Assembly: GCF_002150735.1 (NCBI RefSeq)
Contig: NZ_MUKA01000093.1
Location: forward strand, 1 to 64,000
Source: Streptomyces africanus
GTDB lineage: Bacteria; Actinomycetota; Actinomycetes; Streptomycetales; Streptomycetaceae
Direction: 5' to 3'
Length of the DNA stretch: 64,000 bases
Every line of letters starts with the position of its first letter. Within the stretch, counting starts at the first letter, position 1. The notes beneath the pieces are model-generated. The model had not been told where the DNA came from, made no database searches, and saw only the letters and a list, made by a program, of their open reading frames with translations. A program made the translations under genes and the position numbers. Positions 1 to 64,000 of the stretch are shown here, in pieces.

Positions 1-408
1 CCCCACCGGCGCTGCCGCCCCGGACCCCGCTTCGGCCTGAACGGCCTCGTCCTCAAGCGCCGGACGGGCTGGTGGTGCCGGACTCGGCTGGAAAGTGGCC
101 GGACGCGGCTCAAGAGAGCCCGCACGCAGCTCAACCGTTGCCGGACGCTCCTCCCCCGCCCGGTACACCGTAAGGATCTCGTTCGTCGACGTGTCCCGCA
201 CCGCGTTGAACCAGCGGCGGCAGCCCGCCGCGTGGCTCCAGCGTTCGGCGAAGGGGCCCCTGGGGTTGTCGCGGAAGAAGAGGTAGCGGGCCCACTCCTC
301 GTCGGTGAGGGGGGACGGGTCCTGTGGGTACGGCACATGGGCCTGGCCGCCGTAGTGGAACTCGGCCTCGTCGCGGGGCCCGCACCACGGGCAGGGGATC
401 AGCAGCAT
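1..408 (-). CDS. soxD: Sarcosine oxidase delta subunit, 3' end beyond the window
   Basis: SoxD is the small zinc-binding subunit of heterotetrameric sarcosine oxidase, which oxidatively demethylates sarcosine to glycine. The reading frame opens at ATG 408 with MLLIPCPWCGPRDEAEF, carrying the Cys-x-x-Cys zinc ligands and the usual body (RYLFFRDNP, GCRRWFNAVRDT). It has a GGGAG ribosome site and follows soxB after 20 bases. The family normally ends near residue 95-100, but here the frame stays open for at least 136 codons through an Ala/Pro-rich tail. Part of that tail is encoded by a short dispersed repeat, so the C terminus looks extended by repeat DNA. No stop is visible. soxA and soxG would be expected to the left. 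Confidence 0.88.
   Translation of the reverse strand, partial: MLLIPCPWCGPRDEAEFHYGGQAHVPYPQDPSPLTDEEWARYLFFRDNPRGPFAERWSHAAGCRRWFNAVRDTSTNEILTVYRAGEERPATVELRAGSLEPRPATFQPSPAPPARPALEDEAVQAEAGSGAAAPVG
46..72. repeat. Short dispersed Streptomyces-type repeat inside the soxD tail
   Basis: Read on the minus strand, the core is cagcccgtccggcgcttgag followed by gacgag. I recognise this as a motif that recurs many times between genes in Streptomyces chromosomes. Here it is read through in frame by soxD. The recurrence is from memory; only one copy lies in this window. Confidence 0.55.
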
Positions 409-428
409 GGGTCGGCTCCCTGATGGTC

Positions 429-1661
429 CTAGTGGGCCACCGCGGCCGCGCCGTGCTCGTCGACGAGCGCGCCGGTGGTGAAACGGTCGAGCGAGAAGGG
501 GGCGTTCAGCGGATGCGGTGAGTCGTGGGCGATGGTGTGGGCGTAGACCCAGCCGACGCCCGGGGTGGCCTTGAAACCGCCGGTTCCCCAGCCGCAGTTG
601 AGGTAGAGGTTGTCCACCGGGCTGAGGCCGATGATCGGTGAGGCGTCGGGGCTGACGTCGACGATGCCGCCCCAGGTGCGCAGGACGTGGGCCCGGGCGA
701 AGACCGGGAAGAGCTCCAGGGCCGCCGACATCTGCTCTTCGATGATGTGGAAGGCGCCACGCTGGGTGTAGGAGTTGTACGCGTCGATGCCCGCGCCCAT
801 GACCAGCTCGCCCTTGTGCGCCTGGCTGACGTACACGTGGACCGCGTTGGACATGACGACCGTCGGGTGGACGGGTTCCAGCAGCTCCGACACCAGCGCC
901 TGCAACGGGTGGCTCTGGAGGGGGAGTTCGATGCCCGCCATGGCCGCGAGGACCGAGGTGTGGCCCGCCGAGCAGAGCGCGACCTTGCCCGCCCCGATCG
1001 GGCCGCGGGTGGTCTGTACTCCCACGACCCGGTTGCCGACGACGTCGAGGCCGGTCACCTCGCAGTTCTGGATGATGTCGATCCCGGCGGCGTCGGCGGA
1101 GCGGGCGAGGCCCCATGCCACGTGGTCGTGCTTGGCGATGCCCGCGCGCGGCTGGTAGGTGGCGCCCAGGACGGGGTAGCGCACGTCCGGGGAGACGTTG
1201 ACGATCGGGCAGACGTCCTTGACGCCGTCCGCGTCGAGCCACTCGGCGTCCACGCCGTTGAGGCGGTTGGCCTCGACGCGGCGCACGCTGTCGCGGACGT
1301 CCTGGAGGCTGTGGGCGAGGTTCAGTACGCCGCGCTGGGAGAAGAGGATCGGGTAGTCGAGCTCCTCGGCCAGGCCCTCCCACAGCTTGAGCGCGTGTTC
1401 GTAGATGCCGGCGCTCTCGTCCCAGAGGTAGTTGGAGCGGATGATCGTGGTGTTGCGGGCCATGTTGCCGCCCGCCAGCCAGCCCTTCTCCAGCACGGCG
1501 ACGTTGGTGATGCCGTGGTTCCTCGCCAGGTAGTGGGCGGTGGCCAGGCCGTGGCCGCCGCCGCCCACGACGACGACGTCGTACGAGCGCTTCGGCTCGG
1601 GGTTGCGCCACAGCCAGTCGGGGTGTTCGGGGAGCTCGGCGCCAGGGGTGCGGGGGCTCAT
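429..1661 (-). CDS. soxB: Sarcosine oxidase beta subunit
   Basis: SoxB is the FAD/FMN-carrying catalytic subunit of heterotetrameric sarcosine oxidase (sarcosine + O2 to glycine + formaldehyde equivalents + H2O2, or methylene-THF when THF is present). The 410-residue length is normal for the family. A dinucleotide-binding fold ([17 protein letters not shown]) lies at about residues 30-46 and a DAO domain follows. The C-terminal half has the conserved [12 protein letters not shown] segment. The start ATG overlaps the glyA stop as ATGA and a GGAG site lies within the glyA end, so the genes are translationally coupled. It is the sarcosine step of the betaine pathway encoded in this locus. Confidence 0.95.
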
Positions 1662-2941
1662 CGGGCGTCTCCGTCCTCGGACAGGTGGGGGTAGAGCGGG
1701 TGCTTGGCGGCCAGGGCCTCCGTGCGGGCGCGCAGGGCGGGCACGTCCGGCTCCGGCTGGAGGGCGAGAGCGATCACGTCCGCGACCTCGGCGAAGTCCG
1801 CCTCGGTGAAGCCGCGGGTGGCCAGGGCCGGGGTGCCGATGCGCAGGCCCGAGGTGACCATGGGCGGGCGCGGGTCGAAGGGCACGGCGTTGCGGTTGAC
1901 GGTGATGCCGATCTCGTGGAGCAGGTCCTCGGCCTGCCTGCCGTCCAGCTCCGAGTCACGCAGGTCGACCAGGACGAGATGGACGTCCGTGCCGCCGGTC
2001 AGGACCTTCACGCCGGCCGCCGCCGCGTCCGCCCGGGTGAGGCGTTCGGCGAGGATGCGGGAACCGGCGAGCGTACGGGCCTGGCGCTCGGCGAACTCCG
2101 GTGACGCGGCGACCTTGAACGACACCGCCTTCGCGGCGATGACGTGCTCCAGGGGGCCGCCCTGCATGCCGGGGAAGACCGCCGAGTTGATCTTCTTGGC
2201 GAGGTCGGCCTCGTTGGTGAGGATGACGCCGCCGCGCGGGCCGCCGAGCGTCTTGTGGGTCGTGGTGGTCGTGACATGGGCGTGCGGTACGGGGCTGGGG
2301 TGCAGTCCCGCCGCCACCAGGCCGGCGAAGTGCGCCATGTCGACCATCAGCAGGGCTCCCACCTCGTCGGCGATCCTGCGGAAGGCCGCGAAGTCCAGCT
2401 GCCTCGGGTACGCCGACCAGCCCGCGATGATCATCTTGGGGCGGTGTTCCTTGGCGAGGTGCTCGACCTCGTCCATGTCGACGAGGTTGTCCCCCTCGGA
2501 CACGTGGTACGGCACGACGTTCAGCATCTTGCCGCTGTAGTTGATGCGCATGCCGTGCGTGAGGTGCCCGCCGTGCGCGAGGTCGAGGCCGAGGACGGTG
2601 TCGCCCGGCTGGAGCAGGGCGAAGAAGACGGCGGTGTTGGCCTGGGCGCCCGAGTGCGGCTGGACGTTGGCGAAGCCCGCGCCGAAGAGGGACGTGACGC
2701 GCTCGATGGCCAGCCGTTCGGTGACGTCGACGTGTTCGCATCCGCCGTAGTAGCGGCGGCCCGGGTAGCCCTCGGCGTACTTGTTGGTCGCGACCGAGCC
2801 CTGGGCCTCCATCACGGCGGAGGGCGCGAAGTTCTCGGAGGCGATCATCTCCAGGGTGGACTGCTGGCGGTGCAGTTCGGCGCGGAGCGCGGCGTGGACC
2901 TCGGGGTCCAGCTCCGCCAGGGGGGTGTTCAGCGCGTTCAT
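1658..2941 (-). CDS. glyA: Serine hydroxymethyltransferase
   Basis: A 427-residue PLP enzyme interconverting glycine plus methylene-THF with serine plus THF. The PLP-lysine signature [14 protein letters not shown] is present, as are the N-terminal [14 protein letters not shown] and the [12 protein letters not shown] segment. The reading frame is open further upstream, but the protein begins at ATG 2941 ([15 protein letters not shown]), which overlaps the folD stop as ATGA. Set between folD and soxB, it is probably a pathway-dedicated copy that uses the glycine and C1 units made by demethylation, possibly in addition to a housekeeping glyA elsewhere. Confidence 0.96.
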
Positions 2942-3798
2942 ACGGCGTTCGCGTTCCTCTCGGCGGCCTCGACGACATTGGCGAGCAGCATGGCCCGGGT
3001 CATGGGGCCCACTCCCCCGGGCATCGGCGCCAGCCATCCGGCGACCTGGGCGGCGTTCGGGTGGATGTCCCCCACCAGGCCCTGGTCGGTGCGGGTGATG
3101 CCGACGTCGAGGACGGCCGCGCCTGGGCGCAGCATGTCCTTGGTGATCAGTCCGGGCGAGCCGGCGGCCGCGACGACGACGTCCGCCTCGCGCACGTGCC
3201 AGGCCAGGCCCTTGGTTCCGGTGTGGCACAGGGTCACGGTGGCGTTCTCGGACCTGCGGGTGAGCAGCAGTCCGATGGGCCGTCCGACGGTGGTGCCCCG
3301 GCCGATCACGCACACCCGTGCTCCCGCGAGCGGCACGTCGTGGCGGCGGAGCAGTTCGACGATGCCGCGCGGGGTGCACGGCAGCGGAGCCTCGGCGCCG
3401 AGGACGAGCCGGCCGAGGTTGACGGGGTGCAGTCCGTCGGCGTCCTTGGCCGGGTCCATGCGTTCCAGTACGGCGCCCGCGTCGAGATGGCGCGGCAACG
3501 GGAGCTGGACGATGTAGCCGGTGCAGGCAGGGTCGGCGTCGAGCTCGTCGATCGTCTCCTCGACCTGCCGCTGTGAGGCGTCGGCGGGCAGCTCCCGGCG
3601 GAGGGAGGCGATGCCCACCTGGGCGCAGTCCCGGTGCTTGCCCCCGACGTAGGCGCGACTGCCGGGATCGTCACCGACCAGCACAGTACCGAGCCCCGGC
3701 GCCCGACCGGTCGTCGCGGTCACCTTGCCGACGCGCTCGGCGAGTTCGAGACGGATGGCGGCGGCGGTCGCCTTGCCGTCAAGGAGTTGTGCGGTCAC
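2938..3798 (-). CDS. folD: Methylene-THF dehydrogenase / methenyl-THF cyclohydrolase
   Basis: FolD oxidises methylene-THF to methenyl- and then formyl-THF. The 286-residue product carries the Tyr/Lys catalytic segment ([12 protein letters not shown]), the [10 protein letters not shown] motif, the Rossmann loop [11 protein letters not shown] and the C-terminal signature [11 protein letters not shown] chose GTG 3798 because it follows a GGAAGGA ribosome site and gives the family N terminus ([12 protein letters not shown]); the frame runs 16 codons further upstream without support. It is coupled to glyA by a 4-base overlap. Its place after dmg fits oxidation of the methyl groups removed from dimethylglycine and sarcosine. 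Confidence 0.95.
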
Positions 3799-3813
3799 CT
3801 GGAGTTCCTTCCA

Positions 3814-3852
3814 AAAAGGGGCGCGGGGAACTGCGCGACCAGCCACGACGAA
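3814..3852. repeat. Dispersed Streptomyces-type intergenic repeat in the dmg-folD gap
   Basis: The gap between dmg and folD contains aaggggcgcggggaactgcg followed by cgaccagccacgacg. I recognise this as a sequence scattered between genes in many Streptomyces genomes. It lies inside an operon, immediately upstream of the folD ribosome site. Its function is unknown, and its genome-wide recurrence is from memory. Confidence 0.55.
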
Positions 3853-3867
3853 GCCGCACTCGAAAAC

Positions 3868-6463
<2,596 letters not shown>

Positions 6464-6499
6464 AGGCCCGGCAGGCTGGAGACACAGCCTGCCGGGCCT
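6464..6499 (-). terminator. Rho-independent terminator after proX
   Basis: A perfect 14-base-pair stem (aggcccggcaggct at 6464-6477 against 6486-6499) with an 8-base loop. Read on the minus strand it is followed by a T-rich run (cttcgttttc). It ends the proV-proW-proX transcript before the dmg promoter. Confidence 0.88.
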
Positions 6500-6532
6500 T
6501 CCCGGCGGGGTTCACACGGACACTCGTGCGCC

Positions 6533-7495
6533 CTACTTGATCCAGGCGTCGACCTTGCCGCGGTTGGCCTCGACCCACTTCTTCGCCGCGGCCTCGGGCG
6601 CCATCTTGTCCACCGCGATGTACTTGGCCACGGTGTTCTGGTCGTCGTTGGTCCAGTTGAACTTCTTCACCAGGTCATAGGCCGGGCTGCCCGACTTGGC
6701 GAACTTGGCGCTGACTATCTTGTCGAGGTTGTACACCGGGTAGTCGCAGGCGACCTTCTCGGCGTCGGCGTCGCAGCCCGTCTTGTACGCGGGCAGGCTG
6801 ACCTTCTTGAGCGGCACCTCGGACAGGAACCACTGCGGCTCGTAGAAGTAGCCGATCACCCATTCCTTGTTCTTCTCGGCGTTGCGGTAGGCCTGGATGA
6901 GCGCGGTCTCGCTGCCGGCGTACACCACCTTGAAGTCCAGCTTGAGGTTCTTCACCAGTGCCTCGTCGTTGGTGACGTACGAGGGGTCGCCGTCGAGGAG
7001 CTGCCCCTTGCCGCCCGACTCCGAGGTCTTGAACTTCGACGCGTACTTGTCGAGGTTCTTCCAGTCGAGGATGTCCGGGTGCGCCTTCGCCAGCCACGGC
7101 GGCACGTACCAGCCGATGAGGCCCTTGTTGCCGGTCGTGCCCGCTTCGACGGCGGTCTTCTGCTGGGTGATGTACTTCTTCTTCAGATCGTCGTGGCCCC
7201 AGTTCTCGACGACGGCGTCGACCTCGCCCGTCCCGAAGCCCTGCCAGGCGATCTCCTCCTTCAGGTTCTTCTGCTCGACCTTGCAGCCGAGGTCGTGCTC
7301 GGCGACGTAGGCGAGGACCGCCGCGTTCGCCTCGTAGCCCACCCAGGGGTTGATGGCGAGGTTGAAGGTGCCGCACTTGCCCGAGCTGCCCGAGCCGCCC
7401 GCGCTGTCGTCACCGACCTTCGCGCCCGAGCAGGCCGTGAGGGTGAGGCCGAGGACGGCCAGGCCGGCAGCGCCGGCTCTGAAATGTCGTGCCAT
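6533..7495 (-). CDS. proX: Glycine betaine/choline ABC importer, substrate-binding lipoprotein
   Basis: A 320-residue OpuAC/ProX-family lipoprotein that captures betaine-like quaternary amines outside the membrane. The signal peptide ends in a lipobox LTAC with Cys22 as the lipidated residue. The mature part contains WVGYEANAAVLAYVAE and the Trp/Tyr-rich segments (ENWGHDD, GWYVPPW, YFYEPQWFL) that supply the aromatic cage typical of the family. The start is ATG 7495 because the signal peptide begins there. It is the last gene of the betB-proV-proW-proX run, 13 bases after the permease, and is followed by a strong terminator. Confidence 0.9.
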   Translation of the reverse strand: MARHFRAGAAGLAVLGLTLTACSGAKVGDDSAGGSGSSGKCGTFNLAINPWVGYEANAAVLAYVAEHDLGCKVEQKNLKEEIAWQGFGTGEVDAVVENWGHDDLKKKYITQQKTAVEAGTTGNKGLIGWYVPPWLAKAHPDILDWKNLDKYASKFKTSESGGKGQLLDGDPSYVTNDEALVKNLKLDFKVVYAGSETALIQAYRNAEKNKEWVIGYFYEPQWFLSEVPLKKVSLPAYKTGCDADAEKVACDYPVYNLDKIVSAKFAKSGSPAYDLVKKFNWTNDDQNTVAKYIAVDKMAPEAAAKKWVEANRGKVDAWIK

Positions 7496-7508
7496 GGTGT
7501 GCTGCTCC

Positions 7509-9506
7509 TTATGCGCCGGCGCGGCGAGCCGCTGCCTGAGTGATCCGGTCGAACATGACTCCGAGCAGGACGATGGCGAGCCCCGCCGCGAGTCCCTTGC
7601 CGTACAGCTGGCCCTGTGAGAACCCGGCCACGACGTCGTAGCCGAGGGCACCCGCACCCACCAGGCCGCCCACCACGACCATCGACAGCACGTAGATCAG
7701 GCCCTGGTTGGTCGCGAGGGTCAGGGCGCCCCGCGACATGGGCAGTTGGACCTTGGTGATGATCTGCCAGGTGTTGCACCCGGTGGACGTCGCCGCCTCG
7801 ACGGTGGTCTCGGGCACGGCCCGCACCCCGTCCGCGATGATCTTGATGGCGACCGGTGCCGCGTAGACGACCGCGGCGACGATGGCCGTGAACCGGGTCG
7901 CGCCGAACAGCGCGAGGAACGGCACGAGATAGACGAACGGCGGCATGACCTGGGCCGCGTCCAGGGTGGGCCGCAGCAGCCGGTCCACGAGCGCGCTGCG
8001 TCCCATCCACACCCCGAGGACGACGCCGAGCAGCATCACCAGCACCGTCGCCACCGCGGTGGACGCCAGCGTCGTCATGCCGTCCGACCAGACACCGGTA
8101 CCGACCAGCAGGCCCACGCACACGGCCGTGGTGACCCCGGCGCGCCACCCGCCCAGCACCGTGCCGAGGGCGACGAGGGCGGCGCCGACGAGCCACCACG
8201 GGGAGTCGGTCAGCACGGTCTGGAACGGATTGAGCAGGCCGTTGGTGAGGGCGTCGCGGAAGGCGTTGGTCAGGCCCGAGAGGTTGTCCTGTGCCCAGGT
8301 GGTCACATCGGCCGTGGTCTTGGCGATGCTGCTGCCGATGCCGCCGTCGCCGGGGAACTCGGCAGCCCACACATAGGTGTGCGACAGGTACGCCAGCACC
8401 ACCGTCACCACCGCGCCGGCCGCGAGCAGCTGCCGCCGCCACTTGAGGAAGGGGCTGTCCGAGCCCCGGGCCGTCTCCGCCCGTGCGCTCGCCGCTGTGG
8501 TGACCCGGTCCAGCACGATGGCCATGACGACGATGGCCAGACCGGCGTTGAAGGCCGTGCCGACGTCCAGCGACTGCAGGGCCTGGACGACGGTCTTGCC
8601 GAGGCCGGGCGCGTCGATCAGGGCCGCGATGGTCACCATGGCCAGGGCGGCCATGATGGTCTGGTTGACGCCCATCACCACGGTCCGCTTGGACATCGGC
8701 AGCAGGACCTTGAGCAGCGTCTGCCGCCGCGTCGCGCCCATCGAGTCCGCCGCCTCGACCGTGGTCCGAGGTACGGAGCGGATGGCGTGCGCGGTGATGC
8801 GGATCGCCGGGGGTGCCGCGTAGATGGCGGTGGCGATCGTGGCCGAGGCGGGACCGATCAGGAAGAACAGGGTCAGCGGCGCCAGGTAGACGAAGGTCGG
8901 CATGGTCTGCATGAAGTCCAGGAACGGCGTGACGATCCGGTGGAACCGTTCCGACAGCCCGGCCCACACACCCAGGGGAAGGGCGAACAGCAGCGCGACG
9001 AAGACCGCGGAGAGGGTCAGCGCCAGCGTGTCCATACTCTCCTGCCAGAGCCCTTGCAGGCCGAGGAAGGTGAAGCCGGCCACGGCCAGCAGCGCGACGC
9101 GCCAGTTACCCACGGCCCAGGAGACATAGCCGACGATGCCGACGACACCGAGCCAGCCGATCTGCGGAACCGGGCGGTCCGTGGACGGCTGCGAGATCAG
9201 CTCCTGGACGAAGGTCACCAGGGTGTCGATGACCAGGCGGATCTCGTTGAAGAAGTAGAGGAAGAGCGGGTTGGAGTTGCGGTCGGCGCCGATCGAGTCG
9301 TTGACGTCGTTGAACCACCGGTGCAGATCGGTCAGGTCGGCCGCCGCGAGGGACAGGGTCTGCTTGCCGCGCAGCACGGCGAAGAGCACCAGCCAGAGGA
9401 CCAGGATCGCGGCCACCACCACGGCGCGGTTGACCGTCCGCACGCGCCGGGCGGGAGCGGGCTCCACGGTCCCGGTCTTCTCCGGTTTCTCCATCGCGAC
9501 GGTCAT
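7509..9506 (-). CDS. proW: Glycine betaine ABC importer, tandem-fused permease
   Basis: This 665-residue membrane protein contains two ProW-type permease domains in a single chain. The first has its EAA-like loop at TTVEAADSMGATRRQTLLKV and the second at TTVEAATSTGCNTWQIITKV. Each is preceded by a matching MP-x-FVYL segment. Ordinary ProW or OpuAB proteins carry one such domain and dimerise, so here the permease pair is covalently linked. The ATG start overlaps the proV stop as TGATG. With ProV and ProX it would feed betaine to the catabolic genes around it. Confidence 0.9.
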   Translation of the reverse strand: MTVAMEKPEKTGTVEPAPARRVRTVNRAVVVAAILVLWLVLFAVLRGKQTLSLAAADLTDLHRWFNDVNDSIGADRNSNPLFLYFFNEIRLVIDTLVTFVQELISQPSTDRPVPQIGWLGVVGIVGYVSWAVGNWRVALLAVAGFTFLGLQGLWQESMDTLALTLSAVFVALLFALPLGVWAGLSERFHRIVTPFLDFMQTMPTFVYLAPLTLFFLIGPASATIATAIYAAPPAIRITAHAIRSVPRTTVEAADSMGATRRQTLLKVLLPMSKRTVVMGVNQTIMAALAMVTIAALIDAPGLGKTVVQALQSLDVGTAFNAGLAIVVMAIVLDRVTTAASARAETARGSDSPFLKWRRQLLAAGAVVTVVLAYLSHTYVWAAEFPGDGGIGSSIAKTTADVTTWAQDNLSGLTNAFRDALTNGLLNPFQTVLTDSPWWLVGAALVALGTVLGGWRAGVTTAVCVGLLVGTGVWSDGMTTLASTAVATVLVMLLGVVLGVWMGRSALVDRLLRPTLDAAQVMPPFVYLVPFLALFGATRFTAIVAAVVYAAPVAIKIIADGVRAVPETTVEAATSTGCNTWQIITKVQLPMSRGALTLATNQGLIYVLSMVVVGGLVGAGALGYDVVAGFSQGQLYGKGLAAGLAIVLLGVMFDRITQAAARRAGA

Positions 9507-10594
9507 CACGCGTCGCCTTCCTGCCCGGCGACCACCGCGAGGATCTCCTCGTCGCCGACGATGCCGAGCAGCTTGCCGTCCTCGACGACCTTGACCGGCT
9601 TCTCGGCGGCGAGCACCGCACGCGTGGCCTCCTTCACCACGACGTCGGGGCCGAGCTCGGGACCGTCCAGGGGGTCGTCGGGCTCCGCCGGGCGCATGAT
9701 CCACCGCAGGGTCAGGACGTCACCGCGGGGCACGTCCCTGACGAAGTCGCGTACGTAGTCGTCGGCGGGGGCGCCGACCAGTTCGTCGCCGGTGCCGCAC
9801 TGGACCGTCCTGCCGTCCCGCATGATGAGGATGCGGTCGCCCAGCTTGAGCGCCTCGGACAGGTCGTGGGTGATGAACACCATCGTCTTGCCGACCTCGT
9901 GGTGCAGCCGGATGACCTCGTTCTGCATGTCGCGGCGGATCAGCGGGTCGAGCGCCGAGAACGGCTCGTCGAAGAGGAGCACGTCCGGGTCGCCGGCCAG
10001 TGCGCGGGCGAGACCGACGCGCTGCTGCATACCGCCGGAGAGCTGGTCGGGATAGGAGCTCTCGTACCCCGAGAGGCCGACGAGTTCGACGACCTCCAGG
10101 GCCCGCTTGGTGCGCTCGGCCCGGCCCATGCCGCGTATCTCCAGCCCGAACGCCACGTTGTCGACGACCCGCCGGTGCGGCAGCAGCCCGAAGTGCTGGA
10201 AGACCATGGAGAACTTGCTCCGGCGCAGTTCGCGCAGGCGGCCCGCGTCCGCGTCGCGGATGTTCTCGCCCTCGAAGAGGATCTCGCCGGCGGTGGGTTC
10301 GATGAGCCGGGTCAGACAGCGCGCCAGGGTGGACTTGCCGGAGCCGGACAGGCCCATGACGACGAACACCTCGCCGGGCGCGACGTCGAAGCTCACGTCG
10401 CGCACGGCGGCGGTGCATCCGGTACGGTCCATCAGTTCGCGGCGGGTGAGCCCGCGCAGTTCCTCGGAGCCCGGTACCTGGTCCGCCTTCGGCCCGAACA
10501 CCTTCCACAGCTCGCGTACGGAGATGACCGGCGTGCCTGCCGAGTCCTGGGGAGTGCCGCGCCGCTGCGGTACCTCGGTCGTTGCTGGGGTCAT
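9506..10594 (-). CDS. proV: Glycine betaine ABC importer, ATP-binding subunit
   Basis: A 362-residue ATPase of the ProV/OpuAA type. Walker A is GLSGSGKST near residues 81-89, the signature is LSGGMQQR and Walker B is [12 protein letters not shown]. The N-terminal insertion before the nucleotide-binding core ([11 protein letters not shown]) is typical of quaternary-amine transporters. The C-terminal 80 residues resemble a CBS-type regulatory segment, which in OpuA senses ionic strength. Start ATG 10594 has a GAGG site. The gene lies 20 bases after betB and is coupled to proW. Confidence 0.92.
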
Positions 10595-10614
10595 GTTCGA
10601 CCTCTTTTCGGCGT

Positions 10615-12084
10615 TCAGCCGCGGAACCAGTGCTGCGGCCTGGGTTGGATGTTCTGCCAGATGTGTTTGGGCTCGCGGTACTCGTCCAGGCCGGTCGGGC
10701 CCAGCTCCCGGCCCACGCCGGAGTGCCCGAACCCGCCCCACTCGGCCTGCGGCACATAGGGGTGGTAGTCGTTGATCCACACTGTGCCGTGGCGCAGCCG
10801 GCGGGCGACCCGCTGGGCCTTGCCGGCGTCCTGCGTCCAGACGGCGCCGGCGAGTCCGTACTCGGTGTCGTTGGCGATGCGTACGGCGTCGTCCTCGTCG
10901 GTGAAGCGCTCCACGGTGAGCACGGGCCCGAAGGACTCCTCGTGCACCACCCGCATGTCCTGACCGCACTCGTCGAGCACGGTGGGCGGGTAGTAGTGGC
11001 CGCCGGCCAGGTCCGGGTCGTCGGGGCGTGCGCCACCGCAGCGCAGGACGGCGCCCTCGGCGAGTCCGGCCGCGACGTACGCCTCGACCTTCGCCAGGTG
11101 CTGCGCGGAGATCAGCGGGCCGGTCTCGGCCCGCGCGTCGAAGGGGCCGCCGAGCCGGATCCGCCGTGCGCGGCGGACCACCTCGTCGACGAACCGGTCG
11201 TGCAGCGCGTCCTCGACGATCAGCCGGGCGCCGGCCGAGCAGACCTGGCCCGAATGCAGGAAGACGGCCGTGAGCGCGAAGTCCACGGCCGTCTCGAAGT
11301 CGGCGTCGGCGAAGACGACATTGGGGTTCTTGCCGCCGAGTTCCAGCGCGACCTTCTTCACGGTCGCGGCGGCGGTGGCCATGATGCGTCTGCCGGTGTC
11401 CAGGCCGCCGGTGAAGGAGACCATGTCGACGGCCCGGGCCTCGGCGAGCGGTGCGCCCACCTGGGGCCCGGGCCCCAGGACGAGGTTGGCGGCACCGGCC
11501 GGAAGCCCGGCCTCCGCCAGCGCCTTCATCAGCAGGACGGACGTCGAGGGGGTGAGCTCGCTGGGCTTGAGGACGATCGTGTTGCCCGCGAGGAGAGCGG
11601 GCGCCACCTTCCAACTCGCCTGGAGCAGCGGGTAGTTCCAGGGGGTGATCAGTGCGCACACGCCGATCGGCTCGTATACGACGCGACTGACGGCGTCGTC
11701 GCGGCCGGTGTCGATCACCCGGCCCGCGTCGGTGCCGCCGAGCCCTCCGTAGTAGCGGAAGCAGGAGACGACGTCGGCGATGTCGTACTCGCTCTCCACC
11801 AGCCGTTTGCCGGTGTCCAGCGATTCGGCGCGGGCGAAGGCGTCGGCGTCGCGTTCGAGGAGGTCGGCGGTGCGCAGGAGGAGCGCGCCGCGCTCACGCT
11901 CGGGGGTGCGCGGCCAGGGCCCTTCGTCGAAGGCGCGGCGGGCCGCGGCGATGGCCGCCTCGGCGTCGGGGCGGGTGCCTTCGGACACCGTGACGCAGAG
12001 CGAGCCGTCGGCGGGGCAGCGGATCTCCCGGTGACCGCCGGCCACGGGATCCCGCCATTGTCCGTCCACGTACAGGTCTGCCAC
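10615..12084 (-). CDS. betB: Betaine aldehyde dehydrogenase
   Basis: A 489-residue aldehyde dehydrogenase that should oxidise betaine aldehyde to glycine betaine with NAD(P)+. The catalytic glutamate lies in LELGGKNPN and the catalytic cysteine in [10 protein letters not shown]. The C-terminal segment [11 protein letters not shown] followed by an aromatic tail resembles actinobacterial betaine aldehyde dehydrogenases. I place the start at GTG 12084 ([10 protein letters not shown]), which has an AGGG site and gives the family length; the open frame continues upstream without similarity. A near-consensus IclR-type site lies 26-42 bases upstream. It opens the betB-proVWX unit. Confidence 0.9.
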
Positions 12085-12281
12085 GTCGAGGGCCCTTCGA
12101 GCGAATCGCGTTGCGCATCGTGCATCGAATTGCTTGTGGTGGAACACTCTGGAGAAGCCCACAACCCACGTCAAGGGGTTGGCCGATGACGGTTTCGCCA
12201 AGGAGACAGCCACGAGGACGCAGCACCGGCAGGCCCGGAACGCCTCGCCTCCGGGCCGGTCGGCGATCTGAAAAGTGCTGG
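12085..12281 (-). promoter_or_regulatory. betA-betB intergenic region
   Basis: A 197-base gap between betA and betB, both on the minus strand. It carries the IclR-type site at 12110-12126 near betB. I see no convincing terminator, so betB may be transcribed both from betA and from its own promoter. Confidence 0.45.
12110..12126. promoter_or_regulatory. IclR-type operator, betB-pro operon (one mismatch)
   Basis: GTTGC, seven bases, GCATC: the locus motif with one mismatch in the right half-site (GCAAC expected). It lies 26-42 bases upstream of the betB start. Confidence 0.55.
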
Positions 12282-13940
12282 TTACGGCAGGGGACGGTGC
12301 CGGTAATAGGCGGCGGCGGACGGGGGCAGCGGATCCTTCCCGAGGATGAGGTCGGCCGCCTTTTCCGCGATCATCATCACCGGTGCGTAGATGTTGCCGT
12401 TGGTAATGTACGGCATCACCGACGCGTCGACGACACGCAGACCCTCCAGCCCGTGCACCCTCATACTGGCCGGATCCACGACGGCCGTCTCGTCGGTGCC
12501 CATCTTGCAGGTGCATGACGGATGCAGCGCGGTCTCGCCGTCCTCGGCGACCCAGGCGAGGATCTCCTCGTCGGTCTCGACGGACGGCCCCGGCGAGATC
12601 TCCCCGGCGTTGTAAGGGGCCATGGCGGGCTGGTTGAGCAGCCTGCGGGCGACCCTGACGGCCTCGACCCACTCACGTCGGTCCTGCTCGGTGGACAGAT
12701 AGTCGAAGCGCAGCGCGGGGTGCTCGGCCGGGTCCTTGCTCTTGATCTTCACGGATCCGACGGCGTCGGAGTACATGGGCCCGACGTGCACCTGATATCC
12801 GTGTCCGCCGGCGGGCACGGAGCCGTCGTAGCGGACCGCGACGGGCAGGAAGTGGAACATCAGGTTGGGGTAGGCCACGTCCTCGTTGCCGCGGACGAAG
12901 CCGCCCGCCTCGAAGTGGTTGGTCGCGGCGGGGCCGGTGCGGAAGAGCCACTGGAGGCCGATGAAGGGGGCGCGCCACTTCGCGAGGTACGGCTGCATGG
13001 AGACGGGCTGCTTGCAGGCGTACTGGATGTACACCTCCAGATGGTCCTGGAGGTTCTCGCCGACGCCCGGCAGATCGTGTACGACGTCGATGCCGAGGGC
13101 GCGCAGTTCCTCGGCGTTGCCGACGCCCGAGAGCTGGAGCAGTTGCGGGGAGTTGATCGCGCCTCCGCACAGGATGACTTCGCGGGCACGCACCCGCCGG
13201 GGTCTGCCACTCCCCCTCCGGTACTCGACACCGACGGCCCGCTTGCCTTCGAAGAGGACGCGGGTGACGAGGGTGCGGGTCCTGATCGTGAGGTTGGGGC
13301 GTTTGCGTACGGGTTTGAGGTAGGCCTTGGAGGCCGAGAGGCGGCGGCCGCGGTGGACGTTGCGGTCGAACCGGGCGAAACCTTCCTGCCGGTAGCCGTT
13401 CACATCGTCGGTGGGAGCGTGGCCCGCTTCCTCCGTGGCCTTCAGGAAGGCCTCGAAGAGCGGATTCGTCCCCGGGCCGCGCTCCAGGACGAGAGGGCCG
13501 TCGTGACCGCGGAACTCGTCGTCCGGGCCGGCGGCGAGGCAGTTCTCCATCCGCCGGAAGTACGGCAGACAGTGCGCGTAGTCCCAGGCCTCCATGCCCG
13601 GGTCGGCCGCCCAGCGCTCGTAGTCCATGGGGTTGCCGCGCTGGAAGATCATGCCGTTGATGCTGCTGGACCCGCCCAGCACCTTGCCTCGCGCGTGGTA
13701 GACGCGCCGGCCGCCCATGTGGGGCTCCGGTTCGGACTCGTACTTCCAGTCGTAGAACCGGCTGCCGATGGGGTAGGTCAGTGCCGCGGGCATGTGGATG
13801 AAGACGTCCCAGGGGTAGTCGGGCCGGCCCGCCTCCAGGACCAGCACCTGGTTGCCCGGGTCCGCGGAGAGCCGGTTGGCCAGGGCACTGCCGGCCGATC
13901 CACCACCGACGATGACGAAGTCGTACTGCACGTGAGCCAT
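12282..13940 (-). CDS. betA: Choline dehydrogenase (GMC family)
   Basis: A 552-residue FAD enzyme that should oxidise choline to betaine aldehyde. The N-terminal FAD motif is [16 protein letters not shown] (residues 9-24). The first GMC signature covers [18 protein letters not shown] and the second covers the [16 protein letters not shown] region. The C-terminal active-site histidine is in [11 protein letters not shown], the form usual for choline dehydrogenases. ATG 13940 has a GAGG site. It is divergent from the IclR gene, with one operator site 69-87 bases upstream and another over the iclR start. Confidence 0.92.
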
Positions 13941-14008
13941 GGGGCCTCGTCTCGCTCGCGCCGTTGAGAATGCGCGGCATGCTAGTACTCGTACCGCTAT
14001 GCGCACCA

Positions 14009-14027
14009 GGTTGCGAAGCGCGCAACT
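14009..14027. promoter_or_regulatory. IclR-type operator, betA/iclR intergenic region
   Basis: GGTTGC, seven bases, GCAACT: an exact match to the locus motif TTGC-N7-GCAA, in the divergent region between betA and iclR. Confidence 0.72.
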
Positions 14028-14087
14028 TCTCCGAGGTCTGCACAAGGCCTTGACCTGCACCGCTGGCCGCTATGTTTAACGCCCGTA

Positions 14088-14108
14088 TAGTTGCGTTGTG
14101 AGCAACTA
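14088..14108. promoter_or_regulatory. IclR-type operator overlapping the iclR start codon
   Basis: TAGTTGC, seven bases, GCAACTA: a perfect 7-7-7 inverted repeat. The iclR GTG start (14098-14100) lies inside the spacer, so occupancy would block its own expression. There is no normal Shine-Dalgarno sequence before this start, so the mRNA may be leaderless. Confidence 0.75.
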
Positions 14109-14895
14109 CCCTGCAGATGCCGAAACGACAACCGCGCCGACCGGTGGCGTGCAGTCCGTCGACCGCGCCATCACCGTGCTGGAGATCCTGGCCCGGCGCG
14201 GCGAGGCGGGAGTCAGCGAGGTGGCCGCCGAGATCGATGTCCACAAGTCGACCGCGTTCCGGCTGCTCGGCGCCCTGGAGGTGCGCGGCCTGGTGGAACA
14301 GGCGGGCGAACGCGGCAAGTACCGCCTCGGCTTCGGCCTCGTCCGGCTCGCCGGCGCGGTCACCGGCCGCATCGACATCACCCAGCAGAGCCGCCCGGTC
14401 TGCGAGCGTCTCGCCGAGGAGATCGGCGAGACCGTGAACCTCGCCGTGATGCAGGAGCACTACGCGATCAACCTGTACCAGGTGCGCGGTCCCGGCGCTG
14501 TCACGGCGTTCAACTGGGTCGGCCAGCTGACGCCGCTGCACGCCACCTCCAGCGGCAAGATCCTGCTGGCCCACATGCCGCCGAAGGAGCGTGCCGCGCT
14601 CCTGTCGGAGACCGGCCTCAAGAAGCTGACTCCCCGCACCCTGACCGCCAAGACGAAGCTCGAGAAGAACCTCGTCGAGGCGCTCGAACGCGGCTACTCC
14701 TGGACCCTGGAGGAGTTCGAAGTGGGACTGCACGCCATGGCGGCCCCGGTCCGCAACAGGGACGGCGAGGTCATCGCGGCGCTCAGCGCCTCGGGACCGG
14801 CGTACCGGCTCACCGAGGACCGTATGCACGAACTCGCCCCTGTGCTGGTCAAGGGCGCGGACGAGATCAGCCACCGCATGGGCTACCTGGGCTGA
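14098..14895 (+). CDS. IclR-family transcriptional regulator of the betaine locus
   Basis: A 265-residue regulator with an N-terminal winged helix-turn-helix (about residues 17-78; SVDRAITVLEILARRGEAGVSEVAAEIDVHKSTAFRLLGAL) and a C-terminal IclR effector domain (ATSSGKILLAHMP, GYSWTLEEFEVGLHAMAAPV). It sits between the choline oxidation genes and the Rieske operon and is divergent from betA. The palindrome over its own start and matching sites before the neighbouring operons make it the likely regulator of the locus, by inference. The effector is probably a pathway intermediate. Whether it represses or activates cannot be seen. Confidence 0.9.
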   Translation: MSNYPADAETTTAPTGGVQSVDRAITVLEILARRGEAGVSEVAAEIDVHKSTAFRLLGALEVRGLVEQAGERGKYRLGFGLVRLAGAVTGRIDITQQSRPVCERLAEEIGETVNLAVMQEHYAINLYQVRGPGAVTAFNWVGQLTPLHATSSGKILLAHMPPKERAALLSETGLKKLTPRTLTAKTKLEKNLVEALERGYSWTLEEFEVGLHAMAAPVRNRDGEVIAALSASGPAYRLTEDRMHELAPVLVKGADEISHRMGYLG

Positions 14896-14896
14896 C

Positions 14897-16027
14897 CTAC
14901 CGCGGCCGCCCCATGCCGAGGCGCTCCTGGACGAAGGCGTGGAACTCGCCGATGTGATGCTCACTGGGGACGAGCACTCCGCCCTTGGCGTACAGCCGGG
15001 AGCTCATCGCGGGCTGGCAGCGCTCGCACGCGTCGAAGTCCTGCCGGTTGACCCGGTCGAAGAGCTCCACCGACCGGCTGACGTCCTTGCCGGTCTCGAC
15101 GACGTGCCGGAGGTAGAGCCAGTCGCACTCGACGATGGTGCGATCCGCGGCGACCGGGTACATCCGGTGGAAGATCACATGGTCGGGCACGAGGTTGAGG
15201 AACACCTGCGGCCGTACGGTGATCGCGTAGTACCGGCGGTCCTGGTCCTCGGTGATGCCCGGAATGCGGTCGAGGCCTTCGGAGCCGTCGACGGTGAAGC
15301 CCTTGATCTCGGAGCCGAACTCCGCGCCGTGTCCCACGTAGTACTGGGCGGCGTACCCGTCCGCGAACTCGGGGAGGACCTCGGTCAGCTCGGGGTGGAT
15401 CGTCGCGCAGTGATAACACTCCATGAAGTTCTCGACGATGAGTTTCCAGTTCGCCCGCACGTCGTAGACGATCCGCCGGCCGACGTCGAGGTGGTCGATG
15501 TCGTAGTGCTCGATCGACTCCGTGTCACCCAGGCGCGCCACCACATCGCCCACGACCTCGTCGAAGGGGGGCGGGTTCGCCGCGAGGCACACCCACACAT
15601 AGCCGAGCCATTCCCGCGTGGCCACGGGGGCCAGGCCGTACTCGGTGCGGCCGACGTCGGGCATCTTCGTGAGGTTGGGTGCCGCGACGAGTTTGCCCGT
15701 CAGGTCGTACGTCCAGGCGTGGTAGGGACATTGGAAGGCGCGTTTGACCTCGCCGGTCTCGGCCGTGCAGAGCCTGGCTCCGCGGTGCCGGCAGACGTTG
15801 AGGAAGGCACGGACGGAGGTGTCCCGTGCCCGGGTGATCAGGACGCTCTCGCGGCCCACCTCGACGGTGCGGAAGGCACCGGGCCTGGCGAGGTCGGCGG
15901 AGCGCACGGCACAGAACCACATCGCCTCGAAGATGTGTTCCTGCTCCTGGGCGAAGACCGCGGGATCCGTGTAAGCGGAGCCGGGGAGAGTGGCGATCAG
16001 GCTGTCCGGCAGGCCGGTCGAGGTCAC
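14897..16027 (-). CDS. Rieske oxygenase, probable glycine betaine demethylase terminal component
   Basis: A 376-residue aromatic-ring-hydroxylase-type alpha subunit. The Rieske cluster ligands are CRHRGARLC and CPYHAWTYDLTG. The mononuclear iron site is in the C-terminal domain, with ENFMECYHCATIHPEL giving the two histidines. The overall layout resembles GbcA, which demethylates glycine betaine to dimethylglycine with release of formaldehyde. GTG 16027 has a GAGGAG site. It forms an operon with the reductase and ferredoxin upstream. Assignment to betaine rests on the neighbours; carnitine, stachydrine or another quaternary amine is possible. Confidence 0.82.
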   Translation of the reverse strand: MTSTGLPDSLIATLPGSAYTDPAVFAQEQEHIFEAMWFCAVRSADLARPGAFRTVEVGRESVLITRARDTSVRAFLNVCRHRGARLCTAETGEVKRAFQCPYHAWTYDLTGKLVAAPNLTKMPDVGRTEYGLAPVATREWLGYVWVCLAANPPPFDEVVGDVVARLGDTESIEHYDIDHLDVGRRIVYDVRANWKLIVENFMECYHCATIHPELTEVLPEFADGYAAQYYVGHGAEFGSEIKGFTVDGSEGLDRIPGITEDQDRRYYAITVRPQVFLNLVPDHVIFHRMYPVAADRTIVECDWLYLRHVVETGKDVSRSVELFDRVNRQDFDACERCQPAMSSRLYAKGGVLVPSEHHIGEFHAFVQERLGMGRPR

Positions 16028-16062
16028 TGTGCACTCCTCGGGGAAGTGGTGGATCGCCCCGG

Positions 16063-17226
16063 TCAGGGCGCCTTGGCCGCGAGTTGCTTGCGCCAGCGCG
16101 TGAACAGCTTCGGCTGGTTCATCCCGAGCACGGCGACCGGATGTCCGGCACGCCGGTAGACGGCGAGGACGTCGCGGTCGTCCGCGGTGCCCGCCTCGAT
16201 CGTCACGCTGTCGGCGCGGGCCGCGTTGCCGGCGAACTGGATCTTCACGCCGTACTGGTCGGACCAGAAGTACGGCGGCCGGGGCAGGCCCGGTTCGCAC
16301 TCGCCCCAGGACAGCAGGGCGGCCACGGCCGCGTCGGGGCGTTCGCGGGCGCCGGTCCAGTGCTCGACGCGGCGGTGGGTGCCCGCGCGCGGGTCGTACC
16401 AGGAGGCGCAGTCGCCGACCGCGACCACCCCGGCCAGGCTGGTACGGCCGTCCGCACCGCACCTGACGCCGTCGTCGAGCTCGATGCCGGAGCCGGCCAG
16501 CCAGTCGACGCAGGGGCGGGCCCCGACACCCACGACGACGATGTCGGCGGCGATACTGCGGCCGTCCTCCATCAGGACGGCGTCGACACGGGTCTCGCCG
16601 CTCAGCCCCTTGACGCCCACGCCGCACAACAGGCGTACGCCGTGGTCCGCGTGGAGGGCGGAGACGATGCGTCCCATGGCCGCGCCGAGCGGTCCGGCCA
16701 GGGGGGTGGGCGCCGCCTCGACGATGGTCACGTCGAGGCCGAGCGCGGAAGCGGTGGAGGCGACCTCGGCACCGATGAAGCCGCCGCCGATGACGACCAG
16801 GCGTCCGCCCCGGGCCAGTTCGTCCCGCAGGGCGCGGGCGTCGTCCAGGGTGCGCAGGGTGTGCACACCGGCCAGTCCGTCCATGCCGGGCAGGGTCCGG
16901 GCGGCGGCGCCGGTGGCGATGACGATGCCGTCGGCCCGCACCTGCCGGCCGTCGGTGAGCCGCACGGCGCGGGGCGTGGTGTCGAGTCCGGCGGCGCGGG
17001 CTCCGAGCAGCCACTCCGCTTGCAGGTCCTCGTCGTCCGGCTCCAGCGCGAGTTCGGCTTCGCCGATGCCGCCGGCCAGGAACTCCTTGGACAGGGGCGG
17101 CCTGTCGTACGGGCGGTGGATCTCGTCGCCGATGACGACCAGCCGTCCGTCGTATCCCTGTTTGCGCAACGAGCGCGCCGCCGACAGACCGGCCAGCGAC
17201 GCGCCCACCACGGCCACTGTCCTCAC
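16063..17226 (-). CDS. FAD-dependent ferredoxin reductase of the Rieske system
   Basis: A 387-residue NAD(P)H-ferredoxin reductase of the BphA4/rubredoxin-reductase class. It has two dinucleotide motifs (VGASLAGLSAARSL near the N terminus for FAD, and VVIGGGFIGAEVAS near residue 145 for NAD(P)H). It also has the family segment RPYDRPPLSKEFL and the C-terminal VAVGDCASW. The GTG start overlaps the ferredoxin stop as GTGA. It should pass electrons from NAD(P)H through the adjacent Rieske ferredoxin to the oxygenase. This differs from Pseudomonas GbcB, where flavin and ferredoxin domains are in one protein. Confidence 0.88.
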   Translation of the reverse strand: MRTVAVVGASLAGLSAARSLRKQGYDGRLVVIGDEIHRPYDRPPLSKEFLAGGIGEAELALEPDDEDLQAEWLLGARAAGLDTTPRAVRLTDGRQVRADGIVIATGAAARTLPGMDGLAGVHTLRTLDDARALRDELARGGRLVVIGGGFIGAEVASTASALGLDVTIVEAAPTPLAGPLGAAMGRIVSALHADHGVRLLCGVGVKGLSGETRVDAVLMEDGRSIAADIVVVGVGARPCVDWLAGSGIELDDGVRCGADGRTSLAGVVAVGDCASWYDPRAGTHRRVEHWTGARERPDAAVAALLSWGECEPGLPRPPYFWSDQYGVKIQFAGNAARADSVTIEAGTADDRDVLAVYRRAGHPVAVLGMNQPKLFTRWRKQLAAKAP

Positions 17227-17585
17227 GCGACGCCCCCGGCGAGCCGGGCGGCGATGCAGGGAGGCAGGTTCGGGGCTGCCGTGGACAGCCGGACGTAGAT
17301 CATGCCGTCCTCGACGAAGACCTCGTGCGTGCGCACCGGGAGCTTGGCCGGCGGGGCGTCGACGGCTCCGGTCTTGAGGTTGAACTTCGAGGCGTGCAGC
17401 GGGCATTCGACCTCACAGCCCTCCAGCCAGCCGTCGGCGAGCGAGGCGTCCTGGTGGGTGCATGTGTCGTCGATGGCGAAGAGTTCGCCGTCGTCGGTGT
17501 GGAACACCGAGACCGGCGGGTCGATGTCGAGCCTGTGGGCCTCGCCTCGGGGCAGATCCACGAGACGGCACGCGGCAATCATCAT
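17223..17585 (-). CDS. Rieske-type [2Fe-2S] ferredoxin
   Basis: A 120-residue Rieske ferredoxin of the BphF type. The cluster ligands are CTHQDASL and CPLHASKFN. The start is ATG 17585 (MMIAACRLVDL), behind a GAGG site; the frame extends about 30 codons upstream, but that part has no ferredoxin character and would cover the operator. It is the first gene of the ferredoxin-reductase-oxygenase operon and the likely electron carrier between the two downstream products. Confidence 0.9.
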   Translation of the reverse strand: MMIAACRLVDLPRGEAHRLDIDPPVSVFHTDDGELFAIDDTCTHQDASLADGWLEGCEVECPLHASKFNLKTGAVDAPPAKLPVRTHEVFVEDGMIYVRLSTAAPNLPPCIAARLAGGVA

Positions 17586-17612
17586 GACACCTCGGTGCGT
17601 ATAGCGAAACGG

Positions 17613-17629
17613 ATTGCGGTGAACGCAAC
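17613..17629. promoter_or_regulatory. IclR-type operator 1, Rieske operon
   Basis: ATTGC, seven bases, GCAAC; the core TTGC-N7-GCAA is exact. It is 28 bases upstream of the ferredoxin ATG. Confidence 0.7.
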
Positions 17630-17696
17630 GCCAGTTTGAGGGCGCCTTCAAATGCTTGTCAAGGAGTTCGCGGGACACCCGACGGCCTCGATTTCC

Positions 17697-17713
17697 GTTG
17701 CGTGTCGTGCAAC
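17697..17713. promoter_or_regulatory. IclR-type operator 2, Rieske operon
   Basis: GTTGC, seven bases, GCAAC: an exact inverted repeat, 112 bases upstream of the ferredoxin start and 84 bases from the first site. Confidence 0.7.
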
Positions 17714-17799
17714 TACCTGCGCCATAAGAAACGCAGGTCAGGGCGGAGCACCTGCCGGAACCGGGGCGCGAGCGCCCCGGCCGGCCCGGTGGCGGGCTG

Positions 17800-18312
17800 T
17801 CACCAGCCTCGGGCGGCCCACTCCTCCAGGTGTGGTGCCTCGGCCTCGACGGTCGTCGTCTCGCCGTGTCCGCTCAACAGCGCCCCCAGGTCTGGTGCGT
17901 ACAGGCACACGGCACCCGGAGCGTGTCCGGGCGTGTGGAGGACACGCAGGCCGAGGCCCGCCACCGTGAGTACGTCGCCGTCGGCGAGCGGCCTGTCGGG
18001 CCGCCGGCCCGGGTGCGCCATCTTCCACAGCACCTGGTCGTCGGGGTGCAGGAGGACGGGTGCGCCCGTGGCCAGGGCGACGTCCGGTGCGGCACGCACA
18101 TGGTCGTCGTGGGCGTGGGTGCACACGATGGCCGACAGCCGACGGTCACCGACGGCCGCCAGGACGGCGTCGGAATCGTGGGCCGCGTCGATGACGACCA
18201 CCTCGTCGTCGTCACCGATGATCCAGACGTTGTTGTCGACGTCCCAGGTCCCGCCGTCGAGGCTGAAGGTCCCGCTGGTGACGAGGTGTTCGATGCGCGG
18301 TGCGCCGGCCAT
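17800..18312 (-). CDS. Metallo-beta-lactamase-fold hydrolase with an internal deletion
   Basis: A 170-residue MBL-fold protein of the kind encoded after mscR in actinobacteria, thought to act in mycothiol-linked formaldehyde removal. The THAHDDH zinc motif and the later His in HTPGHAPG are intact. The chain then passes from GALLSG straight to HGETTTVEAEAPHLEEW. From memory of the family, roughly 40-50 residues normally lie between these points, including the SGDTLF segment whose Asp bridges the two metals. The reading frame is kept, so this looks like an in-frame deletion that may have inactivated the enzyme. Start ATG 18312 overlaps the mscR stop as TGATG; GTG 18315 is an alternative. Confidence 0.72.
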   Translation of the reverse strand: MAGAPRIEHLVTSGTFSLDGGTWDVDNNVWIIGDDDEVVVIDAAHDSDAVLAAVGDRRLSAIVCTHAHDDHVRAAPDVALATGAPVLLHPDDQVLWKMAHPGRRPDRPLADGDVLTVAGLGLRVLHTPGHAPGAVCLYAPDLGALLSGHGETTTVEAEAPHLEEWAARGW

Positions 18313-19397
18313 CACAGCACCACCACCGAGCGCAGCACGTCGCCGCGGTGCATCTTCTCGAACGCCTCCTCCACGTCACCGAGGCCGATGGTCTCGGAGA
18401 CGAACGCGTCCAGGTCGAAACGGCCTCCCAGATACAGGTCGATCAGGGCCGGGAAGTCGCGCGAGGGCAGGCAGTCGCCGTACCAGCTGGACTTCAGCGA
18501 GCCGCCCCGTCCGAAGACGTCGAGCAGGGGCAGCTCCACCTTCATCTCCGGGGTGGGCACGCCGACCAGCACGACCGTGCCGGCCAGGTCGCGGGCGTAG
18601 AAGGCCTGCCGGTACGTCTCGGGGCGGCCGACGGCTTCCACGACGACGTCCGCGCCGAAGCCGCCCGTCAGCTCGCGCACCGCCTCCACGACGTCGCCCT
18701 TGGCCCCGTCGACCGTGTGGGTGGCTCCCATGGCCATGGCCCGGTCCAGCTTGCGCTGGTCGATGTCGACGGCGATGACCTTGCTCGCTCCGGCCAGCCT
18801 CGCCCCCGCGACGGCGGCCATGCCGACGCCGCCGCAGCCGATGACGGCGACGGAGTCGCCCCGGCCGACGGCACCGGTGTTCACGGCGGCGCCGAAGCCC
18901 GCCATGACGCCGCACCCGAGCAGACCGGCCGCCGCGGCCGGTGCCGCCGGGTCCACCTTGGTGCACTGCCCGGCGGCGACCAGCGTCTTCTCCGCGAACG
19001 CGCCGATGCCGAGCGCCGGCGAGAGCGGGGTGCCGTCGAGCAGCGTCATCGGCTGTGTCGCGTTGTGGGTGGCGAAGCAGTACCAGGGCCTGCCCCGGCT
19101 GCAAGCCCGGCACTGGCCGCACACCGCACGCCAGTTGAGGATGACGAAGTCGCCGGGCCCGACACCGGTGACTCCCTCCCCGACCGCCTCGACGCGACCT
19201 GCCGCCTCGTGCCCCAGCAGGAAGGGGAACTCGTCGTTGATCCCGCCCTCGCGGTAGTGGAGATCGGTATGACAGACGCCGCAGGCCTCGACCTGGACCA
19301 GCGCCTCACCCGGACCGGGGTCGGGGACGACGATCGTTTCGACGGAGACCGGTGCGCCCTTCTTCCGGGCGACGACGGCACGAACCTCGTGAGCCAT
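18312..19397 (-). CDS. mscR: S-(hydroxymethyl)mycothiol dehydrogenase (NAD/mycothiol formaldehyde dehydrogenase)
   Basis: A 361-residue class III-type zinc alcohol dehydrogenase that oxidises the formaldehyde-mycothiol adduct. The catalytic zinc site is [13 protein letters not shown] with GHEAAG, and the structural zinc Cys cluster is [15 protein letters not shown]. The nucleotide fold is [20 protein letters not shown]. Start ATG 19397 gives the family N terminus [17 protein letters not shown]. Formaldehyde is released by the Rieske demethylase and can leak from the dimethylglycine and sarcosine oxidases, so the gene fits as the detoxification arm. An IclR-type site lies 36-52 bases upstream. 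Confidence 0.93.
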
Positions 19398-19432
19398 GAG
19401 CTGCTCCTCACACGGGATACCCTGGCGAGTGC

Positions 19433-19449
19433 GTTGCCTCATTCGCTAC
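19433..19449. promoter_or_regulatory. IclR-type operator, mscR (one mismatch)
   Basis: GTTGC, seven bases, GCTAC: the locus motif with one mismatch. It is 36-52 bases upstream of the mscR start codon, the spacing seen at the other promoters. Confidence 0.55.
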
Positions 19450-19590
19450 ACGCACCGCTATACGCAACCGAGCATCGCGGAGGAGCGCACCGAGGGTCAA
19501 GGGCTCGGTTCCAGCCGGGCCGACACGTGTGCGGCCGGTCCGATCCGGCCGCACACGGTCAGCGGTTCACGCGGTCAGGCGGTCAGGCGG

Positions 19591-20892
19591 TCAGGCGGCG
19601 ACGGGCTGCGGCCCGGCCGCCGGAGCCGCCAGACGGCCCGTGCGGTGCAGACCCCACAGGGCGGCCGCGCACGCGAGGCCGAGTGCGCACAAGCAGATCC
19701 ACGGCAGCGCGGGCATCCCCGCCTCTCGGGCGGCGTCGAGCGACGCGCCGGTGAGGAGGTTGCCGAGGGTGATGCCGATGCCGCAGATGGTGTTGTAGAG
19801 CCCGTAGTGGGTGGCGACGAGCCGGTCACCCGAGAGGCGGACGATGGTGTCCATCTCGAAGGGATAGGCGATCATCGTGCCGACGGCCAGCAGCAGAGCG
19901 GCCAGCATGGGCGGTACCGCGGCCAGCAGCCACAGGCCCACGCCCGCGTCCGGAACGGGCACCGCGGTGGCCAGCGACAGGGGCACGAACGCCAGGCCCA
20001 TGGCGGCCAGTCCCCGGGTCAGGGCCTGGCCCGGCTCGTAGCGGGCCTTGCACCAGGCGGTCACCCGCGTCTGGCCGACGATCGTGCTCAGCCCGGACGC
20101 GGCGAAGAGCGCCGCCACCGCCGCTGTGCCGAACTCCCCGTCGCCGCCGACCCGTCGTACCTCCAGCGGCAGCGCGAGATAGACCTGGAAGGAGAGGACG
20201 TACGAGCCGATCATGGCGCCGGAGAAGAGCAGGAACGGCCGGTTGGCGAGGATGCCGCGCCACTGGGCCAGTACGCCGTCGCGGTCCTGCCCCTCCTTGC
20301 CGCCTTTGGTGTCGCCGGCCCGTCGCGCCGGCAGGGCACGGATCTGCACGATGCTGAGGAGCGCGAAGATCCCGGCCGAGACCAGGCAGGTGACGCGGAA
20401 GTCCACGCCGGTCAGCACCATGCCCACGAGGGGACCCAGCAGGATCCCGGCCTGGTAGAAGACGTTGAACAGAGCGAACGCCTCGACCCTGCGCTCCCCC
20501 GCGTCCGCGGCGAGATACGCCCGGACGGCCGGGTTGAACAGGGCCCCGGCGAGCCCGGTGGCCGCCGAGGCGGCGATCAGCGCGGCCAGCGAGTCGACCA
20601 GGCCGAGCGTGGCGAAGCCGGCCGTGCGCAGCACGCATCCGGCCACGATCATCGGCTTGTAGCCGAACCGGTCGGCGAGTGTCCCGCCGACCAGGAACAT
20701 GCCCTGCTGGCTGAAGTTCCGCACGCCGAGGACCAGTCCGACGATCCAGCCGGCCAGTCCGAGGGTGCCGGACAGGTGAGCGGCCAGGTAGGGCATCAGC
20801 ATGTAGAAGCCCAGGTTGATGGTGAACTGATTGACCATCAACAGCTGGACGCTGCGTTCGTAACCGCGTACCTGTGCGAGGGTGCCCTTCAC
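19591..20892 (-). CDS. MFS transporter, 12-helix type
   Basis: A 433-residue major-facilitator protein with about 12 hydrophobic segments. The loop motif [12 protein letters not shown] follows helix 2. The GTG start overlaps the stop of the upstream PLP-enzyme gene as GTGA, so the two are translationally coupled and should act together. A reasonable reading is export or import of a product or substrate of that enzyme, but the substrate cannot be told. No motif ties it to betaine. Tandem gcggtcag units lie just after its stop (about 19568-19593). Confidence 0.8.
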
Positions 20893-21983
20893 CGGTTCTC
20901 CTCCGCGGCGGCGAGGGTGAGCGGGTCGACCACGGTGGTGCACCGGGTCCAGCGTGCGACCTCCTTCTCGTCCGCGCGCCCGACCACCTCCGGTTCCGGA
21001 GCAGGAGGGGCGTCGAGGAGGCCGTGCGCGCCGCAGTAGTCGTCGTCGAAGACCGTCCCGAGGTAACGCTGCGGACCGTCCGGGAAGATCGCGGCGATCC
21101 GGCTGTCGGCGGGCAGGGTGCGGGCCAGCCATCCGGCGACCAGGGCGACGGCGCCGACGCTCCACCCGCCGGTGGCGTAGTGCGAGCCGGCCAGCTGCCG
21201 GCAGGTCCACACCGCCTCGGCCGGGGCCACCCAGTGGACCTCGGCGAAGTTGTCGTAAGCGACGTTGCGGGGGTAGATGCTCGATCCCAGGCCCCGCATC
21301 AGCCGTGGCCGGGCCGGCTGGCCGAAGATCGTGGAGCCGATGGTGTCGACGCCGACCACCTTCAGCCCGGGGTAGAGCTGCTTCAGCACGCGGGAGACGC
21401 CGGCGGAGTGCCCGCCCGTGCCGACGCTGCACACGAGGACGTCGATGTGGCCCAGCTCGGACGCCAGTTCCAGGGCGAGCGGGGTGTAGGCGGTGGTGTT
21501 GTCCGGGTTGTTGTACTGATCGGGGCACCACGCATCAGGATGCCGCGCCATGAGCTGCTCCACGCGCTCACGGCGAGCCTGCTGCCAGCCGCCGGTGGGG
21601 TGCGGCTCGGAGACGACGTTGACCTGGGCGCCGTACGCGGTCAGCAGCCGGGTCATCGACATCTCCAGGCCGGGGTCGGTGACCAGGGTGACAGGGTGGC
21701 CGTACACCATTCCGGCCAGGGCGAGGCCCAGTCCGAGGGTGCCGCTGGTGGACTCGATGATCCGGGCGCCGGGGCGCAGATCGCCCCGGGCGCGGGCGCG
21801 TTCCACCATGTGCAGACCCGGCCGGTCCTTGATGCCGCCGGGGTTGAAGCCCTCCAGTTTCGCCCAGAAGCCGCGGTCCGGGGGTGTCAGGGGCTCGGAC
21901 ACCCGCAGCAGCGGCGTGTTGCCCACCAGTGCCGACAAGGCGGACCGCTCGGGCAGGGCGGCGGTGTTCGTCATGGACTGCAT
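20889..21983 (-). CDS. Cysteine synthase-family PLP enzyme
   Basis: A 364-residue fold-type II PLP enzyme (cysteine synthase/cystathionine beta-synthase group). The PLP-lysine segment is [17 protein letters not shown], the substrate loop is [15 protein letters not shown] and the phosphate cradle is [13 protein letters not shown]. The C-terminal 60 residues extend beyond a minimal cysteine synthase. Start ATG 21983 is my choice; in-frame ATG 21974 or 22025 are possible because ribosome sites here are weak. Coupling to an exporter-like MFS gene suggests a specialised role such as a non-proteinogenic amino acid, rather than bulk cysteine synthesis. That is inference. Confidence 0.8.
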
Positions 21984-22118
21984 GTCATTTCGCTCTCGCT
22001 CGATGAATACGCGGGGCACGTTCATCTCGCGCCACGGCCGCGCGGGGGACGGTCGCTCCGTCCGAGGTCGTGGGGCCGTCGCGCGGCAGCCGGGCGGGGC
22101 CGGCTGCGAGCGAGAGGT

Positions 22119-22556
22119 CTAGATCCGCCACCGCGAGGTGCGGACCAGCGCGGTTCTGCCGGTACGTCTTATGCGGGTTCGCAACTGCCGATGCCGGGGC
22201 TGCGGCCGCAGGAGCGCCTCGGGAAGGCCGGCGAACGCCGTCGTTGCGGCTTCGGCGGGTGGCTGGTGAGCGGCCTGCGCCGTCGTGCGGGCGGCCCCGT
22301 CCAGGCCGCACTCCTCGGCCTCATGGTGCCGGTGCGGCCCATGAGGTACCACATCGCTCGCCACCGCCGGGCGTCCGAAGGCCGTGGCGACGGTGGGCGT
22401 CAGCCGCTCCTGCTCTTCGAACTGCCCATGCGGCAGGGCGCACAGCCCGAGCATCACGAGCAACGCTCCGGACAGCAGAGCGAGAAGCGGGCGCCGCCGA
22501 CACGAGTCGGCCGGGGCGTGCGGGGCAGGCGTGGGGGTACGGGAGTGTGTCGGCAC
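22119..22556 (-). CDS. Small membrane-anchored His-containing protein, DUF6153-like
   Basis: A 145-residue protein from GTG 22556, which follows a GGAG site. One hydrophobic segment (LLALLSGALLVMLGLCALPHG) is followed by a His-rich stretch (HGPHRHHEAEEC) and a basic tail. The order of TM segment, His/Cys patch and basic C terminus is shared with the next gene upstream. Both resemble small Streptomyces proteins of the DUF6153 type found near copper genes. No biochemical role is known to me. The His/Cys patch next to a metallochaperone gene suggests extracytoplasmic metal contact. Confidence 0.5.
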   Translation of the reverse strand: MPTHSRTPTPAPHAPADSCRRRPLLALLSGALLVMLGLCALPHGQFEEQERLTPTVATAFGRPAVASDVVPHGPHRHHEAEECGLDGAARTTAQAAHQPPAEAATTAFAGLPEALLRPQPRHRQLRTRIRRTGRTALVRTSRWRI

Positions 22557-22684
22557 AGGTTCTCCGTGCGCTCGCCCCTTTCGGCCACGGCGGCAGCCAC
22601 GGCGGGAAGGAAAGGCGGGCAGGGGTGGGGGAATCACGGCGTAGACGCAGCCGTGGGAAGAAAGAAGAAAGAGGACCGGTGTTT

Positions 22685-23113
22685 CTAGACCTGCTGGACC
22701 ACGGACAGCCTCAGGGCGGACGACGACGCGGCGGACAGCGCCGGCTCGTCGCGGCCCGGCCCGCCCGAGACGCGCCCGGGGTCGGTCGATGCGGCGACCG
22801 ACTGCGCGAAGCACGGTGGTGTCAGCACCGGGCCCTGCTGCGGCTGGCCGGATACGCAGTGCTCACCGGTGTGCGAGGAGCCATGGCCCTCTCCCGGCTC
22901 ACCTATCGCGACGAGCCGCGGCGCGGTCTGCTCGTGCGGCGGGGCCACTGGGGCCACCGCGCTGGTCGCCAGGTGCCCTTCCGTGCCCTCGGCGCTCAGC
23001 CCGTGGGCGGACACGATGCCGAACAGCAACACGACCATGGCCAGCACGCGCAGCAACGGACCCGCAGACGCGCGAGCCCGCACCAGGCGCGGGAGTGACC
23101 AGGCCGTAATCAT
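22685..23113 (-). CDS. Small membrane-anchored protein, DUF6153-like
   Basis: A 142-residue protein from ATG 23113. A hydrophobic segment near residues 20-37 (LLRVLAMVVLLFGIVSAHGL) is followed by a polar extracytoplasmic region with GEGHGSSHTGEHC. It resembles the neighbouring 145-residue product in layout and may be a diverged paralogue. It is divergent from the copZ-like gene, with a CsoR-type palindrome 130-150 bases away. Function unknown. Confidence 0.55.
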   Translation of the reverse strand: MITAWSLPRLVRARASAGPLLRVLAMVVLLFGIVSAHGLSAEGTEGHLATSAVAPVAPPHEQTAPRLVAIGEPGEGHGSSHTGEHCVSGQPQQGPVLTPPCFAQSVAASTDPGRVSGGPGRDEPALSAASSSALRLSVVQQV

Positions 23114-23242
23114 GCCGTGATCCTAACGGCTCGTGGACCTTGGTCCGGTCAACTCCCGCGCCACAGCGCGTTAACGAGCCACACACATGACCGATTCGCT
23201 TCGGCGGAGATCACGGACCGTCTGCGGCCGCCCGCATCTTGC

Positions 23243-23263
23243 ATATACCCCCCAGGGGTATAT
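23243..23263. promoter_or_regulatory. CsoR-type operator before the copZ-like gene
   Basis: A perfect inverted repeat: ATATACCCC, three bases, GGGGTATAT. A G/C tract flanked by A/T is the hallmark of operators of the CsoR/RcnR family (copper, nickel or sulfur-stress repressors). It lies about 77 bases before the copZ start. No csoR gene is in the window. Confidence 0.8.
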
Positions 23264-23339
23264 TGTGGAATCGTTCGAGAGGAGCGGGTACGAGCCGCTC
23301 CCGAAGCGTCCACGCATCGACATCCGAGGATGGAAAGCC

Positions 23340-23636
23340 ATGACCGACCTGAAGAACTCCGGCTCCTGCTGCTCCACCGACGGTTCGTGCCACTCCGGCG
23401 CCGCGGCCGGCACACAGGACGGCGGGGTCACCACCGTCTACAAGGTGTCCGGCATGACCTGCGGGCACTGCGAGGGCGCGGTCTCGCAGGAGATATCCGC
23501 GCTGAGCGGCGTCACCGCCGTCACGGCAGTCGCCGAGACCGGTGAAGTGACGGTCACCTCCGCCGCCCCGCTCGACGAGGAGGCCGTCCGTGCCGCCGTC
23601 GACGAGGCGGGTTACGAGCTCGTCGGCACGGCGTGA
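23340..23636 (+). CDS. copZ: Heavy-metal-associated domain protein, CopZ-like chaperone
   Basis: A 98-residue protein from ATG 23340, behind a GAGGATGGAAAG ribosome site; the frame is open upstream but would run through the operator. The C-terminal 65 residues form an HMA domain with the metal-binding loop GMTCGHCEGAV. The N-terminal 25 residues add a second Cys/His patch (SCCSTDGSCHSG), which may hold an extra metal ion. The CsoR-type operator and an upstream divergent His/Cys-containing membrane protein fit a copper-handling role. A hairpin terminator follows. Confidence 0.85.
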   Translation: MTDLKNSGSCCSTDGSCHSGAAAGTQDGGVTTVYKVSGMTCGHCEGAVSQEISALSGVTAVTAVAETGEVTVTSAAPLDEEAVRAAVDEAGYELVGTA

Positions 23637-23676
23637 GCCCGTCCGGGACCAAGCGGCCCCGGACCACCGCACACCG

Positions 23677-23714
23677 CCGCCTGGCCGCCGTCCGGAACGA
23701 CGGCGACCAGGCGG
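23677..23714 (+). terminator. Terminator after the copZ-like gene
   Basis: Arms ccgcctggccgccgtc (23677-23692) and gacggcgaccaggcgg (23699-23714) pair over 16 bases with one mismatch and a 6-base loop. They are followed by gtgtttctgttt. It lies between convergent copZ and tetR. Confidence 0.7.
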
Positions 23715-23849
23715 TGTTTCTGTTTGCGGAAGACCCTGCCCCACGCCTCTTCCGTACCCCCGGGGGGGTCGGGCCGTCAGCGCGGACCGGCGCCTCAGCG
23801 ACTCTGGTCCGTCCGGATCGACTTGGTCAACGCGGGTCCGAGGCGGGAC

Positions 23850-24500
23850 TCAGCGGTCCCGCCCCGGACCGTAGTGCCCGAGGAACATGTCCACGCCGCT
23901 GACGATGAGGCGGTCCGTGAGGCTGTCCTCGATGTGGGTGCCGTAGGTGCTGAAGACCATGTGAGGGAAGACCAGCAGCGTGTAGAGCTGCATGATCGCG
24001 ACTTCCAGATCGGGGATGACCAGCCGGCCCTGGTCCGCGAGCGCGCGCAGGGCACCGGCGACGGCCGGATGGTGACCCTCGGGACCATGGCGGTGCCAGG
24101 CCCGCCCGAGTTCGGGGAAGCGGTGCTGTTCGGCGGCGACCAGGTTGCGCAGGGCGGTGATGTCCTTGTTCGTCCTGACGGTCTGCACCCAGCTGTGGGC
24201 GGCCTCGATGAGGGCCGCGCGCAGGTCCTCGGCCTCGGGCAGCTCTTCGAGCGCGGCCGAGGAGGCGTGGCCGAGGGGTTCGTCGAGGGCGCTGGTGATG
24301 ACCGCGGTGAACAGCGCTTCCTTGCTGCCGAAGTGGTTGTAGACGGTCACTTTGGACACGCCCGCCTCGGCGGCGATGGCGTCCATTCCGACGCCGAAGC
24401 CGTCCCGCAGGAAGAGTTCGCGCGCCGCCCGGACGATGGCCTGCCGCTTCAGTTCGGCACGGGGGCCGCTGGGGGGCTGCTTGACACTGTCCACGCTCAT
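23850..24500 (-). CDS. TetR-family repressor of the adjacent MFS pump
   Basis: A 216-residue TetR regulator. The helix-turn-helix is at about residues 30-65 (ELFLRDGFGVGMDAIAAEAGVSKVTVYNHFGSKEALF). The C-terminal ligand domain is of the kind found with drug-efflux repressors. ATG 24500 has a GGAT site. It is divergent from the MFS gene with 115 bases between the starts. That gap holds inverted repeats of the motif ACTGAACTG / CAGTTCAGT, the probable operator. The inducing compound is unknown. Confidence 0.88.
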   Translation of the reverse strand: MSVDSVKQPPSGPRAELKRQAIVRAARELFLRDGFGVGMDAIAAEAGVSKVTVYNHFGSKEALFTAVITSALDEPLGHASSAALEELPEAEDLRAALIEAAHSWVQTVRTNKDITALRNLVAAEQHRFPELGRAWHRHGPEGHHPAVAGALRALADQGRLVIPDLEVAIMQLYTLLVFPHMVFSTYGTHIEDSLTDRLIVSGVDMFLGHYGPGRDR

Positions 24501-24522
24501 GAGCCGATCCTAGCAATTGACT

Positions 24523-24568
24523 GAACTGAACAGTTGAGTTCATATGTACTGGCCCGTACAGTTCAGTT
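24523..24568. promoter_or_regulatory. Probable TetR operator pair between tetR and the MFS pump
   Basis: GAACT...AGTTC inverted repeat at 24523-24541, and TACAGTTCAGTT at 24557-24568, which repeats the same half-site in reverse. Both lie in the divergent promoter region of the regulator and pump. Confidence 0.55.
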
Positions 24569-24615
24569 GTGGGCGGTGACCTGTTTCCGCCTCTGCTCCG
24601 ACAGGAGGACCCGTC

Positions 24616-26058
24616 ATGACGCATCCGGCTCATTCCGCAAGCCGCACCCACCACGCGCCGGAACATCACCCGCCGCCGGCCGACCCTCGCCGCTGGGCGG
24701 CACTGGCCCTCATCTGCGTCGCCCAGTTCATGTTGATCCTCGACGTCACCGTGGTGAACGTCGCGCTGCCCGACATGGCCGCCGACCTGGACCTCGACCG
24801 GGCCACACTGACCTGGGCAGTGACGGCGTACACGCTCTGCTTCGGCGGGCTGATGCTGCTGGGCGGCCGCCTCGCCGACGCCCTGGGCGCCCGCCGCACG
24901 CTCCTGGCCGGCCTCGCGGTGTTCACCGCCGCCTCCCTGGTCACCGGCCTCGCCGGAACCGCCTCCGTGCTGCTCGGCGGGCGGATCGCCCAGGGCGTCG
25001 GCGCCGCTCTCCTCTCCCCCGCGGCCCTCTCGATCGTCACCACGACCTTCCACGGCACGGAGCGCAACAAGGCGCTGGGCGTGTGGGCCGCGATCGGCGG
25101 CTCGGGCGCCGCGGCCGGCGTCCTGATCGGCGGCGCCCTGACCGACGGGCCGGGCTGGCAGTGGGTCTTCTACATCAACGTGCCGATCGGCCTCGCCGTC
25201 CTCGCCGCCCTGCCGGCACTCGTCCCCGCCCACGCCCCGCAGCCGGCACGACTCGACCTGCCCGGCGCCCTCCTGGTCACCGCGGGGACGGGCTCCCTCA
25301 TCTACGGCCTGGTCGAGGCGGGCGACAGCGGCTGGGCCGACACGGCCACGCTGCTGCCGCTGGCCGCCGCGGTGATGCTGTACGCGGGGTTCGCCGCGGT
25401 GGAACGGGCGAGCCGCGCCCCTTTGATGGACCTGCGGATGTTCACCCGCCGACCGGTACTCGCGGGTGCGTTCCTCATGCTCATCGCCACCGCGCTGCTG
25501 ATCTCGTACTTCTTCCTCGGCTCGGTCTACCTCCAGCACGTCCGCGGTCTCACGCCGCTCAGGACCGGCTTGCTGTTCCTGCCGGCGGCCGTGGCCACCG
25601 GTCTCGGCGCCCATCTCGCCTCCCGCCTCGTCGGCCGGATCGGCGCTCGCGCCGTCGCCGTGGCCGGCATGGCGCTCGCCGCCGTCGGATCGGCACCCCT
25701 GACCCGGCTGTCCGACGAGGGCAGCGTGTACGCCGGCCTGCTCCCCGGCTTCGTCGTCGCCTCCTTCGGCCTCGGCATGGCCTTCGTCACCGCCACCACC
25801 ACCGCGCTGGGCATGATCGACCACCACGAGGCGGGTCTTGCCTCGGGTGTCGTCAACACCTTCCACGAGGTGGGCGGTTCGATCGGCGTGGCGATCGTCT
25901 CCACGATCGCCGCCTCGGGCATCGAGTCCGGCTCCGTCGGCGGCTTCACCGACGCCTTCACGGTCTGCGCCGTCGCGGCGGCCGCGAGTGCCGCGGTGGC
26001 CCTGGCGCTCGTACCGCGCGGCAAGCCGCAGGTGAGCGGGGGGCCGCACGTGCACTGA
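24616..26058 (+). CDS. MFS drug-efflux transporter, DHA2 (14-helix) type
   Basis: A 480-residue proton antiporter with about 14 hydrophobic segments. The DHA2 motif LDVTVVNVALPDM is in helix 1, GGRLADALGARR follows helix 2, and the helix 5 antiporter motif is near WAAIGGSGAAAGVLIGG. The first 30 residues are His-rich (HHAPEHHPPP), not typical of the family. A clear AGGA site precedes ATG 24616. The paired TetR gene implies induction by a toxic compound; the substrate is unknown. Confidence 0.9.
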   Translation: MTHPAHSASRTHHAPEHHPPPADPRRWAALALICVAQFMLILDVTVVNVALPDMAADLDLDRATLTWAVTAYTLCFGGLMLLGGRLADALGARRTLLAGLAVFTAASLVTGLAGTASVLLGGRIAQGVGAALLSPAALSIVTTTFHGTERNKALGVWAAIGGSGAAAGVLIGGALTDGPGWQWVFYINVPIGLAVLAALPALVPAHAPQPARLDLPGALLVTAGTGSLIYGLVEAGDSGWADTATLLPLAAAVMLYAGFAAVERASRAPLMDLRMFTRRPVLAGAFLMLIATALLISYFFLGSVYLQHVRGLTPLRTGLLFLPAAVATGLGAHLASRLVGRIGARAVAVAGMALAAVGSAPLTRLSDEGSVYAGLLPGFVVASFGLGMAFVTATTTALGMIDHHEAGLASGVVNTFHEVGGSIGVAIVSTIAASGIESGSVGGFTDAFTVCAVAAAASAAVALALVPRGKPQVSGGPHVH

Positions 26059-26094
26059 GGACCGTTCCACCCGATCCGCCTGGAGAAAGCTTGG

Positions 26095-26119
26095 CCATAT
26101 ACCCCCTGGGGGTATATGG
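26095..26119. promoter_or_regulatory. CsoR-type operator before the DUF4396 gene
   Basis: Perfect 12-base arms around a single T: CCATATACCCCC, T, GGGGGTATATGG. It has the same design as the palindrome before the copZ-like gene, so both genes probably answer to one CsoR-family repressor. It is 58 bases before ATG 26177. Confidence 0.82.
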
Positions 26120-26176
26120 TTCTGGCTGTGGGGCTCAAGGAACGGGCCGCATTCGACGGGATTGGGGAAGAAGGTC

Positions 26177-26686
26177 ATGGACCACACCGCTCACCACGCC
26201 GGCGACGGGCACGACCACGCCGCCCACGAGGGTCATCATGACGGGCACGCCGGAGCGTCCTGGGGAATGGCGGTCAAGGCGACGCTGCACTGCCTGACCG
26301 GCTGCGCCATCGGCGAGATCCTCGGCATGGTCATCGGCACAGCCCTGGCGTGGGGCAACGTGCCCACCATGATCCTGGCGATCGCGCTCGCGTTCCTCTT
26401 CGGCTACTCGTTCACGCTGTTCGCGGTCCGCCGGGCCGGTCTTGACTTCAAGACCGCGCTGAAGGTCGCGCTCGCCGCCGACACCGTCTCCATCGCCGTG
26501 ATGGAGCTCGTCGACAACGCCATCATCGCCGTCACGCCCGGCGCGATGGACGCCCACCTGTCCGACGGGCTGTTCTGGTACGCACTGCTGGGCGGCTTCG
26601 CGATCGCCTTCCTGATCACCACGCCGGTCAACAAGTGGATGATCGGCCGCGGCAAGGGCCACGCCGTCGTCCACGCCTACCACTGA
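26177..26686 (+). CDS. DUF4396 membrane protein with His-rich N terminus
   Basis: A 169-residue protein from ATG 26177 behind GGGAAGAAGG. The first 28 residues are very His-rich (HHAGDGHDHAAHEGHHDGHAG). Four hydrophobic segments follow, the first with the DUF4396 motif HCLTGCAIGEILGM. The rest of the family region (AVRRAGLDFKTALKVALAADTVSIAVMELVDN) is intact. The CsoR-type operator upstream and the metal-binding N terminus argue for metal (probably copper) transport or buffering in the membrane. No DUF4396 protein has a function known to me. Confidence 0.8.
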   Translation: MDHTAHHAGDGHDHAAHEGHHDGHAGASWGMAVKATLHCLTGCAIGEILGMVIGTALAWGNVPTMILAIALAFLFGYSFTLFAVRRAGLDFKTALKVALAADTVSIAVMELVDNAIIAVTPGAMDAHLSDGLFWYALLGGFAIAFLITTPVNKWMIGRGKGHAVVHAYH

Positions 26687-26704
26687 CCATCAGCCGGACC
26701 GGTT

Positions 26705-26724
26705 CAGAACCCGCCTGGGTTCTG
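26705..26724 (+). terminator. Possible terminator after the DUF4396 gene
   Basis: An 8-base-pair hairpin (CAGAACCC, loop GCCT, GGGTTCTG) begins 19 bases after the stop and is followed by tctccc. It also coincides with the left boundary of the IS remnant, so it might belong to the element end. Confidence 0.4.
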
Positions 26725-26730
26725 TCTCCC

Positions 26731-27140
26731 TGGTCAGCGTCCTGTCCAGATGAGGATGGCGGCGAGGTGGAGTGCGGCCTGGTGGGCGATCGCGAGTTCG
26801 TCGGTTCGTGTGGCCAGGCCGCGCCACTGTTTGAGGCGGTTGATGCACCGCTCGACGGTGTTGCGCTGCTTGTAGGCCTCTGCATCGAAGCCGGGCGGAC
26901 GCCCACCTTGGCTGCCCCGCCGCAGACGGTGGCCGATCTGGTCCGACGGTTGTGGGATGACAGCGCGGATCTGCCGGCGACGCAGGTGACTGCGGCGTCG
27001 GGGAGGTCCCTCCAGGGCGACTTGGTGCAGCACTTCCACGCGATGGCCTCCAGGGTTCGGCGGTGGTCGGCCCACCGCCGCCCACGAACCGGATCGGCCG
27101 GCATCAGCGGCTCGATCCGATCCCACAACGCATCAGTCTT
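26731..27140 (-). pseudogene. IS5-family transposase remnant, copy 1
   Basis: Pieces of one transposase lie in two minus-strand frames. The N-terminal part (DALWDRIEPLMPADPVRGRRWADHRRTLEAIAW...SPWRDLP) comes first. The chain then jumps to the C-terminal part (HLRRRQIRAVIP...[39 protein letters not shown]). The central region that would hold the two catalytic aspartates is missing. The glutamate region survives. A nearly identical remnant with a different internal deletion lies at 35085-35652 in the same orientation. Confidence 0.85.
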
Positions 27141-27165
27141 GCCGTTGGACAAGCCGCACCGTCGG

Positions 27166-28209
27166 TCAGTCCAGGTCGGACATGTCGAGCACGAAGCGGT
27201 AGCGGACGTCGTTGCGAGCCAGGCGTTCGAGAGCCCTGTTCACCTGGGACGACGGCAGCAGCTCGATGTCGGCGGTGATGCCGTGTTCAGCGCAGAAGTG
27301 CAGCATGGCGGCGGTGGACGGGCGGCCGCCGCTGCCGGCGGAGCTGAGCTTCTTGCGGCCGACGAGCAGGTCCATGGTTTCCACGGTGACCGGTCCGAGG
27401 TGACCCAGGTGGCTGAGGGTGCCGTCCATGGCGGCCACACGCAGGTACGGAGCCAGGTCGTGAGGAGCGGAGATGGTGTCGATGACCACATCGAACTGGT
27501 CGCGGACCGCTTCCATCTGCTTCGGGTCAGTGGACACGACGAATCCCTGCGCCCCCAGGCCGCGCGCTTCGTCAGCCTTGTCCAGGGTCCGGCTGATGAC
27601 GGAGGTCGTGGCGCCGAGCCCGGTCGCCATCTTGACCGCGAGGTGTCCCAGGCCGCCCAGCCCGGCCACGGCGACGGTACTGCCTGGGCCAACTCCGAGC
27701 GCCCGCAGCGGTTCCCAGACGGTGACGCCGGCGCAGAGCAGGGGGGCTGCGGCGGCTGCGTCGAGTCCCGCAGGGAGATGGTAGGCGAACTGATTGCTCA
27801 CAACGTACTCGCGGGAGAACCCGCCCAGCGTGGTCGACCCGTCCTGCCGGTCGGCTCCGCCGTAGGTCAGTGTCGGGACATCACGGCAAAAGTTCTCCTG
27901 GCCGGCCTGGCACATGCGGCACATGCCGCACGAGTCGACGATGTTGCCGACGGCCACGCGGTCGCCGGGCGAGAAGTCGGGAACCGCGCTGCCGACCTCG
28001 GTCACCACGCCTGTGAACTCATGCCCGGGTACGAGCACGCCGTTCGCGTCGCTCTCGTGCGCCCGCAGCGCGTGGAGATCTGTGTGGCAGACACCGCAGT
28101 ACTCGACACGTACCGCGACGTCGTCCGGGCGCAGGTCCCGGCGCTCCAGCGCCGCGCGGCGCAGAGTCCGCGTCGCGCTGTCCGCCTGCCATCCGGTCGT
28201 GGAACGCAT
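27166..28209 (-). CDS. Zinc-dependent NAD(P) alcohol dehydrogenase, cinnamyl/YahK type
   Basis: A 347-residue medium-chain dehydrogenase that should interconvert aldehydes and alcohols with NADP(H). The catalytic zinc site is [12 protein letters not shown] with VPGHEFTGVV, and the structural zinc cysteines are CGMCRMCQAGQENFC. The nucleotide motif is VAGLGGLGHLAVKMA. It lies just inside the island boundary set by IS copy 1 and is divergent from a TetR gene, with palindromic sites between. The substrate is unknown; reactive aldehyde removal is plausible given the other redox genes in the island. Confidence 0.88.
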   Translation of the reverse strand: MRSTTGWQADSATRTLRRAALERRDLRPDDVAVRVEYCGVCHTDLHALRAHESDANGVLVPGHEFTGVVTEVGSAVPDFSPGDRVAVGNIVDSCGMCRMCQAGQENFCRDVPTLTYGGADRQDGSTTLGGFSREYVVSNQFAYHLPAGLDAAAAAPLLCAGVTVWEPLRALGVGPGSTVAVAGLGGLGHLAVKMATGLGATTSVISRTLDKADEARGLGAQGFVVSTDPKQMEAVRDQFDVVIDTISAPHDLAPYLRVAAMDGTLSHLGHLGPVTVETMDLLVGRKKLSSAGSGGRPSTAAMLHFCAEHGITADIELLPSSQVNRALERLARNDVRYRFVLDMSDLD

Positions 28210-28225
28210 CTCCGACTCCTAAGAC

Positions 28226-28292
28226 AGACTGTTCGGTCTATTTCACGGTAGACACATGCGTGCCCAGAAGTAAACAGACGAGTCTGTCTGTT
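28226..28292. promoter_or_regulatory. Probable TetR operators between adh and tetR
   Basis: AGAC...GTCT repeats occur at both sides of the divergent gap. One is AGAC-N6-GTCT at 28226-28239 by the adh start. The other is AACAGAC-N6-GTCTGTT at 28273-28292, just before the tetR ribosome site. Their similarity suggests two sites for one TetR protein. Confidence 0.6.
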
Positions 28293-28304
28293 AAGGTGCG
28301 GAGT

Positions 28305-28901
28305 ATGCCTGACCAGCCATCCAGCAGCCGTGGAGCCGCCACGTATCAGCGCATCGTCGACGCCGCCACCCAGGAATTCGCCCAGTACGGCATCGCCGGT
28401 GCACGCATCGAGCGGATCATCGCCGCCGCACGCACCAACAAGGCACAGCTCTATGGCTACTTCGGCAACAAGGAGCAGCTCTTCGACGCGATCTTCTTCG
28501 CCTCACTGGAGCGGATCACCAATGTCGTCCCCATCGACGCCACGGACCTCGCCGACTGGGCGGTGCGCCTCTACGACGAGTACCTCAGCCGCCCTGATCT
28601 GATCCGGCTCGCGACCTGGGCGCGCCTGGAGCGGCGCCCGACCGGGTATCTCGTGGCGAACCACGACCGCTACGACGACCACAAACTCCGCGCCATCGCA
28701 GAGGCTCAGGCCGCCGGGCGCATCAGACAGGGAGACCCCTTCGACGTGATGGCCATGGTCATCGCCATGTCCATGGCCTGGTCTCCGGTGAGCAACGTCT
28801 ACGCCGCCTCCGCCCATGAACCCGCGAGCATGCACGAACAACGGCGCTCCCTGCTCCGAGACTGCGTAAGCCGCGCCGTCGTCCCGGACCAGGGAGCCTG
28901 A
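28305..28901 (+). CDS. TetR-family regulator
   Basis: A 198-residue TetR protein from ATG 28305 behind a GGTGCGGAG site; the frame extends 15 codons upstream but would pass through the palindrome. The N-terminal helix-turn-helix has QEFAQYGIAGARIERIIAAARTNKAQLYGYFGNKEQLFDAIF. The C-terminal domain (RLATWARLERRP) is of the TetR type with an arginine-rich segment. It is divergent from the alcohol dehydrogenase and probably represses it and itself. Confidence 0.87.
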   Translation: MPDQPSSSRGAATYQRIVDAATQEFAQYGIAGARIERIIAAARTNKAQLYGYFGNKEQLFDAIFFASLERITNVVPIDATDLADWAVRLYDEYLSRPDLIRLATWARLERRPTGYLVANHDRYDDHKLRAIAEAQAAGRIRQGDPFDVMAMVIAMSMAWSPVSNVYAASAHEPASMHEQRRSLLRDCVSRAVVPDQGA

Positions 28902-29034
28902 GCACACCACGACGGTCTCGGTTGAGGGGCGAAACGAGTGGGGCGACGAGCAGCCCTGGCCAATCCCAGAGATCCTCACCACGGCCAGAAGGAGCCCGAG
29001 GGTGAGGACGTTGCCCTGCGGTACCGCGCTGGCC

Positions 29035-31092
29035 TCACTCCTCCGGTATCGAGTGCGGCGCGGTCGGTGTGGATCTCGTGGCCGGTTGGCGCAGCAGTTG
29101 TTCGATGAGGCGTTCCTTGGCCAGGGCGAGGTGGCGCCGGTAGGTGCCGTAGGGCACCCCGAGTCGTCGGGCGGCGGCCTTGTGGGTGCGGGAGGCCGAG
29201 ATGTAGGCGGCGGTGAGGGCCTCGTGGGCTTTGACGCCTGCCGGGTCGCTCTGTATCGCGTCGAGGGCGGTGGTGATGGCGCCGCGCAGGTCCGCGGCCG
29301 GGTCGGGTGAGCCCGGCGCCACGAGATGGGAGCGCAGCAGGACGCTGGTCGCGAATTCGCGCGGGGTGTGCCAGGTGCGCAGCGCCTCGAGTACGCCTTC
29401 CTCGAACGCGGCGCGCGCCGGCTGGTCGCCTGGGCCACTCATGGAGCCGGTTGCGGGCCATGTCGCCGTGGGCGTGACCGCGGTGCGAGCCCGGTGTCGC
29501 ACCCACTGTTCCACCGTTTGCCGTCGCCAGTCCCGGCCGTAGACGTGCTGTGGCAGGCCGCCGACGTCCACGGCCGCGACCTCGGGCATCCCGGCCGCGG
29601 CGAGGTAGCGTCCCCACCGGTCGGCGTCTTCGAAGACGGTGAAGGTCACCGCGCGTTGCTGGGTCCTCATCTCCTCGGCGATGGTGCGCCGGCTGATGAG
29701 TTCCATCAGAGGTGAGGGCCGCTGGTGCCCGCCGGGTTGCACCGCGAAGCGGCGGATGCCCAGGTGCTCGCCCGGTCCCAGGGGAGCGGCTGCCTCCACG
29801 AGGTCCCAGACTGCTGCGATGACCGGGTCTGCGGCGCGGTCCTCGGGCAGCGGTGCGTCCAGCCGCAGGATGGCCATGAACGCAACGGGTGTGGTGGAGC
29901 CCGCGTAGCGGTGGACGCGGAAGGCCTCCGGCTGGCGGCGCAGCCAGTATGCGACCGCGGCTGCCGATGCCGGGCCCTCGGCCTCCTCGGCCATGCGCAG
30001 CACGGCGGGCACGTCTTCGGAGCGGAGCGGAGTGTCCTCGATGTGGGGGTGCGTCCGGTAGTTATACAGATGGTCCGGACCGCCCTGGTCGCGGAAGAGG
30101 GACATCCATTCCGCGACTCGTAAGAGCGCGTCGTCGGCGGTGGCGGAGCGCACGGCGTGCAGACCGGCGAGCGAGATGCGGGCGCGGACGTCGTCGTAGC
30201 GCTCTGGGTCCCGCCAGCGCAGGTCGGCCTCGAGGGTCGCCCGCACCGCGTCGTGCGGGTGCAGCCCTTCCGGTGTGACCTCGATGTAGGGCAGCTGGCG
30301 CAGCCAGGAGAACACCGTATTGGTGTCCTCGTCACCCAGCACTTTGCGGAGCAGGGGCTCGCGGGTGACGTAGGCCTGCGCGACGACTTCGAGGGCGCGT
30401 CGGTGGACGGCACTGGGCAGGTCGCCGACCAGCCGCTCGACCAGGGTCGTCAGGGTGTCGCCGGTGGGGTACCACGGCGCGCCGGGTGCGGCCGGGGGCA
30501 CGGAGGCGGCCAGGGAGAGGGCGAGCGGGCTGCCTCCCGCGAAGGCGACGAAGGCGCCGCGCTGCTCGGCGGGGACACCCCGGGCGGCGAGCAGGGCGTC
30601 GGACTCGGCGGGATCGAGCGGCCGTAGGGGCAGTGCGGTGAACAGTTGCGCCCACCCGGGGTCCAGCGACCATTCGGCGTCGGGGGCGGTCCTGCCGGCC
30701 ACCACCACGATCGCCTGGTCGGCGAGCCGTAGCAGGAAGGTGTCGCGCAGCCACGTCTCGAGGGGCTGGCATTGTTCGAAGGTGTCGATGAGCAGCACCG
30801 CGCCGGGTTCGGCGCACGCCGGGGCGGCGGCCTCCTCCAGTCTGCGTGGATCGGCGTCAAGGAACCGTGCGTCCACATGCACCACGCGGCGGCCGGCGAG
30901 CTCCGCCTGCCGGGCGGCGTAGCGCACGAGCGAAGACTTGCCGATGCCGCCGGGGCCGTGCAGGTAGGCGACGAGCGGAGCGTGCGCCGCGCCCGACAGC
31001 ATCAGGTCGAGCACCGCCCGCTCCTGCTCCCTGCCCACCAGCGCTCCGGCTCGAGCCTCCGCCAGCCGGTCCGCCAGGCCCCTTCCACCCAA
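29035..31092 (-). CDS. NTPase regulator with C-terminal helix-turn-helix
   Basis: A 685-residue protein starting at TTG 31092, behind GAGAGGAG. Residues about 15-300 form a STAND/AAA-type NTPase with Walker A LHGPGGIGKSSLVRY and Walker B AVLLIDTFEQC. The middle region is long and without a recognised domain. The last 60 residues (AYISASRTHKAAARRLGVPYGTYRRHLALAKERLIEQLL) look like a sigma-region-4/LuxR-type DNA-binding helix pair. This layout suggests a signal-dependent transcription activator of the MalT class, although the repeat domain usual in MalT is not evident. Target genes and ligand are unknown. Confidence 0.7.
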   Translation of the reverse strand: MGGRGLADRLAEARAGALVGREQERAVLDLMLSGAAHAPLVAYLHGPGGIGKSSLVRYAARQAELAGRRVVHVDARFLDADPRRLEEAAAPACAEPGAVLLIDTFEQCQPLETWLRDTFLLRLADQAIVVVAGRTAPDAEWSLDPGWAQLFTALPLRPLDPAESDALLAARGVPAEQRGAFVAFAGGSPLALSLAASVPPAAPGAPWYPTGDTLTTLVERLVGDLPSAVHRRALEVVAQAYVTREPLLRKVLGDEDTNTVFSWLRQLPYIEVTPEGLHPHDAVRATLEADLRWRDPERYDDVRARISLAGLHAVRSATADDALLRVAEWMSLFRDQGGPDHLYNYRTHPHIEDTPLRSEDVPAVLRMAEEAEGPASAAAVAYWLRRQPEAFRVHRYAGSTTPVAFMAILRLDAPLPEDRAADPVIAAVWDLVEAAAPLGPGEHLGIRRFAVQPGGHQRPSPLMELISRRTIAEEMRTQQRAVTFTVFEDADRWGRYLAAAGMPEVAAVDVGGLPQHVYGRDWRRQTVEQWVRHRARTAVTPTATWPATGSMSGPGDQPARAAFEEGVLEALRTWHTPREFATSVLLRSHLVAPGSPDPAADLRGAITTALDAIQSDPAGVKAHEALTAAYISASRTHKAAARRLGVPYGTYRRHLALAKERLIEQLLRQPATRSTPTAPHSIPEE

Positions 31093-31251
31093 TCCGGGCT
31101 CCTCTCGTCAGGCCCATCTTGCCGTCGAAGATCCGATTGATGAAGCGCTTTCCACGTGAGTAGCACCGAGTGCGGGGCAGCTCAGGGGACGGAGAGCGCT
31201 GCTCGCAGCGGGACATGTCGTTGTGCCTTCTGCGTGGCCTGAGTCGAGTCC

Positions 31252-31755
31252 TTATGCTCCGCCCTTACGGCGGCGAGGCGCGGCCGAGCGGGACGGCATC
31301 GAGCGCATGTGGTCGCGCACCGGCGCCAGCAGGCCGGCGAGAGCCTTGACGTCGTCACGCGAAAGGGGCTCGAACAGCAGGCGGTTGACCACCTCGACAT
31401 GCCCCGGCAGCACCCTCGCAAGCAGCGCACGCCCGGCATCGGTGACGGTGACAGTGATGCTCCGCTCGTCGTCCGGCGAGGGAGCGCGGACGACCAGGCC
31501 CTCCTTCTGGAGCAGGCCCACCTGATAGGTGAGACCACTGCGGCTGTAGACGACGCCGTCGGCCAGGTCGGTCATGCGGTGACTGCCCGTCGGGGAGTCC
31601 CCGAGCCGGGCCAGCAGCTGGAACTGCACATAGCTGAGATCACCGGCCTCGCGCAGTTGCTGCTCGACTGCATGCCGAAGCAGGCTGGCCACCTCGACGA
31701 GGTCGAAGTAGGCGCCGAGCTGCACGGGGTCGAGCGACGGCAGTGAATCAGACAT
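31252..31755 (-). CDS. MarR-family repressor
   Basis: A 167-residue winged-helix MarR protein. The DNA-binding region includes MTDLADGVVYSRSGLTYQVGLLQKEGLVVRAPSPDDERSITVTVTDAGRALL. The perfect palindrome GCTTCGAATTCGAAGC lies 15-30 bases before its start. Two more copies stand before the quinone oxidoreductase gene at 32741, so it probably represses itself and that redox operon. MarR proteins of this kind often sense electrophiles or oxidants. Confidence 0.9.
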   Translation of the reverse strand: MSDSLPSLDPVQLGAYFDLVEVASLLRHAVEQQLREAGDLSYVQFQLLARLGDSPTGSHRMTDLADGVVYSRSGLTYQVGLLQKEGLVVRAPSPDDERSITVTVTDAGRALLARVLPGHVEVVNRLLFEPLSRDDVKALAGLLAPVRDHMRSMPSRSAAPRRRKGGA

Positions 31756-32067
31756 GACCGAAGTCTACTGCTTCGAATTCGAAGCGTGTGGCGTGGCGCC
31801 GTGCAGCCACCAGGGTCTCCCAGGCCCGATGGCGTGACCTCGTGAGCGCACGGTGTGGGCAGTGTTGGGCCCGACTGAGCACCGCAGAACGTCGAGTTCG
31901 GACAGTGCCGCGGCGCAGGGTTACGAGCAGGAGGACGGCGCCGCCGCCCACGTATCCCGAGGACCGGCCATGAACATCCCCTGCTTCGCACGACGTCGTC
32001 CTCGGCCCTCACCGGTGACGGCACGACAGCCCGGCCGCAGCGCAGAAGCCATGAACACGATGCCGGG
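31756..32067. other. Intergenic region marR-FMN reductase
   Basis: 312 bases without a supported gene. It contains the MarR palindrome at 31770-31785. The remainder shows no coding signal, repeat or hairpin that I can defend. Confidence 0.4.
31770..31785. promoter_or_regulatory. MarR operator at the marR promoter
   Basis: A perfect palindrome GCTTCGAATTCGAAGC, 15-30 bases upstream of the marR start, matching the two sites before the quinone oxidoreductase gene. Confidence 0.8.
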
Positions 32068-32643
32068 ATGAGCACCGCCGCGTGGAGCCCGGTGTCCCTG
32101 GCAGTCCTGTGCGCCGGCGTCGGTTACGGGCGCTCGACTCGCCTGCTCGCGGACTGGGTTTCCGAGGCTGTGTGCCGGTCACTGGCAGCTGGTGGCGCGC
32201 GCGCCGAGGTGGAGGTGCTGGAGCTGCACCGGCTGGCGGCCGACCTCGCTCAGCACTCCACCCACGACCGCGTCAGCCTTGACCTGCGGGAGGCCATCGC
32301 GGCGGTCGTGACAGCGGACGGGCTGGTGGTGGCGACCCCAGTGGTCGCCGCATCACCGAGCAAGGCGTTCGACTCGTTCTTCGACGTCATCGGGGACAAA
32401 GTCCTCTCCGGCATGCCAGTACTGCTCGCGCTCGACAGCAGCTCCCGCCGGCAGCCACCCGACCTCGCGCAAGTGATGCGCAGGCGCCTGACCAGCGTGC
32501 ACGCCGAACCCATGCCCACGATCGTCGTCGCCCGCCCCGCCGACTGGCAGGCCACCGCGCTCAACGACGCGGCGCGGCTGCGCGCCTGCATCGACCGAGC
32601 CGCCGTCGAACTCGCCGTGGCGATGCGTTCGCACCGGCGGTGA
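32068..32643 (+). CDS. NADPH-dependent FMN reductase-like flavoprotein
   Basis: A 191-residue flavodoxin-fold reductase of the FMN_red/SsuE group. An N-terminal phosphate-binding loop (GVGYGRSTRLLADWV) is followed by the central DGLVVATPVVAASPSKAFDSFFDVI segment that contacts the flavin. The ribosome site before ATG 32068 is weak. It is followed by the MarR-controlled operon and faces away from marR. Its FMNH2 or quinone/azo substrate is unknown. It belongs to the redox set of the island. Confidence 0.8.
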   Translation: MSTAAWSPVSLAVLCAGVGYGRSTRLLADWVSEAVCRSLAAGGARAEVEVLELHRLAADLAQHSTHDRVSLDLREAIAAVVTADGLVVATPVVAASPSKAFDSFFDVIGDKVLSGMPVLLALDSSSRRQPPDLAQVMRRRLTSVHAEPMPTIVVARPADWQATALNDAARLRACIDRAAVELAVAMRSHRR

Positions 32644-32656
32644 CCGACAGCACTTG

Positions 32657-32670
32657 CTTCGAATTCGAAG
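32657..32670. promoter_or_regulatory. MarR operator, upstream copy before the quinone oxidoreductase
   Basis: CTTCGAATTCGAAG core, identical to the core of the marR promoter site, in the gap between the FMN reductase stop and the quinone oxidoreductase start. Confidence 0.75.
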
Positions 32671-32691
32671 TAGATGTATCGTCATCAACAG

Positions 32692-32711
32692 TTGCTTCGA
32701 ATTCGAAGCAA
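32692..32711. promoter_or_regulatory. MarR operator, downstream copy before the quinone oxidoreductase
   Basis: A perfect 20-base palindrome TTGCTTCGAATTCGAAGCAA, 35 bases from the upstream copy (core to core) and 30 bases before the ATG. Confidence 0.82.
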
Positions 32712-32740
32712 AACTGATCGCAGTGAAGGTGAGAACCCAA

Positions 32741-33685
32741 ATGAAGGCAGTGCGTTTCCACGAGTACGGCGACCCGAGCGTCCTGCGCTACGAGGACGTG
32801 GAGCAGCCCGTCCCCGGGGCCGGGCAGGTCCGCATCCGCGTCGCCGCGACGTCGTTCAATTCCGTCGACGGCAACATCCGCGCCGGCTTCATGCAAGGCC
32901 CCATACCGGTGGTGCTGCCCCATACACCCGGCATCGACGTCGCCGGCACCATCGACGCGGTCGGCGACGACGTCGACGGCATCGCCGTCGGCGACGACGT
33001 CATCGGCTTCCTGCCGATGGACGGCACCGGAGCCGCCGCGCAGTACGTCCTCGCGCCGGCCGATGCCCTGACCCCGGCGCCCAAGAGCGTCCCCCTGGCC
33101 GACGCCGCCGCACTGCCGCTGGTGGCCCTGACCGCGTACCAGGCGCTGTTCGACCACGGCAAGCTGACCGCCGGGCAACGTGTGCTGATCAACGGAGCCG
33201 GCGGAGCGGTCGGCGGCTACGCCGTGCAGCTGGCCAAGAACGCCGGCGCCCACGTCATCGCCACAGCCAGCCCGCGCAGCAGCGGGGCGGTCACCTCGGC
33301 CGGCGCCGACGAAGTCATCGACCACACCACCACCGGAGTGACCGCCGCGGTGACCGAGCCGGTCGACCTCGCACTCAACCTCGCACCGGTCGCCCCGGAC
33401 GAACTGGCCTCGCTGGTCACCCTGGTCCGTCCCGGTGGGGTCGTCGTGAACACCACGGTATGGATGCCCGCACCCAGCGACGAGGAGCGCGACGTGCGCG
33501 GCATCGACCTGTTCGTCCGCAGCGACGCCGACCAGCTGGCCCGACTCGTGGCGCTGGCCGACGGCGGCGAGCTGCGCGTCGATGTCGCCGAGCGGGTGCC
33601 GCTGGCCGAACTGCCGGCGCTCCACGCCCGGGCCGCCGAAGGCGCGGTGCACGGCAAGGTCATCGTGGTCCCGTCCGCCGCCTGA
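32741..33685 (+). CDS. NADPH:quinone oxidoreductase-like protein (zinc-free MDR family)
   Basis: A 314-residue medium-chain reductase without zinc-ligand cysteines. The N terminus MKAVRFHEYGDPSVLRYEDVE and the nucleotide motif INGAGGAVGGYAVQLAKNAGA are typical of quinone reductases. I start at ATG 32741 behind AAGGTGAG; the open frame upstream runs through the MarR operators. Two MarR sites at the promoter imply induction by oxidants or quinones. The damaged esterase gene follows after 29 bases. Confidence 0.88.
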   Translation: MKAVRFHEYGDPSVLRYEDVEQPVPGAGQVRIRVAATSFNSVDGNIRAGFMQGPIPVVLPHTPGIDVAGTIDAVGDDVDGIAVGDDVIGFLPMDGTGAAAQYVLAPADALTPAPKSVPLADAAALPLVALTAYQALFDHGKLTAGQRVLINGAGGAVGGYAVQLAKNAGAHVIATASPRSSGAVTSAGADEVIDHTTTGVTAAVTEPVDLALNLAPVAPDELASLVTLVRPGGVVVNTTVWMPAPSDEERDVRGIDLFVRSDADQLARLVALADGGELRVDVAERVPLAELPALHARAAEGAVHGKVIVVPSAA

Positions 33686-33714
33686 CGCCGATCCTCCACC
33701 GAGAGGAAAAGACC

Positions 33715-34290
33715 ATGGCACTCGGTCTGGATCCCGAAATCGCCGAGGCGCCGGCCCCGATGGCCGGCGCGATGGCGGACGCCACACCACCGGCAGTGGG
33801 GGACATCGCGGCGCGACGCGCCATGTGGGAGCCGATCATCGGTGCAGCGGGAACGGCCCAGCCGATCCCGGCCGACGTGCAGACCAGCGAGCACCACACG
33901 ACTGCGGGCGACGGCGCGCGGATCACCATGCGCTGGTACACCAAGGACGGCGCGGCGCCGGGCCCGGCCGTGCCGTCCTTCCACGGCGGCGGATACATCT
34001 TCGGCCACATCGACCTGTTCGACGGCCCGGTCTCCCGCTACGTCTCCGCCAGCGGCGTGCCGATGCTGTCAGTCCAGTACCACGCGCCCCCGAACACCCC
34101 TTCCCGACCCCGCTCGAGGACGCCGACACCGCACTGCGCTGGCTGCACGCACACGCCGCCGAACTCGGCATCGACCCCGACCGGATCGGTGTGATGGGTG
34201 ACAGCGCGGGCGGCGGCATGGCCGCGGGACTGACGATCCTCGCCCGCGAGCGCGGCGGTCCGAAGATCGCCCGCCAGATCCTGCTCACCG
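33715..34290 (+). pseudogene. Alpha/beta-hydrolase (HSL-type esterase), frameshifted and truncated
   Basis: From ATG 33715 (behind GAGAGGAAAAG) the product reads as an esterase of the hormone-sensitive-lipase group, with FHGGGYIFGHIDLFDGPVSRYVSASGVPMLSVQY. One base is then lost within 34081-34085. The homology continues in the next frame as APEHPFPTPLEDADTALRWLHAHAAELGIDPDRIGVMGDSAGGG, containing the nucleophile motif GDSAGG. Similarity stops near 34290 (ARQILL), so the catalytic Asp/His part is gone. It is a double-hit pseudogene downstream of the quinone oxidoreductase. The remaining bases up to the cupin gene hold nothing I recognise. Confidence 0.82.
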
Positions 34291-34536
34291 AGCGCGCTCA
34301 CCCCGCGCCTCAGCAGGGGGTATGCAAGCCCGTCACACAGGCGGCCCCGGCCCCTCGCTCCGTGCCCGCCGCGATGGGACCCCTCGGACACCGGCAAGAA
34401 CACACTGAAGCACCGATCGGCCGAGCCGGACTCCCACTTCGCGCCGCACGCGCATCGACGGCCGGGAGACTGCCGGACTCCATATCCGCCCGGCACCTGA
34501 TCCTCACCTGACTGACCTTTGAAGGAGACGACTTCG

Positions 34537-35037
34537 ATGATTCCCGACGACGACCTGTCCCGCTCGCTGACCGTGGCGGACCCCGACGATCCCGGTACGA
34601 CGTACATCTCTCTGGTGGGCAACACGTACGCCATGCTGGTCACCGGCGAGCAGACCGACGGCCGGTACTGCTTGATCGACATGCGCGTCCCCGACGGCGG
34701 CGGCCCGCCGCCCCATCGGCACGACTTCGAGGAGATGTTCACGATCCTGGAGGGCGAGATCGAGTTCTCCTTCCGCGGCGAGAAGCACACCGTACGGGCC
34801 GGGTCCACGGTCAACATCCCGGCCAACGCCCCGCACAACTTCCGCAACGTCTCGGGTGCGCCGGCCCGCATGCTCTGCATGTGCACCCCGGCCGGCCAGG
34901 ACGAATACTTCACGCGCATCGGCGATGTCGTCGCGGGCAAGGACGCGCCGCCGCCGCAGCTGTCGCAGGACGAGCTCGCGGAGCGCCGCCGCCGCGCGGC
35001 CGAGTTGGCCTCGACCTACCGGAGCGAGTTCCTGTGA
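34537..35037 (+). CDS. Cupin-domain protein
   Basis: A 166-residue single-cupin protein from ATG 34537 behind a GAAGGAG site. The metal-binding motif 1 is PPPHRHDFEEMFTILEGEIEF and motif 2 is PANAPHNFRNVSG. The C-terminal 40 residues are charged and helical (SQDELAERRRRAAELASTYRSEFL). Cupins of this kind may be small dioxygenases, isomerases or sugar/quinone binders. There is no basis to choose. It is the last intact gene of the IS-bounded island. Confidence 0.8.
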   Translation: MIPDDDLSRSLTVADPDDPGTTYISLVGNTYAMLVTGEQTDGRYCLIDMRVPDGGGPPPHRHDFEEMFTILEGEIEFSFRGEKHTVRAGSTVNIPANAPHNFRNVSGAPARMLCMCTPAGQDEYFTRIGDVVAGKDAPPPQLSQDELAERRRRAAELASTYRSEFL

Positions 35038-35084
35038 CCCGCAGGGCCGGCAAGCCCGGCACGGGTCGACAGGGTGAAGTCTCC

Positions 35085-35652
35085 TTAATCAGCGTCCTGT
35101 CCAGATGATGATGGCGGCAAGGTGGAGTGCGGCCTGGTAGGCGATCGCGAGTTTGTCGGTTCGTGTGCCAGGCCGCGCCACTGTTTGAGGCGGTTGATGC
35201 ACCGCTCGACGGTGTTGCGCTGCGTGTAGGCCTCTGCATCGAAGCCGGGCGGACGCCCACCTTGGCTGCCCCGCCGCAGACGGTGGCCGATCTGCTCCGA
35301 CGGTTGTGGGACGGATGAGGGCCATGACAGACACGGTCCAGGCAATGTCGTCGGCGGCGTCCGCTGCCGCGAGAAGGGCGGCGAGGATCTTCCACGTCCC
35401 CTCGACGGCCCACCTGATCAGCCGTTTGTGAGCGGTCTGGAACGAGCCCGGTTCGTCGGGGAGGTCCCGCCAGGGCGAGTTGGTGCGGTACTTCCACGTG
35501 ATGGCGTCCAGCGTTCGGCGGTGGTGGCCCACCGCCGTCCACGAACCGGATCGGCCGGCATCAGCGGCTCGATCCGATCCCACATCGCATCAGTGATCAC
35601 TCATCGGACAGGCACACCCGATCAACTGATGACCCACCAAAGAGACACGCTC
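35085..35652 (-). pseudogene. IS5-family transposase remnant, copy 2
   Basis: The second copy of the transposase relic, in the same orientation as copy 1. The N-terminal part is broken by frameshifts but longer: WDRIEPLMPADPVRGRRW, then [29 protein letters not shown] and [14 protein letters not shown]. The central catalytic part is missing. The C-terminal part ([27 protein letters not shown], with a 1-base slip before it) closely matches copy 1. The two copies carry different deletions, so they decayed independently. The right end (gcgtgtctctttggtgggtc on the minus strand) looks like an element terminus and abuts the next gene's stop codon. Confidence 0.85.
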
Positions 35653-36221
35653 TAGGCGCGTCCGTCGACAGCGCCCGCCCTCAGATTCCAACGGCCGTTG
35701 CGGCCGGTGAGGGTGACAGCGGACAGCGGCGGAACGTCGACGCGCCAGAACGACGACATCGGCGCATCCAGCGCACGTAGCACCGCGGCTCGCGCCACGG
35801 CCTGTTCCACCACGGCGTGCGCCCGTCCCGTATCAGCCGGCAGTGTGTCCAGCCAGGCGGCGACCCGACCACAGACGTCCGCCACGGATTCGCCTCCGTG
35901 CGGGGCGGCTTCCGGATCCGACATCCAGGCAGCCAGGCTCGCACCGTCGTCAGCGGCGACCTCGGCGAGGGTCCGGCCCTGCCAGCTCCCCATGTCCATG
36001 TCCCGCAGCGGCGGTTCGACCACCACCGCGTCCCAGCCCAGGGACCGCGCCGTCTGCCGGCACCGCTCCGACGGCGCCGTATACAGAGCCGACGCCGCCG
36101 GCAGGGCTCCGGCGGCTGCTCGCGCCTGCCGCACGGCCCGTTCGTCGAGCGGCGTGTCGCCGAAGCGCACATCGCTCTCGACAGGCGCGGCGGCACACAG
36201 CAGCGTGAGCCGGACGGTCAT
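35652..36221 (-). CDS. Histidine-phosphatase-fold protein lacking the catalytic RHG motif
   Basis: A 189-residue protein of the phosphoglycerate-mutase/CobC fold from ATG 36221, behind AAGGGA. The fold is recognisable (ALYTAPSERCRQTARSLGW, PLRDMDMGSWQGRTLAEVAAD, HGGESVADVCGRVAAWLD). However, the N-terminal catalytic LxRHGE is replaced by LLCAAAPVES, so the phosphohistidine is absent. Relatives next to cbtBA in other streptomycetes show, as I recall, the same degeneration. It lies divergently beside the cobalamin riboswitch and cobalt transporter. Its activity is doubtful; it may be a regulatory or binding protein. The stop codon lies at the edge of IS copy 2. Confidence 0.75.
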   Translation of the reverse strand: MTVRLTLLCAAAPVESDVRFGDTPLDERAVRQARAAAGALPAASALYTAPSERCRQTARSLGWDAVVVEPPLRDMDMGSWQGRTLAEVAADDGASLAAWMSDPEAAPHGGESVADVCGRVAAWLDTLPADTGRAHAVVEQAVARAAVLRALDAPMSSFWRVDVPPLSAVTLTGRNGRWNLRAGAVDGRA

Positions 36222-36322
36222 GGCAGTCCCTTCGCCGGATTCCGCCAGTGGGCGGTTCATCGTACGTGGCGTACGCCATGTTGGCCGAAGTCCCGCTTGC
36301 CCCTACCATCTGGGACGACAAG

Positions 36323-36422
36323 GACGACGGCGCCACGGAAGTCCGGTGCAAGCCCGGCACGGTCGCGCCACTGTGTGCCACCCTCCCCCGAGGTGTGGTG
36401 AGTCAGACCCAACGCCGTCGTC
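36323..36422 (+). ncRNA. Cobalamin riboswitch
   Basis: The B12-box core is plain: GGAAGTCCGGTGCAAGCCCG, then GCACGGTCGCGCCACTGTG, and GTGAGTCAGACCC (36337-36410). A closing helix pairs GACGACGGCG (36323-36332) with CGCCGTCGTC (36413-36422). It lies 48 bases before cbtB, whose strong GAGGAGGT site it probably controls. With cobalamin bound, cobalt uptake should be shut off. Confidence 0.93.
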
Positions 36423-36470
36423 GAGTGCTCCACACGATGCGGGACGCGATGTTCCCGAGGAGGTCTCGCC

Positions 36471-36692
36471 ATGGCGCAGTCCACTGCCGCCCCCACTCCC
36501 ACCACCACCCAGACCCTCACGCCGCTGCCGTTGCGGGCGATCGCCCCCTGGGCTGTGTTCTTCGGCGTCCTGATGCTCGTTCTGCTCTACTTCGTCGGCG
36601 CCGAGCAGGGCGCCACCGCACTGGTCTCCGGTGAGGGCGTACACGAGTGGGTGCACGACGCCCGCCACCTCCTCGGCTTCCCCTGCCACTGA
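36471..36692 (+). CDS. cbtB: Cobalt transporter subunit CbtB
   Basis: A 73-residue single-helix protein (PWAVFFGVLMLVLLYFVG). The C terminus has the CbtB metal motif with histidines in EWVHDARHLLGFPCH. It follows a GAGGAGGT site and the cobalamin riboswitch, and precedes cbtA by 13 bases. Together the pair should import cobalt for B12 synthesis. Confidence 0.93.
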   Translation: MAQSTAAPTPTTTQTLTPLPLRAIAPWAVFFGVLMLVLLYFVGAEQGATALVSGEGVHEWVHDARHLLGFPCH

Positions 36693-36705
36693 CAGGGCGC
36701 CCTTC

Positions 36706-37449
36706 ATGAACTCCACGACCGTACGCACCCTGTTGGTGCGCGGCATGCTCGCCGGCCTCGCCGCCGGCGTGCTCGCCTTCGTCTTCGCCTATGTCGTGGG
36801 AGAGGGATCCGTCGACGCGGCCATCGCGTTCGAAGAGTCCCACTCCCATGAGCACGGCGAGGAACTCGTCAGCCGGTCCTTGCAGTCGACGGCCGGTCTC
36901 GCGACAGGCGTCCTCGTCTTCGGCGTCGCCATCGGCGGCATCGCGGCGCTCGCGTTCTGCTTCGCGCTGGGCCGCATCGGCCGGTTCGGCGCCCGGGCGA
37001 CCGCCGCGTTGACCGCGCTCGCCGGGTTTCTCCTCGTCTACCTGGTGCCGATCCTGAAGTACCCGGCCAACCCGCCGGCCGTCGGCGACCCGGACACCAT
37101 CGGCCAACGCACGGCCCTGTTCGTGCTGATGATCGCCCTGAGCGTCCTGCTGGGCACAGGCGCCGTCCTGCTGGGCCGCAGGCTCGCGCCGGGCTGGGGC
37201 AACTGGAACGCCTCCATCACCGCCGGCGTCGCCTTCGTGGCGGCGGTCGGGGTCGCGATGGCGGTCCTGCCGCACGGGGACAACATCCCCAAGGGCTTCC
37301 CCGCCGCCGACCTCTGGGAGTTCCGCCTGGCCTCGATCGGCATCCAGGCCGTGCTGTGGTCGGCGTTCGGGCTCCTGTTCGGCTACCTGGCCGAACGCGT
37401 CCTCGAACCGCGGCCCGTACGCGGCCGGGTCTCCACACTGACGGCCTGA
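36706..37449 (+). CDS. cbtA: Cobalt transporter subunit CbtA
   Basis: A 247-residue membrane protein with about five to six hydrophobic segments. The N-terminal helix LLVRGMLAGLAAGVLAFVFAYVVGE is followed by the conserved His-rich loop ESHSHEHGEELVSRSLQST. Later loops carry YPANPPAVGDPDTIGQRT and LPHGDNIPKGFPAADLWEFR, both CbtA signatures. Start ATG 36706 gives the family N terminus. It should act with CbtB as a cobalt importer under riboswitch control. A very strong bidirectional hairpin follows. Confidence 0.93.
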   Translation: MNSTTVRTLLVRGMLAGLAAGVLAFVFAYVVGEGSVDAAIAFEESHSHEHGEELVSRSLQSTAGLATGVLVFGVAIGGIAALAFCFALGRIGRFGARATAALTALAGFLLVYLVPILKYPANPPAVGDPDTIGQRTALFVLMIALSVLLGTGAVLLGRRLAPGWGNWNASITAGVAFVAAVGVAMAVLPHGDNIPKGFPAADLWEFRLASIGIQAVLWSAFGLLFGYLAERVLEPRPVRGRVSTLTA

Positions 37450-37464
37450 CAAGGAGGCCATGTG

Positions 37465-37504
37465 GCGGAGGGGGTACCGGGGGCGCGCCCGGTACCCCCT
37501 CCGC
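37465..37504. terminator. Bidirectional terminator between cbtA and the GST-like gene
   Basis: A perfect 17-base-pair stem (GCGGAGGGGGTACCGGG with its complement) around a 6-base GC-rich loop, between convergent genes. It lacks a T-run, as is common for strong hairpin terminators in high-GC actinobacteria. Confidence 0.85.
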
Positions 37505-37556
37505 TCGCAGTCGCGTGAAACCCCCGGGGGCCGGAGCATCCGCCCCCGCTTCCCCG

Positions 37557-38429
37557 TCAGCCGGGCTGCCGCACCGGCTCCCCTGCGTCCCGTCGTGCGT
37601 ACGCCGCCCAGTCCACGATCTGTACCGCCGCTCCGGCGGCCTCCGTGCCCCGGCAGTGGGCGTGGTGCCTGCGGGCGATGCCGTCCAGATCGAGGCGGGA
37701 GCCGAAGGCGGGGTGCGCCGCCAGCCGTCGTGCGTACGCCCACAGACGGGGGTGGTCGGTGATGCGGTGCACCGCGGCGGCATCCAGGTGGTGGCGGTGC
37801 ACGGTGTCCAGCTGGACCAGCGTCACCCACAACTGCACGTCCGCCAGGCTCAGTTCGCCGCCCAGCACGTACTCCTGGGAGGCGAACCGCCACTCCAGCA
37901 CATCCAGGGCGCTCAGCAGGGTGGCCAGCGCGGTGTCGCGTGCCGCCGAGTCGGTACCGGACTGCCCGGCACGCTGGGCGGTCCAGGTGATGCCCTGCTC
38001 ACAGAGCCGGCCTACGCCCTCGATCGCCTTCTCGGCACCACGCGGGTGGAGATCAGGGCCATGACCACCGAACCGAGTCAGGTCCCGAAGGATGTCCGGG
38101 GCGTGCGTGCTCACGATCCGCCCGGTCCAGCCGTCGCTGAGCACCGGCGCCACGGCCGGGCCCGGGTGCTGGTGCCAACTGGCCTCGTACAGCGGACGCA
38201 GTGCCCGGTATCCGCCACCGGGTGCGTCGGGCACGGCGGGCAGCAGCGTCACCGGGAGCGTGTCGTCGAGGCCGAGCAGACGGTGCGTCACGGCGATCTG
38301 CAGGCAGTGCGGACAGGAGAGGGCGAGATGGAGCCGGTAGCGGCGTGGCGCGGCGTAGTAACCGCTGCGCGCGTCGCAGCCGATCCTGCTCCGGAAGGAC
38401 GGCACGGCTGTCGGGGATGTCGCGGACAT
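37557..38429 (-). CDS. GST-family protein, glutathionyl-hydroquinone-reductase-like
   Basis: A 290-residue protein with an N-terminal thioredoxin-like domain (HLALSCPHCLQIAVTHRLLGL, holding Cys-x-x-Cys) and a C-terminal GST helical domain (WRFASQEYVLGGELSLADVQLWVTLVQLD). It resembles the ECM4/YqjG group, whose catalytic Cys reduces thiol-quinone conjugates. Streptomyces makes mycothiol, not glutathione, so the thiol partner is uncertain. Start ATG 38429 has a GGAG site. A cysteine-type leader peptide lies 94 bases upstream, which suggests control by sulfur status. Confidence 0.75.
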   Translation of the reverse strand: MSATSPTAVPSFRSRIGCDARSGYYAAPRRYRLHLALSCPHCLQIAVTHRLLGLDDTLPVTLLPAVPDAPGGGYRALRPLYEASWHQHPGPAVAPVLSDGWTGRIVSTHAPDILRDLTRFGGHGPDLHPRGAEKAIEGVGRLCEQGITWTAQRAGQSGTDSAARDTALATLLSALDVLEWRFASQEYVLGGELSLADVQLWVTLVQLDTVHRHHLDAAAVHRITDHPRLWAYARRLAAHPAFGSRLDLDGIARRHHAHCRGTEAAGAAVQIVDWAAYARRDAGEPVRQPG

Positions 38430-38522
38430 GCGTCTCCTTGGGCGTGCTTGGGTCTGGGCGTACGACGGCGACGGCACGCGGCAGCTCCGGCGCGGCCGGG
38501 ATGCGGTACTGCTGCGGAAGGG

Positions 38523-38678
38523 TCAGGCGGGGGCGGGGGCTGAGCCGCCGTCGCGCAGGGAACTCGCCGCACTGCAGACGCGCACGAGATCGATGTGGCG
38601 GCGGGACGTCAGCAGGGGCAGTGGCCGGACGGCGACACGCACGGCGTCACCGCCGAGGTCCAGCGCGACACATCCCAT
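38523..38678 (-). CDS. Cysteine-type leader peptide before the GST-like gene
   Basis: A 51-codon reading frame from ATG 38678 whose second half contains LTSRRHIDLVRVCSAA. This is the consensus of the short actinobacterial leader peptides that precede sulfur-metabolism genes and are thought to work by cysteine-dependent attenuation. The upstream part (MGCVALDLGGDAVRVAVRPLPL) also resembles the longer family members. It ends 94 bases before the GST-like gene start. A shorter start cannot be excluded. Confidence 0.75.
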   Translation of the reverse strand: MGCVALDLGGDAVRVAVRPLPLLTSRRHIDLVRVCSAASSLRDGGSAPAPA

Positions 38679-38695
38679 GATTCCCTACCAGCTCA

Positions 38696-39047
38696 CTAGG
38701 ATTCCCGTAGTGAAGTGTCCGGCCGCGTCCACGCCGCGTCAAGAGGGCCGTTCGAGGGGCCGGTTCGGGATGCGGCCAGCAGCGCGCGGACCGCCTCGAC
38801 GGCGGCGCCGGTCACGGAGGGGTCCGCGCCGTGCCGGGGGCGCGCGCTGAGCCGTACCGGAGGAACGGTGGGCAAGCCCTCGACCGGGCTCAGCCCCTCG
38901 GGGTGCTGGCCGCCGGGCACGGCGAGCAGCGCGGCGCCCAGTCCGGCGCGGGCCGCGTCCAGGACGCCCGCGAGATATCCGGCCTCGGCGACGACCGTGG
39001 CCGGTGTGCGGTGGGCGGCCAGCGCGGCGAGGGCGCCGGACGGCCGG
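38696..39047 (-). pseudogene. LysR-family regulator, C-terminal fragment
   Basis: The minus-strand frame from about 39040 down to the TAG at 38696 reads as the end of a LysR effector domain ([48 protein letters not shown], then VPPVRLSARP). The helix-turn-helix and most of the effector domain are missing. At the same point the opposite strand enters an acyl-CoA dehydrogenase in mid-sequence. One deletion therefore probably removed the 5' parts of two divergent genes and their shared promoter. Confidence 0.7.
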
Positions 39048-39859
39048 TGCTGCTCAACCATGCGCGGGTGGAGCCCGAGCTGGGCTCACCGGCGCGCGGC
39101 GGGCTGCCCGCGACGGTGGCCCGGCGCACGGCGACCGGCTGGACCCTCACCGGCCGCAAGCGGTTCGCCACCGGCGTCGAGGGGCTCGACTGGCTGCTGG
39201 TGTGGGCCACCACGGACGAACCCATACCGCGGGTCGGCACGTTCGCCGTGCCCGGTGCCTCCCCCGGCATCGAGATCACCCACCGCTGGGACCACCTGGG
39301 TCTGCGGGCCAGCGGGAGCCACGACATCGCACTGCACGAGGTCGAGATCCCCGCCGGGAACGTGGTCGACATCGCCGCACACGGTCCGGGCGCCGAGCAG
39401 GACAACCGGGCAGCCGCTGCCCTCCATCTCCCGCTCGCGGCTCTCTACCTGGGCGTGGCCCGCGCGGCCCAGCGGTACTTCCACCGTTTCGCCCACGATC
39501 GGATCCCCGCCAACCTCGGCCACCCGGTCGCCCGCACGGAACGCTTCCGGCGGGCCGCCGGCGAGATCGCCCTGCGGCTGGACTCGGCCGAGCAGTTGGT
39601 GTTCGGCGGCGCCGAACGCGTGGACGCCGCCGACCGAACGTACGCCCCTGAACTGGCCCTGGGCGCCCGTATCCTGGCCGACCGGCACGCCGTCGAGGCG
39701 GTCGGGCTGGCGATACGGCTGCTGGGCAATCCGGGGCTGAGCCGTGACAACCCGCTGGAGCGCCACTTCCGCGACATCCAGTGCGCCCCGGTCCACGCCC
39801 CGCAGGAGGACGTCGCGCTGCTCGCCGTCGGCAGCCGTGCGCTGGAGGGCACCGGATGA
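39047..39859 (+). pseudogene. Acyl-CoA dehydrogenase, 5'-truncated
   Basis: About 270 residues of an acyl-CoA dehydrogenase. It begins abruptly at LLNHARVEPELGSPARGGLPAT (start of the middle beta domain) and continues through RKRFATGVEGLDWLLVWATTDE to the C-terminal helical domain (YFHRFAHDRIP, LGNPGLSRDNPLERHFRDIQCAPVHAPQED). The N-terminal 100 or so residues are absent, and upstream the frame reads only antisense of the LysR fragment. The stop overlaps the GlcD-like start as ATGA. Without the N-terminal helical domain, activity is unlikely. Confidence 0.8.
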
Positions 39860-41241
39860 CCGTCACCCAGTCCCGCACCGCCGAGGCCCTGCTGACCGCC
39901 CTGAGCCGTGACCTGCCGGGGGACGCCCTCCGCACCGCCCCCGAGGCCACCGCCCCGTACGCCGCCGACCGTTCCGGCAGCCGCCCGGACGGCGAGCCCC
40001 TGGCCGTCGTGCGCGCCGCGAACGCCGAGCAGGTGCGGACGACACTGCGGCATGCGCACGCGCTGCGGGTGCCGGTGGTGCCGCGCGGGGCCGGGACCGG
40101 ACTGTCCGGTGGTGCGAACGCCGGCACGGGCACGGTCGTTCTGGACCTGTCGCGGATGAACCGGATCCTCGACCTGGACCCGCACGACCAGATCGCCGTC
40201 GTCGAACCGGGCGTCATCACCGCCGAACTGGATCGCGCGGCGCGCGAGTTCGGGCTGCGCTACGCCCCCGACCCGGCGAGCGCGGCGATCTCCACGGTGG
40301 GCGGCAACATCGCCACCAACGCGGGCGGGCTGCGGTGCGCCAAGTACGGGGTGACCCGGGACGCGGTGCTGGGCCTCGACGTGGTCCTCGCGGACGGCAC
40401 GCCGATACGGACCGGCCGGCGCACCGTCAAGGGGGTCACCGGCTACGACCTGACGGCCCTGCTCACCGGCTCCGAGGGCACCCTGGGCGTGATCACCGCG
40501 GCCACGCTGCGACTGCGTCCGGTGCCGGAGACGACCGCCACCGTCGCGGCGTACTTCGACACCTTCGCCGAGGGAGCCGAGGCCGTGTCGGCGCTGACCG
40601 CCGCCCGGCTGGAGCCTTCCATGGCGGAGTTGCTGGACGGTCCGGTGCTCGGCGCCGTGGACGACGCTCAGGGCACGGACCTGCGCTCCCGTGGCGGTGC
40701 GCTGCTGCTTGTGCAGTGCGACGGACAGGCGGCCGCGACGGAGGCGGAGCGGGCGGTACGGCTGCTGCGCGGGCGCGCGGCATCGGTCGAGACCACCGAC
40801 GACCCGGCGGAGGCGGACCGGCTGCTCACGGCCCGCAGACTCGCCCTGCCCGCCCTGGAGCGGCTGGGGCGGGTGCTGATCGAGGACATCGCCGTGCCCA
40901 GGTCTCAACTGGCCGCCGCGGTACGGGAGATCACGGTCGCCGCCGAGCGTCATGACGTACGGATCTTCACCTTGGCCCATGCCGCGGACGGCAACCTCCA
41001 CCCCATTCTCGTCCTCGACCCCGACACGCCCGGCATCCCTGACGCTGCCTGGCGGGCGGCGGGCGACGTCTTCACCGCGGCACTGCGCCTGGGCGGCACC
41101 CTCACCGGGGAGCACGGCGTGGGCACCCTCAAGCGGCGGTGGCTCGCGGACGAACTCGGCCCGGAGCAGCACGCGTTGCAGCACCGCATCAAGGCGGCCT
41201 TCGACCCGCACCACATCCTCAACCCGGGCAAGGCCCTCTGA
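39856..41241 (+). CDS. FAD-linked oxidase, GlcD (glycolate/D-lactate oxidase) type
   Basis: A 461-residue flavoprotein with the FAD-binding type 4 (PCMH) domain: VVPRGAGTGLSGGANAGTGTVVLDLSRMNRI and GGNIATNAGGLRCAKYGVTRDAVLGLDVVLADG. The C-terminal oxidase domain ends with TGEHGVGTLKRRWL and AFDPHHILNPGKAL. It should oxidise a 2-hydroxy acid such as glycolate, D-lactate or a longer analogue. Start ATG 39856 overlaps the truncated acyl-CoA dehydrogenase, so its promoter may have been lost or replaced. It is convergent with the sulfur operon with only 9 bases between stops. Confidence 0.87.
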   Translation: MTVTQSRTAEALLTALSRDLPGDALRTAPEATAPYAADRSGSRPDGEPLAVVRAANAEQVRTTLRHAHALRVPVVPRGAGTGLSGGANAGTGTVVLDLSRMNRILDLDPHDQIAVVEPGVITAELDRAAREFGLRYAPDPASAAISTVGGNIATNAGGLRCAKYGVTRDAVLGLDVVLADGTPIRTGRRTVKGVTGYDLTALLTGSEGTLGVITAATLRLRPVPETTATVAAYFDTFAEGAEAVSALTAARLEPSMAELLDGPVLGAVDDAQGTDLRSRGGALLLVQCDGQAAATEAERAVRLLRGRAASVETTDDPAEADRLLTARRLALPALERLGRVLIEDIAVPRSQLAAAVREITVAAERHDVRIFTLAHAADGNLHPILVLDPDTPGIPDAAWRAAGDVFTAALRLGGTLTGEHGVGTLKRRWLADELGPEQHALQHRIKAAFDPHHILNPGKAL

Positions 41242-41250
41242 GGAGGAAGG

Positions 41251-42663
41251 CTAGGGACGTGCCCGTGCTCCGGCTGATTCCCGCTCCCGCACGGCGAGTT
41301 CGCGAAGGCGCGCGGCCGGGTGGTCGTCCCGGACCCGAGGGCCGCCGCCCGGACCCTGCAGGCGCTCGCGGAGCGTGGAACCGGCCGGCGGGTCCGGGAC
41401 CCTGCCGCGGGCGCGCAGCTCCGGGACGACCAGGTCGACGAAGTCGGTGAAGGTGCCGGGGGTCACGGCGTAGGCGAGGTTGAAGCCGTCGACGTCGGCC
41501 TCCTCGACCCAGCGTTCCAGTTCGTCCGCGACCGTTGCCGGGGAGCCGGCCACCACCGGTCCGATGCCGCCGATGCCCAGGTAGCGGGCGATCTGGTCGG
41601 GGGTCCAGCGGCGGGTCGGGTCGGCGGTGGAGAAGATCGCGAGCGCCGAGCGGACGGCGTCGGTGTCGATGTACTCCAGCGGCTGGTCCGGCGTGAGTGC
41701 GGACAGGTCGAGGCCGCTCCAGCCGCCGTAGAGGGCGAGGGCGCCCTCGTAGGAGGCGTGGGAGAGGAGGTCGGCGTGCTTGGCGCGGGCCTCCTCGTCG
41801 GTGGGGGCGGTGATGGCGGTGAACAGGATGAAGATCTTGACGCTGTAGGGGTCGCGGCCCTCGGCGGCGGCTTTGGCCCGGATGTCGTCGACGACGCGGC
41901 GGGTGGCCTGCGGGCTGACGGCGTTGATGAAGACCCCCTCACCGTGCCGGGCGGCGAAGGACCGGCCGCGCGGCGAGGCGCCGGCCTGGAAGATGACCGG
42001 GGTGCGCTGCGGGGACGGCTCGGACAGGAACACGCCCGGGACGGTGAAGTGACGGCCCTTGTGGGCGATGTCGCGGATGCGGCCGGGGTCGGTGTAGACG
42101 CCGCGCTCACGGTCGCGGACGACCGCGTCGTCGTCCCACGAGTACTCCCACAGCTTGTAGCAGACCTCCAGGAACTCCTCGGCGACCTCGTAGCGGTCGT
42201 CGTGGGCGACCTGTTCGCCGAGTCCCAGGTTGCGGGCGGCGCTCTCCAGGTAGGAGGTGACGACGTTCCAGGCGATCCGGCCCTTGGTGAGGTGGTCGAG
42301 GGTGGTGAGGGTGCGGGCGAGCTTGTACGGCTGCTCGTAGGTGAGGGACACCGTGACGCCGAAGCCGAGGCGCTCGGTCACCGCGGCCATCGCGGACACG
42401 GCGGGCAGCGGGTCGGACAGCGGGATCTGGGCGCCCTGGCGGACGGCGGCGTCCCGCGAGCCCTGGTAGACGTCGTAGGCGCCGAGTACGTCGGCGATGA
42501 AGAGGGAGTCGAACCCGCCGCGCTCCAGCAGCCGCGCCAGGTCGGTCCAGTAGGCGAGGTCGGTGTAGCGGTGCGCCTGGTCGTCGGGGTGTCGCCACAG
42601 GCCTGGCGACTGGTGGCCGACGCAGGCCATGTCGAAGGCGTTGAGGTGGATACGGCGGGTCAC
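41251..42663 (-). CDS. FMNH2-dependent monooxygenase, NtaA/SnaA/DszA family
   Basis: A 470-residue bacterial luciferase-like protein of the nitrilotriacetate monooxygenase group. N-terminal landmarks are MACVGHQSPGLWRHPDDQA and the flavin-contact region SLTYEQPYKLARTLTTLDHLTKGRIAWNVVTSYLESAARNLG. Further on are VIFQAGASPRGRSFAARHGEGVFI and GSPATVADELERWVEEADVDGFNL. The GTG start overlaps the permease stop as GTGA. It is the last gene of the sulfur operon. DszA-type enzymes cleave C-S bonds in sulfones, so a sulfone or related organosulfur substrate fits, but the substrate is not fixed by sequence. Confidence 0.85.
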   Translation of the reverse strand: MTRRIHLNAFDMACVGHQSPGLWRHPDDQAHRYTDLAYWTDLARLLERGGFDSLFIADVLGAYDVYQGSRDAAVRQGAQIPLSDPLPAVSAMAAVTERLGFGVTVSLTYEQPYKLARTLTTLDHLTKGRIAWNVVTSYLESAARNLGLGEQVAHDDRYEVAEEFLEVCYKLWEYSWDDDAVVRDRERGVYTDPGRIRDIAHKGRHFTVPGVFLSEPSPQRTPVIFQAGASPRGRSFAARHGEGVFINAVSPQATRRVVDDIRAKAAAEGRDPYSVKIFILFTAITAPTDEEARAKHADLLSHASYEGALALYGGWSGLDLSALTPDQPLEYIDTDAVRSALAIFSTADPTRRWTPDQIARYLGIGGIGPVVAGSPATVADELERWVEEADVDGFNLAYAVTPGTFTDFVDLVVPELRARGRVPDPPAGSTLRERLQGPGGGPRVRDDHPAARLRELAVRERESAGARARP

Positions 42664-43541
42664 TTGAGGGCTCCGGAGGACAGGCCGGCGACGAGCCGGC
42701 GTTGGGCGGCCACGGCCAGGACGTAGACGGGCGCGACGCCGATGAGGGACACCACCGCCTGCTGGCCGAACTCGACGTTCTTGTCGCCCTGGAAGAGGGA
42801 GAGCAGCACCGGCAGGGTCTGCGCGGTGCTGTCCTGGGCGAAGCTCAGGGCGAAGAGGAACTCGTTGTAACTGAGGAAGAAGCAGATCAGCGCGGCGGCC
42901 GCGACGCCCGGCGAGATCAGCGGCAGCACGACGCGGCGCAGACTCGCCCAGGTGCCGAGCCCGTCGAGCCAGGCGGCTTCCTCGATCTCCTTCGGCACCT
43001 GGCGCACGAAACCGTCCAGGAGCCAGATCGCCACGGGCACGTTGGCCAGCCCGTCGACGAGGGCCAGCCCGGCGACGGTGTTGTTCAGCTCCAGGTTCCG
43101 CAGCAGATAGAACAGCGGCAGGACCGCGACGACGGGCGGCGCGCAGTAGCTGGACAGCACCAGGGTCGCGAGCCTGGCTCCGCGGCGTCCGGCCCGGGCG
43201 GTGAAGTACGCGCCGGGGACGGCGACGAGCAGCGTCAGCACCACGGAACCAGCCGCGACCGCCCAGGAGTTGGCGATGTAGTGGCCGAGGTCGACGGCCC
43301 GGAACGCGTCGGGCCAGTTCCGCCAGAACAAGCGGGAGGGCAGCAGTCCGCCGTTGAGGACGTCGTCGCGGGAGCGGACGGACAGTGAGGCGACGTACAG
43401 CACCGGAACGGCGGCGAGGAGGGCGATGACCGCGAGCAGTGCGGTGAGGCCGGTGGTACGGCGGCGGGCGGCGGGTCGGGCCGGGGACCTGACCGCGGTT
43501 TCGTGGGCGACGGTTTCTCCGGTGGCTTCCAGCGTGGTCAT
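42660..43541 (-). CDS. ABC importer permease 2 (MalG-type)
   Basis: A 293-residue permease with about six hydrophobic segments and the EAA loop EEAAWLDGLGTWASLRRVVLPLISPG. It belongs to the carbohydrate-uptake-1 permease group, not to the SsuC/TauC sulfonate group. Both ends overlap neighbours by 4 bases (ATGA upstream, GTGA downstream), so the importer is embedded in the organosulfur operon. No ATPase gene is present here; a shared MsiK-type ATPase encoded elsewhere is the usual solution in Streptomyces. Confidence 0.88.
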   Translation of the reverse strand: MTTLEATGETVAHETAVRSPARPAARRRTTGLTALLAVIALLAAVPVLYVASLSVRSRDDVLNGGLLPSRLFWRNWPDAFRAVDLGHYIANSWAVAAGSVVLTLLVAVPGAYFTARAGRRGARLATLVLSSYCAPPVVAVLPLFYLLRNLELNNTVAGLALVDGLANVPVAIWLLDGFVRQVPKEIEEAAWLDGLGTWASLRRVVLPLISPGVAAAALICFFLSYNEFLFALSFAQDSTAQTLPVLLSLFQGDKNVEFGQQAVVSLIGVAPVYVLAVAAQRRLVAGLSSGALK

Positions 43542-44416
43542 ACGGCCACCTCCTCGTGCCGCTTCCGGCGCACCGCCACCAGGCTCGTGACCAGGCCGAT
43601 GAGCAGGGAGAACAGCACGGTGGCAGCGGCCGCGCCGCCGACGTCGAACTCCTGGAGGGCGGTGCGCTGGATGTCGTAGGTGCTGGTGGTGGTCGAGAAG
43701 CCGGGGCCGCCGGCCGTCACGACGTAGACGATGTCGAACACCTTGAAGCCGATCACCAGCTTCAGCAGCACGACCGACAGCAGCGTCGGTTCGATGTACG
43801 GCAGGACGACCGAGCGGACGGTGCGCCAGCGGCCGGCGCCGTCGAGGGCGGCGGCCTCGCGCAGGTCGTCCGGCACGCCGAGCAGGGCCGCGTACACGAG
43901 CAGCATCACGAACGGCGTCCACTGCCAGCTGTCGATCACGACGAGGGTCACGAACGCCCCGGTGGCGCTGCCGAGCGGGTTCACGCCGGGCAGGCCCAGG
44001 GCATGCAGCACGCCGCCCAGGGCCCCGCCGACCGGGGCGAGCAGCAGTTTCCACGCCACGCCGACCATGACGGGCGGAGTGACCAGCGGCAGCAGCAGGA
44101 GGGTGCCGAGCAGGCCGGGGCGCCGGGCCCGGGCGCGCAGCAGGAGCGCGAGGGCGGTGCCCAGCACCAGCTGGACCGCGGCGGCGAGCACCGCGAAGAG
44201 CACCGACCGCCACAGCGAGCCGGTGAACGACTGGCTCTCCAGCGCGGTACGGAAGTTGTCGAACCCGGTCCAGCGTTGCAGCGGCCGGGCGAGGGTGGAG
44301 TCGGTGAACGCCAGGCCGATGACGTAGACGAGCGGGTAGGCGGCGAACACCGCGAGGAAGGCCACCGGCGGCACGGCGAGCGCGCCGGGGACGCGCACGG
44401 CGGACCTGGCCGTCAT
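43538..44416 (-). CDS. ABC importer permease 1 (MalF-type)
   Basis: A 292-residue permease with six hydrophobic segments and the EAA loop LREAAALDGAGRWRTVRSVVLPYIEP. The N terminus (VPPVAFLAVFAAYPLVYVIGLAFTDSTL) is typical of sugar-type MalF permeases. It is coupled by 4-base overlaps to the binding-protein gene and to the second permease. It forms the membrane channel with permease 2. Confidence 0.88.
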   Translation of the reverse strand: MTARSAVRVPGALAVPPVAFLAVFAAYPLVYVIGLAFTDSTLARPLQRWTGFDNFRTALESQSFTGSLWRSVLFAVLAAAVQLVLGTALALLLRARARRPGLLGTLLLLPLVTPPVMVGVAWKLLLAPVGGALGGVLHALGLPGVNPLGSATGAFVTLVVIDSWQWTPFVMLLVYAALLGVPDDLREAAALDGAGRWRTVRSVVLPYIEPTLLSVVLLKLVIGFKVFDIVYVVTAGGPGFSTTTSTYDIQRTALQEFDVGGAAAATVLFSLLIGLVTSLVAVRRKRHEEVAV

Positions 44417-45765
44417 CCGGACGCTCCCTTGAGTTCCTTGGCCCAGGCCCGCTGCGTGTTGGCCAGGGCGGTCTTCGCGCTCTGCTTGCCCTGCAGGCCC
44501 AGCGCGAGTTCGTCCACGAGGGTCTGCAGCAGCTCCGGGGCCTTCGGGACGGTCGGCCAGGGCAGGGGGTCGCCCGCGAGACCGGTGCGGACGACCTCGT
44601 AGGAGCCGGGCGAGTTCTTGCGGAACGCCGCGGAGTTGAGCGTGCTGGTGCGGACGGGGTCGGCGCCCGCGTCGGGCTGGGCCAGCACGAGGAGGTTCTG
44701 CCGCGCGGCGGTGGCCCACTTGACGAAGGCGGCGGCTGCCTCCTTCTGCTTCGACGCCGTGGACACCGCGAGCCCGAAGCCCGCGTCCAGCGAGGTGCGC
44801 GGCTCGGTGTTGTCGCCGCCGACGGGGAGCGTGGTGACGGCCCACTTGTCGACGACCTTGGACTGCTTGGGGTCCTGGGCGCGCTTGGCGAAGTCGGTCC
44901 AGAAGTCGAGCATGGCGCCCTTGCCGTCGAGGAAGGCGGGCAGCGCCTGGTCGAAGCCGATCTGCAGCGGGGTGGGCAGGGCGTGCGGTGCGGCGTCGAA
45001 CAGCACCTGGGCGGCGGCGATCGCCTCCGGGGTGTCGAGCGTGGGCGCGTCCGACGCGTCGAGGAACGAACCTCCGTATCCGGCGAGGCGGTTGGCGAAG
45101 TCGCAACCGAGGATGACCGGGACCTGCTGGGCCTCGATGATGGTGCCGTAGTACCTGCCCCGGGCATCCTTGGTGATCTTCGCGGCGATGTCGTTGTACT
45201 CGTCCCAGGTCCTGGGCGCCTCCACCTTGTGCCGTTCGAAGATCTCGGTGTTGTAGAAGAGGATGTGGGTGTCTCCGTCGTAGGGCAGCCCCCAGCGCTT
45301 GCCGTCGTACCGGGTGTACGTGTCGTACAGGGACGGCAGGAAGTCGCTCTCCTCGATGTCCTTGTGCGCCTTGATGTACGCGGTCAGGTCCTCGATGACG
45401 CCGCCCTCGGCGAGGGTGCCGACGGCCGCGTACCAGTACATGAAGACGTCGAACTGGCCCGCCCCCGACTGCACGTCGAGCACGGCCTTGGCCGTGAGCT
45501 TGTCGTACGGCACCGGCGTCACCTTGAGCTTGGCGCCGGTGGCCTCCTCGAAGGGCCTTCTCAGGTACTCGAAGGACAGGGCGTTGGGCTGGTTGGCGAG
45601 GATCTTGAGGGTGACGCCGTCCAGATCCGGCTTGGCCGTCGGGTCGAGGGCGGCGGAGGCGGAGCCGCCGCACGCGGTGAGGAGGGGGCCGGCGGCGGTG
45701 AGGGCGGCGGCGCCGGCGGAGGCGCGCAGGAGCGTTCTGCGGGACAGCGGGGACGACGGGGACAT
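44413..45765 (-). CDS. ABC importer substrate-binding lipoprotein (family 1, sugar-type)
   Basis: A 450-residue binding protein. The N terminus combines a twin-arginine signal (SRRTLLRASAGAAALTAAG) with a lipobox ending LLTAC, so it is probably a Tat-exported lipoprotein. The mature part is of the extracellular solute-binding family 1 (VTLKILANQPNALSFEYLRRPFEEATGAKLKV, DVFMYWYAAVGTLAEGGVIEDLTAYI). The family usually binds sugars. Here it is coupled to organosulfur monooxygenases, so it may bind a sulfonate, sulfone or sulfated compound. That is inference. Confidence 0.85.
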   Translation of the reverse strand: MSPSSPLSRRTLLRASAGAAALTAAGPLLTACGGSASAALDPTAKPDLDGVTLKILANQPNALSFEYLRRPFEEATGAKLKVTPVPYDKLTAKAVLDVQSGAGQFDVFMYWYAAVGTLAEGGVIEDLTAYIKAHKDIEESDFLPSLYDTYTRYDGKRWGLPYDGDTHILFYNTEIFERHKVEAPRTWDEYNDIAAKITKDARGRYYGTIIEAQQVPVILGCDFANRLAGYGGSFLDASDAPTLDTPEAIAAAQVLFDAAPHALPTPLQIGFDQALPAFLDGKGAMLDFWTDFAKRAQDPKQSKVVDKWAVTTLPVGGDNTEPRTSLDAGFGLAVSTASKQKEAAAAFVKWATAARQNLLVLAQPDAGADPVRTSTLNSAAFRKNSPGSYEVVRTGLAGDPLPWPTVPKAPELLQTLVDELALGLQGKQSAKTALANTQRAWAKELKGASG

Positions 45766-45785
45766 GGGGTGGTTCTCCTGGCTTG

Positions 45786-46979
45786 TTACGTGTAGAGGGT
45801 GAACGGCGGGTGGGCGCCGTTGAGGAAGTGATCGCCGACCTCGCGGAGCTTGTAGGCGACCGGGTCGTGCAGGGTGTGGGTGCGTACGTTGCGCCAGAAC
45901 CGGTCGAAGCCGTACGCGGAGGCGGTGGACCGGGCGCCGGTGGCCTCGAGGACGCGGGCGGTGATGTCGAGGGCGGCCCGGGTGGAGGCGACTTTCGCGG
46001 TGGCGACGGTGACGGCGATCTCGCCGCGCTCGTCGGCGGTGAGGTCCGGGCCGCGGTCGAGGCCGCGCTGGACCGCTTCGGCGGCGTGGTCGGCGAGGAC
46101 CCGCACCGAGCGGGCGGAGACGGCGAGTTCGCCGTAGGTGGCGAGCGTGTACGGATCCTCGGTGGCGGCCTCGACGCCCGACAGCAGCCAGGGACGGGTG
46201 GCGGTCCTGGTGTACTCGGCCGCGGCGGCGAGCGCGCCCTCGGCGATGCCCAGGTAGAAGTGGACGAAGACCAGCTGGATCGCGGGCGTGACCAGCGTGG
46301 CGAACGGGGACAGCGCCTCCTCGTCCTGGGACAGGGAGCCGAGGATGTCGTCCGCCGCCACCGGCACGGCGTGGAACTCCACACTGCCGCTCGCCGACAG
46401 CCGCTGTCCGAAGTTGTCCCAGTCGTCGTTGCGGACGACTCCGGGGTGGGCCGGGTCGACGAAGACGACGACGGGTTCGCCGGTGTCGGCTCGGGCGGCG
46501 CCGACGACGAGCCGGTCGGCCACGCGGGCGCCGGTGGCGAAGGACTTGCGTCCGTCGAGCCGGAAGCCGGCGCCGTCCGGGGTCAGGGTGATGTCGGGGT
46601 CGCGCGGGTTGAAGGCCCCGCCCCACAGCCATGCGCCGTCGGCGGCGGCGCGCTCCAGGCGCTCGACGGTGGCGGGCCGGCCGAAGAAGCGGGGGTTCCA
46701 GGACAACAGGTAGTGGTAGCCGAGGAGCTGGCCGATGGAGCCGTCACCGGCGGCGATCTCGCGGATGACGGCGTAGGCGGTGCGCCAGTCCGCTCCCCCG
46801 CCGCCGCGCTCGGCCGGCACGAGGAGGGTGAGCAGACCGGCCGCGCGCAGCCGCTCGATCTCGTCGAAGGGCGGCTTGTTGGCCTTGTCGCGTGCGGGGG
46901 CGTCCTGGGCGAGGTCGGCGGCGACCGCGCGGGCGGTGGCGATCCAGTCGGCGTGGGGTCGGGGGGCTGTGCCGGTCAT
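45786..46979 (-). CDS. Acyl-CoA dehydrogenase-like flavin monooxygenase, DszC/SfnC type (third paralogue)
   Basis: A 397-residue member of the acyl-CoA dehydrogenase superfamily group that acts as FMNH2-dependent monooxygenase (DszC, SfnC). The signature near the C terminus is RFWRNVRTHTLHDPVAYKLREVGDHFLNG. The middle domain has GRKSFATGARVADRLVVGAARAD. It is the most diverged of three such genes in this operon (compare 46993 and 49364). No catalytic carboxylate typical of true acyl-CoA dehydrogenases is evident. It lies 14 bases after the next paralogue and just before the importer genes. Confidence 0.82.
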   Translation of the reverse strand: MTGTAPRPHADWIATARAVAADLAQDAPARDKANKPPFDEIERLRAAGLLTLLVPAERGGGGADWRTAYAVIREIAAGDGSIGQLLGYHYLLSWNPRFFGRPATVERLERAAADGAWLWGGAFNPRDPDITLTPDGAGFRLDGRKSFATGARVADRLVVGAARADTGEPVVVFVDPAHPGVVRNDDWDNFGQRLSASGSVEFHAVPVAADDILGSLSQDEEALSPFATLVTPAIQLVFVHFYLGIAEGALAAAAEYTRTATRPWLLSGVEAATEDPYTLATYGELAVSARSVRVLADHAAEAVQRGLDRGPDLTADERGEIAVTVATAKVASTRAALDITARVLEATGARSTASAYGFDRFWRNVRTHTLHDPVAYKLREVGDHFLNGAHPPFTLYT

Positions 46980-46992
46980 GGTGGTGCCGTCC

Positions 46993-48177
46993 TCAGACGA
47001 TTCCGTTGGCGGGCGGGTGGACGCCGTTGAGGGCGTGGTTGCCGAGGTGCTGGATCTTCCATCGGCGCGGGTCGTGGAGGGTGTGGGTGCGGGCGTTGCG
47101 CCAGTGCCGGTCCAGGTTTCGGCCGCCGGTCACGGACCGGGTCCCGATGAGCGCGAAGACGTCGTTCGCCACGGTCAGCGAGGCCGTGTCCGCCTGCGCG
47201 CGGGCGGCGGTGACGGCGAGGGACGCCCCGGCGGCGAGCTCCGCGTCGGCGGGTGCCCGGCGGGCGGCGTCGATGGCGGCGCCCGCCCGGTCGAGGAGGG
47301 CTTCGGCGGCACGGACGAGGAGGGACAGTTCCCCGAACTGCTGGATCACCAGCGGTTCCTCACTCGCCCGGTCGGCGCCCGACTCGCCCCAGGGCCGGGC
47401 GAGCGTACGGATCAGCTCGCCGCCCTCCTCCAGCGCCGCGCGGGCGATGCCGGTGTCGACGGCCGCGTGGATGAACTGGCCGAAGGCGCCGAAGACTTCG
47501 GGCCGTTCGAAGGTGAGGTGGTGGAGCACGACCCGGTCGGCGGGGACGTGCACGTCCTCGAACTTCACGGTGCCGCTGGCCGTGCCGCGCTGGCCGATGC
47601 CGTCCCAGTCGTCGACGACGGTGACGCCGGGGGCGTCGTGCGGGACGAACGCGGCGGTGAGACTGTCGTCCGGGGCGAGCGCGAAGACCGGGATCCAGTG
47701 GGCGAACAGGGCACCGGTGGAGTAGTTCTTGGTGCCGGTCAGGGTGTACGAGCCGTCGGGACGGGGCTCCAGGCGGGTGGCGAACTCCAGCGCGTGTCCG
47801 GTGCCCTTCTCCGCCAGGGCGTTGCCGAACCTGCGCCCGGCCAGCACCTCGGCGTAGAAGAAGTCGCGCTGCTGCGCCGTCCCGTTCTCCTTCAGCACCT
47901 CCACGAAGAAGAAGTGGTTCTGCGGGATCTGGCCGATGCTGGAGTCGGCCGCCGACAGCAGCCGGACGACCTCCCCGAGGGTGCGGGCGCCGACTTCGGC
48001 GCCGCCGTGGGAGCGGGGCACGGTGATGCCGAGCAGCCCGGAGGCCGACAGTTCGTCGAGTTCGGCCCGCGGCAGGATGCGCTCGGCGTCGCGCAGGGCG
48101 GCCTCGCGGGAGAACTTGTCGGCCAGCTCGGCGGCGACGGCGACGGCCTCGGCGTCGTCGGCGATCACGTGGGTCAT
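46993..48177 (-). CDS. SfnC-like flavin monooxygenase (second paralogue)
   Basis: A 394-residue acyl-CoA dehydrogenase-fold monooxygenase. Landmarks are ITVPRSHGGAEVGARTLGEVVRLLSAADSSIGQIPQNHF, the middle-domain GTKNYSTGALFAHWIPVFA with DDWDGIGQRGTASGTVKF, and the C-terminal HWRNARTHTLHDPRRWKIQHLGNHALNG. It is clearly paralogous to the gene at 49364-50560 over the whole length. The start overlaps the ssuD stop as ATGA. SfnC-type enzymes work with a flavin reductase in dimethyl sulfone/sulfonate use. Confidence 0.83.
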   Translation of the reverse strand: MTHVIADDAEAVAVAAELADKFSREAALRDAERILPRAELDELSASGLLGITVPRSHGGAEVGARTLGEVVRLLSAADSSIGQIPQNHFFFVEVLKENGTAQQRDFFYAEVLAGRRFGNALAEKGTGHALEFATRLEPRPDGSYTLTGTKNYSTGALFAHWIPVFALAPDDSLTAAFVPHDAPGVTVVDDWDGIGQRGTASGTVKFEDVHVPADRVVLHHLTFERPEVFGAFGQFIHAAVDTGIARAALEEGGELIRTLARPWGESGADRASEEPLVIQQFGELSLLVRAAEALLDRAGAAIDAARRAPADAELAAGASLAVTAARAQADTASLTVANDVFALIGTRSVTGGRNLDRHWRNARTHTLHDPRRWKIQHLGNHALNGVHPPANGIV

Positions 48178-49337
48178 CGTGGGCTCCCGGCGCCCGCGAA
48201 GGGGATCTGTGCCGAGGGGGCGGCGGCCTGGTTGCCGGAGGGGTGCGTCCACAGGCCCTGTGCCTGAAGCCTCGGCAGCACGCCCTCGCCGAACCAGTAC
48301 GCCTCCTCCAGGTGGGGGTAGCCGGAGAAGATGAACTCGTCGATGCCGAGGGCGTGGTACTCCTTGATCCGCTCGGCGACCTCGTCGTGGCTGCCGACCA
48401 GGGCGGTGCCCGCGCCGCCGCGCACCAGGCCGATGCCGGCCCACAGATTGGGGTGGATCTCCAGACGCTCGCGGCTGCCGCCGCCGTGCAGGGCGAGCAT
48501 CCGCCGCTGGCCCTCGGACTCGCTGCGGGCGAGGCCGGCCTGCACCGACGCCACGGTCTCCGGGTCGAAGCCGTCCAGCAGCCGGTTCGCCTCGGCCCAG
48601 GCCTGCTCGGCGGTGTCGCGGGTGATGACGTGCAGCCGGATGCCGAAGCGGATGCTCCGGCCCTCCTTCTCGGCCAGCGCCCGGATCCACGCGATCTTCT
48701 CGGCGACCTTCGCGGGCGGCTCGCCCCAGGTGAGATAGACGTCGACGTGCTTGGCGGCTACGTCGCCCGCGATCGGCGAGGAGCCGCCGAAGTACACCTC
48801 CGGAAGCGGGTCGGGCACCCGGGCCAGCCTGGCGCCCTCGACCTGGAGGTGCTCGCCGACCAGGTCGACGCTCTTGCCCTGCCACAGCTCCCGTACGACT
48901 TCGAGGAACTCGCCGGTTCGGCGGTAGCGGGCGTCCTTGTCGAGGAAGTCGCCGTACGCCCGCTGCTCGTGGCTCTCGCCGCCCGTGACGACGTTGAGCA
49001 GGAGCCGTCCGCCGGTCTGCCGCTGGAAGGTGGACGCCATCTGCGCGGCGAGCGTCGGCGAGACGAAGCCGGGCCGGAAGGCGACGAGGAACTTCAGACG
49101 TTCGGTGTTCTGGCTGACCATGGCGGTGGTCAGCCAGGCGTCCTCGCACCAGGCGCCGGTGGGGGTGAGCGCGCCGACGAAGCCCAGGTCCTCGGCGGCA
49201 CGGGCGATCTGGCTCAGGTAGGCGACCGTCGGCGGCCGGTCGCGCCCGGACTCCGTGGCGGGGGTGCCGTGGCCGCCGCCGACGACATGGCGGCTGTCGC
49301 CGTTGGTGGGCAGGAACCAGTGAAAGGTGAGGGACAC
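48174..49337 (-). CDS. ssuD: FMNH2-dependent alkanesulfonate monooxygenase
   Basis: A 387-residue luciferase-like enzyme that cleaves alkanesulfonates to aldehyde and sulfite. The family N terminus (TFHWFLPTNGDSRHVVGGGHG), FRPGFVSPTLAAQMASTFQRQTGGRLLLNVVTGG, VYFGGSSPIAGDVAAKHVDVYLTWGEP and SGYPHLEEAYWFGEGVLP are all present. GTG 49337 follows a GGAG site. It needs FMNH2 from the SsuE-like reductase encoded two genes upstream. Methanesulfonate made by the SfnG step is a natural substrate candidate. Confidence 0.93.
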   Translation of the reverse strand: MSLTFHWFLPTNGDSRHVVGGGHGTPATESGRDRPPTVAYLSQIARAAEDLGFVGALTPTGAWCEDAWLTTAMVSQNTERLKFLVAFRPGFVSPTLAAQMASTFQRQTGGRLLLNVVTGGESHEQRAYGDFLDKDARYRRTGEFLEVVRELWQGKSVDLVGEHLQVEGARLARVPDPLPEVYFGGSSPIAGDVAAKHVDVYLTWGEPPAKVAEKIAWIRALAEKEGRSIRFGIRLHVITRDTAEQAWAEANRLLDGFDPETVASVQAGLARSESEGQRRMLALHGGGSRERLEIHPNLWAGIGLVRGGAGTALVGSHDEVAERIKEYHALGIDEFIFSGYPHLEEAYWFGEGVLPRLQAQGLWTHPSGNQAAAPSAQIPFAGAGSPR

Positions 49338-49363
49338 GTGGGGTCTCCGTTCGGGGTTGTCCG

Positions 49364-50560
49364 TTACAGCAGGCCGTGCCGGGGCGGCTGGGTGCCGTTC
49401 AGGAGGTAGCGGCCGATGTGCTGGACCTTCCAGCGGGCCGGGTCGTGCAGGGTGTGGGTGCGGGCGTCACGCCAGTGGCGGTGCAGGCCCAGGGAGTCGA
49501 GCGCCGAGCGGGTGCCGGAGACCTCGAAGAGGGCGCTGCCGACCTCCACGGCCGCCTCCGCCGCCGTCACCTTGGCCGCGGCCACCGCGATCGAAGCCGC
49601 GGCGGCCGAGTCGTCGGTCAGGTGGGCGTGGGCGGCGTCCACGGACCGCGCCGCGGTGGACAGCAGCGCGTCGGCGGCCCGTACCCGGATCGCCAGTTCG
49701 CCGAAGCGCTGGATCAGCAGCGGGTCCTCGGTGGCGCTCTCGTGTCCTTCGGCGACGCTCTCGAACCAGGGGCGGCTCTTGGTGCGCACAAACTCCACCG
49801 CCTCGGCCAGCGCGCCGGCGGCGATCCCGGCGTCGATGGCGGCGTGCAGCAACTGGGCCACAGCTCCGTGGAGTTGGGGTCCCCGGAAGGTGAGGTGGTG
49901 CGGCACGACCCGGTCGGCGGGCACGGGCACCGACTCCAGGCGGACGGTTCCGCTGGCGGTGGTGCGCTGTCCCATGCCGTCCCAGTCGTCCACGACCGTG
50001 AGGCCGGGTGCGTCGCGCGGTACGTACGCCACGTGCAGGTTGTCGTCGTCGGCGCGGGCGAGGACGGGGATCCAGTCGGCGAACAGGGCGCCGGTGGAGT
50101 AGTGCTTGACGCCGTCGAGGACGTACGACCCGTCCAGGCGCCGCGCGAGCCGGGTACGGATGTCCTGCACATGGCTGGTGCCCGCCTCGGACTGGGCGTT
50201 GCCGAACCGCTTGCCCGCCAGCACCTCGCCGAACAGGAACTCCTTCTGCTCCCGCGTCCCCTGCCGGCGCAGCACGCCCACGTACACGAAGTGGCTCTGC
50301 GGGATCTGGGCCAGGCTCGCGTCGGCCGAGGCCAGCAGCCGGAAGATCTCCGCGAGTGTCTCCGTACGGACGTCCGCGCCGCCGAACTCCGCGGGCACCG
50401 TCACGGCGAGCAGTCCGGAGGCGGACAGCCGCTCCAGCTCCGGACGCGGAAGCCTGCGCCGTGCGTCCCGCTCGGCGGCGTCCTTGCGGAAGTCCGCGGC
50501 CAGTTCGGCGGCGACGGCAAGAGCCCCGGCGTCGTCGGCGATCACGGTCACGGCACTCAT
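49364..50560 (-). CDS. sfnC: SfnC-like flavin monooxygenase (first paralogue)
   Basis: A 398-residue acyl-CoA dehydrogenase-fold flavoprotein. It has VTVPAEFGGADVRTETLAEIFRLLASADASLAQIPQSHF, GVKHYSTGALFADWIPVLA, DDWDGMGQRTTASGTVRL and the C-terminal HWRDARTHTLHDPARWKVQHIGRYLLNG. It overlaps the ssuE gene by 4 bases. It is closely related to the 46993 gene product; the pair probably arose by tandem duplication around ssuD. Its likely task is oxidation of an organosulfur intermediate with FMNH2. Confidence 0.83.
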   Translation of the reverse strand: MSAVTVIADDAGALAVAAELAADFRKDAAERDARRRLPRPELERLSASGLLAVTVPAEFGGADVRTETLAEIFRLLASADASLAQIPQSHFVYVGVLRRQGTREQKEFLFGEVLAGKRFGNAQSEAGTSHVQDIRTRLARRLDGSYVLDGVKHYSTGALFADWIPVLARADDDNLHVAYVPRDAPGLTVVDDWDGMGQRTTASGTVRLESVPVPADRVVPHHLTFRGPQLHGAVAQLLHAAIDAGIAAGALAEAVEFVRTKSRPWFESVAEGHESATEDPLLIQRFGELAIRVRAADALLSTAARSVDAAHAHLTDDSAAAASIAVAAAKVTAAEAAVEVGSALFEVSGTRSALDSLGLHRHWRDARTHTLHDPARWKVQHIGRYLLNGTQPPRHGLL

Positions 50561-51114
50561 GCCGTGGCCGCCAGCAGTGCCGAGCGGCCATCGAGAGCGA
50601 GCGAGAACTGGTCGGTGACCTGGGCCAGGGGCTCGGCGGCGCCCGGTGCGACGGTCAGCGCGCCGTCGTCGCCCACGGTGATGTCCTTGTCGAGCGTGAA
50701 CCAGCCCGGGGTGATGTGGGCGGCGCCCAGGGAGCTCAGCACCGGGCGCAGGGCGTAGTCGATGGCCAGGACGTGGGCGGTGCTGCCGCCGGTGGCCAGT
50801 GGGAGGACGGTCTTGCCCGCCAGCGCGTACTGCGGGAGCAGGTCCAGCAGCGACTTCAGCAGGCCGGAGTAGGCGGCCTTGTAGACCGGGGTGCCGATCA
50901 CGACCCCGTCCGCCTGCTCGAACAGCGCGGTGGCCTCGACGATCGCCGGGTGGCCGAAGTCGGCGCGCAGCAGGGCCTCGGGCGGGAGAGTGCGGACGTC
51001 CAGAGGGATCACCTCGTGCCCCTGGGCCGTGAGCCGGTCGTCCAGGTGGCGCAGGAGACGGGCGGTGCGGGAGGTGGCGGACGGGCTTCCGGAGACGGAC
51101 AGGACGGTGGCCAT
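50557..51114 (-). CDS. ssuE: NADPH-dependent FMN reductase
   Basis: A 185-residue flavodoxin-fold reductase of the SsuE/MsuE group. The flavin phosphate loop is VSGSPSATSRTARLL. The family segment GVVIGTPVYKAAYSGLLKSLLDLLPQYALAGKTVLPLATGGS is complete. It should make the FMNH2 used by SfnG, SsuD, the SfnC-like proteins and the NtaA-like protein of this operon. It lies 57 bases after sfnG. Confidence 0.93.
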   Translation of the reverse strand: MATVLSVSGSPSATSRTARLLRHLDDRLTAQGHEVIPLDVRTLPPEALLRADFGHPAIVEATALFEQADGVVIGTPVYKAAYSGLLKSLLDLLPQYALAGKTVLPLATGGSTAHVLAIDYALRPVLSSLGAAHITPGWFTLDKDITVGDDGALTVAPGAAEPLAQVTDQFSLALDGRSALLAATA

Positions 51115-51171
51115 GAGGGGACCTTTCAGAAGTACCGGGTGGGGTGGGGAAGTTCGCCGTTTCGAGGGCGG

Positions 51172-52293
51172 TCAGGCGTGGGCGGTGACGGGCGCGGGCT
51201 CCTGTGCCTCCAGTTCGCGCACGAGGGGCAGGACCCGCTTGCCGAAGTACTCGACCTCCTCCAGGTAGTGCAGGAAGCCGAGGAGGAAGAGGTCCACGCC
51301 GAGCCGCTTGTAGGCGACGATCCGCTCGGCGATCTGCTCGGGGGTGCCGATCAGGCCCGTGCGGAAGCCGTCGTTGTACTGGACCAGGTCCTCGAAGCTG
51401 GAGCCCTGCCACATGCCCTTGCCGTCCGCGGTGGACGGACCGGCCTGCTGCACGGCGTCACGGAAGCCGTGCACGGCCGGTGTGTCGGCCTTGGCGACGA
51501 TCTCGCGGAGCGTCTCGCGGGCCTCGGCCTCGGTGTCGCGGGCGATCAGGAAGCCGTTGAGGCCGAACTTCGGCGGCGTGCGGCCCGCTTGGGCGGCGGA
51601 CGCGCGGACGTCGCCGATCTGCTCGGTGACGCCGTCGAAGTCCTTGCCGTTGCTGAAGTACCAGTCGGAGACGCGGCCCGCCATGGCACGGGCGGCGGTG
51701 GAGTTGCCGCCCTGGAAGATCTCCGGGTGCGGGCGCTCGGGGGTGTTGAGCGGCTTCGGCTTGAGGGAGAAGTCGCGCAACCGGTAGAAGTCACCGGCGA
51801 GTTCGGCGTAGTCCTCGGTCCAGATCTTCCGCAGGGCGCGGATGAACTCCTCGGAGCGCCGGTAGCGCTCGTCGTGCTCCAGCCAGGGCTCGCCGAGGGC
51901 GGTGAACTCGCCCTTGAACCAGCCGCTGACGACATTGACGGCGAAGCGGCCGTGCGACAGGTGGTCGGCGGTGGCGCCCAGCTTCGCGAGCACGCCCGGG
52001 TGCCACAGGCCGGGGTGGACGGCGGCGATGACCTTCAGCCGCTGGGTCGCGAGCAGCAGGGCGAGGCTGAAGCTGGTCGACTCGTGCTGGTACTCGGCGC
52101 CGTAGCTCGCCATGTAGCGGACCTGGCTGAGGGCGTAGTCAAAGCCGTTGTTCTCGGCGAGCACGGCCAGTTCGCGGTTGTAGTCGTAGCCCCAGTCGGT
52201 GCGCTGCTCGATGGTGCTGGTGACCAGGCCGCCGCTGACGTTCGGCACCCAGTAGGCGAAGCGGAGGGGGTCGGACACGGGCGGTACGGGCAT
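51172..52293 (-). CDS. sfnG: Dimethyl sulfone monooxygenase
   Basis: A 373-residue luciferase-like enzyme matching SfnG, which oxidises dimethyl sulfone to methanesulfinate with FMNH2. The characteristic blocks are FAYWVPNVSGGLVTSTIEQRTDWGYDYNRELA, YGAEYQHESTSFSLALLLATQRLKVIAA, RFAVNVVSGWFKGEFTALGEPWLEHDERYRRSEEFIRALRKIW and PHPEIFQGGNSTAARAMAGRVSDWYFSNG. ATG 52293 has a GGAG site. It heads the ten-gene operon, with a cysteine-type leader peptide upstream and a divergent LysR gene. Confidence 0.92.
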   Translation of the reverse strand: MPVPPVSDPLRFAYWVPNVSGGLVTSTIEQRTDWGYDYNRELAVLAENNGFDYALSQVRYMASYGAEYQHESTSFSLALLLATQRLKVIAAVHPGLWHPGVLAKLGATADHLSHGRFAVNVVSGWFKGEFTALGEPWLEHDERYRRSEEFIRALRKIWTEDYAELAGDFYRLRDFSLKPKPLNTPERPHPEIFQGGNSTAARAMAGRVSDWYFSNGKDFDGVTEQIGDVRASAAQAGRTPPKFGLNGFLIARDTEAEARETLREIVAKADTPAVHGFRDAVQQAGPSTADGKGMWQGSSFEDLVQYNDGFRTGLIGTPEQIAERIVAYKRLGVDLFLLGFLHYLEEVEYFGKRVLPLVRELEAQEPAPVTAHA

Positions 52294-52479
52294 GGGGAGC
52301 TCCTGGTAAAAGCACACACGAAAAAAGCACGTGTGGTGACAGGGAAAAGAGTGCGGTGATCGCGATTCAGGCGTGCGGGGACGCCGCATCCGGCACAGCC
52401 GAAATCACCATGGAAAGCGGCCGGCGGTGGAATTCACGAGAGAGAGCGGCGCGGGTGCGAGGGTTTCCCTCGGATGCGC

Positions 52480-52560
52480 TCAGGCGCGACAGCGACAGCA
52501 GGAGCTGGAGACACGCGCAAGGTCGACATGGCGTCGCCGCGTGAGATCCTGTCGCTTCAT
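52480..52560 (-). CDS. Cysteine-type leader peptide before the sulfur operon
   Basis: A 26-residue reading frame on the minus strand from ATG 52560. It contains LTRRRHVDLARV, the actinobacterial leader consensus, and ends with SSSCCRCRA. Three cysteine codons within four codons just before the stop are what a ribosome-stalling, cysteine-sensing attenuator needs. It stops 187 bases before sfnG. When cysteine is scarce, stalling at these codons would open the downstream operon; this is known logic applied by inference. Confidence 0.82.
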   Translation of the reverse strand: MKRQDLTRRRHVDLARVSSSCCRCRA

Positions 52561-52697
52561 GTCATCGATCCAACCAGCGGGGAGTCGGACCGGTCAAGAA
52601 AGCGCGGAAGTGATTCCACATGCTGAGAGTCGGTATTCACGAGGTTGTGACAGGGATTCCCTTGAACCCGGCGCCCGGCGGACGGCAGTCTCCTGGC

Positions 52698-53606
52698 GTG
52701 CGTATCGAACAGCTCGAATACATCGCCGCCGTCACACGGTTGGGATCACTGCGGCGCGCCGCCGAGGAACTGCACCTGTCCCAGCCCGCGCTCAGCGAGA
52801 CCATGCGCAATCTGGAGCGCGAGCTCGGCGTGGACCTGTTGGAGCGCAAGCGGTCCGGGGCGAAGATCAGCGACGAGGGCCGGGAACTGCTGCCGCACAT
52901 CATGAGCGTGCTGGACGCGGTCGACCGCCTGCGCGGTGCGGCCGGCGACCAGCACCGCATCAGCCGCATGGTCCGCCTCGGCACGGTCAACACGGCCACT
53001 GTCCCGCTGGTCATCCCGACGGTGCGGGAATTCCGGGCCTCGCACCCGGTCACCCAGGTCGAGCTGGTCGGCGCGCAGCAGTCCGAGATCCACCGCGGGC
53101 TGCTGGAGGGCGCGTTCGACCTGGGGCTGGTGAACTACCTCGGGGGCGATGACATGCCACCCGGCTTCGACACCACGGAACTCCTGCGCGGCCGGCCCGT
53201 GGTGTGCCTGCGCCCGGACAGTCCGCTGGCGGCCCTGGACGCGGTGGACGTGGACAGCCTCCTGGCCGAGCCGCTGGTCGTGATGCGGTCCGGCTATGTC
53301 ATGCACCGATTCGTGCACCGCCTGCTCGGCGGCAGGACACCGTCCTTCTCGTACTCGACCGACGGCGCGGAAATGGGCAAGCTGATGGTCGCCGAGGGCC
53401 TGGGGGCGACGGTGCTGCCGGACTTCAGCGTCGTCGGCGACCCTCTGGAGCGGCGGGGCGCACTCACCGTACGGCCGCTCGCCGGGGACGCGACCGAGGT
53501 GCTGCTGGTCCTGCAGCGCCGCCACTCCGGCTCCGTCCCCCGGGCCGTGCGCGATCTGCACGAGCTGTTCGTGCGCAACTCCCGTGCGTACGAGGCCTCT
53601 TCGTGA
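52698..53606 (+). CDS. LysR-family regulator, likely of the sulfur operon
   Basis: A 302-residue LysR protein. I start it at GTG 52698 (VRIEQLEYIAAVTRLGSLRRAAEELHLSQPALSETMRNLERELG), which gives the family N terminus; the frame is open 26 codons further upstream. A substrate-binding domain follows (TVPLVIPTVREFRASHPVTQVELV, LVAEGLGATVLPDF). It is divergent from sfnG and the leader peptide, the usual placement for a regulator of the adjoining operon. The ligand is unknown; a sulfur metabolite is likely. Confidence 0.85.
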   Translation: MRIEQLEYIAAVTRLGSLRRAAEELHLSQPALSETMRNLERELGVDLLERKRSGAKISDEGRELLPHIMSVLDAVDRLRGAAGDQHRISRMVRLGTVNTATVPLVIPTVREFRASHPVTQVELVGAQQSEIHRGLLEGAFDLGLVNYLGGDDMPPGFDTTELLRGRPVVCLRPDSPLAALDAVDVDSLLAEPLVVMRSGYVMHRFVHRLLGGRTPSFSYSTDGAEMGKLMVAEGLGATVLPDFSVVGDPLERRGALTVRPLAGDATEVLLVLQRRHSGSVPRAVRDLHELFVRNSRAYEASS

Positions 53607-53675
53607 AGGAGGCTCGGCCGGTCCGCCGGACAGCCCTGCGTGCCGGGGAGCGCCACCAGCGGCGCCGCAGGTCCG

Positions 53676-54770
53676 TCAGGCGTCGAGCGCGTCGATCAGG
53701 GCCTTGGTCACGTCGTCCGTCGTGGCCGTACCGCCGACGTCGCGGGTGAGGATGCCGGCGGCGGTCGTGGTCTCGATCGCCTTGAGCAGACGGGCCGCCT
53801 GGTCGGGCAGGCCGAAGTGCTCCAGCATCAGCGCCGCGCTGCCGACCGCGCCGATCGGATTGGCCAGGCCCTGACCCGCGATGTCCGGGGCGGAACCGTG
53901 CACCGGCTCGAACATGCTGGGGAAGCGGCGCTCGGGGTTGAGGTTGGCGCTGGCGGCCAGGCCCAGGCTGCCGGCCAGGGCGCTGCCGAGATCGGAGAGG
54001 ATGTCGGCGTTGAGGTTGGAGGCGACGACGACCGAGAGGTCCTCGGGGTGCAGGACGAACTTGGCGGACATCGCGTCCACGAGCACGCTCTCCGTCTCGA
54101 CGTCCGGATAGTCGGCGGCGACGCGCTTGAAGACGTCGTCCCACAGGACCATGCCGTACTGCTGGGCGTTGCTCTTGGTCACGGAGGAGACCTTCTTGTG
54201 CGCCCTGGTCCGGGCCAGGCCGAAGGCGAACCGCATGATCCGCTCACAGCCCACCTCGGTGAACAGGGCCGACTGCACGGCGACTTCACCGCCGGGTCCG
54301 CGGCCGGAGAGGTTGCGGCCGCCGAGGCCCGCGTACTCGCCCTCACTGTTCTCGCGGACGACCACCCAGTCCAGCTCGGTGTCGTCGGCCTTGCGCAGCG
54401 GGCTCTGGACGCCGGGCAGGAAGTGCACGGGGCGGACGTTGGCCCACTGGTCGAAGTTCTGGCAGATCTTCAGGCGCAGGCCCCACAGGCTGACGTGGTC
54501 GGGGACGGTCGGCCAGCCGACAGCGCCGAAGTAGATCGCGTCGAAGTCCTTGAGCCGCTCCAGGCCGTCGTCGTCGATCATCGTGCCGGTGCGCTCGTAG
54601 AACGCGCAGCCCCAGGGGAACTCCTCCCAGGCGAAGGCGAAGGGAGCCGCGGAGCCATGGGAGGTCTCGGCCAGGGCGTCGAGGACGGCCCGCCCGGCGG
54701 CGACGACCTCCTTGCCCACCCCGTCGGCGGGGATGGCGGCGATGCGGAACGTGCGGGGTGCGGCTGTCAT
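53676..54770 (-). CDS. ttuC: Tartrate dehydrogenase / D-malate dehydrogenase
   Basis: A 364-residue member of the isocitrate/isopropylmalate dehydrogenase family, TtuC/DmlA branch. N terminus: RIAAIPADGVGKEVVAAGRAVLDAL. Substrate segments are DAIYFGAVGWPTVPDHVSLWGLRLKICQ and VVVRENSEGEYAGLGG. The NAD-binding region is NLNADILSDLGSALAGSLGLAASANL with FEPVHGSAPDIAGQGLANPIG. ATG 54770 has a GGAG site. It oxidatively decarboxylates D-malate or oxidises tartrate. A truncated dicarboxylate carrier gene lies just upstream, so this pathway may have lost its uptake step. Confidence 0.9.
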   Translation of the reverse strand: MTAAPRTFRIAAIPADGVGKEVVAAGRAVLDALAETSHGSAAPFAFAWEEFPWGCAFYERTGTMIDDDGLERLKDFDAIYFGAVGWPTVPDHVSLWGLRLKICQNFDQWANVRPVHFLPGVQSPLRKADDTELDWVVVRENSEGEYAGLGGRNLSGRGPGGEVAVQSALFTEVGCERIMRFAFGLARTRAHKKVSSVTKSNAQQYGMVLWDDVFKRVAADYPDVETESVLVDAMSAKFVLHPEDLSVVVASNLNADILSDLGSALAGSLGLAASANLNPERRFPSMFEPVHGSAPDIAGQGLANPIGAVGSAALMLEHFGLPDQAARLLKAIETTTAAGILTRDVGGTATTDDVTKALIDALDA

Positions 54771-54879
54771 GGCCTCCGGCTCACTGTCGTGCGGTCGGTT
54801 CGAGTCAACACAGCGGCGTCCCCGCGCGTCCAAGACCTGCTTCCGATACGACGTATAGGCGTGGCCGATCGGTCCTGCG

Positions 54880-55158
54880 TCAGGCGGCGTGCACCCGCCG
54901 CTGCGCCAGCGACCTGGTGAGGGCGAGGAACGCCCGCGCCGCCGGGGTGAGGTGAGCGGGCAGGCTGACCATGGCCACGTGGAGGTGGGCCGTCGGCTCG
55001 ATGGGGGCGACCACGGCGCCGCAGCGCCGGGCCAGCCGGGTCCAGGAGGACGGCGTCACGATCGCCACGAGGACCTGGACGTACAACTGCCGGTACCACG
55101 GTTTCGCCGCGATGCGTACGGCCTGTGCGGCTCGCTCGTTGTCCGGGGTTTGCGTCAT
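54880..55158 (-). pseudogene. Fusion scar: DctA N terminus joined to a LysR C terminus
   Basis: The frame from ATG 55158, behind an excellent GGGAGG site, starts as a C4-dicarboxylate carrier of the DctA type (AAKPWYRQLYVQVLVAIV, the first helix). After about 35 residues it changes into the C-terminal end of a LysR effector domain (GAVVAPIEPTAHLHVAMVSLP, then ARAFLALTRSLAQRR) up to the stop at 54880. The 92-residue product cannot be a transporter or a regulator. It marks a deletion within a dicarboxylate-use locus next to the tartrate/malate dehydrogenase gene. Confidence 0.72.
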
Positions 55159-55261
55159 TGCAGCCTCCCTGATCGCGCGCCACCGAGCCCGATCGGCAGC
55201 CTGGGCCACAGTGAACCGGGCCACGTGTCAGGGGGTCCACGACCAAAAATCGATGCCCCGT

Positions 55262-55276
55262 ATAGGCCGTGCCTAT
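55262..55276. promoter_or_regulatory. Palindrome ATAGGC-CGT-GCCTAT upstream of the dctA scar
   Basis: A perfect 6-3-6 inverted repeat 104 bases before the dctA start. A related sequence (tataggcgtggccga) lies at about 54853-54867 between the scar and the dehydrogenase gene. It is possibly the operator of the lost dicarboxylate regulator. Confidence 0.35.
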
Positions 55277-55635
55277 CAGTACCGGCACCGGCGATGTCAG
55301 TTGCGGCCACCGGCTGGTCGTCACCGATCTGCGGGGCGACGGCGCCCTCTTCTTCGGTTCATCGTCGATCCGCGAGCGGCACTACTGGGAGGCTGTGGGA
55401 CGGCCGTGGTCGGAGCTCGTCGCGACCACGTGCGACGAGTCCGCACCCGGGGCGGGTCACACAGGCTGGACCATCGTCATGCCCAATTCGACCGCCGCAC
55501 CCGCGAGTTCGTCGAACGAAGCCTCGGCGGTGTCATCCCGGCCGTGGGATACGCGTAGAGCCCCGTGCCTACGGAAACAATCGCGCCCGCACCGTTGACG
55601 CACCGGCCGGGCTGCCCTTCATAATCGGCACTCGA

Positions 55636-55665
55636 TGTCATCGCTGACACAAGTCAACGTTGACA
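55636..55665. promoter_or_regulatory. Paired LacI operators before the levanase gene
   Basis: Two sites, TGTCATCGCTGACA (55636-55649) and AGTCAACGTTGACA (55652-55665), 16 bases apart centre to centre. The central CG dyad is typical of LacI-family operators. The same arrangement precedes the importer operon at 59775-59804. Confidence 0.8.
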
Positions 55666-55738
55666 CCTCGTTTTTTGGTCCGTCCGCACCGGGGCCGCAG
55701 TCGCCGCTGCACGGACGGCCGCGGGACAAGGAGACACC

Positions 55739-58297
55739 ATGAGCTCTGTACGCGTATCCCGGCATGCCCGCCTGCGATCGATGGCGGCGGTGGCGACGGT
55801 CTGCGCCCTGTCCGCCGCTCCGCTCGCTCCCCAGGCGGTCGCCGCCGACACCCCGAGATACACGGAGACCTACCGGCCCCAGTTCCACTTCACCCCGGAG
55901 AAGAACTGGATGAACGACCCCAACGGCCTCGTCCACTACAAGGGCGAGTACCACCTCTTCTACCAGTACAACCCGAATGGCAACGCCTGGGGCGACATGT
56001 CCTGGGGGCACGCGGTGAGCAAGGACCTCGTGCACTGGGAGGAGTTGCCGCTCGCCCTGTCGCACGACGACGAGGAGATGGTGTTCTCCGGCAGCGCGGT
56101 CGTCGACTGGAACAACACCACGGGGTTCGGCACGAAGAAGAACCCGCCCATGGTGGCGATCTACACCAGCGCCTACAAGGACGGCGGCAAGCAGGCCCAG
56201 TCGCTCGCGTACAGCACCGACCGCGGCCGCACCTGGACCAAGTACCAGGGCAACCCCGTCATCGACATCGGCTCCACCAACTTCCGCGACCCCAAGGTCC
56301 AGTGGTACGCGCCGACCAAGAGCTGGCTGATGACGGTATCGCTGTCCGCCGAGCACAAGGTGCGGTTCTACTCGTCGAAGAACCTCAAGGACTGGGAGCT
56401 GCTGAGCGAGTTCGGGCCGGCCGGTGCTACGGACGGCGTGTGGGAGTGCCCCGACCTGTTCCCCCTCGCGGTCGACGGGGACAGGAAGAAGATCAAGTGG
56501 GTCCTGGTCGTCAACATCAACCCCGGGGGCATCGCTGGCGGTTCGGCCGCCCAGTACTTCGTCGGCGACTTCGACGGCAAGAAGTTCACCGCAGATGACA
56601 AGGGCACCTACACGCCGCCCACGGGGAAGGTCGTGCAGGACTTCGAGGGCACCGGCTTCGGTTCATGGGCGGCCACGGGCACCGCCTTCGGCCAGGGACC
56701 GGCAACGGGAGCGGTGGACGGGCAGAGGACCGTCGAGGGCTTCGACGGCAAGGGCCTCGCCAACAGCTTCCACGCGGGTGACGGATCCACCGGCACGCTC
56801 ACCTCTCCCCCATTCACCGTCGACAGCCCCTACCTGAACTTCAAGATCGGCGGCGGACGGCATCCACGCGAGGCCGGAACCGTCATGGACAGCACTCCGC
56901 CCGAGGGGACGGTCCTCGCCGACTTCGAAGGCGGAACCTACGGCGACTGGACGGCGACCGGGGACGCCTTCGGTACCGCACCGGCCACCGGCACCCTCCC
57001 CGGCCAGGGGCAGGTCTCCGGCTTCCTGGGAGACGGGCTGGCCAACACGTTCCTCAACGGCGACGCCACCACCGGCACTCTCACCTCGCCCGAGTTCACC
57101 ATCGACAAGAAACACATCAACTTCCTCATCGGCGGGGGCAATCACCCCGCCGGCTCGGACCGCCCGACCATCGTCGAGCTCGTCGTGGACGGCCAGGTCG
57201 TCCGCAGCGCCACCGGTAGGGACGCCGAGGCACTCAACTGGGCCTCCTGGGACGTCAGCGACCTCGCCGGCAAGCAGGCGCGGATCAGGATCGTCGACGA
57301 CAACACCGGCGGCTGGGGCCATCTCAACGTCGACCACCTCATGCTGTCCGACACTCAGGCGCAGCGCGTGTCCCAGGAGACGTCCGTCAACCTGATCGTC
57401 GACGGCCAGGTCGTCCGCAGCGCGACCGGCACCGACAGCGAGACCCTGGACTGGGCCTCCTTCGACATGCGCCCGTACGCCGGCAAGAAAGCGCAGATCC
57501 AGGTCGTCGACATGAACACCGGCGGCTGGGGCCACGTCCTGGCCGACCAGTTCACCGCTGCCGACAAGCCCGCCCAGTCCGTCGTACAGCGCGCCGACTG
57601 GGCCGACTACGGCAAGGACTACTACGCGGCGGTGTCCTGGGAGAACGCGCCGGGCGGCAAGCGCTACATGATCGGCTGGATGAACAACTGGGACTACGGC
57701 CAGTCCGTCCCCACCTCCCCCTGGCGCGGTGCGCAGAGCGTTCCGCGGGAGATGGCCCTGCGCACCGTCGACGGCCGGATCCGGCTGACCAGCAAGCCGG
57801 TGGGCAGCCTGGAATCCCTCCGGGACAAGCGCCCGGCGACGGCGTCCGACATCACCGTCAACAGCGCGTCCAAGCCCCTGATCAGTCCCGCGGCCAAGGG
57901 CAAGGCACTCGACATCGAGGCGACGTTCTCCCTCAGGGACGCCGACCGCTTCGGCCTGAGGGTCCGCACCGGAGCAGGCGGCGAGGAGACCGTCATCGGC
58001 TACGACACCACGACCCAGGAGCTGTACGTCGACCGCACCCGCTCCGGCGCCGGGGACTTCAACAGCACCTTCCCCGGCGTCCAGACCGCACCTCTGAAGC
58101 CGAAGGACGGCAAGGTCAAGCTGCGGATCCTGGTCGACTGGTCGTCCGTCGAGGTCTTCGGCGGCGAGGGCGAAGCAGTGATCACCGACCAGATCTTCCC
58201 CGATCCCTCCAGCACCGGCGTCGAGGTCTTCGCCCAGGGCGGCACCGCCACCCTCAGCCACATGCGGGCGTGGCGGCTGAAGTCCATCCGGCGGTGA
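55739..58297 (+). CDS. Secreted GH32 levanase/fructosidase with a nested accessory insert
   Basis: An 852-residue exoenzyme with a signal peptide (about residues 1-35, ending AVAA). The GH32 catalytic residues are Asp60 in WMNDPNG, Asp184 in FRDPK and Glu236 in WECPD. The five-bladed propeller is interrupted at about residue 298 and resumes near 615 (ADYGKDYYAAVSWENAPGG). The insert has four parts in order A1-A2-B1-B2. A1 and A2 are copies of DFEG...GLANSF...TGTLTSP...IGGG. B1 and B2 are copies of VDGQVVRSATG...NTGGWGH. The C-terminal GH32 beta-sandwich (VEVFGGEGEAVITDQIFP) is present. It should release fructose from levan or inulin outside the cell for the downstream importer. Confidence 0.92.
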   Translation: MSSVRVSRHARLRSMAAVATVCALSAAPLAPQAVAADTPRYTETYRPQFHFTPEKNWMNDPNGLVHYKGEYHLFYQYNPNGNAWGDMSWGHAVSKDLVHWEELPLALSHDDEEMVFSGSAVVDWNNTTGFGTKKNPPMVAIYTSAYKDGGKQAQSLAYSTDRGRTWTKYQGNPVIDIGSTNFRDPKVQWYAPTKSWLMTVSLSAEHKVRFYSSKNLKDWELLSEFGPAGATDGVWECPDLFPLAVDGDRKKIKWVLVVNINPGGIAGGSAAQYFVGDFDGKKFTADDKGTYTPPTGKVVQDFEGTGFGSWAATGTAFGQGPATGAVDGQRTVEGFDGKGLANSFHAGDGSTGTLTSPPFTVDSPYLNFKIGGGRHPREAGTVMDSTPPEGTVLADFEGGTYGDWTATGDAFGTAPATGTLPGQGQVSGFLGDGLANTFLNGDATTGTLTSPEFTIDKKHINFLIGGGNHPAGSDRPTIVELVVDGQVVRSATGRDAEALNWASWDVSDLAGKQARIRIVDDNTGGWGHLNVDHLMLSDTQAQRVSQETSVNLIVDGQVVRSATGTDSETLDWASFDMRPYAGKKAQIQVVDMNTGGWGHVLADQFTAADKPAQSVVQRADWADYGKDYYAAVSWENAPGGKRYMIGWMNNWDYGQSVPTSPWRGAQSVPREMALRTVDGRIRLTSKPVGSLESLRDKRPATASDITVNSASKPLISPAAKGKALDIEATFSLRDADRFGLRVRTGAGGEETVIGYDTTTQELYVDRTRSGAGDFNSTFPGVQTAPLKPKDGKVKLRILVDWSSVEVFGGEGEAVITDQIFPDPSSTGVEVFAQGGTATLSHMRAWRLKSIRR

Positions 58298-58323
58298 CGA
58301 GCCGCGGCTTCCGGCGTGCAGAA

Positions 58324-58626
58324 CTACGGATGCGTGGCCAGCGGATCGAGGAACGTCAGTACCGAAGCGTCCTCCTCGATCAGCGGCGTGAGGGCGGCGT
58401 TGAACGGGGCGCCGTACGGGGCGTCCAGGTGTGCCTTGAAGGCGTCCTCGTCACGGTAGACCTCGAAGATCCAGTAGGCGCGCGGGTCGGCCGCCTTGGT
58501 GTAGACGTCGAAGGCCAGGTTGCCTTCCTCCTCGCGCACTTTCACGGCGTACTCCTGGATCAGGCGGGCGACCTCGGCCTCCGCTCCCTCTCGGGCGGTG
58601 AACTCGGCGAGCAGGGTCTTCGTCAT
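58324..58626 (-). CDS. Antibiotic biosynthesis monooxygenase-domain protein
   Basis: A 100-residue ABM-fold protein of the YgiN/quinol-monooxygenase type: LLAEFTAREGAEAEVARLIQEYAVKVREEEGNLAFDVY followed by PRAYWIFEVYRDEDAFKAHLDAPYGAPF. It should form a ferredoxin-like dimer. It lies 14 bases after the fructokinase gene and may be co-transcribed with it, but a role in fructose metabolism is not obvious. It is convergent with the levanase gene. Confidence 0.82.
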   Translation of the reverse strand: MTKTLLAEFTAREGAEAEVARLIQEYAVKVREEEGNLAFDVYTKAADPRAYWIFEVYRDEDAFKAHLDAPYGAPFNAALTPLIEEDASVLTFLDPLATHP

Positions 58627-58640
58627 GGTTTCCTGTCCTT

Positions 58641-59618
58641 TCAGTGGGTGGAGTCGAGGTGCCGGACGAGGCCCTCGTCCGTCGTGAGCTGCGCCTGCCA
58701 GGGCGGGTTCGGGCCGGCGACCGAGCAGGTCAGGGCCGCGACCCGCGTGGCGAACAGGCAGGCCGCCTCGACATCGCCGAGACGCAGGTCCGTCAGCCTG
58801 CCGCCGAGGAGTCCGCGGGTGCCGAGGTGGTGCAGCAGTCCCGCGGTGAAGGAGTCCCCTGCCCCGACCGTGTCGACGACCTGCGCCGGCGCCGCGGGCA
58901 CCCGCACCCGCTCCCCGTCGAGTGAGGCCAGCGCGCCGTCCGCGCCGCGCGTGATCACGACGAGCCGCGCCCCGGCCGCATGCCAGGTGTCGCACGCCTG
59001 CTCGGGCGGCGTCCCGGGCAGCAGGAGCTCCAGGTCGTCCTCGCTCAGCCGCAGCACATCCGCGAGGCCGCACCAGTGCGCCAGCCGGGCGCGGTAGACC
59101 TCGGGGTGCACCAGGAGGGGGCGGACGTTGGGGTCGATGCTGATGGTCGTCCGGGGCGCGGCCGTTGCCAGGAAGTCCTCCACCACCCCTGCCCCGGGGT
59201 CCTTGACCAGGGCCAGCGACCCGGTGTGGAGACAGGCGGTGCCGGCCAGGTCCACCCCGGCCAGTTCCGCGTTCGTCCACTGCCAGTCCGCGGTGGCCTG
59301 GGCGTGGAAGGAGAACGCGGCCTGCCCCTGGGCATCCAGTTCGGCCACGGCCAGCGTGCTGGGCTCGGCGGCCTCGACGGCGTGCGACAGGTCCACGCCG
59401 GAGGCTTCCAGGTGGGCGCGGAAGAGGCGGCCGAACACGTCACCGGACAGCCGGGCGAGGAAGCGGGCCGGGGTGCCCAGCCTGGCCAGGGCCACGGCCG
59501 TGTTGGCCGGTCCGCCGCCCGGCAGGACGCGCAGGGCGAGTTCGTTCCGGGTCCCTGCGGACTGGGTGAACGCGTCGGCGACGCACTCCCCCAGGACGGT
59601 GATCTGGCGCGGGCACAT
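58641..59618 (-). CDS. Fructokinase, PfkB family
   Basis: A 325-residue sugar kinase. The N-terminal PfkB signature is LPGGGPANTAVALARLGTPARFLARLSGD. The C-terminal signature is DTVGAGDSFTAGLLHHL, with the catalytic Asp and the anion hole. It should phosphorylate fructose entering through the importer encoded divergently. The start is ATG 59618. The LacI operator pair between it and the binding-protein gene may control both directions. Confidence 0.88.
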   Translation of the reverse strand: MCPRQITVLGECVADAFTQSAGTRNELALRVLPGGGPANTAVALARLGTPARFLARLSGDVFGRLFRAHLEASGVDLSHAVEAAEPSTLAVAELDAQGQAAFSFHAQATADWQWTNAELAGVDLAGTACLHTGSLALVKDPGAGVVEDFLATAAPRTTISIDPNVRPLLVHPEVYRARLAHWCGLADVLRLSEDDLELLLPGTPPEQACDTWHAAGARLVVITRGADGALASLDGERVRVPAAPAQVVDTVGAGDSFTAGLLHHLGTRGLLGGRLTDLRLGDVEAACLFATRVAALTCSVAGPNPPWQAQLTTDEGLVRHLDSTH

Positions 59619-59774
59619 GGGCGGCTCTTCTCTTGGGACGCGTCAGCGAAACGGGCAATTGCGAGCAGTCCCCGGACCGGTTCGGGCGGGTGGCGGCCAC
59701 GGCGTTGCCAATTTGTGACGGGTGAAAGGCATTGACGTTGCCTGAAGGCGGAGTCCATCATCCTCGCCAAGCAG

Positions 59775-59804
59775 TGTCAACGCTGACATGAGTCAACGAT
59801 GACA
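59775..59804. promoter_or_regulatory. Paired LacI operators between fructokinase and importer genes
   Basis: TGTCAACGCTGACA (59775-59788) and AGTCAACGATGACA (59791-59804), with the same 16-base centre spacing as the pair before the levanase gene. They lie in the divergent region between fructokinase and the importer. Confidence 0.82.
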
Positions 59805-59862
59805 CCTCGGGCGGCATGCGCCCGATGCCGGCCGCTCGTCCGCAATCCCGCAGGAGTCGTTC

Positions 59863-60879
59863 ATGTCACGTATCTCTCGTCTGCCTTCCTCCATGCTCAG
59901 AGTCGCCGCGTGCACGGGCATCGCGGCCCTCACCCTGACCGCCTGTGGATCCGGATCCGGGTCGGGCACGGCGAACGCCGGATCGGGCAGCGTCAAGGTC
60001 GGTCTGATCACCAAGACCGACACCAACCCGTTCTTCGTGAAGATGAAGGAAGGCGCGGAGAAGGCCGCCAAGGACAACGGCGTCCAACTCGTCACCGCGG
60101 CGGGCAAGTTCGACGGGGACAACGCCGGGCAGGTCACCGCCGTCGAGAACATGGTCGCCTCCGGGGTGAAGGGCATCCTGATCACGCCGAGCGACTCCAA
60201 GGCGATCGTGCCGGCGATCGAGAAGGCCAAGGCCAAGGGTGTTCTGGTCATCGCCCTGGACACCCCGACCGACCCGGAGAGCGCGGCCGACGCCCTGTTC
60301 GCCACCGACAACCTCAAGGCGGGCGAGCTGATCGGCGAGTACGCCAAGGCCGCCATGAAGGGCAAGACCGCGAAGATAGCCGCCCTGGACCTCGCGCCGG
60401 GTGTGTCCGTCGGCGTTCAGCGGCACAACGGTTTCCTCAAGGGCTTCGGCGCCACCGACAAGGACGTCGCCTGTGCTCAGGACACCGGCGGTGACCAGTC
60501 CAAGGGCCAGACGGCGATGGAGAACTGCCTCCAGAAGGAGCCCGGCATCAACGTCGTCTACACCATCAACGAACCGGCCGCGCTGGGCGCGTACACGGCG
60601 CTGAAGGCCAAGGGCCGGGAGAAGGACGTGCTGATCGTCTCCGTCGACGGCGGCTGCACCGGCACCAAGGCCGTCAAGGACGGCAAGATCGCCGCGACCT
60701 CGCAGCAGTACCCGCTGAAGATGGCCGCCGAGGGCGTCAAGGCCGTCGCGACGTACGCCAAGGACGGCAAGAAGGCGTCCGGTTACACCGACACCGGCGT
60801 CACCCTGATCACCGACAAGGCGCAGGACGGGGTCACGTCCAAGGACACCGCCTACGGCCTGGACAACTGCTGGGGCTGA
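59863..60879 (+). CDS. Sugar ABC importer binding lipoprotein, FrcB-like
   Basis: A 338-residue periplasmic-binding protein of the ribose/fructose type. The signal peptide ends in the lipobox TLTAC (Cys29). The mature part contains [39 protein letters not shown] and [21 protein letters not shown]. The last is the C-terminal sugar-contact region of the RbsB group. It opens the importer operon and is followed by a GC-rich hairpin before the permease. With levanase and fructokinase nearby, fructose is the likely ligand. Confidence 0.88.
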
Positions 60880-60935
60880 GCCGCCGGCCGACCCCCGGCT
60901 GCCGCCGTAGCTGCCGCCGTTCGACACCCCTCAGC

Positions 60936-60977
60936 GGGGCGGCCGGCCCCTCCTCCCCGACCGGGGACGGCCGCCCC
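60936..60977 (+). other. Intra-operon hairpin between binding protein and permease genes
   Basis: GGGGCGGCCG (60936-60945) pairs with CGGCCGCCCC (60968-60977), and a nested TCCCC/GGGGA stem fills part of the loop. Such hairpins after binding-protein genes usually stabilise the upstream message or partly terminate it, raising the ratio of binding protein to permease. Confidence 0.6.
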
Positions 60978-60991
60978 CTCGTCCTCCTGCC

Positions 60992-61056
60992 GTCCGAGAA
61001 GGACAACCTCCCGTCCGACAAGGACCGACAAGGACTTCTGTCTTCCGACAAGGACC
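60992..61056 (+). repeat. Four short repeats before the permease gene
   Basis: Four imperfect copies of TCCGACAAGGAC lie at about 60992, 61013, 61025 and 61043. Each contains an AAGGA resembling a ribosome site; the last stands right before ATG 61061. Local duplication of the ribosome-site region is the simple explanation. Confidence 0.55.
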
Positions 61057-61060
61057 TCGC

Positions 61061-62074
61061 ATGACTGCCACGTCCACGCCACCCTCCACCTCCACGCCGT
61101 ACGCCGAGCTCAAAGCACCGACCACTCTGCGCAGACTGCTCACGCAGCCGACCACCGGCCCGCTGGCCGCCCTCCTCCTGGCCTGTGTCTTCTTCTCCGT
61201 CTCGACCGACCAGTTCCTCACCGGCGGGAACTTCTCGCTGATCGTGCAGCAGGTCATGGTCGTCGGCACCCTCGCCATCGGCCAGACGCTGATCATCCTC
61301 ACCGCGGGCATCGACCTGTCCTGCGGAGCGGTGATGGCGTTCGGCAGCATCGTGATCGCCAAGATGGCGGCCGAGGGCTCCCTGCCACCGCTCGCCGCGA
61401 TCGCGTTGGGCCTGGTCGTCTGCGCCGGCTTCGGCCTGCTCAACGGCGCGCTGGTGCAGCGGATCCCGCTCCCGCCCTTCATCGTCACCCTCGGCATGCT
61501 CAACGTGGCGTTCGCGCTGACCCACATCTACTCCGAGGAGCAGACCGTCACCAACCTGCCCGGCCCGCTGACGGCGCTCGGGCAGACCTTCCCGCTCGGC
61601 AAGACGGACATCACCTACGGCTCGCTGGTCACCATCGCCCTGTTCCTACTCTTCGCGTACGCGCTGAGCAGCACCAGCTGGGGCCGGCACGTCTACGCCC
61701 TGGGCAACAGCCCGGAAGCCGCGCGGCTGAACGGCATCCGCACCTCCCGGCTGACCATCGGCGTCTACACCGTGGCCGGCCTGATGTACGGCGTCGCCGC
61801 CCTGCTGCTCATCTCCCGCACCGGAGTCGGTGACCCCCAGGCGGGGCAGACCGACAACCTCGACAGCATCACGGCCGTGGTGCTCGGCGGCACCAGCCTC
61901 TTCGGCGGACGCGGCTCCGTCCTGGGCACGTTCATCGGCGTCCTCATCGTCGGCGTCTTCCGCAACGGCCTTCAGCTGATGGGCGTCGCCTCCATCTACC
62001 AGACCCTCATCACCGGAGTCCTGGTGATCCTCGCGGTGACCGTGGACCAGATCTCGCGGAAGAAGGCCCGATGA
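61061..62074 (+). CDS. Sugar ABC importer permease, FrcC/RbsC-like
   Basis: A 337-residue permease of the ribose/fructose branch with about ten hydrophobic segments. Motifs are GQTLIILTAGIDLSCGAVMAFGSIV near the N terminus, GRHVYALGNSPEAARLNGIRTSRL in the cytoplasmic loop, and VVLGGTSLFGGRGSVLGTFIGVLIVGVFRNGLQLM. The stop overlaps the ATPase start as ATGA. It forms the membrane channel of the fructose-type importer. Confidence 0.9.
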   Translation: MTATSTPPSTSTPYAELKAPTTLRRLLTQPTTGPLAALLLACVFFSVSTDQFLTGGNFSLIVQQVMVVGTLAIGQTLIILTAGIDLSCGAVMAFGSIVIAKMAAEGSLPPLAAIALGLVVCAGFGLLNGALVQRIPLPPFIVTLGMLNVAFALTHIYSEEQTVTNLPGPLTALGQTFPLGKTDITYGSLVTIALFLLFAYALSSTSWGRHVYALGNSPEAARLNGIRTSRLTIGVYTVAGLMYGVAALLLISRTGVGDPQAGQTDNLDSITAVVLGGTSLFGGRGSVLGTFIGVLIVGVFRNGLQLMGVASIYQTLITGVLVILAVTVDQISRKKAR

Positions 62075-62904
62075 CCACCACCACTGCGACCCCCGTCCTG
62101 CAGGCCCGCGGCCTGGTCAAGCGGTACGGCCACGTCACCGCCATCGACGGCGCCGACTTCGACCTGCTGCCCGGCGAGGTCCTCGCCGTCATCGGCGACA
62201 ACGGCGCCGGCAAGACCAGCCTCATCAAGGCCCTCACCGGCGCGGTGGTCCCCGACGCGGGCGAGATACGCCTGAACGGCGAGCCCATCACCTTCTCCGG
62301 CCCGCAGAGCGCACGCGCCCACGGCATCGAGACGGTCTATCAGGACCTGGCCGTGGCCGCCTCGATGGACATCGCCTCCAACATGTTCCTCGGCCGCGAA
62401 CTGCGCCGCCCCGGCATCCTCGGCAGCGCCTTCCGCATGCTCGACAAGAAGCGCATGCGCAAGGAGGCCGCCGAGCACATGGCCGACCTGAAGATCGGGC
62501 TGCGCTCGCTGACCCAGTCGGTCGAGACCCTCTCCGGCGGACAGCGGCAGGCGGTCGCGGTCGCCCGGGCCGTGGCCTGGGCCCGCAGCGTCGTCGTCAT
62601 GGACGAACCCACCGCCGCCCTCGGCGTCAAGGAGTCCGGACAGGTCCTCGACCTCATCCGCCGCGTCCGCGACAAGGGCATGCCGGTCGTCCTGATCAGC
62701 CACAACATGCCCCACGTATTCGAGATCGCCGACCGGATCCACGTCCACCGGCTGGGCCGGCGCGCCGCCGTGATCAAGCCCTCCGACTACTCCATGGCGG
62801 AGGTCGTCGCCATCATGACCGGCGCGCTCAGTGTCGACGAGGCCGGAGATACTGTCGTAGCGGATTCCGCGGCGGCGAAAGCCGCCGGAGTCCAGGCCAC
62901 TTGA
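62071..62904 (+). CDS. Sugar ABC importer ATPase, FrcA-like (single domain)
   Basis: A 277-residue ATPase with Walker A IGDNGAGKTS, signature LSGGQRQAVAVARA and Walker B VVVMDEPTAALG. RbsA-type ATPases have two fused domains; this one has a single domain as in FrcA. Its length and the ISHNMPHVFEIADRIHVHRLGRRAAVI segment agree with that. It is coupled to the permease gene by a 4-base overlap. Confidence 0.9.
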   Translation: MTTTTATPVLQARGLVKRYGHVTAIDGADFDLLPGEVLAVIGDNGAGKTSLIKALTGAVVPDAGEIRLNGEPITFSGPQSARAHGIETVYQDLAVAASMDIASNMFLGRELRRPGILGSAFRMLDKKRMRKEAAEHMADLKIGLRSLTQSVETLSGGQRQAVAVARAVAWARSVVVMDEPTAALGVKESGQVLDLIRRVRDKGMPVVLISHNMPHVFEIADRIHVHRLGRRAAVIKPSDYSMAEVVAIMTGALSVDEAGDTVVADSAAAKAAGVQAT

Positions 62905-62981
62905 CAGCTCACCCCCGCTCTCGCAAGTTCCGGCCGAGGCCGCGGCCGGAACCCGAGAACACACAGGAGACGGTTTCCTCC

Positions 62982-64000
62982 ATGGCAGCGAGCCGCCGCC
63001 CCACCCTTGCCGATGTCGCACGAGAAGTCGGCGTCAGCGCCAAGACAGTCTCGCGCGTCCTCAACGAGGACGGTCCCGTCTCGGCGCAGACGCGGGAACA
63101 GGTACTCACCGCGGTGGCCAAGCTGGGCTTCCAGCCGAACCTGATGGCACGCAACATGCGCGTCGGCGGTCCGGACACCACCATCGGACTGGTCATCCCC
63201 GACCTGGGCAACCCCTTCTTCGGGGCCGTGGCCCGCGCCATCGAGGACACGGTCCGCGAACGCGGACTGACCCTGCTCATGGGCTCGTCCGCGGACGACC
63301 CCGACCGCGAACGCGCCCTGACGGACAAGTTCCTCGCCCGTCGCGTGAGCATGCTCATCGTGGTGCCGTCCGTCGGCGCCGACCACTCCCACCTCAAGGC
63401 CCACCGCTCGGCGGGGCTGCCCGTCGTCTTCCTCGACCGCCCGGGAGCCGGCCTGCCCACGGACAGCATCGTCAGCTCCAACCGTGCCGGGGCCCAGGAG
63501 GGCGTCGCCCACCTCATCGCCCACGGGCACCGCCGGATCGGATTCGTCGGCGACCTGCCCGTCAGGCTGTACACCCGCCGCGAGCGCCTCGCCGGATACC
63601 GTGCGGCCCTGCAGGAAGCCGGCCTCCCCTACGACCGCTCGCTCGTCGTCAACGCCCACGACCAGCCGGGCGCCGAGTCCGCGACCGCCCGGCTCCTCGA
63701 ACTGGCCGATCCTCCCACCGCCCTGTTCGCCGGGAACAACATCATGGCGCTCGGCATCGTCGCCCAACTCGCCCGCGACAAGCGCAAGGACGTGGCGGTC
63801 GTCGCCTTCGACGACGTCTCTCTCGCCGAGGCACTCGAACCGGCCCTGACCGTGGTCGCGCAGGACCCCGAAGAACTCGGCCGCAGCGCCGCGGCCACCG
63901 CCCTGGCCCGCCTCGACGGCGACCGCTCCCGGGCTCGCACCATCACCGTTCCCACCCGGCTGATCGTCCGGGGCTCGGGGGAGCAGACCGCGCCCCGTTC
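62982..64000 (+). CDS. LacI-family repressor of the fructan/fructose genes, 3' end beyond the window
   Basis: At least 339 residues of a LacI regulator from ATG 62982, behind a GGAG site. The helix-turn-helix and hinge are complete (RRPTLADVAREVGVSAKTVSRVLNEDGPVSAQTREQVLTAV...LMARNMR), and the sugar-binding domain reaches almost to its normal end. The frame is open at the window edge, so only a few residues and the stop are missing. It follows the importer operon and is the natural reader of the paired CG-centred operators before the levanase and importer genes. Fructose or a phosphate of it may be the inducer. Confidence 0.9.
   Translation, partial: MAASRRPTLADVAREVGVSAKTVSRVLNEDGPVSAQTREQVLTAVAKLGFQPNLMARNMRVGGPDTTIGLVIPDLGNPFFGAVARAIEDTVRERGLTLLMGSSADDPDRERALTDKFLARRVSMLIVVPSVGADHSHLKAHRSAGLPVVFLDRPGAGLPTDSIVSSNRAGAQEGVAHLIAHGHRRIGFVGDLPVRLYTRRERLAGYRAALQEAGLPYDRSLVVNAHDQPGAESATARLLELADPPTALFAGNNIMALGIVAQLARDKRKDVAVVAFDDVSLAEALEPALTVVAQDPEELGRSAAATALARLDGDRSRARTITVPTRLIVRGSGEQTAPR

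Follow-up and report, generated by a model that had tools for sequence, protein, structure and literature searches.

Organisation of the locus

The window, a 64,000-nucleotide stretch of the Streptomyces africanus genome, contains ten minus-strand genes arranged end to end at positions 41251-52293. The intergenic gaps from sfnG to the last gene are, in order, 57, -4, 26, -4, 13, 20, -4, -4 and -4 bases. The adjacency of the ten genes and their coordinates agree with the initial annotation, as do the assignments of SfnG and SsuE, both of which exceed curated cut-offs. The operon and its surroundings comprise the following features:

52620..53606, plus strand: divergent LysR-type regulator (same position in L017, 78%)
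52480..52560, minus strand: Cys-rich leader peptide, 26 amino acids with three Cys (NCBIfam NF042934, 33.1 bits, cut-off 27)
51172..52293, minus strand: sfnG, dimethylsulfone monooxygenase (TIGR04021, 625 bits, cut-off 383)
50557..51114, minus strand: ssuE, FMN reductase (TIGR03567, 222 bits, cut-off 164)
49364..50560, minus strand: acd1, SfnB-family group D flavin monooxygenase (TIGR04022, 554 bits, cut-off 431)
48174..49337, minus strand: ssuD, alkanesulfonate/methanesulfonate monooxygenase (TIGR03565, 470 bits, below the cut-off of 518)
46993..48177, minus strand: acd2, SfnB-family group D flavin monooxygenase (TIGR04022, 530 bits, cut-off 431)
45786..46979, minus strand: acd3, group D flavin monooxygenase that falls into the DszC/MsuC clade but is distinct from both DszC and MsuC (by identity and tree branch)
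44413..45765, minus strand: family-1 substrate-binding lipoprotein (SBP_bac_1, 124 bits; RR signal and LTAC lipobox in the sequence)
43538..44416, minus strand: importer permease 1, MalF-like (PF00528, BPD_transp_1, 56 bits; EAA loop present)
42660..43541, minus strand: importer permease 2, MalG-like (PF00528, BPD_transp_1, 44 bits; EAA loop present)
41251..42663, minus strand: DmoA-type flavin monooxygenase (NtaA/DmoA family, 547 bits, cut-off 280; nearest solved relative DmoA)
39856..41241, plus strand: convergent GlcD-type FAD-linked oxidase (glcD, 394 bits, below the cut-off of 568; also in L016)
39092..39859 (start approximate), plus strand: convergent gene with an acyl-CoA-dehydrogenase fold (no N-terminal domain found; poor in Cys and Met)

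The convergent GlcD-type gene is a probable member of the island. Going by the S. himastatinicus gene call, the LysR-type gene may start at 52698.

Most of the gene set is found again in five other named actinobacterial records, of which two (L016 and L018) are truncated on the 5' side and one is reordered; L016 also contains runs of N. Since it recurs in these five records, the gene set is not a product of chance. The clusters of S. ipomoeae and Actinomadura lack sfnG. The Streptomyces loci were located by exact peptide patterns in genome contigs, an approach that may miss relatives.

Flavin monooxygenases of the operon

The three Acd proteins had been described as SfnC/DszC paralogues. All three do have the acyl-CoA-dehydrogenase fold, but two belong to the SfnB family and only the third falls into the DszC/MsuC clade. 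Acd3 scores below the cut-offs of both models (SfnB, 290 of 431 bits; DszC, 341 of 850 bits), shares 44.5% identity with DszC and 40.5% with MsuC, and forms a separate branch with support of 100/98. It carries Gln and Gly at the positions of DszC His92 and Asn129, which counts against an assignment as DszC. An assignment as MsuC, the methanesulfinate monooxygenase, was rejected on the identity and the different branch.

The last gene, earlier called NtaA/DszA-like, does belong to the NtaA/DmoA family, but its nearest relative is DmoA (602 bits, 57.6% identity over the full length) and it is only 39.9% identical to DszA. LadA follows closely at 54.9%, and the tree does not fix the order of the last gene, DmoA and LadA. 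Of the 20 listed DmoA binding residues it shares 18, and only G231P and L367I differ. Furthermore, the protein has Q18 and Y138 like DmoA, unlike LadA with I18 and H138. It is classed as DmoA-type and may act on dimethyl sulfide. With the DszC score and the DszA identity given above, and no DszB candidate by family among the ten genes, the identities DszA, DszB and DszC were all discarded.

The best solved relatives of SsuD (407, 393 and 390 bits) are all alkanesulfonate monooxygenases. The structures 7oh2 and 7olf, which we take to be sulfoquinovose (SQ) monooxygenases, reach 188 and 176 bits.

Leader peptide and Cys/Met depletion

A comparison of the intergenic regions of the window and L017 exposed a conserved block, which is the leader peptide. 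It lies 186 bases before sfnG, and similar leader ORFs precede the operon in L015, L017 and L019 and occur near a second ssuE-ssuD pair. Like NF042934 and the actinobacterial Ms5788A/Ms4527A leaders, it has an HVDLxRV core followed by Cys codons and is situated upstream of an operon; it scores below the cut-offs of the Ms5788A and Ms4527A families. Judged by its sequence, the leader probably regulates the operon by cysteine-responsive attenuation. The search for an anti-terminator brought up none that was clear; one terminator-like site lies upstream of the leader, with 0.3 expected by chance. The LysR-type protein encoded divergently is a probable further regulator. Scanning the sfnG-LysR intergenic region for T-N11-A palindromes gave one match each in the window and in L017, located inside the LysR gene.

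The operon proteins contain 7 Cys and 13 Met in 3629 residues (0.55%), whereas 69 other proteins of the genome average 2.18%. These background proteins were predicted with a crude gene caller, and the sulfur genes L044-L046 are among them, which shrinks the contrast. Elsewhere in the genome, nine sulfur-type genes have 0-1.03% Cys+Met, and the GlcD-type oxidase has 0.87%. The leader peptide and the Cys/Met-poor proteins are two signs that point to sulfur starvation. Together they make it unlikely that the operon fails to respond to sulfur limitation, a behaviour that the initial annotation had named as counter-evidence.

The importer and its candidate ATPase

Instead of SsuABC-type genes, the operon carries a family-1 binding protein with two permeases. 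This bears out the earlier view of a family-1 rather than an SsuABC importer. The genome also carries an SsuABC-like set (L044), whose SsuA_fam score of 102 bits is below the cut-off of 163.5. The reported lack of an ATPase in the operon was reproduced with two methods: PF00005 matches on contig C7 occur solely at 9959 and 62146, with 150 of 330 candidates scored, and tblastn with five ATPase queries gave none within 33401-56800. The search for a partner such as MsiK, which had been suggested, led to an unattached MsiK/UgpC-type gene elsewhere in the genome (481 bits, cut-off 432). The layout is that of an MsiK-dependent CUT1 system, consisting of a family-1 binding protein, two EAA-loop permeases without a linked ATPase, and an MsiK/UgpC-type ATPase in the genome. 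Going by this layout, the importer would be driven by a shared MsiK-type ATPase. The Streptomyces importers CebE/MsiK and DasABC-MsiK (PMC4890002, PMC6167110) are built alike, with two permeases and a binding protein but no ATPase gene beside them. Compared with these, the window importer differs in being sulfur-linked and Cys/Met-poor and in having orthologues in rhizobia too.

The solved relatives of the binding protein are weak, the best reaching 106 bits, and their labels name various sugars and polyols, including one sorbitol-binding protein. SmoF, which binds sulfoquinovosyl-glycerol, gives 34 bits. These matches do not demonstrate the proposed larger or sugar-like substrate, and the sequence does not settle the ligand. 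SQ-type identities (SmoC for SsuD, SmoF for the binding protein) were rejected on the scores given. Structure prediction of the binding protein with five sequences was too poor to use (mean pLDDT 34.3, pTM 0.25).

Orthologues of the importer in rhizobia

In a census covering one collection of plasmid records, importer orthologues with 45-48% identity are present on 48 rhizobial plasmid records, and the next match among the best 60 of 161 records has 31%. The orthologue count leaves out L020/L023 (the same broken contig-end fragment), L021 (26%) and L022 (45%), a lone Streptomyces gene without matching permeases. Many of the orthologue-bearing rhizobia are from bean nodules. Twelve of the 48 records were read in context with flanks of 10-11 kb, namely the top three of the list and others picked for species spread. 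Eight weaker matches of the same search, from Pantoea, Deinococcus, Paraburkholderia and rhizobia, served as control sugar importers.

SfnB, SfnG, SsuD or DmoA-type genes lie within about 11 kb in 9 of 12 orthologue loci and in none of the 8 controls. Conversely, a CUT1-type ATPase is encoded 3' of the permeases in 7 of 8 controls and in none of the 12; none follows the permeases in the 18 orthologue loci examined. In permease 2, five of the six rhizobial loci lack the EAA-loop pattern, as do many controls. The Cys+Met content of the importer is 0.68-1.26% in the 8 of 18 orthologue loci that were counted, versus 2.24-3.58% in nine controls. A Cys/Met-poor binding protein alone proves little, since the control binding proteins L095 and L096 of the same genome are equally poor.

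These data bear on whether an ordinary sugar importer lies in the operon by chance. The protein family would fit, and neither L022 nor three of the twelve rhizobial loci (L071, L079 and L081) has a sulfur monooxygenase nearby within the stretch examined. This explanation is nevertheless highly improbable given the monooxygenase link in two phyla, the fact that six actinobacterial loci carry the importer within the operon, and its low Cys+Met content. The importer does not lie beside the sulfur genes by accident.

An aldo-keto reductase is encoded between the binding protein and the permease in L070, L076, L077 and L079, four annotated loci of Sinorhizobium/Ensifer. The one tested, from L070, belongs to PF00248, and that of L079 contains one Cys/Met in 342 residues. 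SquF, the reductase that acts on the product of SquD, is of the same family (PMC9594981). Together with the sorbitol-binding label, this would suit an importer of a sugar- or polyol-like sulfonate or sulfate, handled in a sulfo-ASMO-like manner with further use of the resulting aldehyde. Such a substrate is rather unlikely, as SsuD is nearest to alkanesulfonate monooxygenases and not to 7oh2/7olf, the SmoF match is low, and the window operon contains no aldo-keto reductase.

Proposed function and comparison with known systems

With a probability of roughly 0.7, the locus is a sulfur-starvation operon that scavenges organic sulfur and has a dedicated importer for an organosulfur compound. Underlying this are gene content, order and recurrence, the leader peptide, Cys/Met depletion, the importer-enzyme link in two phyla and the failure to find a linked ATPase. 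For the individual reactions, the ATPase partner and the substrate, we infer the following. When cysteine is short, ribosomes would stall at the Cys codons of the leader, as its family suggests, and transcription would run into the operon, with the LysR protein as probable added control. The binding protein and two permeases, powered by a shared MsiK-type ATPase from elsewhere, may import a polar organosulfur compound. SsuE would supply FMNH2 and the SfnB pair with Acd3 would oxidise sulfur from sulfide to sulfoxide and sulfone, perhaps also from sulfinate to sulfonate. C-S bond cleavage is predicted for SfnG and the DmoA-type enzyme, and SsuD would release sulfite for cysteine synthesis.

A narrower form of this proposal is held tentatively, at somewhat less than even odds. 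It assumes a sulfur-specific family-1 importer clade with a borrowed ATPase, linked in Actinomycetota and rhizobia to SfnB pairs, a DmoA-type enzyme and SsuD. The imported polar thioether, sulfone or sulfonate would pass from thioether through sulfoxide, sulfone, sulfinate and sulfonate to sulfite, in a 4S-like route ending in SsuD.

Methanesulfonate uptake needs an importer, and SsuABC-type genes are missing from the operon. The locus might hence be a one-operon version of the DMS/DMSO2/methanesulfonate route of Pseudomonas and Acinetobacter, in which the family-1 importer replaces SsuABC for methanesulfonate or short alkanesulfonates. A 2026 study of Acinetobacter baylyi described the route from DMS via DMSO, DMSO2, methanesulfinate and methanesulfonate to sulfite; group D enzymes convert DMS to DMSO and DMSO2, followed by SfnG/MsuD, MsuC and SsuD, and true MsuC is dispensable and slow (PMC13352529). 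The operon holds a candidate for most of these enzyme steps, the two SfnB-family enzymes being candidates for the DMS and DMSO oxidation of Dms1-3 and SsuD one for the final desulfonation. This alternative is unlikely all the same: the genome already has the SsuABC-like set, Acd3 is not MsuC, and the importer is present without a clustered sfnG in L015 and L019. In addition, sfnG is not in the examined stretch of five of the six DmoA-type-bearing rhizobial loci (L069, L074, L076, L078 and L080), of which L069 and L076 are cut where sfnG could lie.

The initial annotation had regarded the pathway as not known as described. This is partly overtaken, since much of the enzymology resembles the route described in A. 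baylyi. In common with the DMS/DMSO2 route of A. baylyi and Pseudomonas (Dms1-3, SfnG/MsuD, MsuC, SsuD and MsuE; PMC13352529) are group D and group C two-component flavin monooxygenases with one flavin reductase, and SfnG with an SsuD-type enzyme. The window differs in its single ten-gene operon, the added DmoA-type enzyme, an Acd3 that is not MsuC, a family-1 importer for SsuABC and the actinobacterial Cys leader peptide. Sulfo-ASMO (SMO) of Agrobacterium and Novosphingobium shares SsuD-like C-S cleavage and, in Agrobacterium, a binding-protein importer (PMC9594981). By score, SsuD and the binding protein of the window are not SQ-type, and the SfnB, DmoA-type and SfnG enzymes are extra.

The 4S pathway (dszABC) uses the same two flavin monooxygenase folds and S-oxidation followed by C-S cleavage; the window operon lacks DszA, DszB and DszC by curated score or branch and would end in SsuD instead of DszB. 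The ssu/seu cluster of Corynebacterium glutamicum unites SsuD with DszA/DszC-like monooxygenases and a flavin reductase, and no family-1 importer is known to belong to it; both the likeness of the enzyme set and the importer difference are by description.

Implications

Importers of organic sulfur are known mainly as SsuABC/TauABC types. The kinds of enzyme found here are known, and what is new is the sulfur-linked, ATPase-less family-1 importer common to two phyla. More than 95% of soil sulfur is organic (PMC4267179). If the proposal is true, streptomycetes and rhizobia would share a sulfur-dedicated clade of sugar-type importers, and sulfur uptake could go unnoticed behind the annotation "sugar ABC transporter". 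The binding protein, with orthologues in culturable strains, would offer a handle on the organosulfur compound that feeds the SfnB and DmoA-type enzymes.

Operon layout and enzyme identities

Translation, codon-position composition and ribosome-binding sites place the ten genes exactly where the initial annotation had put them. The features discussed in this section are as follows.

41251-52293, minus strand: operon in the order sfnG, ssuE, acd1, ssuD, acd2, acd3, binding protein gene (SBP), permease genes perm1 and perm2, dmoA
52480-52560, upstream of sfnG: leader-peptide ORF MKRQDLTRRRHVDLARVSSSCCRCRA of 26 codons (NCBIfam NF042934 'putative leader peptide', 33.1 bits, cut-off 27)
39092-41241, plus strand, convergent to the operon: acyl-CoA-dehydrogenase-fold gene (N-terminal domain not found) and GlcD-type FAD oxidase gene
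C316:45113-46201, another contig of the same genome: MsiK/UgpC-type ATPase gene (481 bits, cut-off 432)

The intergenic distances, in operon order, are 57, -4, 26, -4, 13, 20, -4, -4 and -4 bases, and the 4-base overlap at five of the nine junctions is the pattern of a translationally coupled operon. An ATPase gene is missing, as already noted from the sequence: PF00005 matches on the window contig lie only at 9959 and 62146 (own-genome search in which 150 of the 330 candidates were scored), and five ATPase sequences used as tblastn queries had no match within 33401-56800.

SfnG and SsuE score above their curated NCBIfam cut-offs (TIGR04021, 625 vs 383, and TIGR03567, 222 vs 164), and acd1 and acd2 exceed the SfnB cut-off (TIGR04022, 554 and 530 vs 431). 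SsuD falls under its curated cut-off (470 vs 518). Among solved structures it matches alkanesulfonate monooxygenases best (407, 393 and 390 bits), far better than the sulfoquinovose-type enzymes 7oh2 and 7olf (188 and 176 bits). For acd3, assignment as SfnB (290, cut-off 431) and as DszC (341, cut-off 850) was rejected. In a 21-row tree, acd3 lies within the DszC/MsuC/TdsC superclade (support 100/100), on a separate branch (100/98) that also includes a Rhizobium protein, a second S. himastatinicus gene and the Actinomadura counterpart of acd3. DszC His92 and Asn129, which are important for catalysis, are replaced in acd3 by Gln and Gly. As acd3 fails both models and has its own branch, the set comprises two SfnB enzymes and one distinct DszC/MsuC-clade member; of the 'three SfnC/DszC paralogues' originally proposed, the three paralogous-fold enzymes stand and the identity does not.

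The product of the last gene, dmoA, exceeds the NtaA/DmoA family cut-off (547 vs 280). The solved structure that it matches best is 6ak1, a dimethyl-sulfide monooxygenase (602 bits, full length), compared with 490 bits for LadA and 272 bits for DszA. Over the aligned segments printed, identity is 57.6% to DmoA, 54.9% to LadA and 39.9% to DszA, so that LadA is close behind DmoA. PMC9259527 names 20 binding residues of DmoA; the window protein keeps 18 of them, the differences being G231P and L367I, and has the DmoA residues Q18 and Y138 at two sites where LadA departs (I18, H138). In a tree, it groups with DmoA, LadA and rhizobial proteins (100/100), with the branching order inside this group unsettled. 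Judged by sequence, it is nearest to DmoA. Published accounts of DmoA function disagree, as PMC13352529 shows a conversion of dimethyl sulfide (DMS) to the sulfoxide (DMSO), whereas PMC10863075 counts it as a C-S bond cleaving enzyme.

Signatures of sulfur starvation

The ten operon proteins contain 7 Cys and 13 Met in 3629 residues (0.55%), with neither in SsuE, acd2 and acd3 (start Met excluded), against a mean of 2.18% in 69 other proteins of the genome (one-sided Mann-Whitney p = 9e-5). Such counts are a recognised sulfur-sparing indicator (PMC8557817). Nine other sulfur-type genes of this genome (SsuABC-like, NtaA-like, TauD-like, a second SsuD and SsuE, and two on contig C487) reach 0-1.03%, and the divergent LysR regulator has an ordinary 2.75%. 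The second ssuE-ssuD pair (L046, G000:C646:18000-30000) matches the operon's pair at 82% and 86%. The convergent pair at 39092-41241 is likewise poor in Cys and Met (1/254 and 4/460 residues) and is kept beside the operon in S. violaceus. The sulfur island probably reaches to about 39 kb.

The leader ORF resembles the Cys-rich families Ms5788A and Ms4527A, scoring under both cut-offs. Such Cys-rich leader peptides are cysteine-responsive attenuators. The operon is preceded by comparable ORFs in S. ipomoeae (two Cys), S. himastatinicus (three) and Actinomadura (three), the S. himastatinicus counterpart scoring 23.3 bits against NF042934, under the cut-off of 27. The own genome has further leader-like ORFs ahead of the second ssuE-ssuD pair (one Cys) and of an NtaA-like gene at L045 (two). 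Upstream of the window's leader, at about 52560-52620, bases that include CTTGACCGG and CTGGTTGGATCG are conserved with S. himastatinicus. They may serve as promoter for an almost leaderless transcript; a sigma-70 scan found no promoter. A second leader-like ORF with a HIDLVRV core and one Cys is located at 38523-38642 (minus strand). The gene just downstream (37557-38477, minus strand) has no NCBIfam match and a by-eye likeness to a glutathionyl/mycothiol-type reductase; it may be another sulfur-regulated gene.

Recurrence in actinobacteria and rhizobia

A binding-protein scan of genome contigs matched 36 stretches, seven of which encode relatives: five orthologous loci that carry sulfur genes (S. 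ipomoeae, S. violaceus, S. himastatinicus, S. jeddahensis, Actinomadura sp.), a broken fragment and an unrelated protein (26%). At E <= 1e-50, a genus survey found matches in 4 of 392 genomes. Besides the own genome, these comprised a match at 87%, a fragment and a homologue at 45%. The last has no matching permease or sulfur monooxygenase within about 10 kb either side, and an FMN-reductase-type gene 4 kb upstream. In a phylum survey, only the own genome matched (1/396). The module is thus rare and patchy. All four loci with an intact 5' end contain acd1, acd2, acd3, ssuD, the importer and dmoA; sfnG is clustered in the window and S. himastatinicus and absent from the clusters of S. ipomoeae and Actinomadura. 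Upstream of the operon, where sfnG is missing, S. ipomoeae encodes three luciferase-type monooxygenases (L015, 186-3851), one of the NtaA/DmoA family, one CE1758-like but below cut-off, and one of the MsnO8 family. An apparently similar set occurs on C487 of the window genome.

Among 72,556 plasmid records, 48 binding-protein matches at 45-48% were found, every one in Rhizobium, Sinorhizobium or Ensifer; the next best was 31% among 60 of 161 records listed at even steps. The context of 12 of the 48 was examined by one tblastn procedure. All 12 have both permeases after the binding protein, and sulfur monooxygenases (at least 38% identity) lie within the examined stretch in nine, L071, L079 and L081 having none at this threshold. 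In six (L069, L074, L075, L076, L078, L080), the importer has a DmoA-type gene (52-55%) and a pair of SfnB genes grouped within 10 kb of it. No CUT1-type ATPase follows the permeases (0/12); the ATPases that do occur are assigned, from their annotation or position, to other importers (Liv, taurine/sulfonate, sulfate and further types), and L077 has a same-strand tauABC set downstream. In eight control plasmid loci with family-1 importers (26-31% identity), by contrast, such monooxygenases were found in none, and in seven the permeases are followed by a CUT1-type ATPase on the same strand (tblastn). Six actinobacterial loci gave 6/6 and 0/6, respectively. No p-value is attached to these counts, as related records are not independent. 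Phaseolus is the stated source of 35 of the 48 records, with sampling biased to bean isolates. Beans are rich in S-methylcysteine compounds.

The importer and its candidate ATPase partner

Cys and Met make up 0.68-1.26% of the binding protein and permeases (8 of 18 orthologue loci counted), against 2.24-3.58% in nine control importers. Across five complete control importers of the window's genome, the share is 1.65-3.05%, compared with 0.78% for the operon's. Taken alone, the binding proteins of controls L095 (2/411) and L096 (2/407) are as Cys/Met-poor as the operon's (4/449). L096 (G000:C141:33500-38254), whose family-1 binding protein is encoded at 1868-3094, may be a second sulfur-regulated importer.

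Both window permeases contain the EAA loop for ATPase docking. The pattern used is present in both permeases of Actinomadura and L078, and the other five rhizobial loci show it in permease 1 alone; it is absent also from many control permeases. The suggested search for a partner ATPase (MsiK) yielded the unattached gene on C316, with no recognisable binding protein or permease within a 6.4 kb stretch. A second ATPase above the 432-bit cut-off, on C165, apparently has its own permeases and binding protein.

Proposed mechanism and substrate

The reactions proposed here are deduced from enzyme families. Low cysteine would lift the leader-peptide block, and the importer would take up a polar organosulfur compound. 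Sulfide would be converted to sulfoxide and sulfone by the SfnB-type group D enzymes, SfnG and the DmoA-type enzyme would cut C-S bonds, acd3 may oxidise sulfinate, and SsuD would release sulfite.

Every enzyme kind in the operon is already known, and the initial view of an undescribed pathway is partly out of date, as a DMS-to-sulfite route is in print. According to PMC13352529, three group D enzymes of Acinetobacter baylyi take DMS to the sulfoxide and the sulfone, followed by SfnG/MsuD, MsuC and SsuD, with a single flavin reductase powering all. In the same study, DMS oxidation was seen with none of the Acinetobacter group C enzymes tested, and MsuC proved slow as well as dispensable; both observations count against parts of the proposed mechanism. 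Sulfoquinovose systems are known to place a binding-protein importer beside an SsuD-like enzyme, but by score the operon's proteins are not of that kind. A search of the open-licence PMC literature turned up no description of a family-1 importer of this clade that is linked to sulfur genes and lacks an ATPase, and the available portion of a 2016 comparison of bean rhizobia including CIAT652, CCGM7 and CFNEI73 (PMC5011921) does not mention it.

In the Sinorhizobium/Ensifer loci L070, L076, L077 and L079, an aldo-keto reductase gene is annotated between binding protein and permease. That of L070 belongs to PF00248, as does SquF, the enzyme that reduces the aldehyde formed by sulfoquinovose desulfonation (PMC9594981). 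The gene hints at an aldehyde-yielding substrate and is not an identification, since the solved structures that match its product best are those of a putative oxidoreductase, general stress protein 69 and IolS.

DMS, DMSO and dimethyl sulfone (DMSO2) are small and cross membranes unaided. Because of this, and because the importer occurs without a clustered sfnG in S. ipomoeae and Actinomadura, a larger or charged importer substrate seems somewhat more likely than DMSO2.
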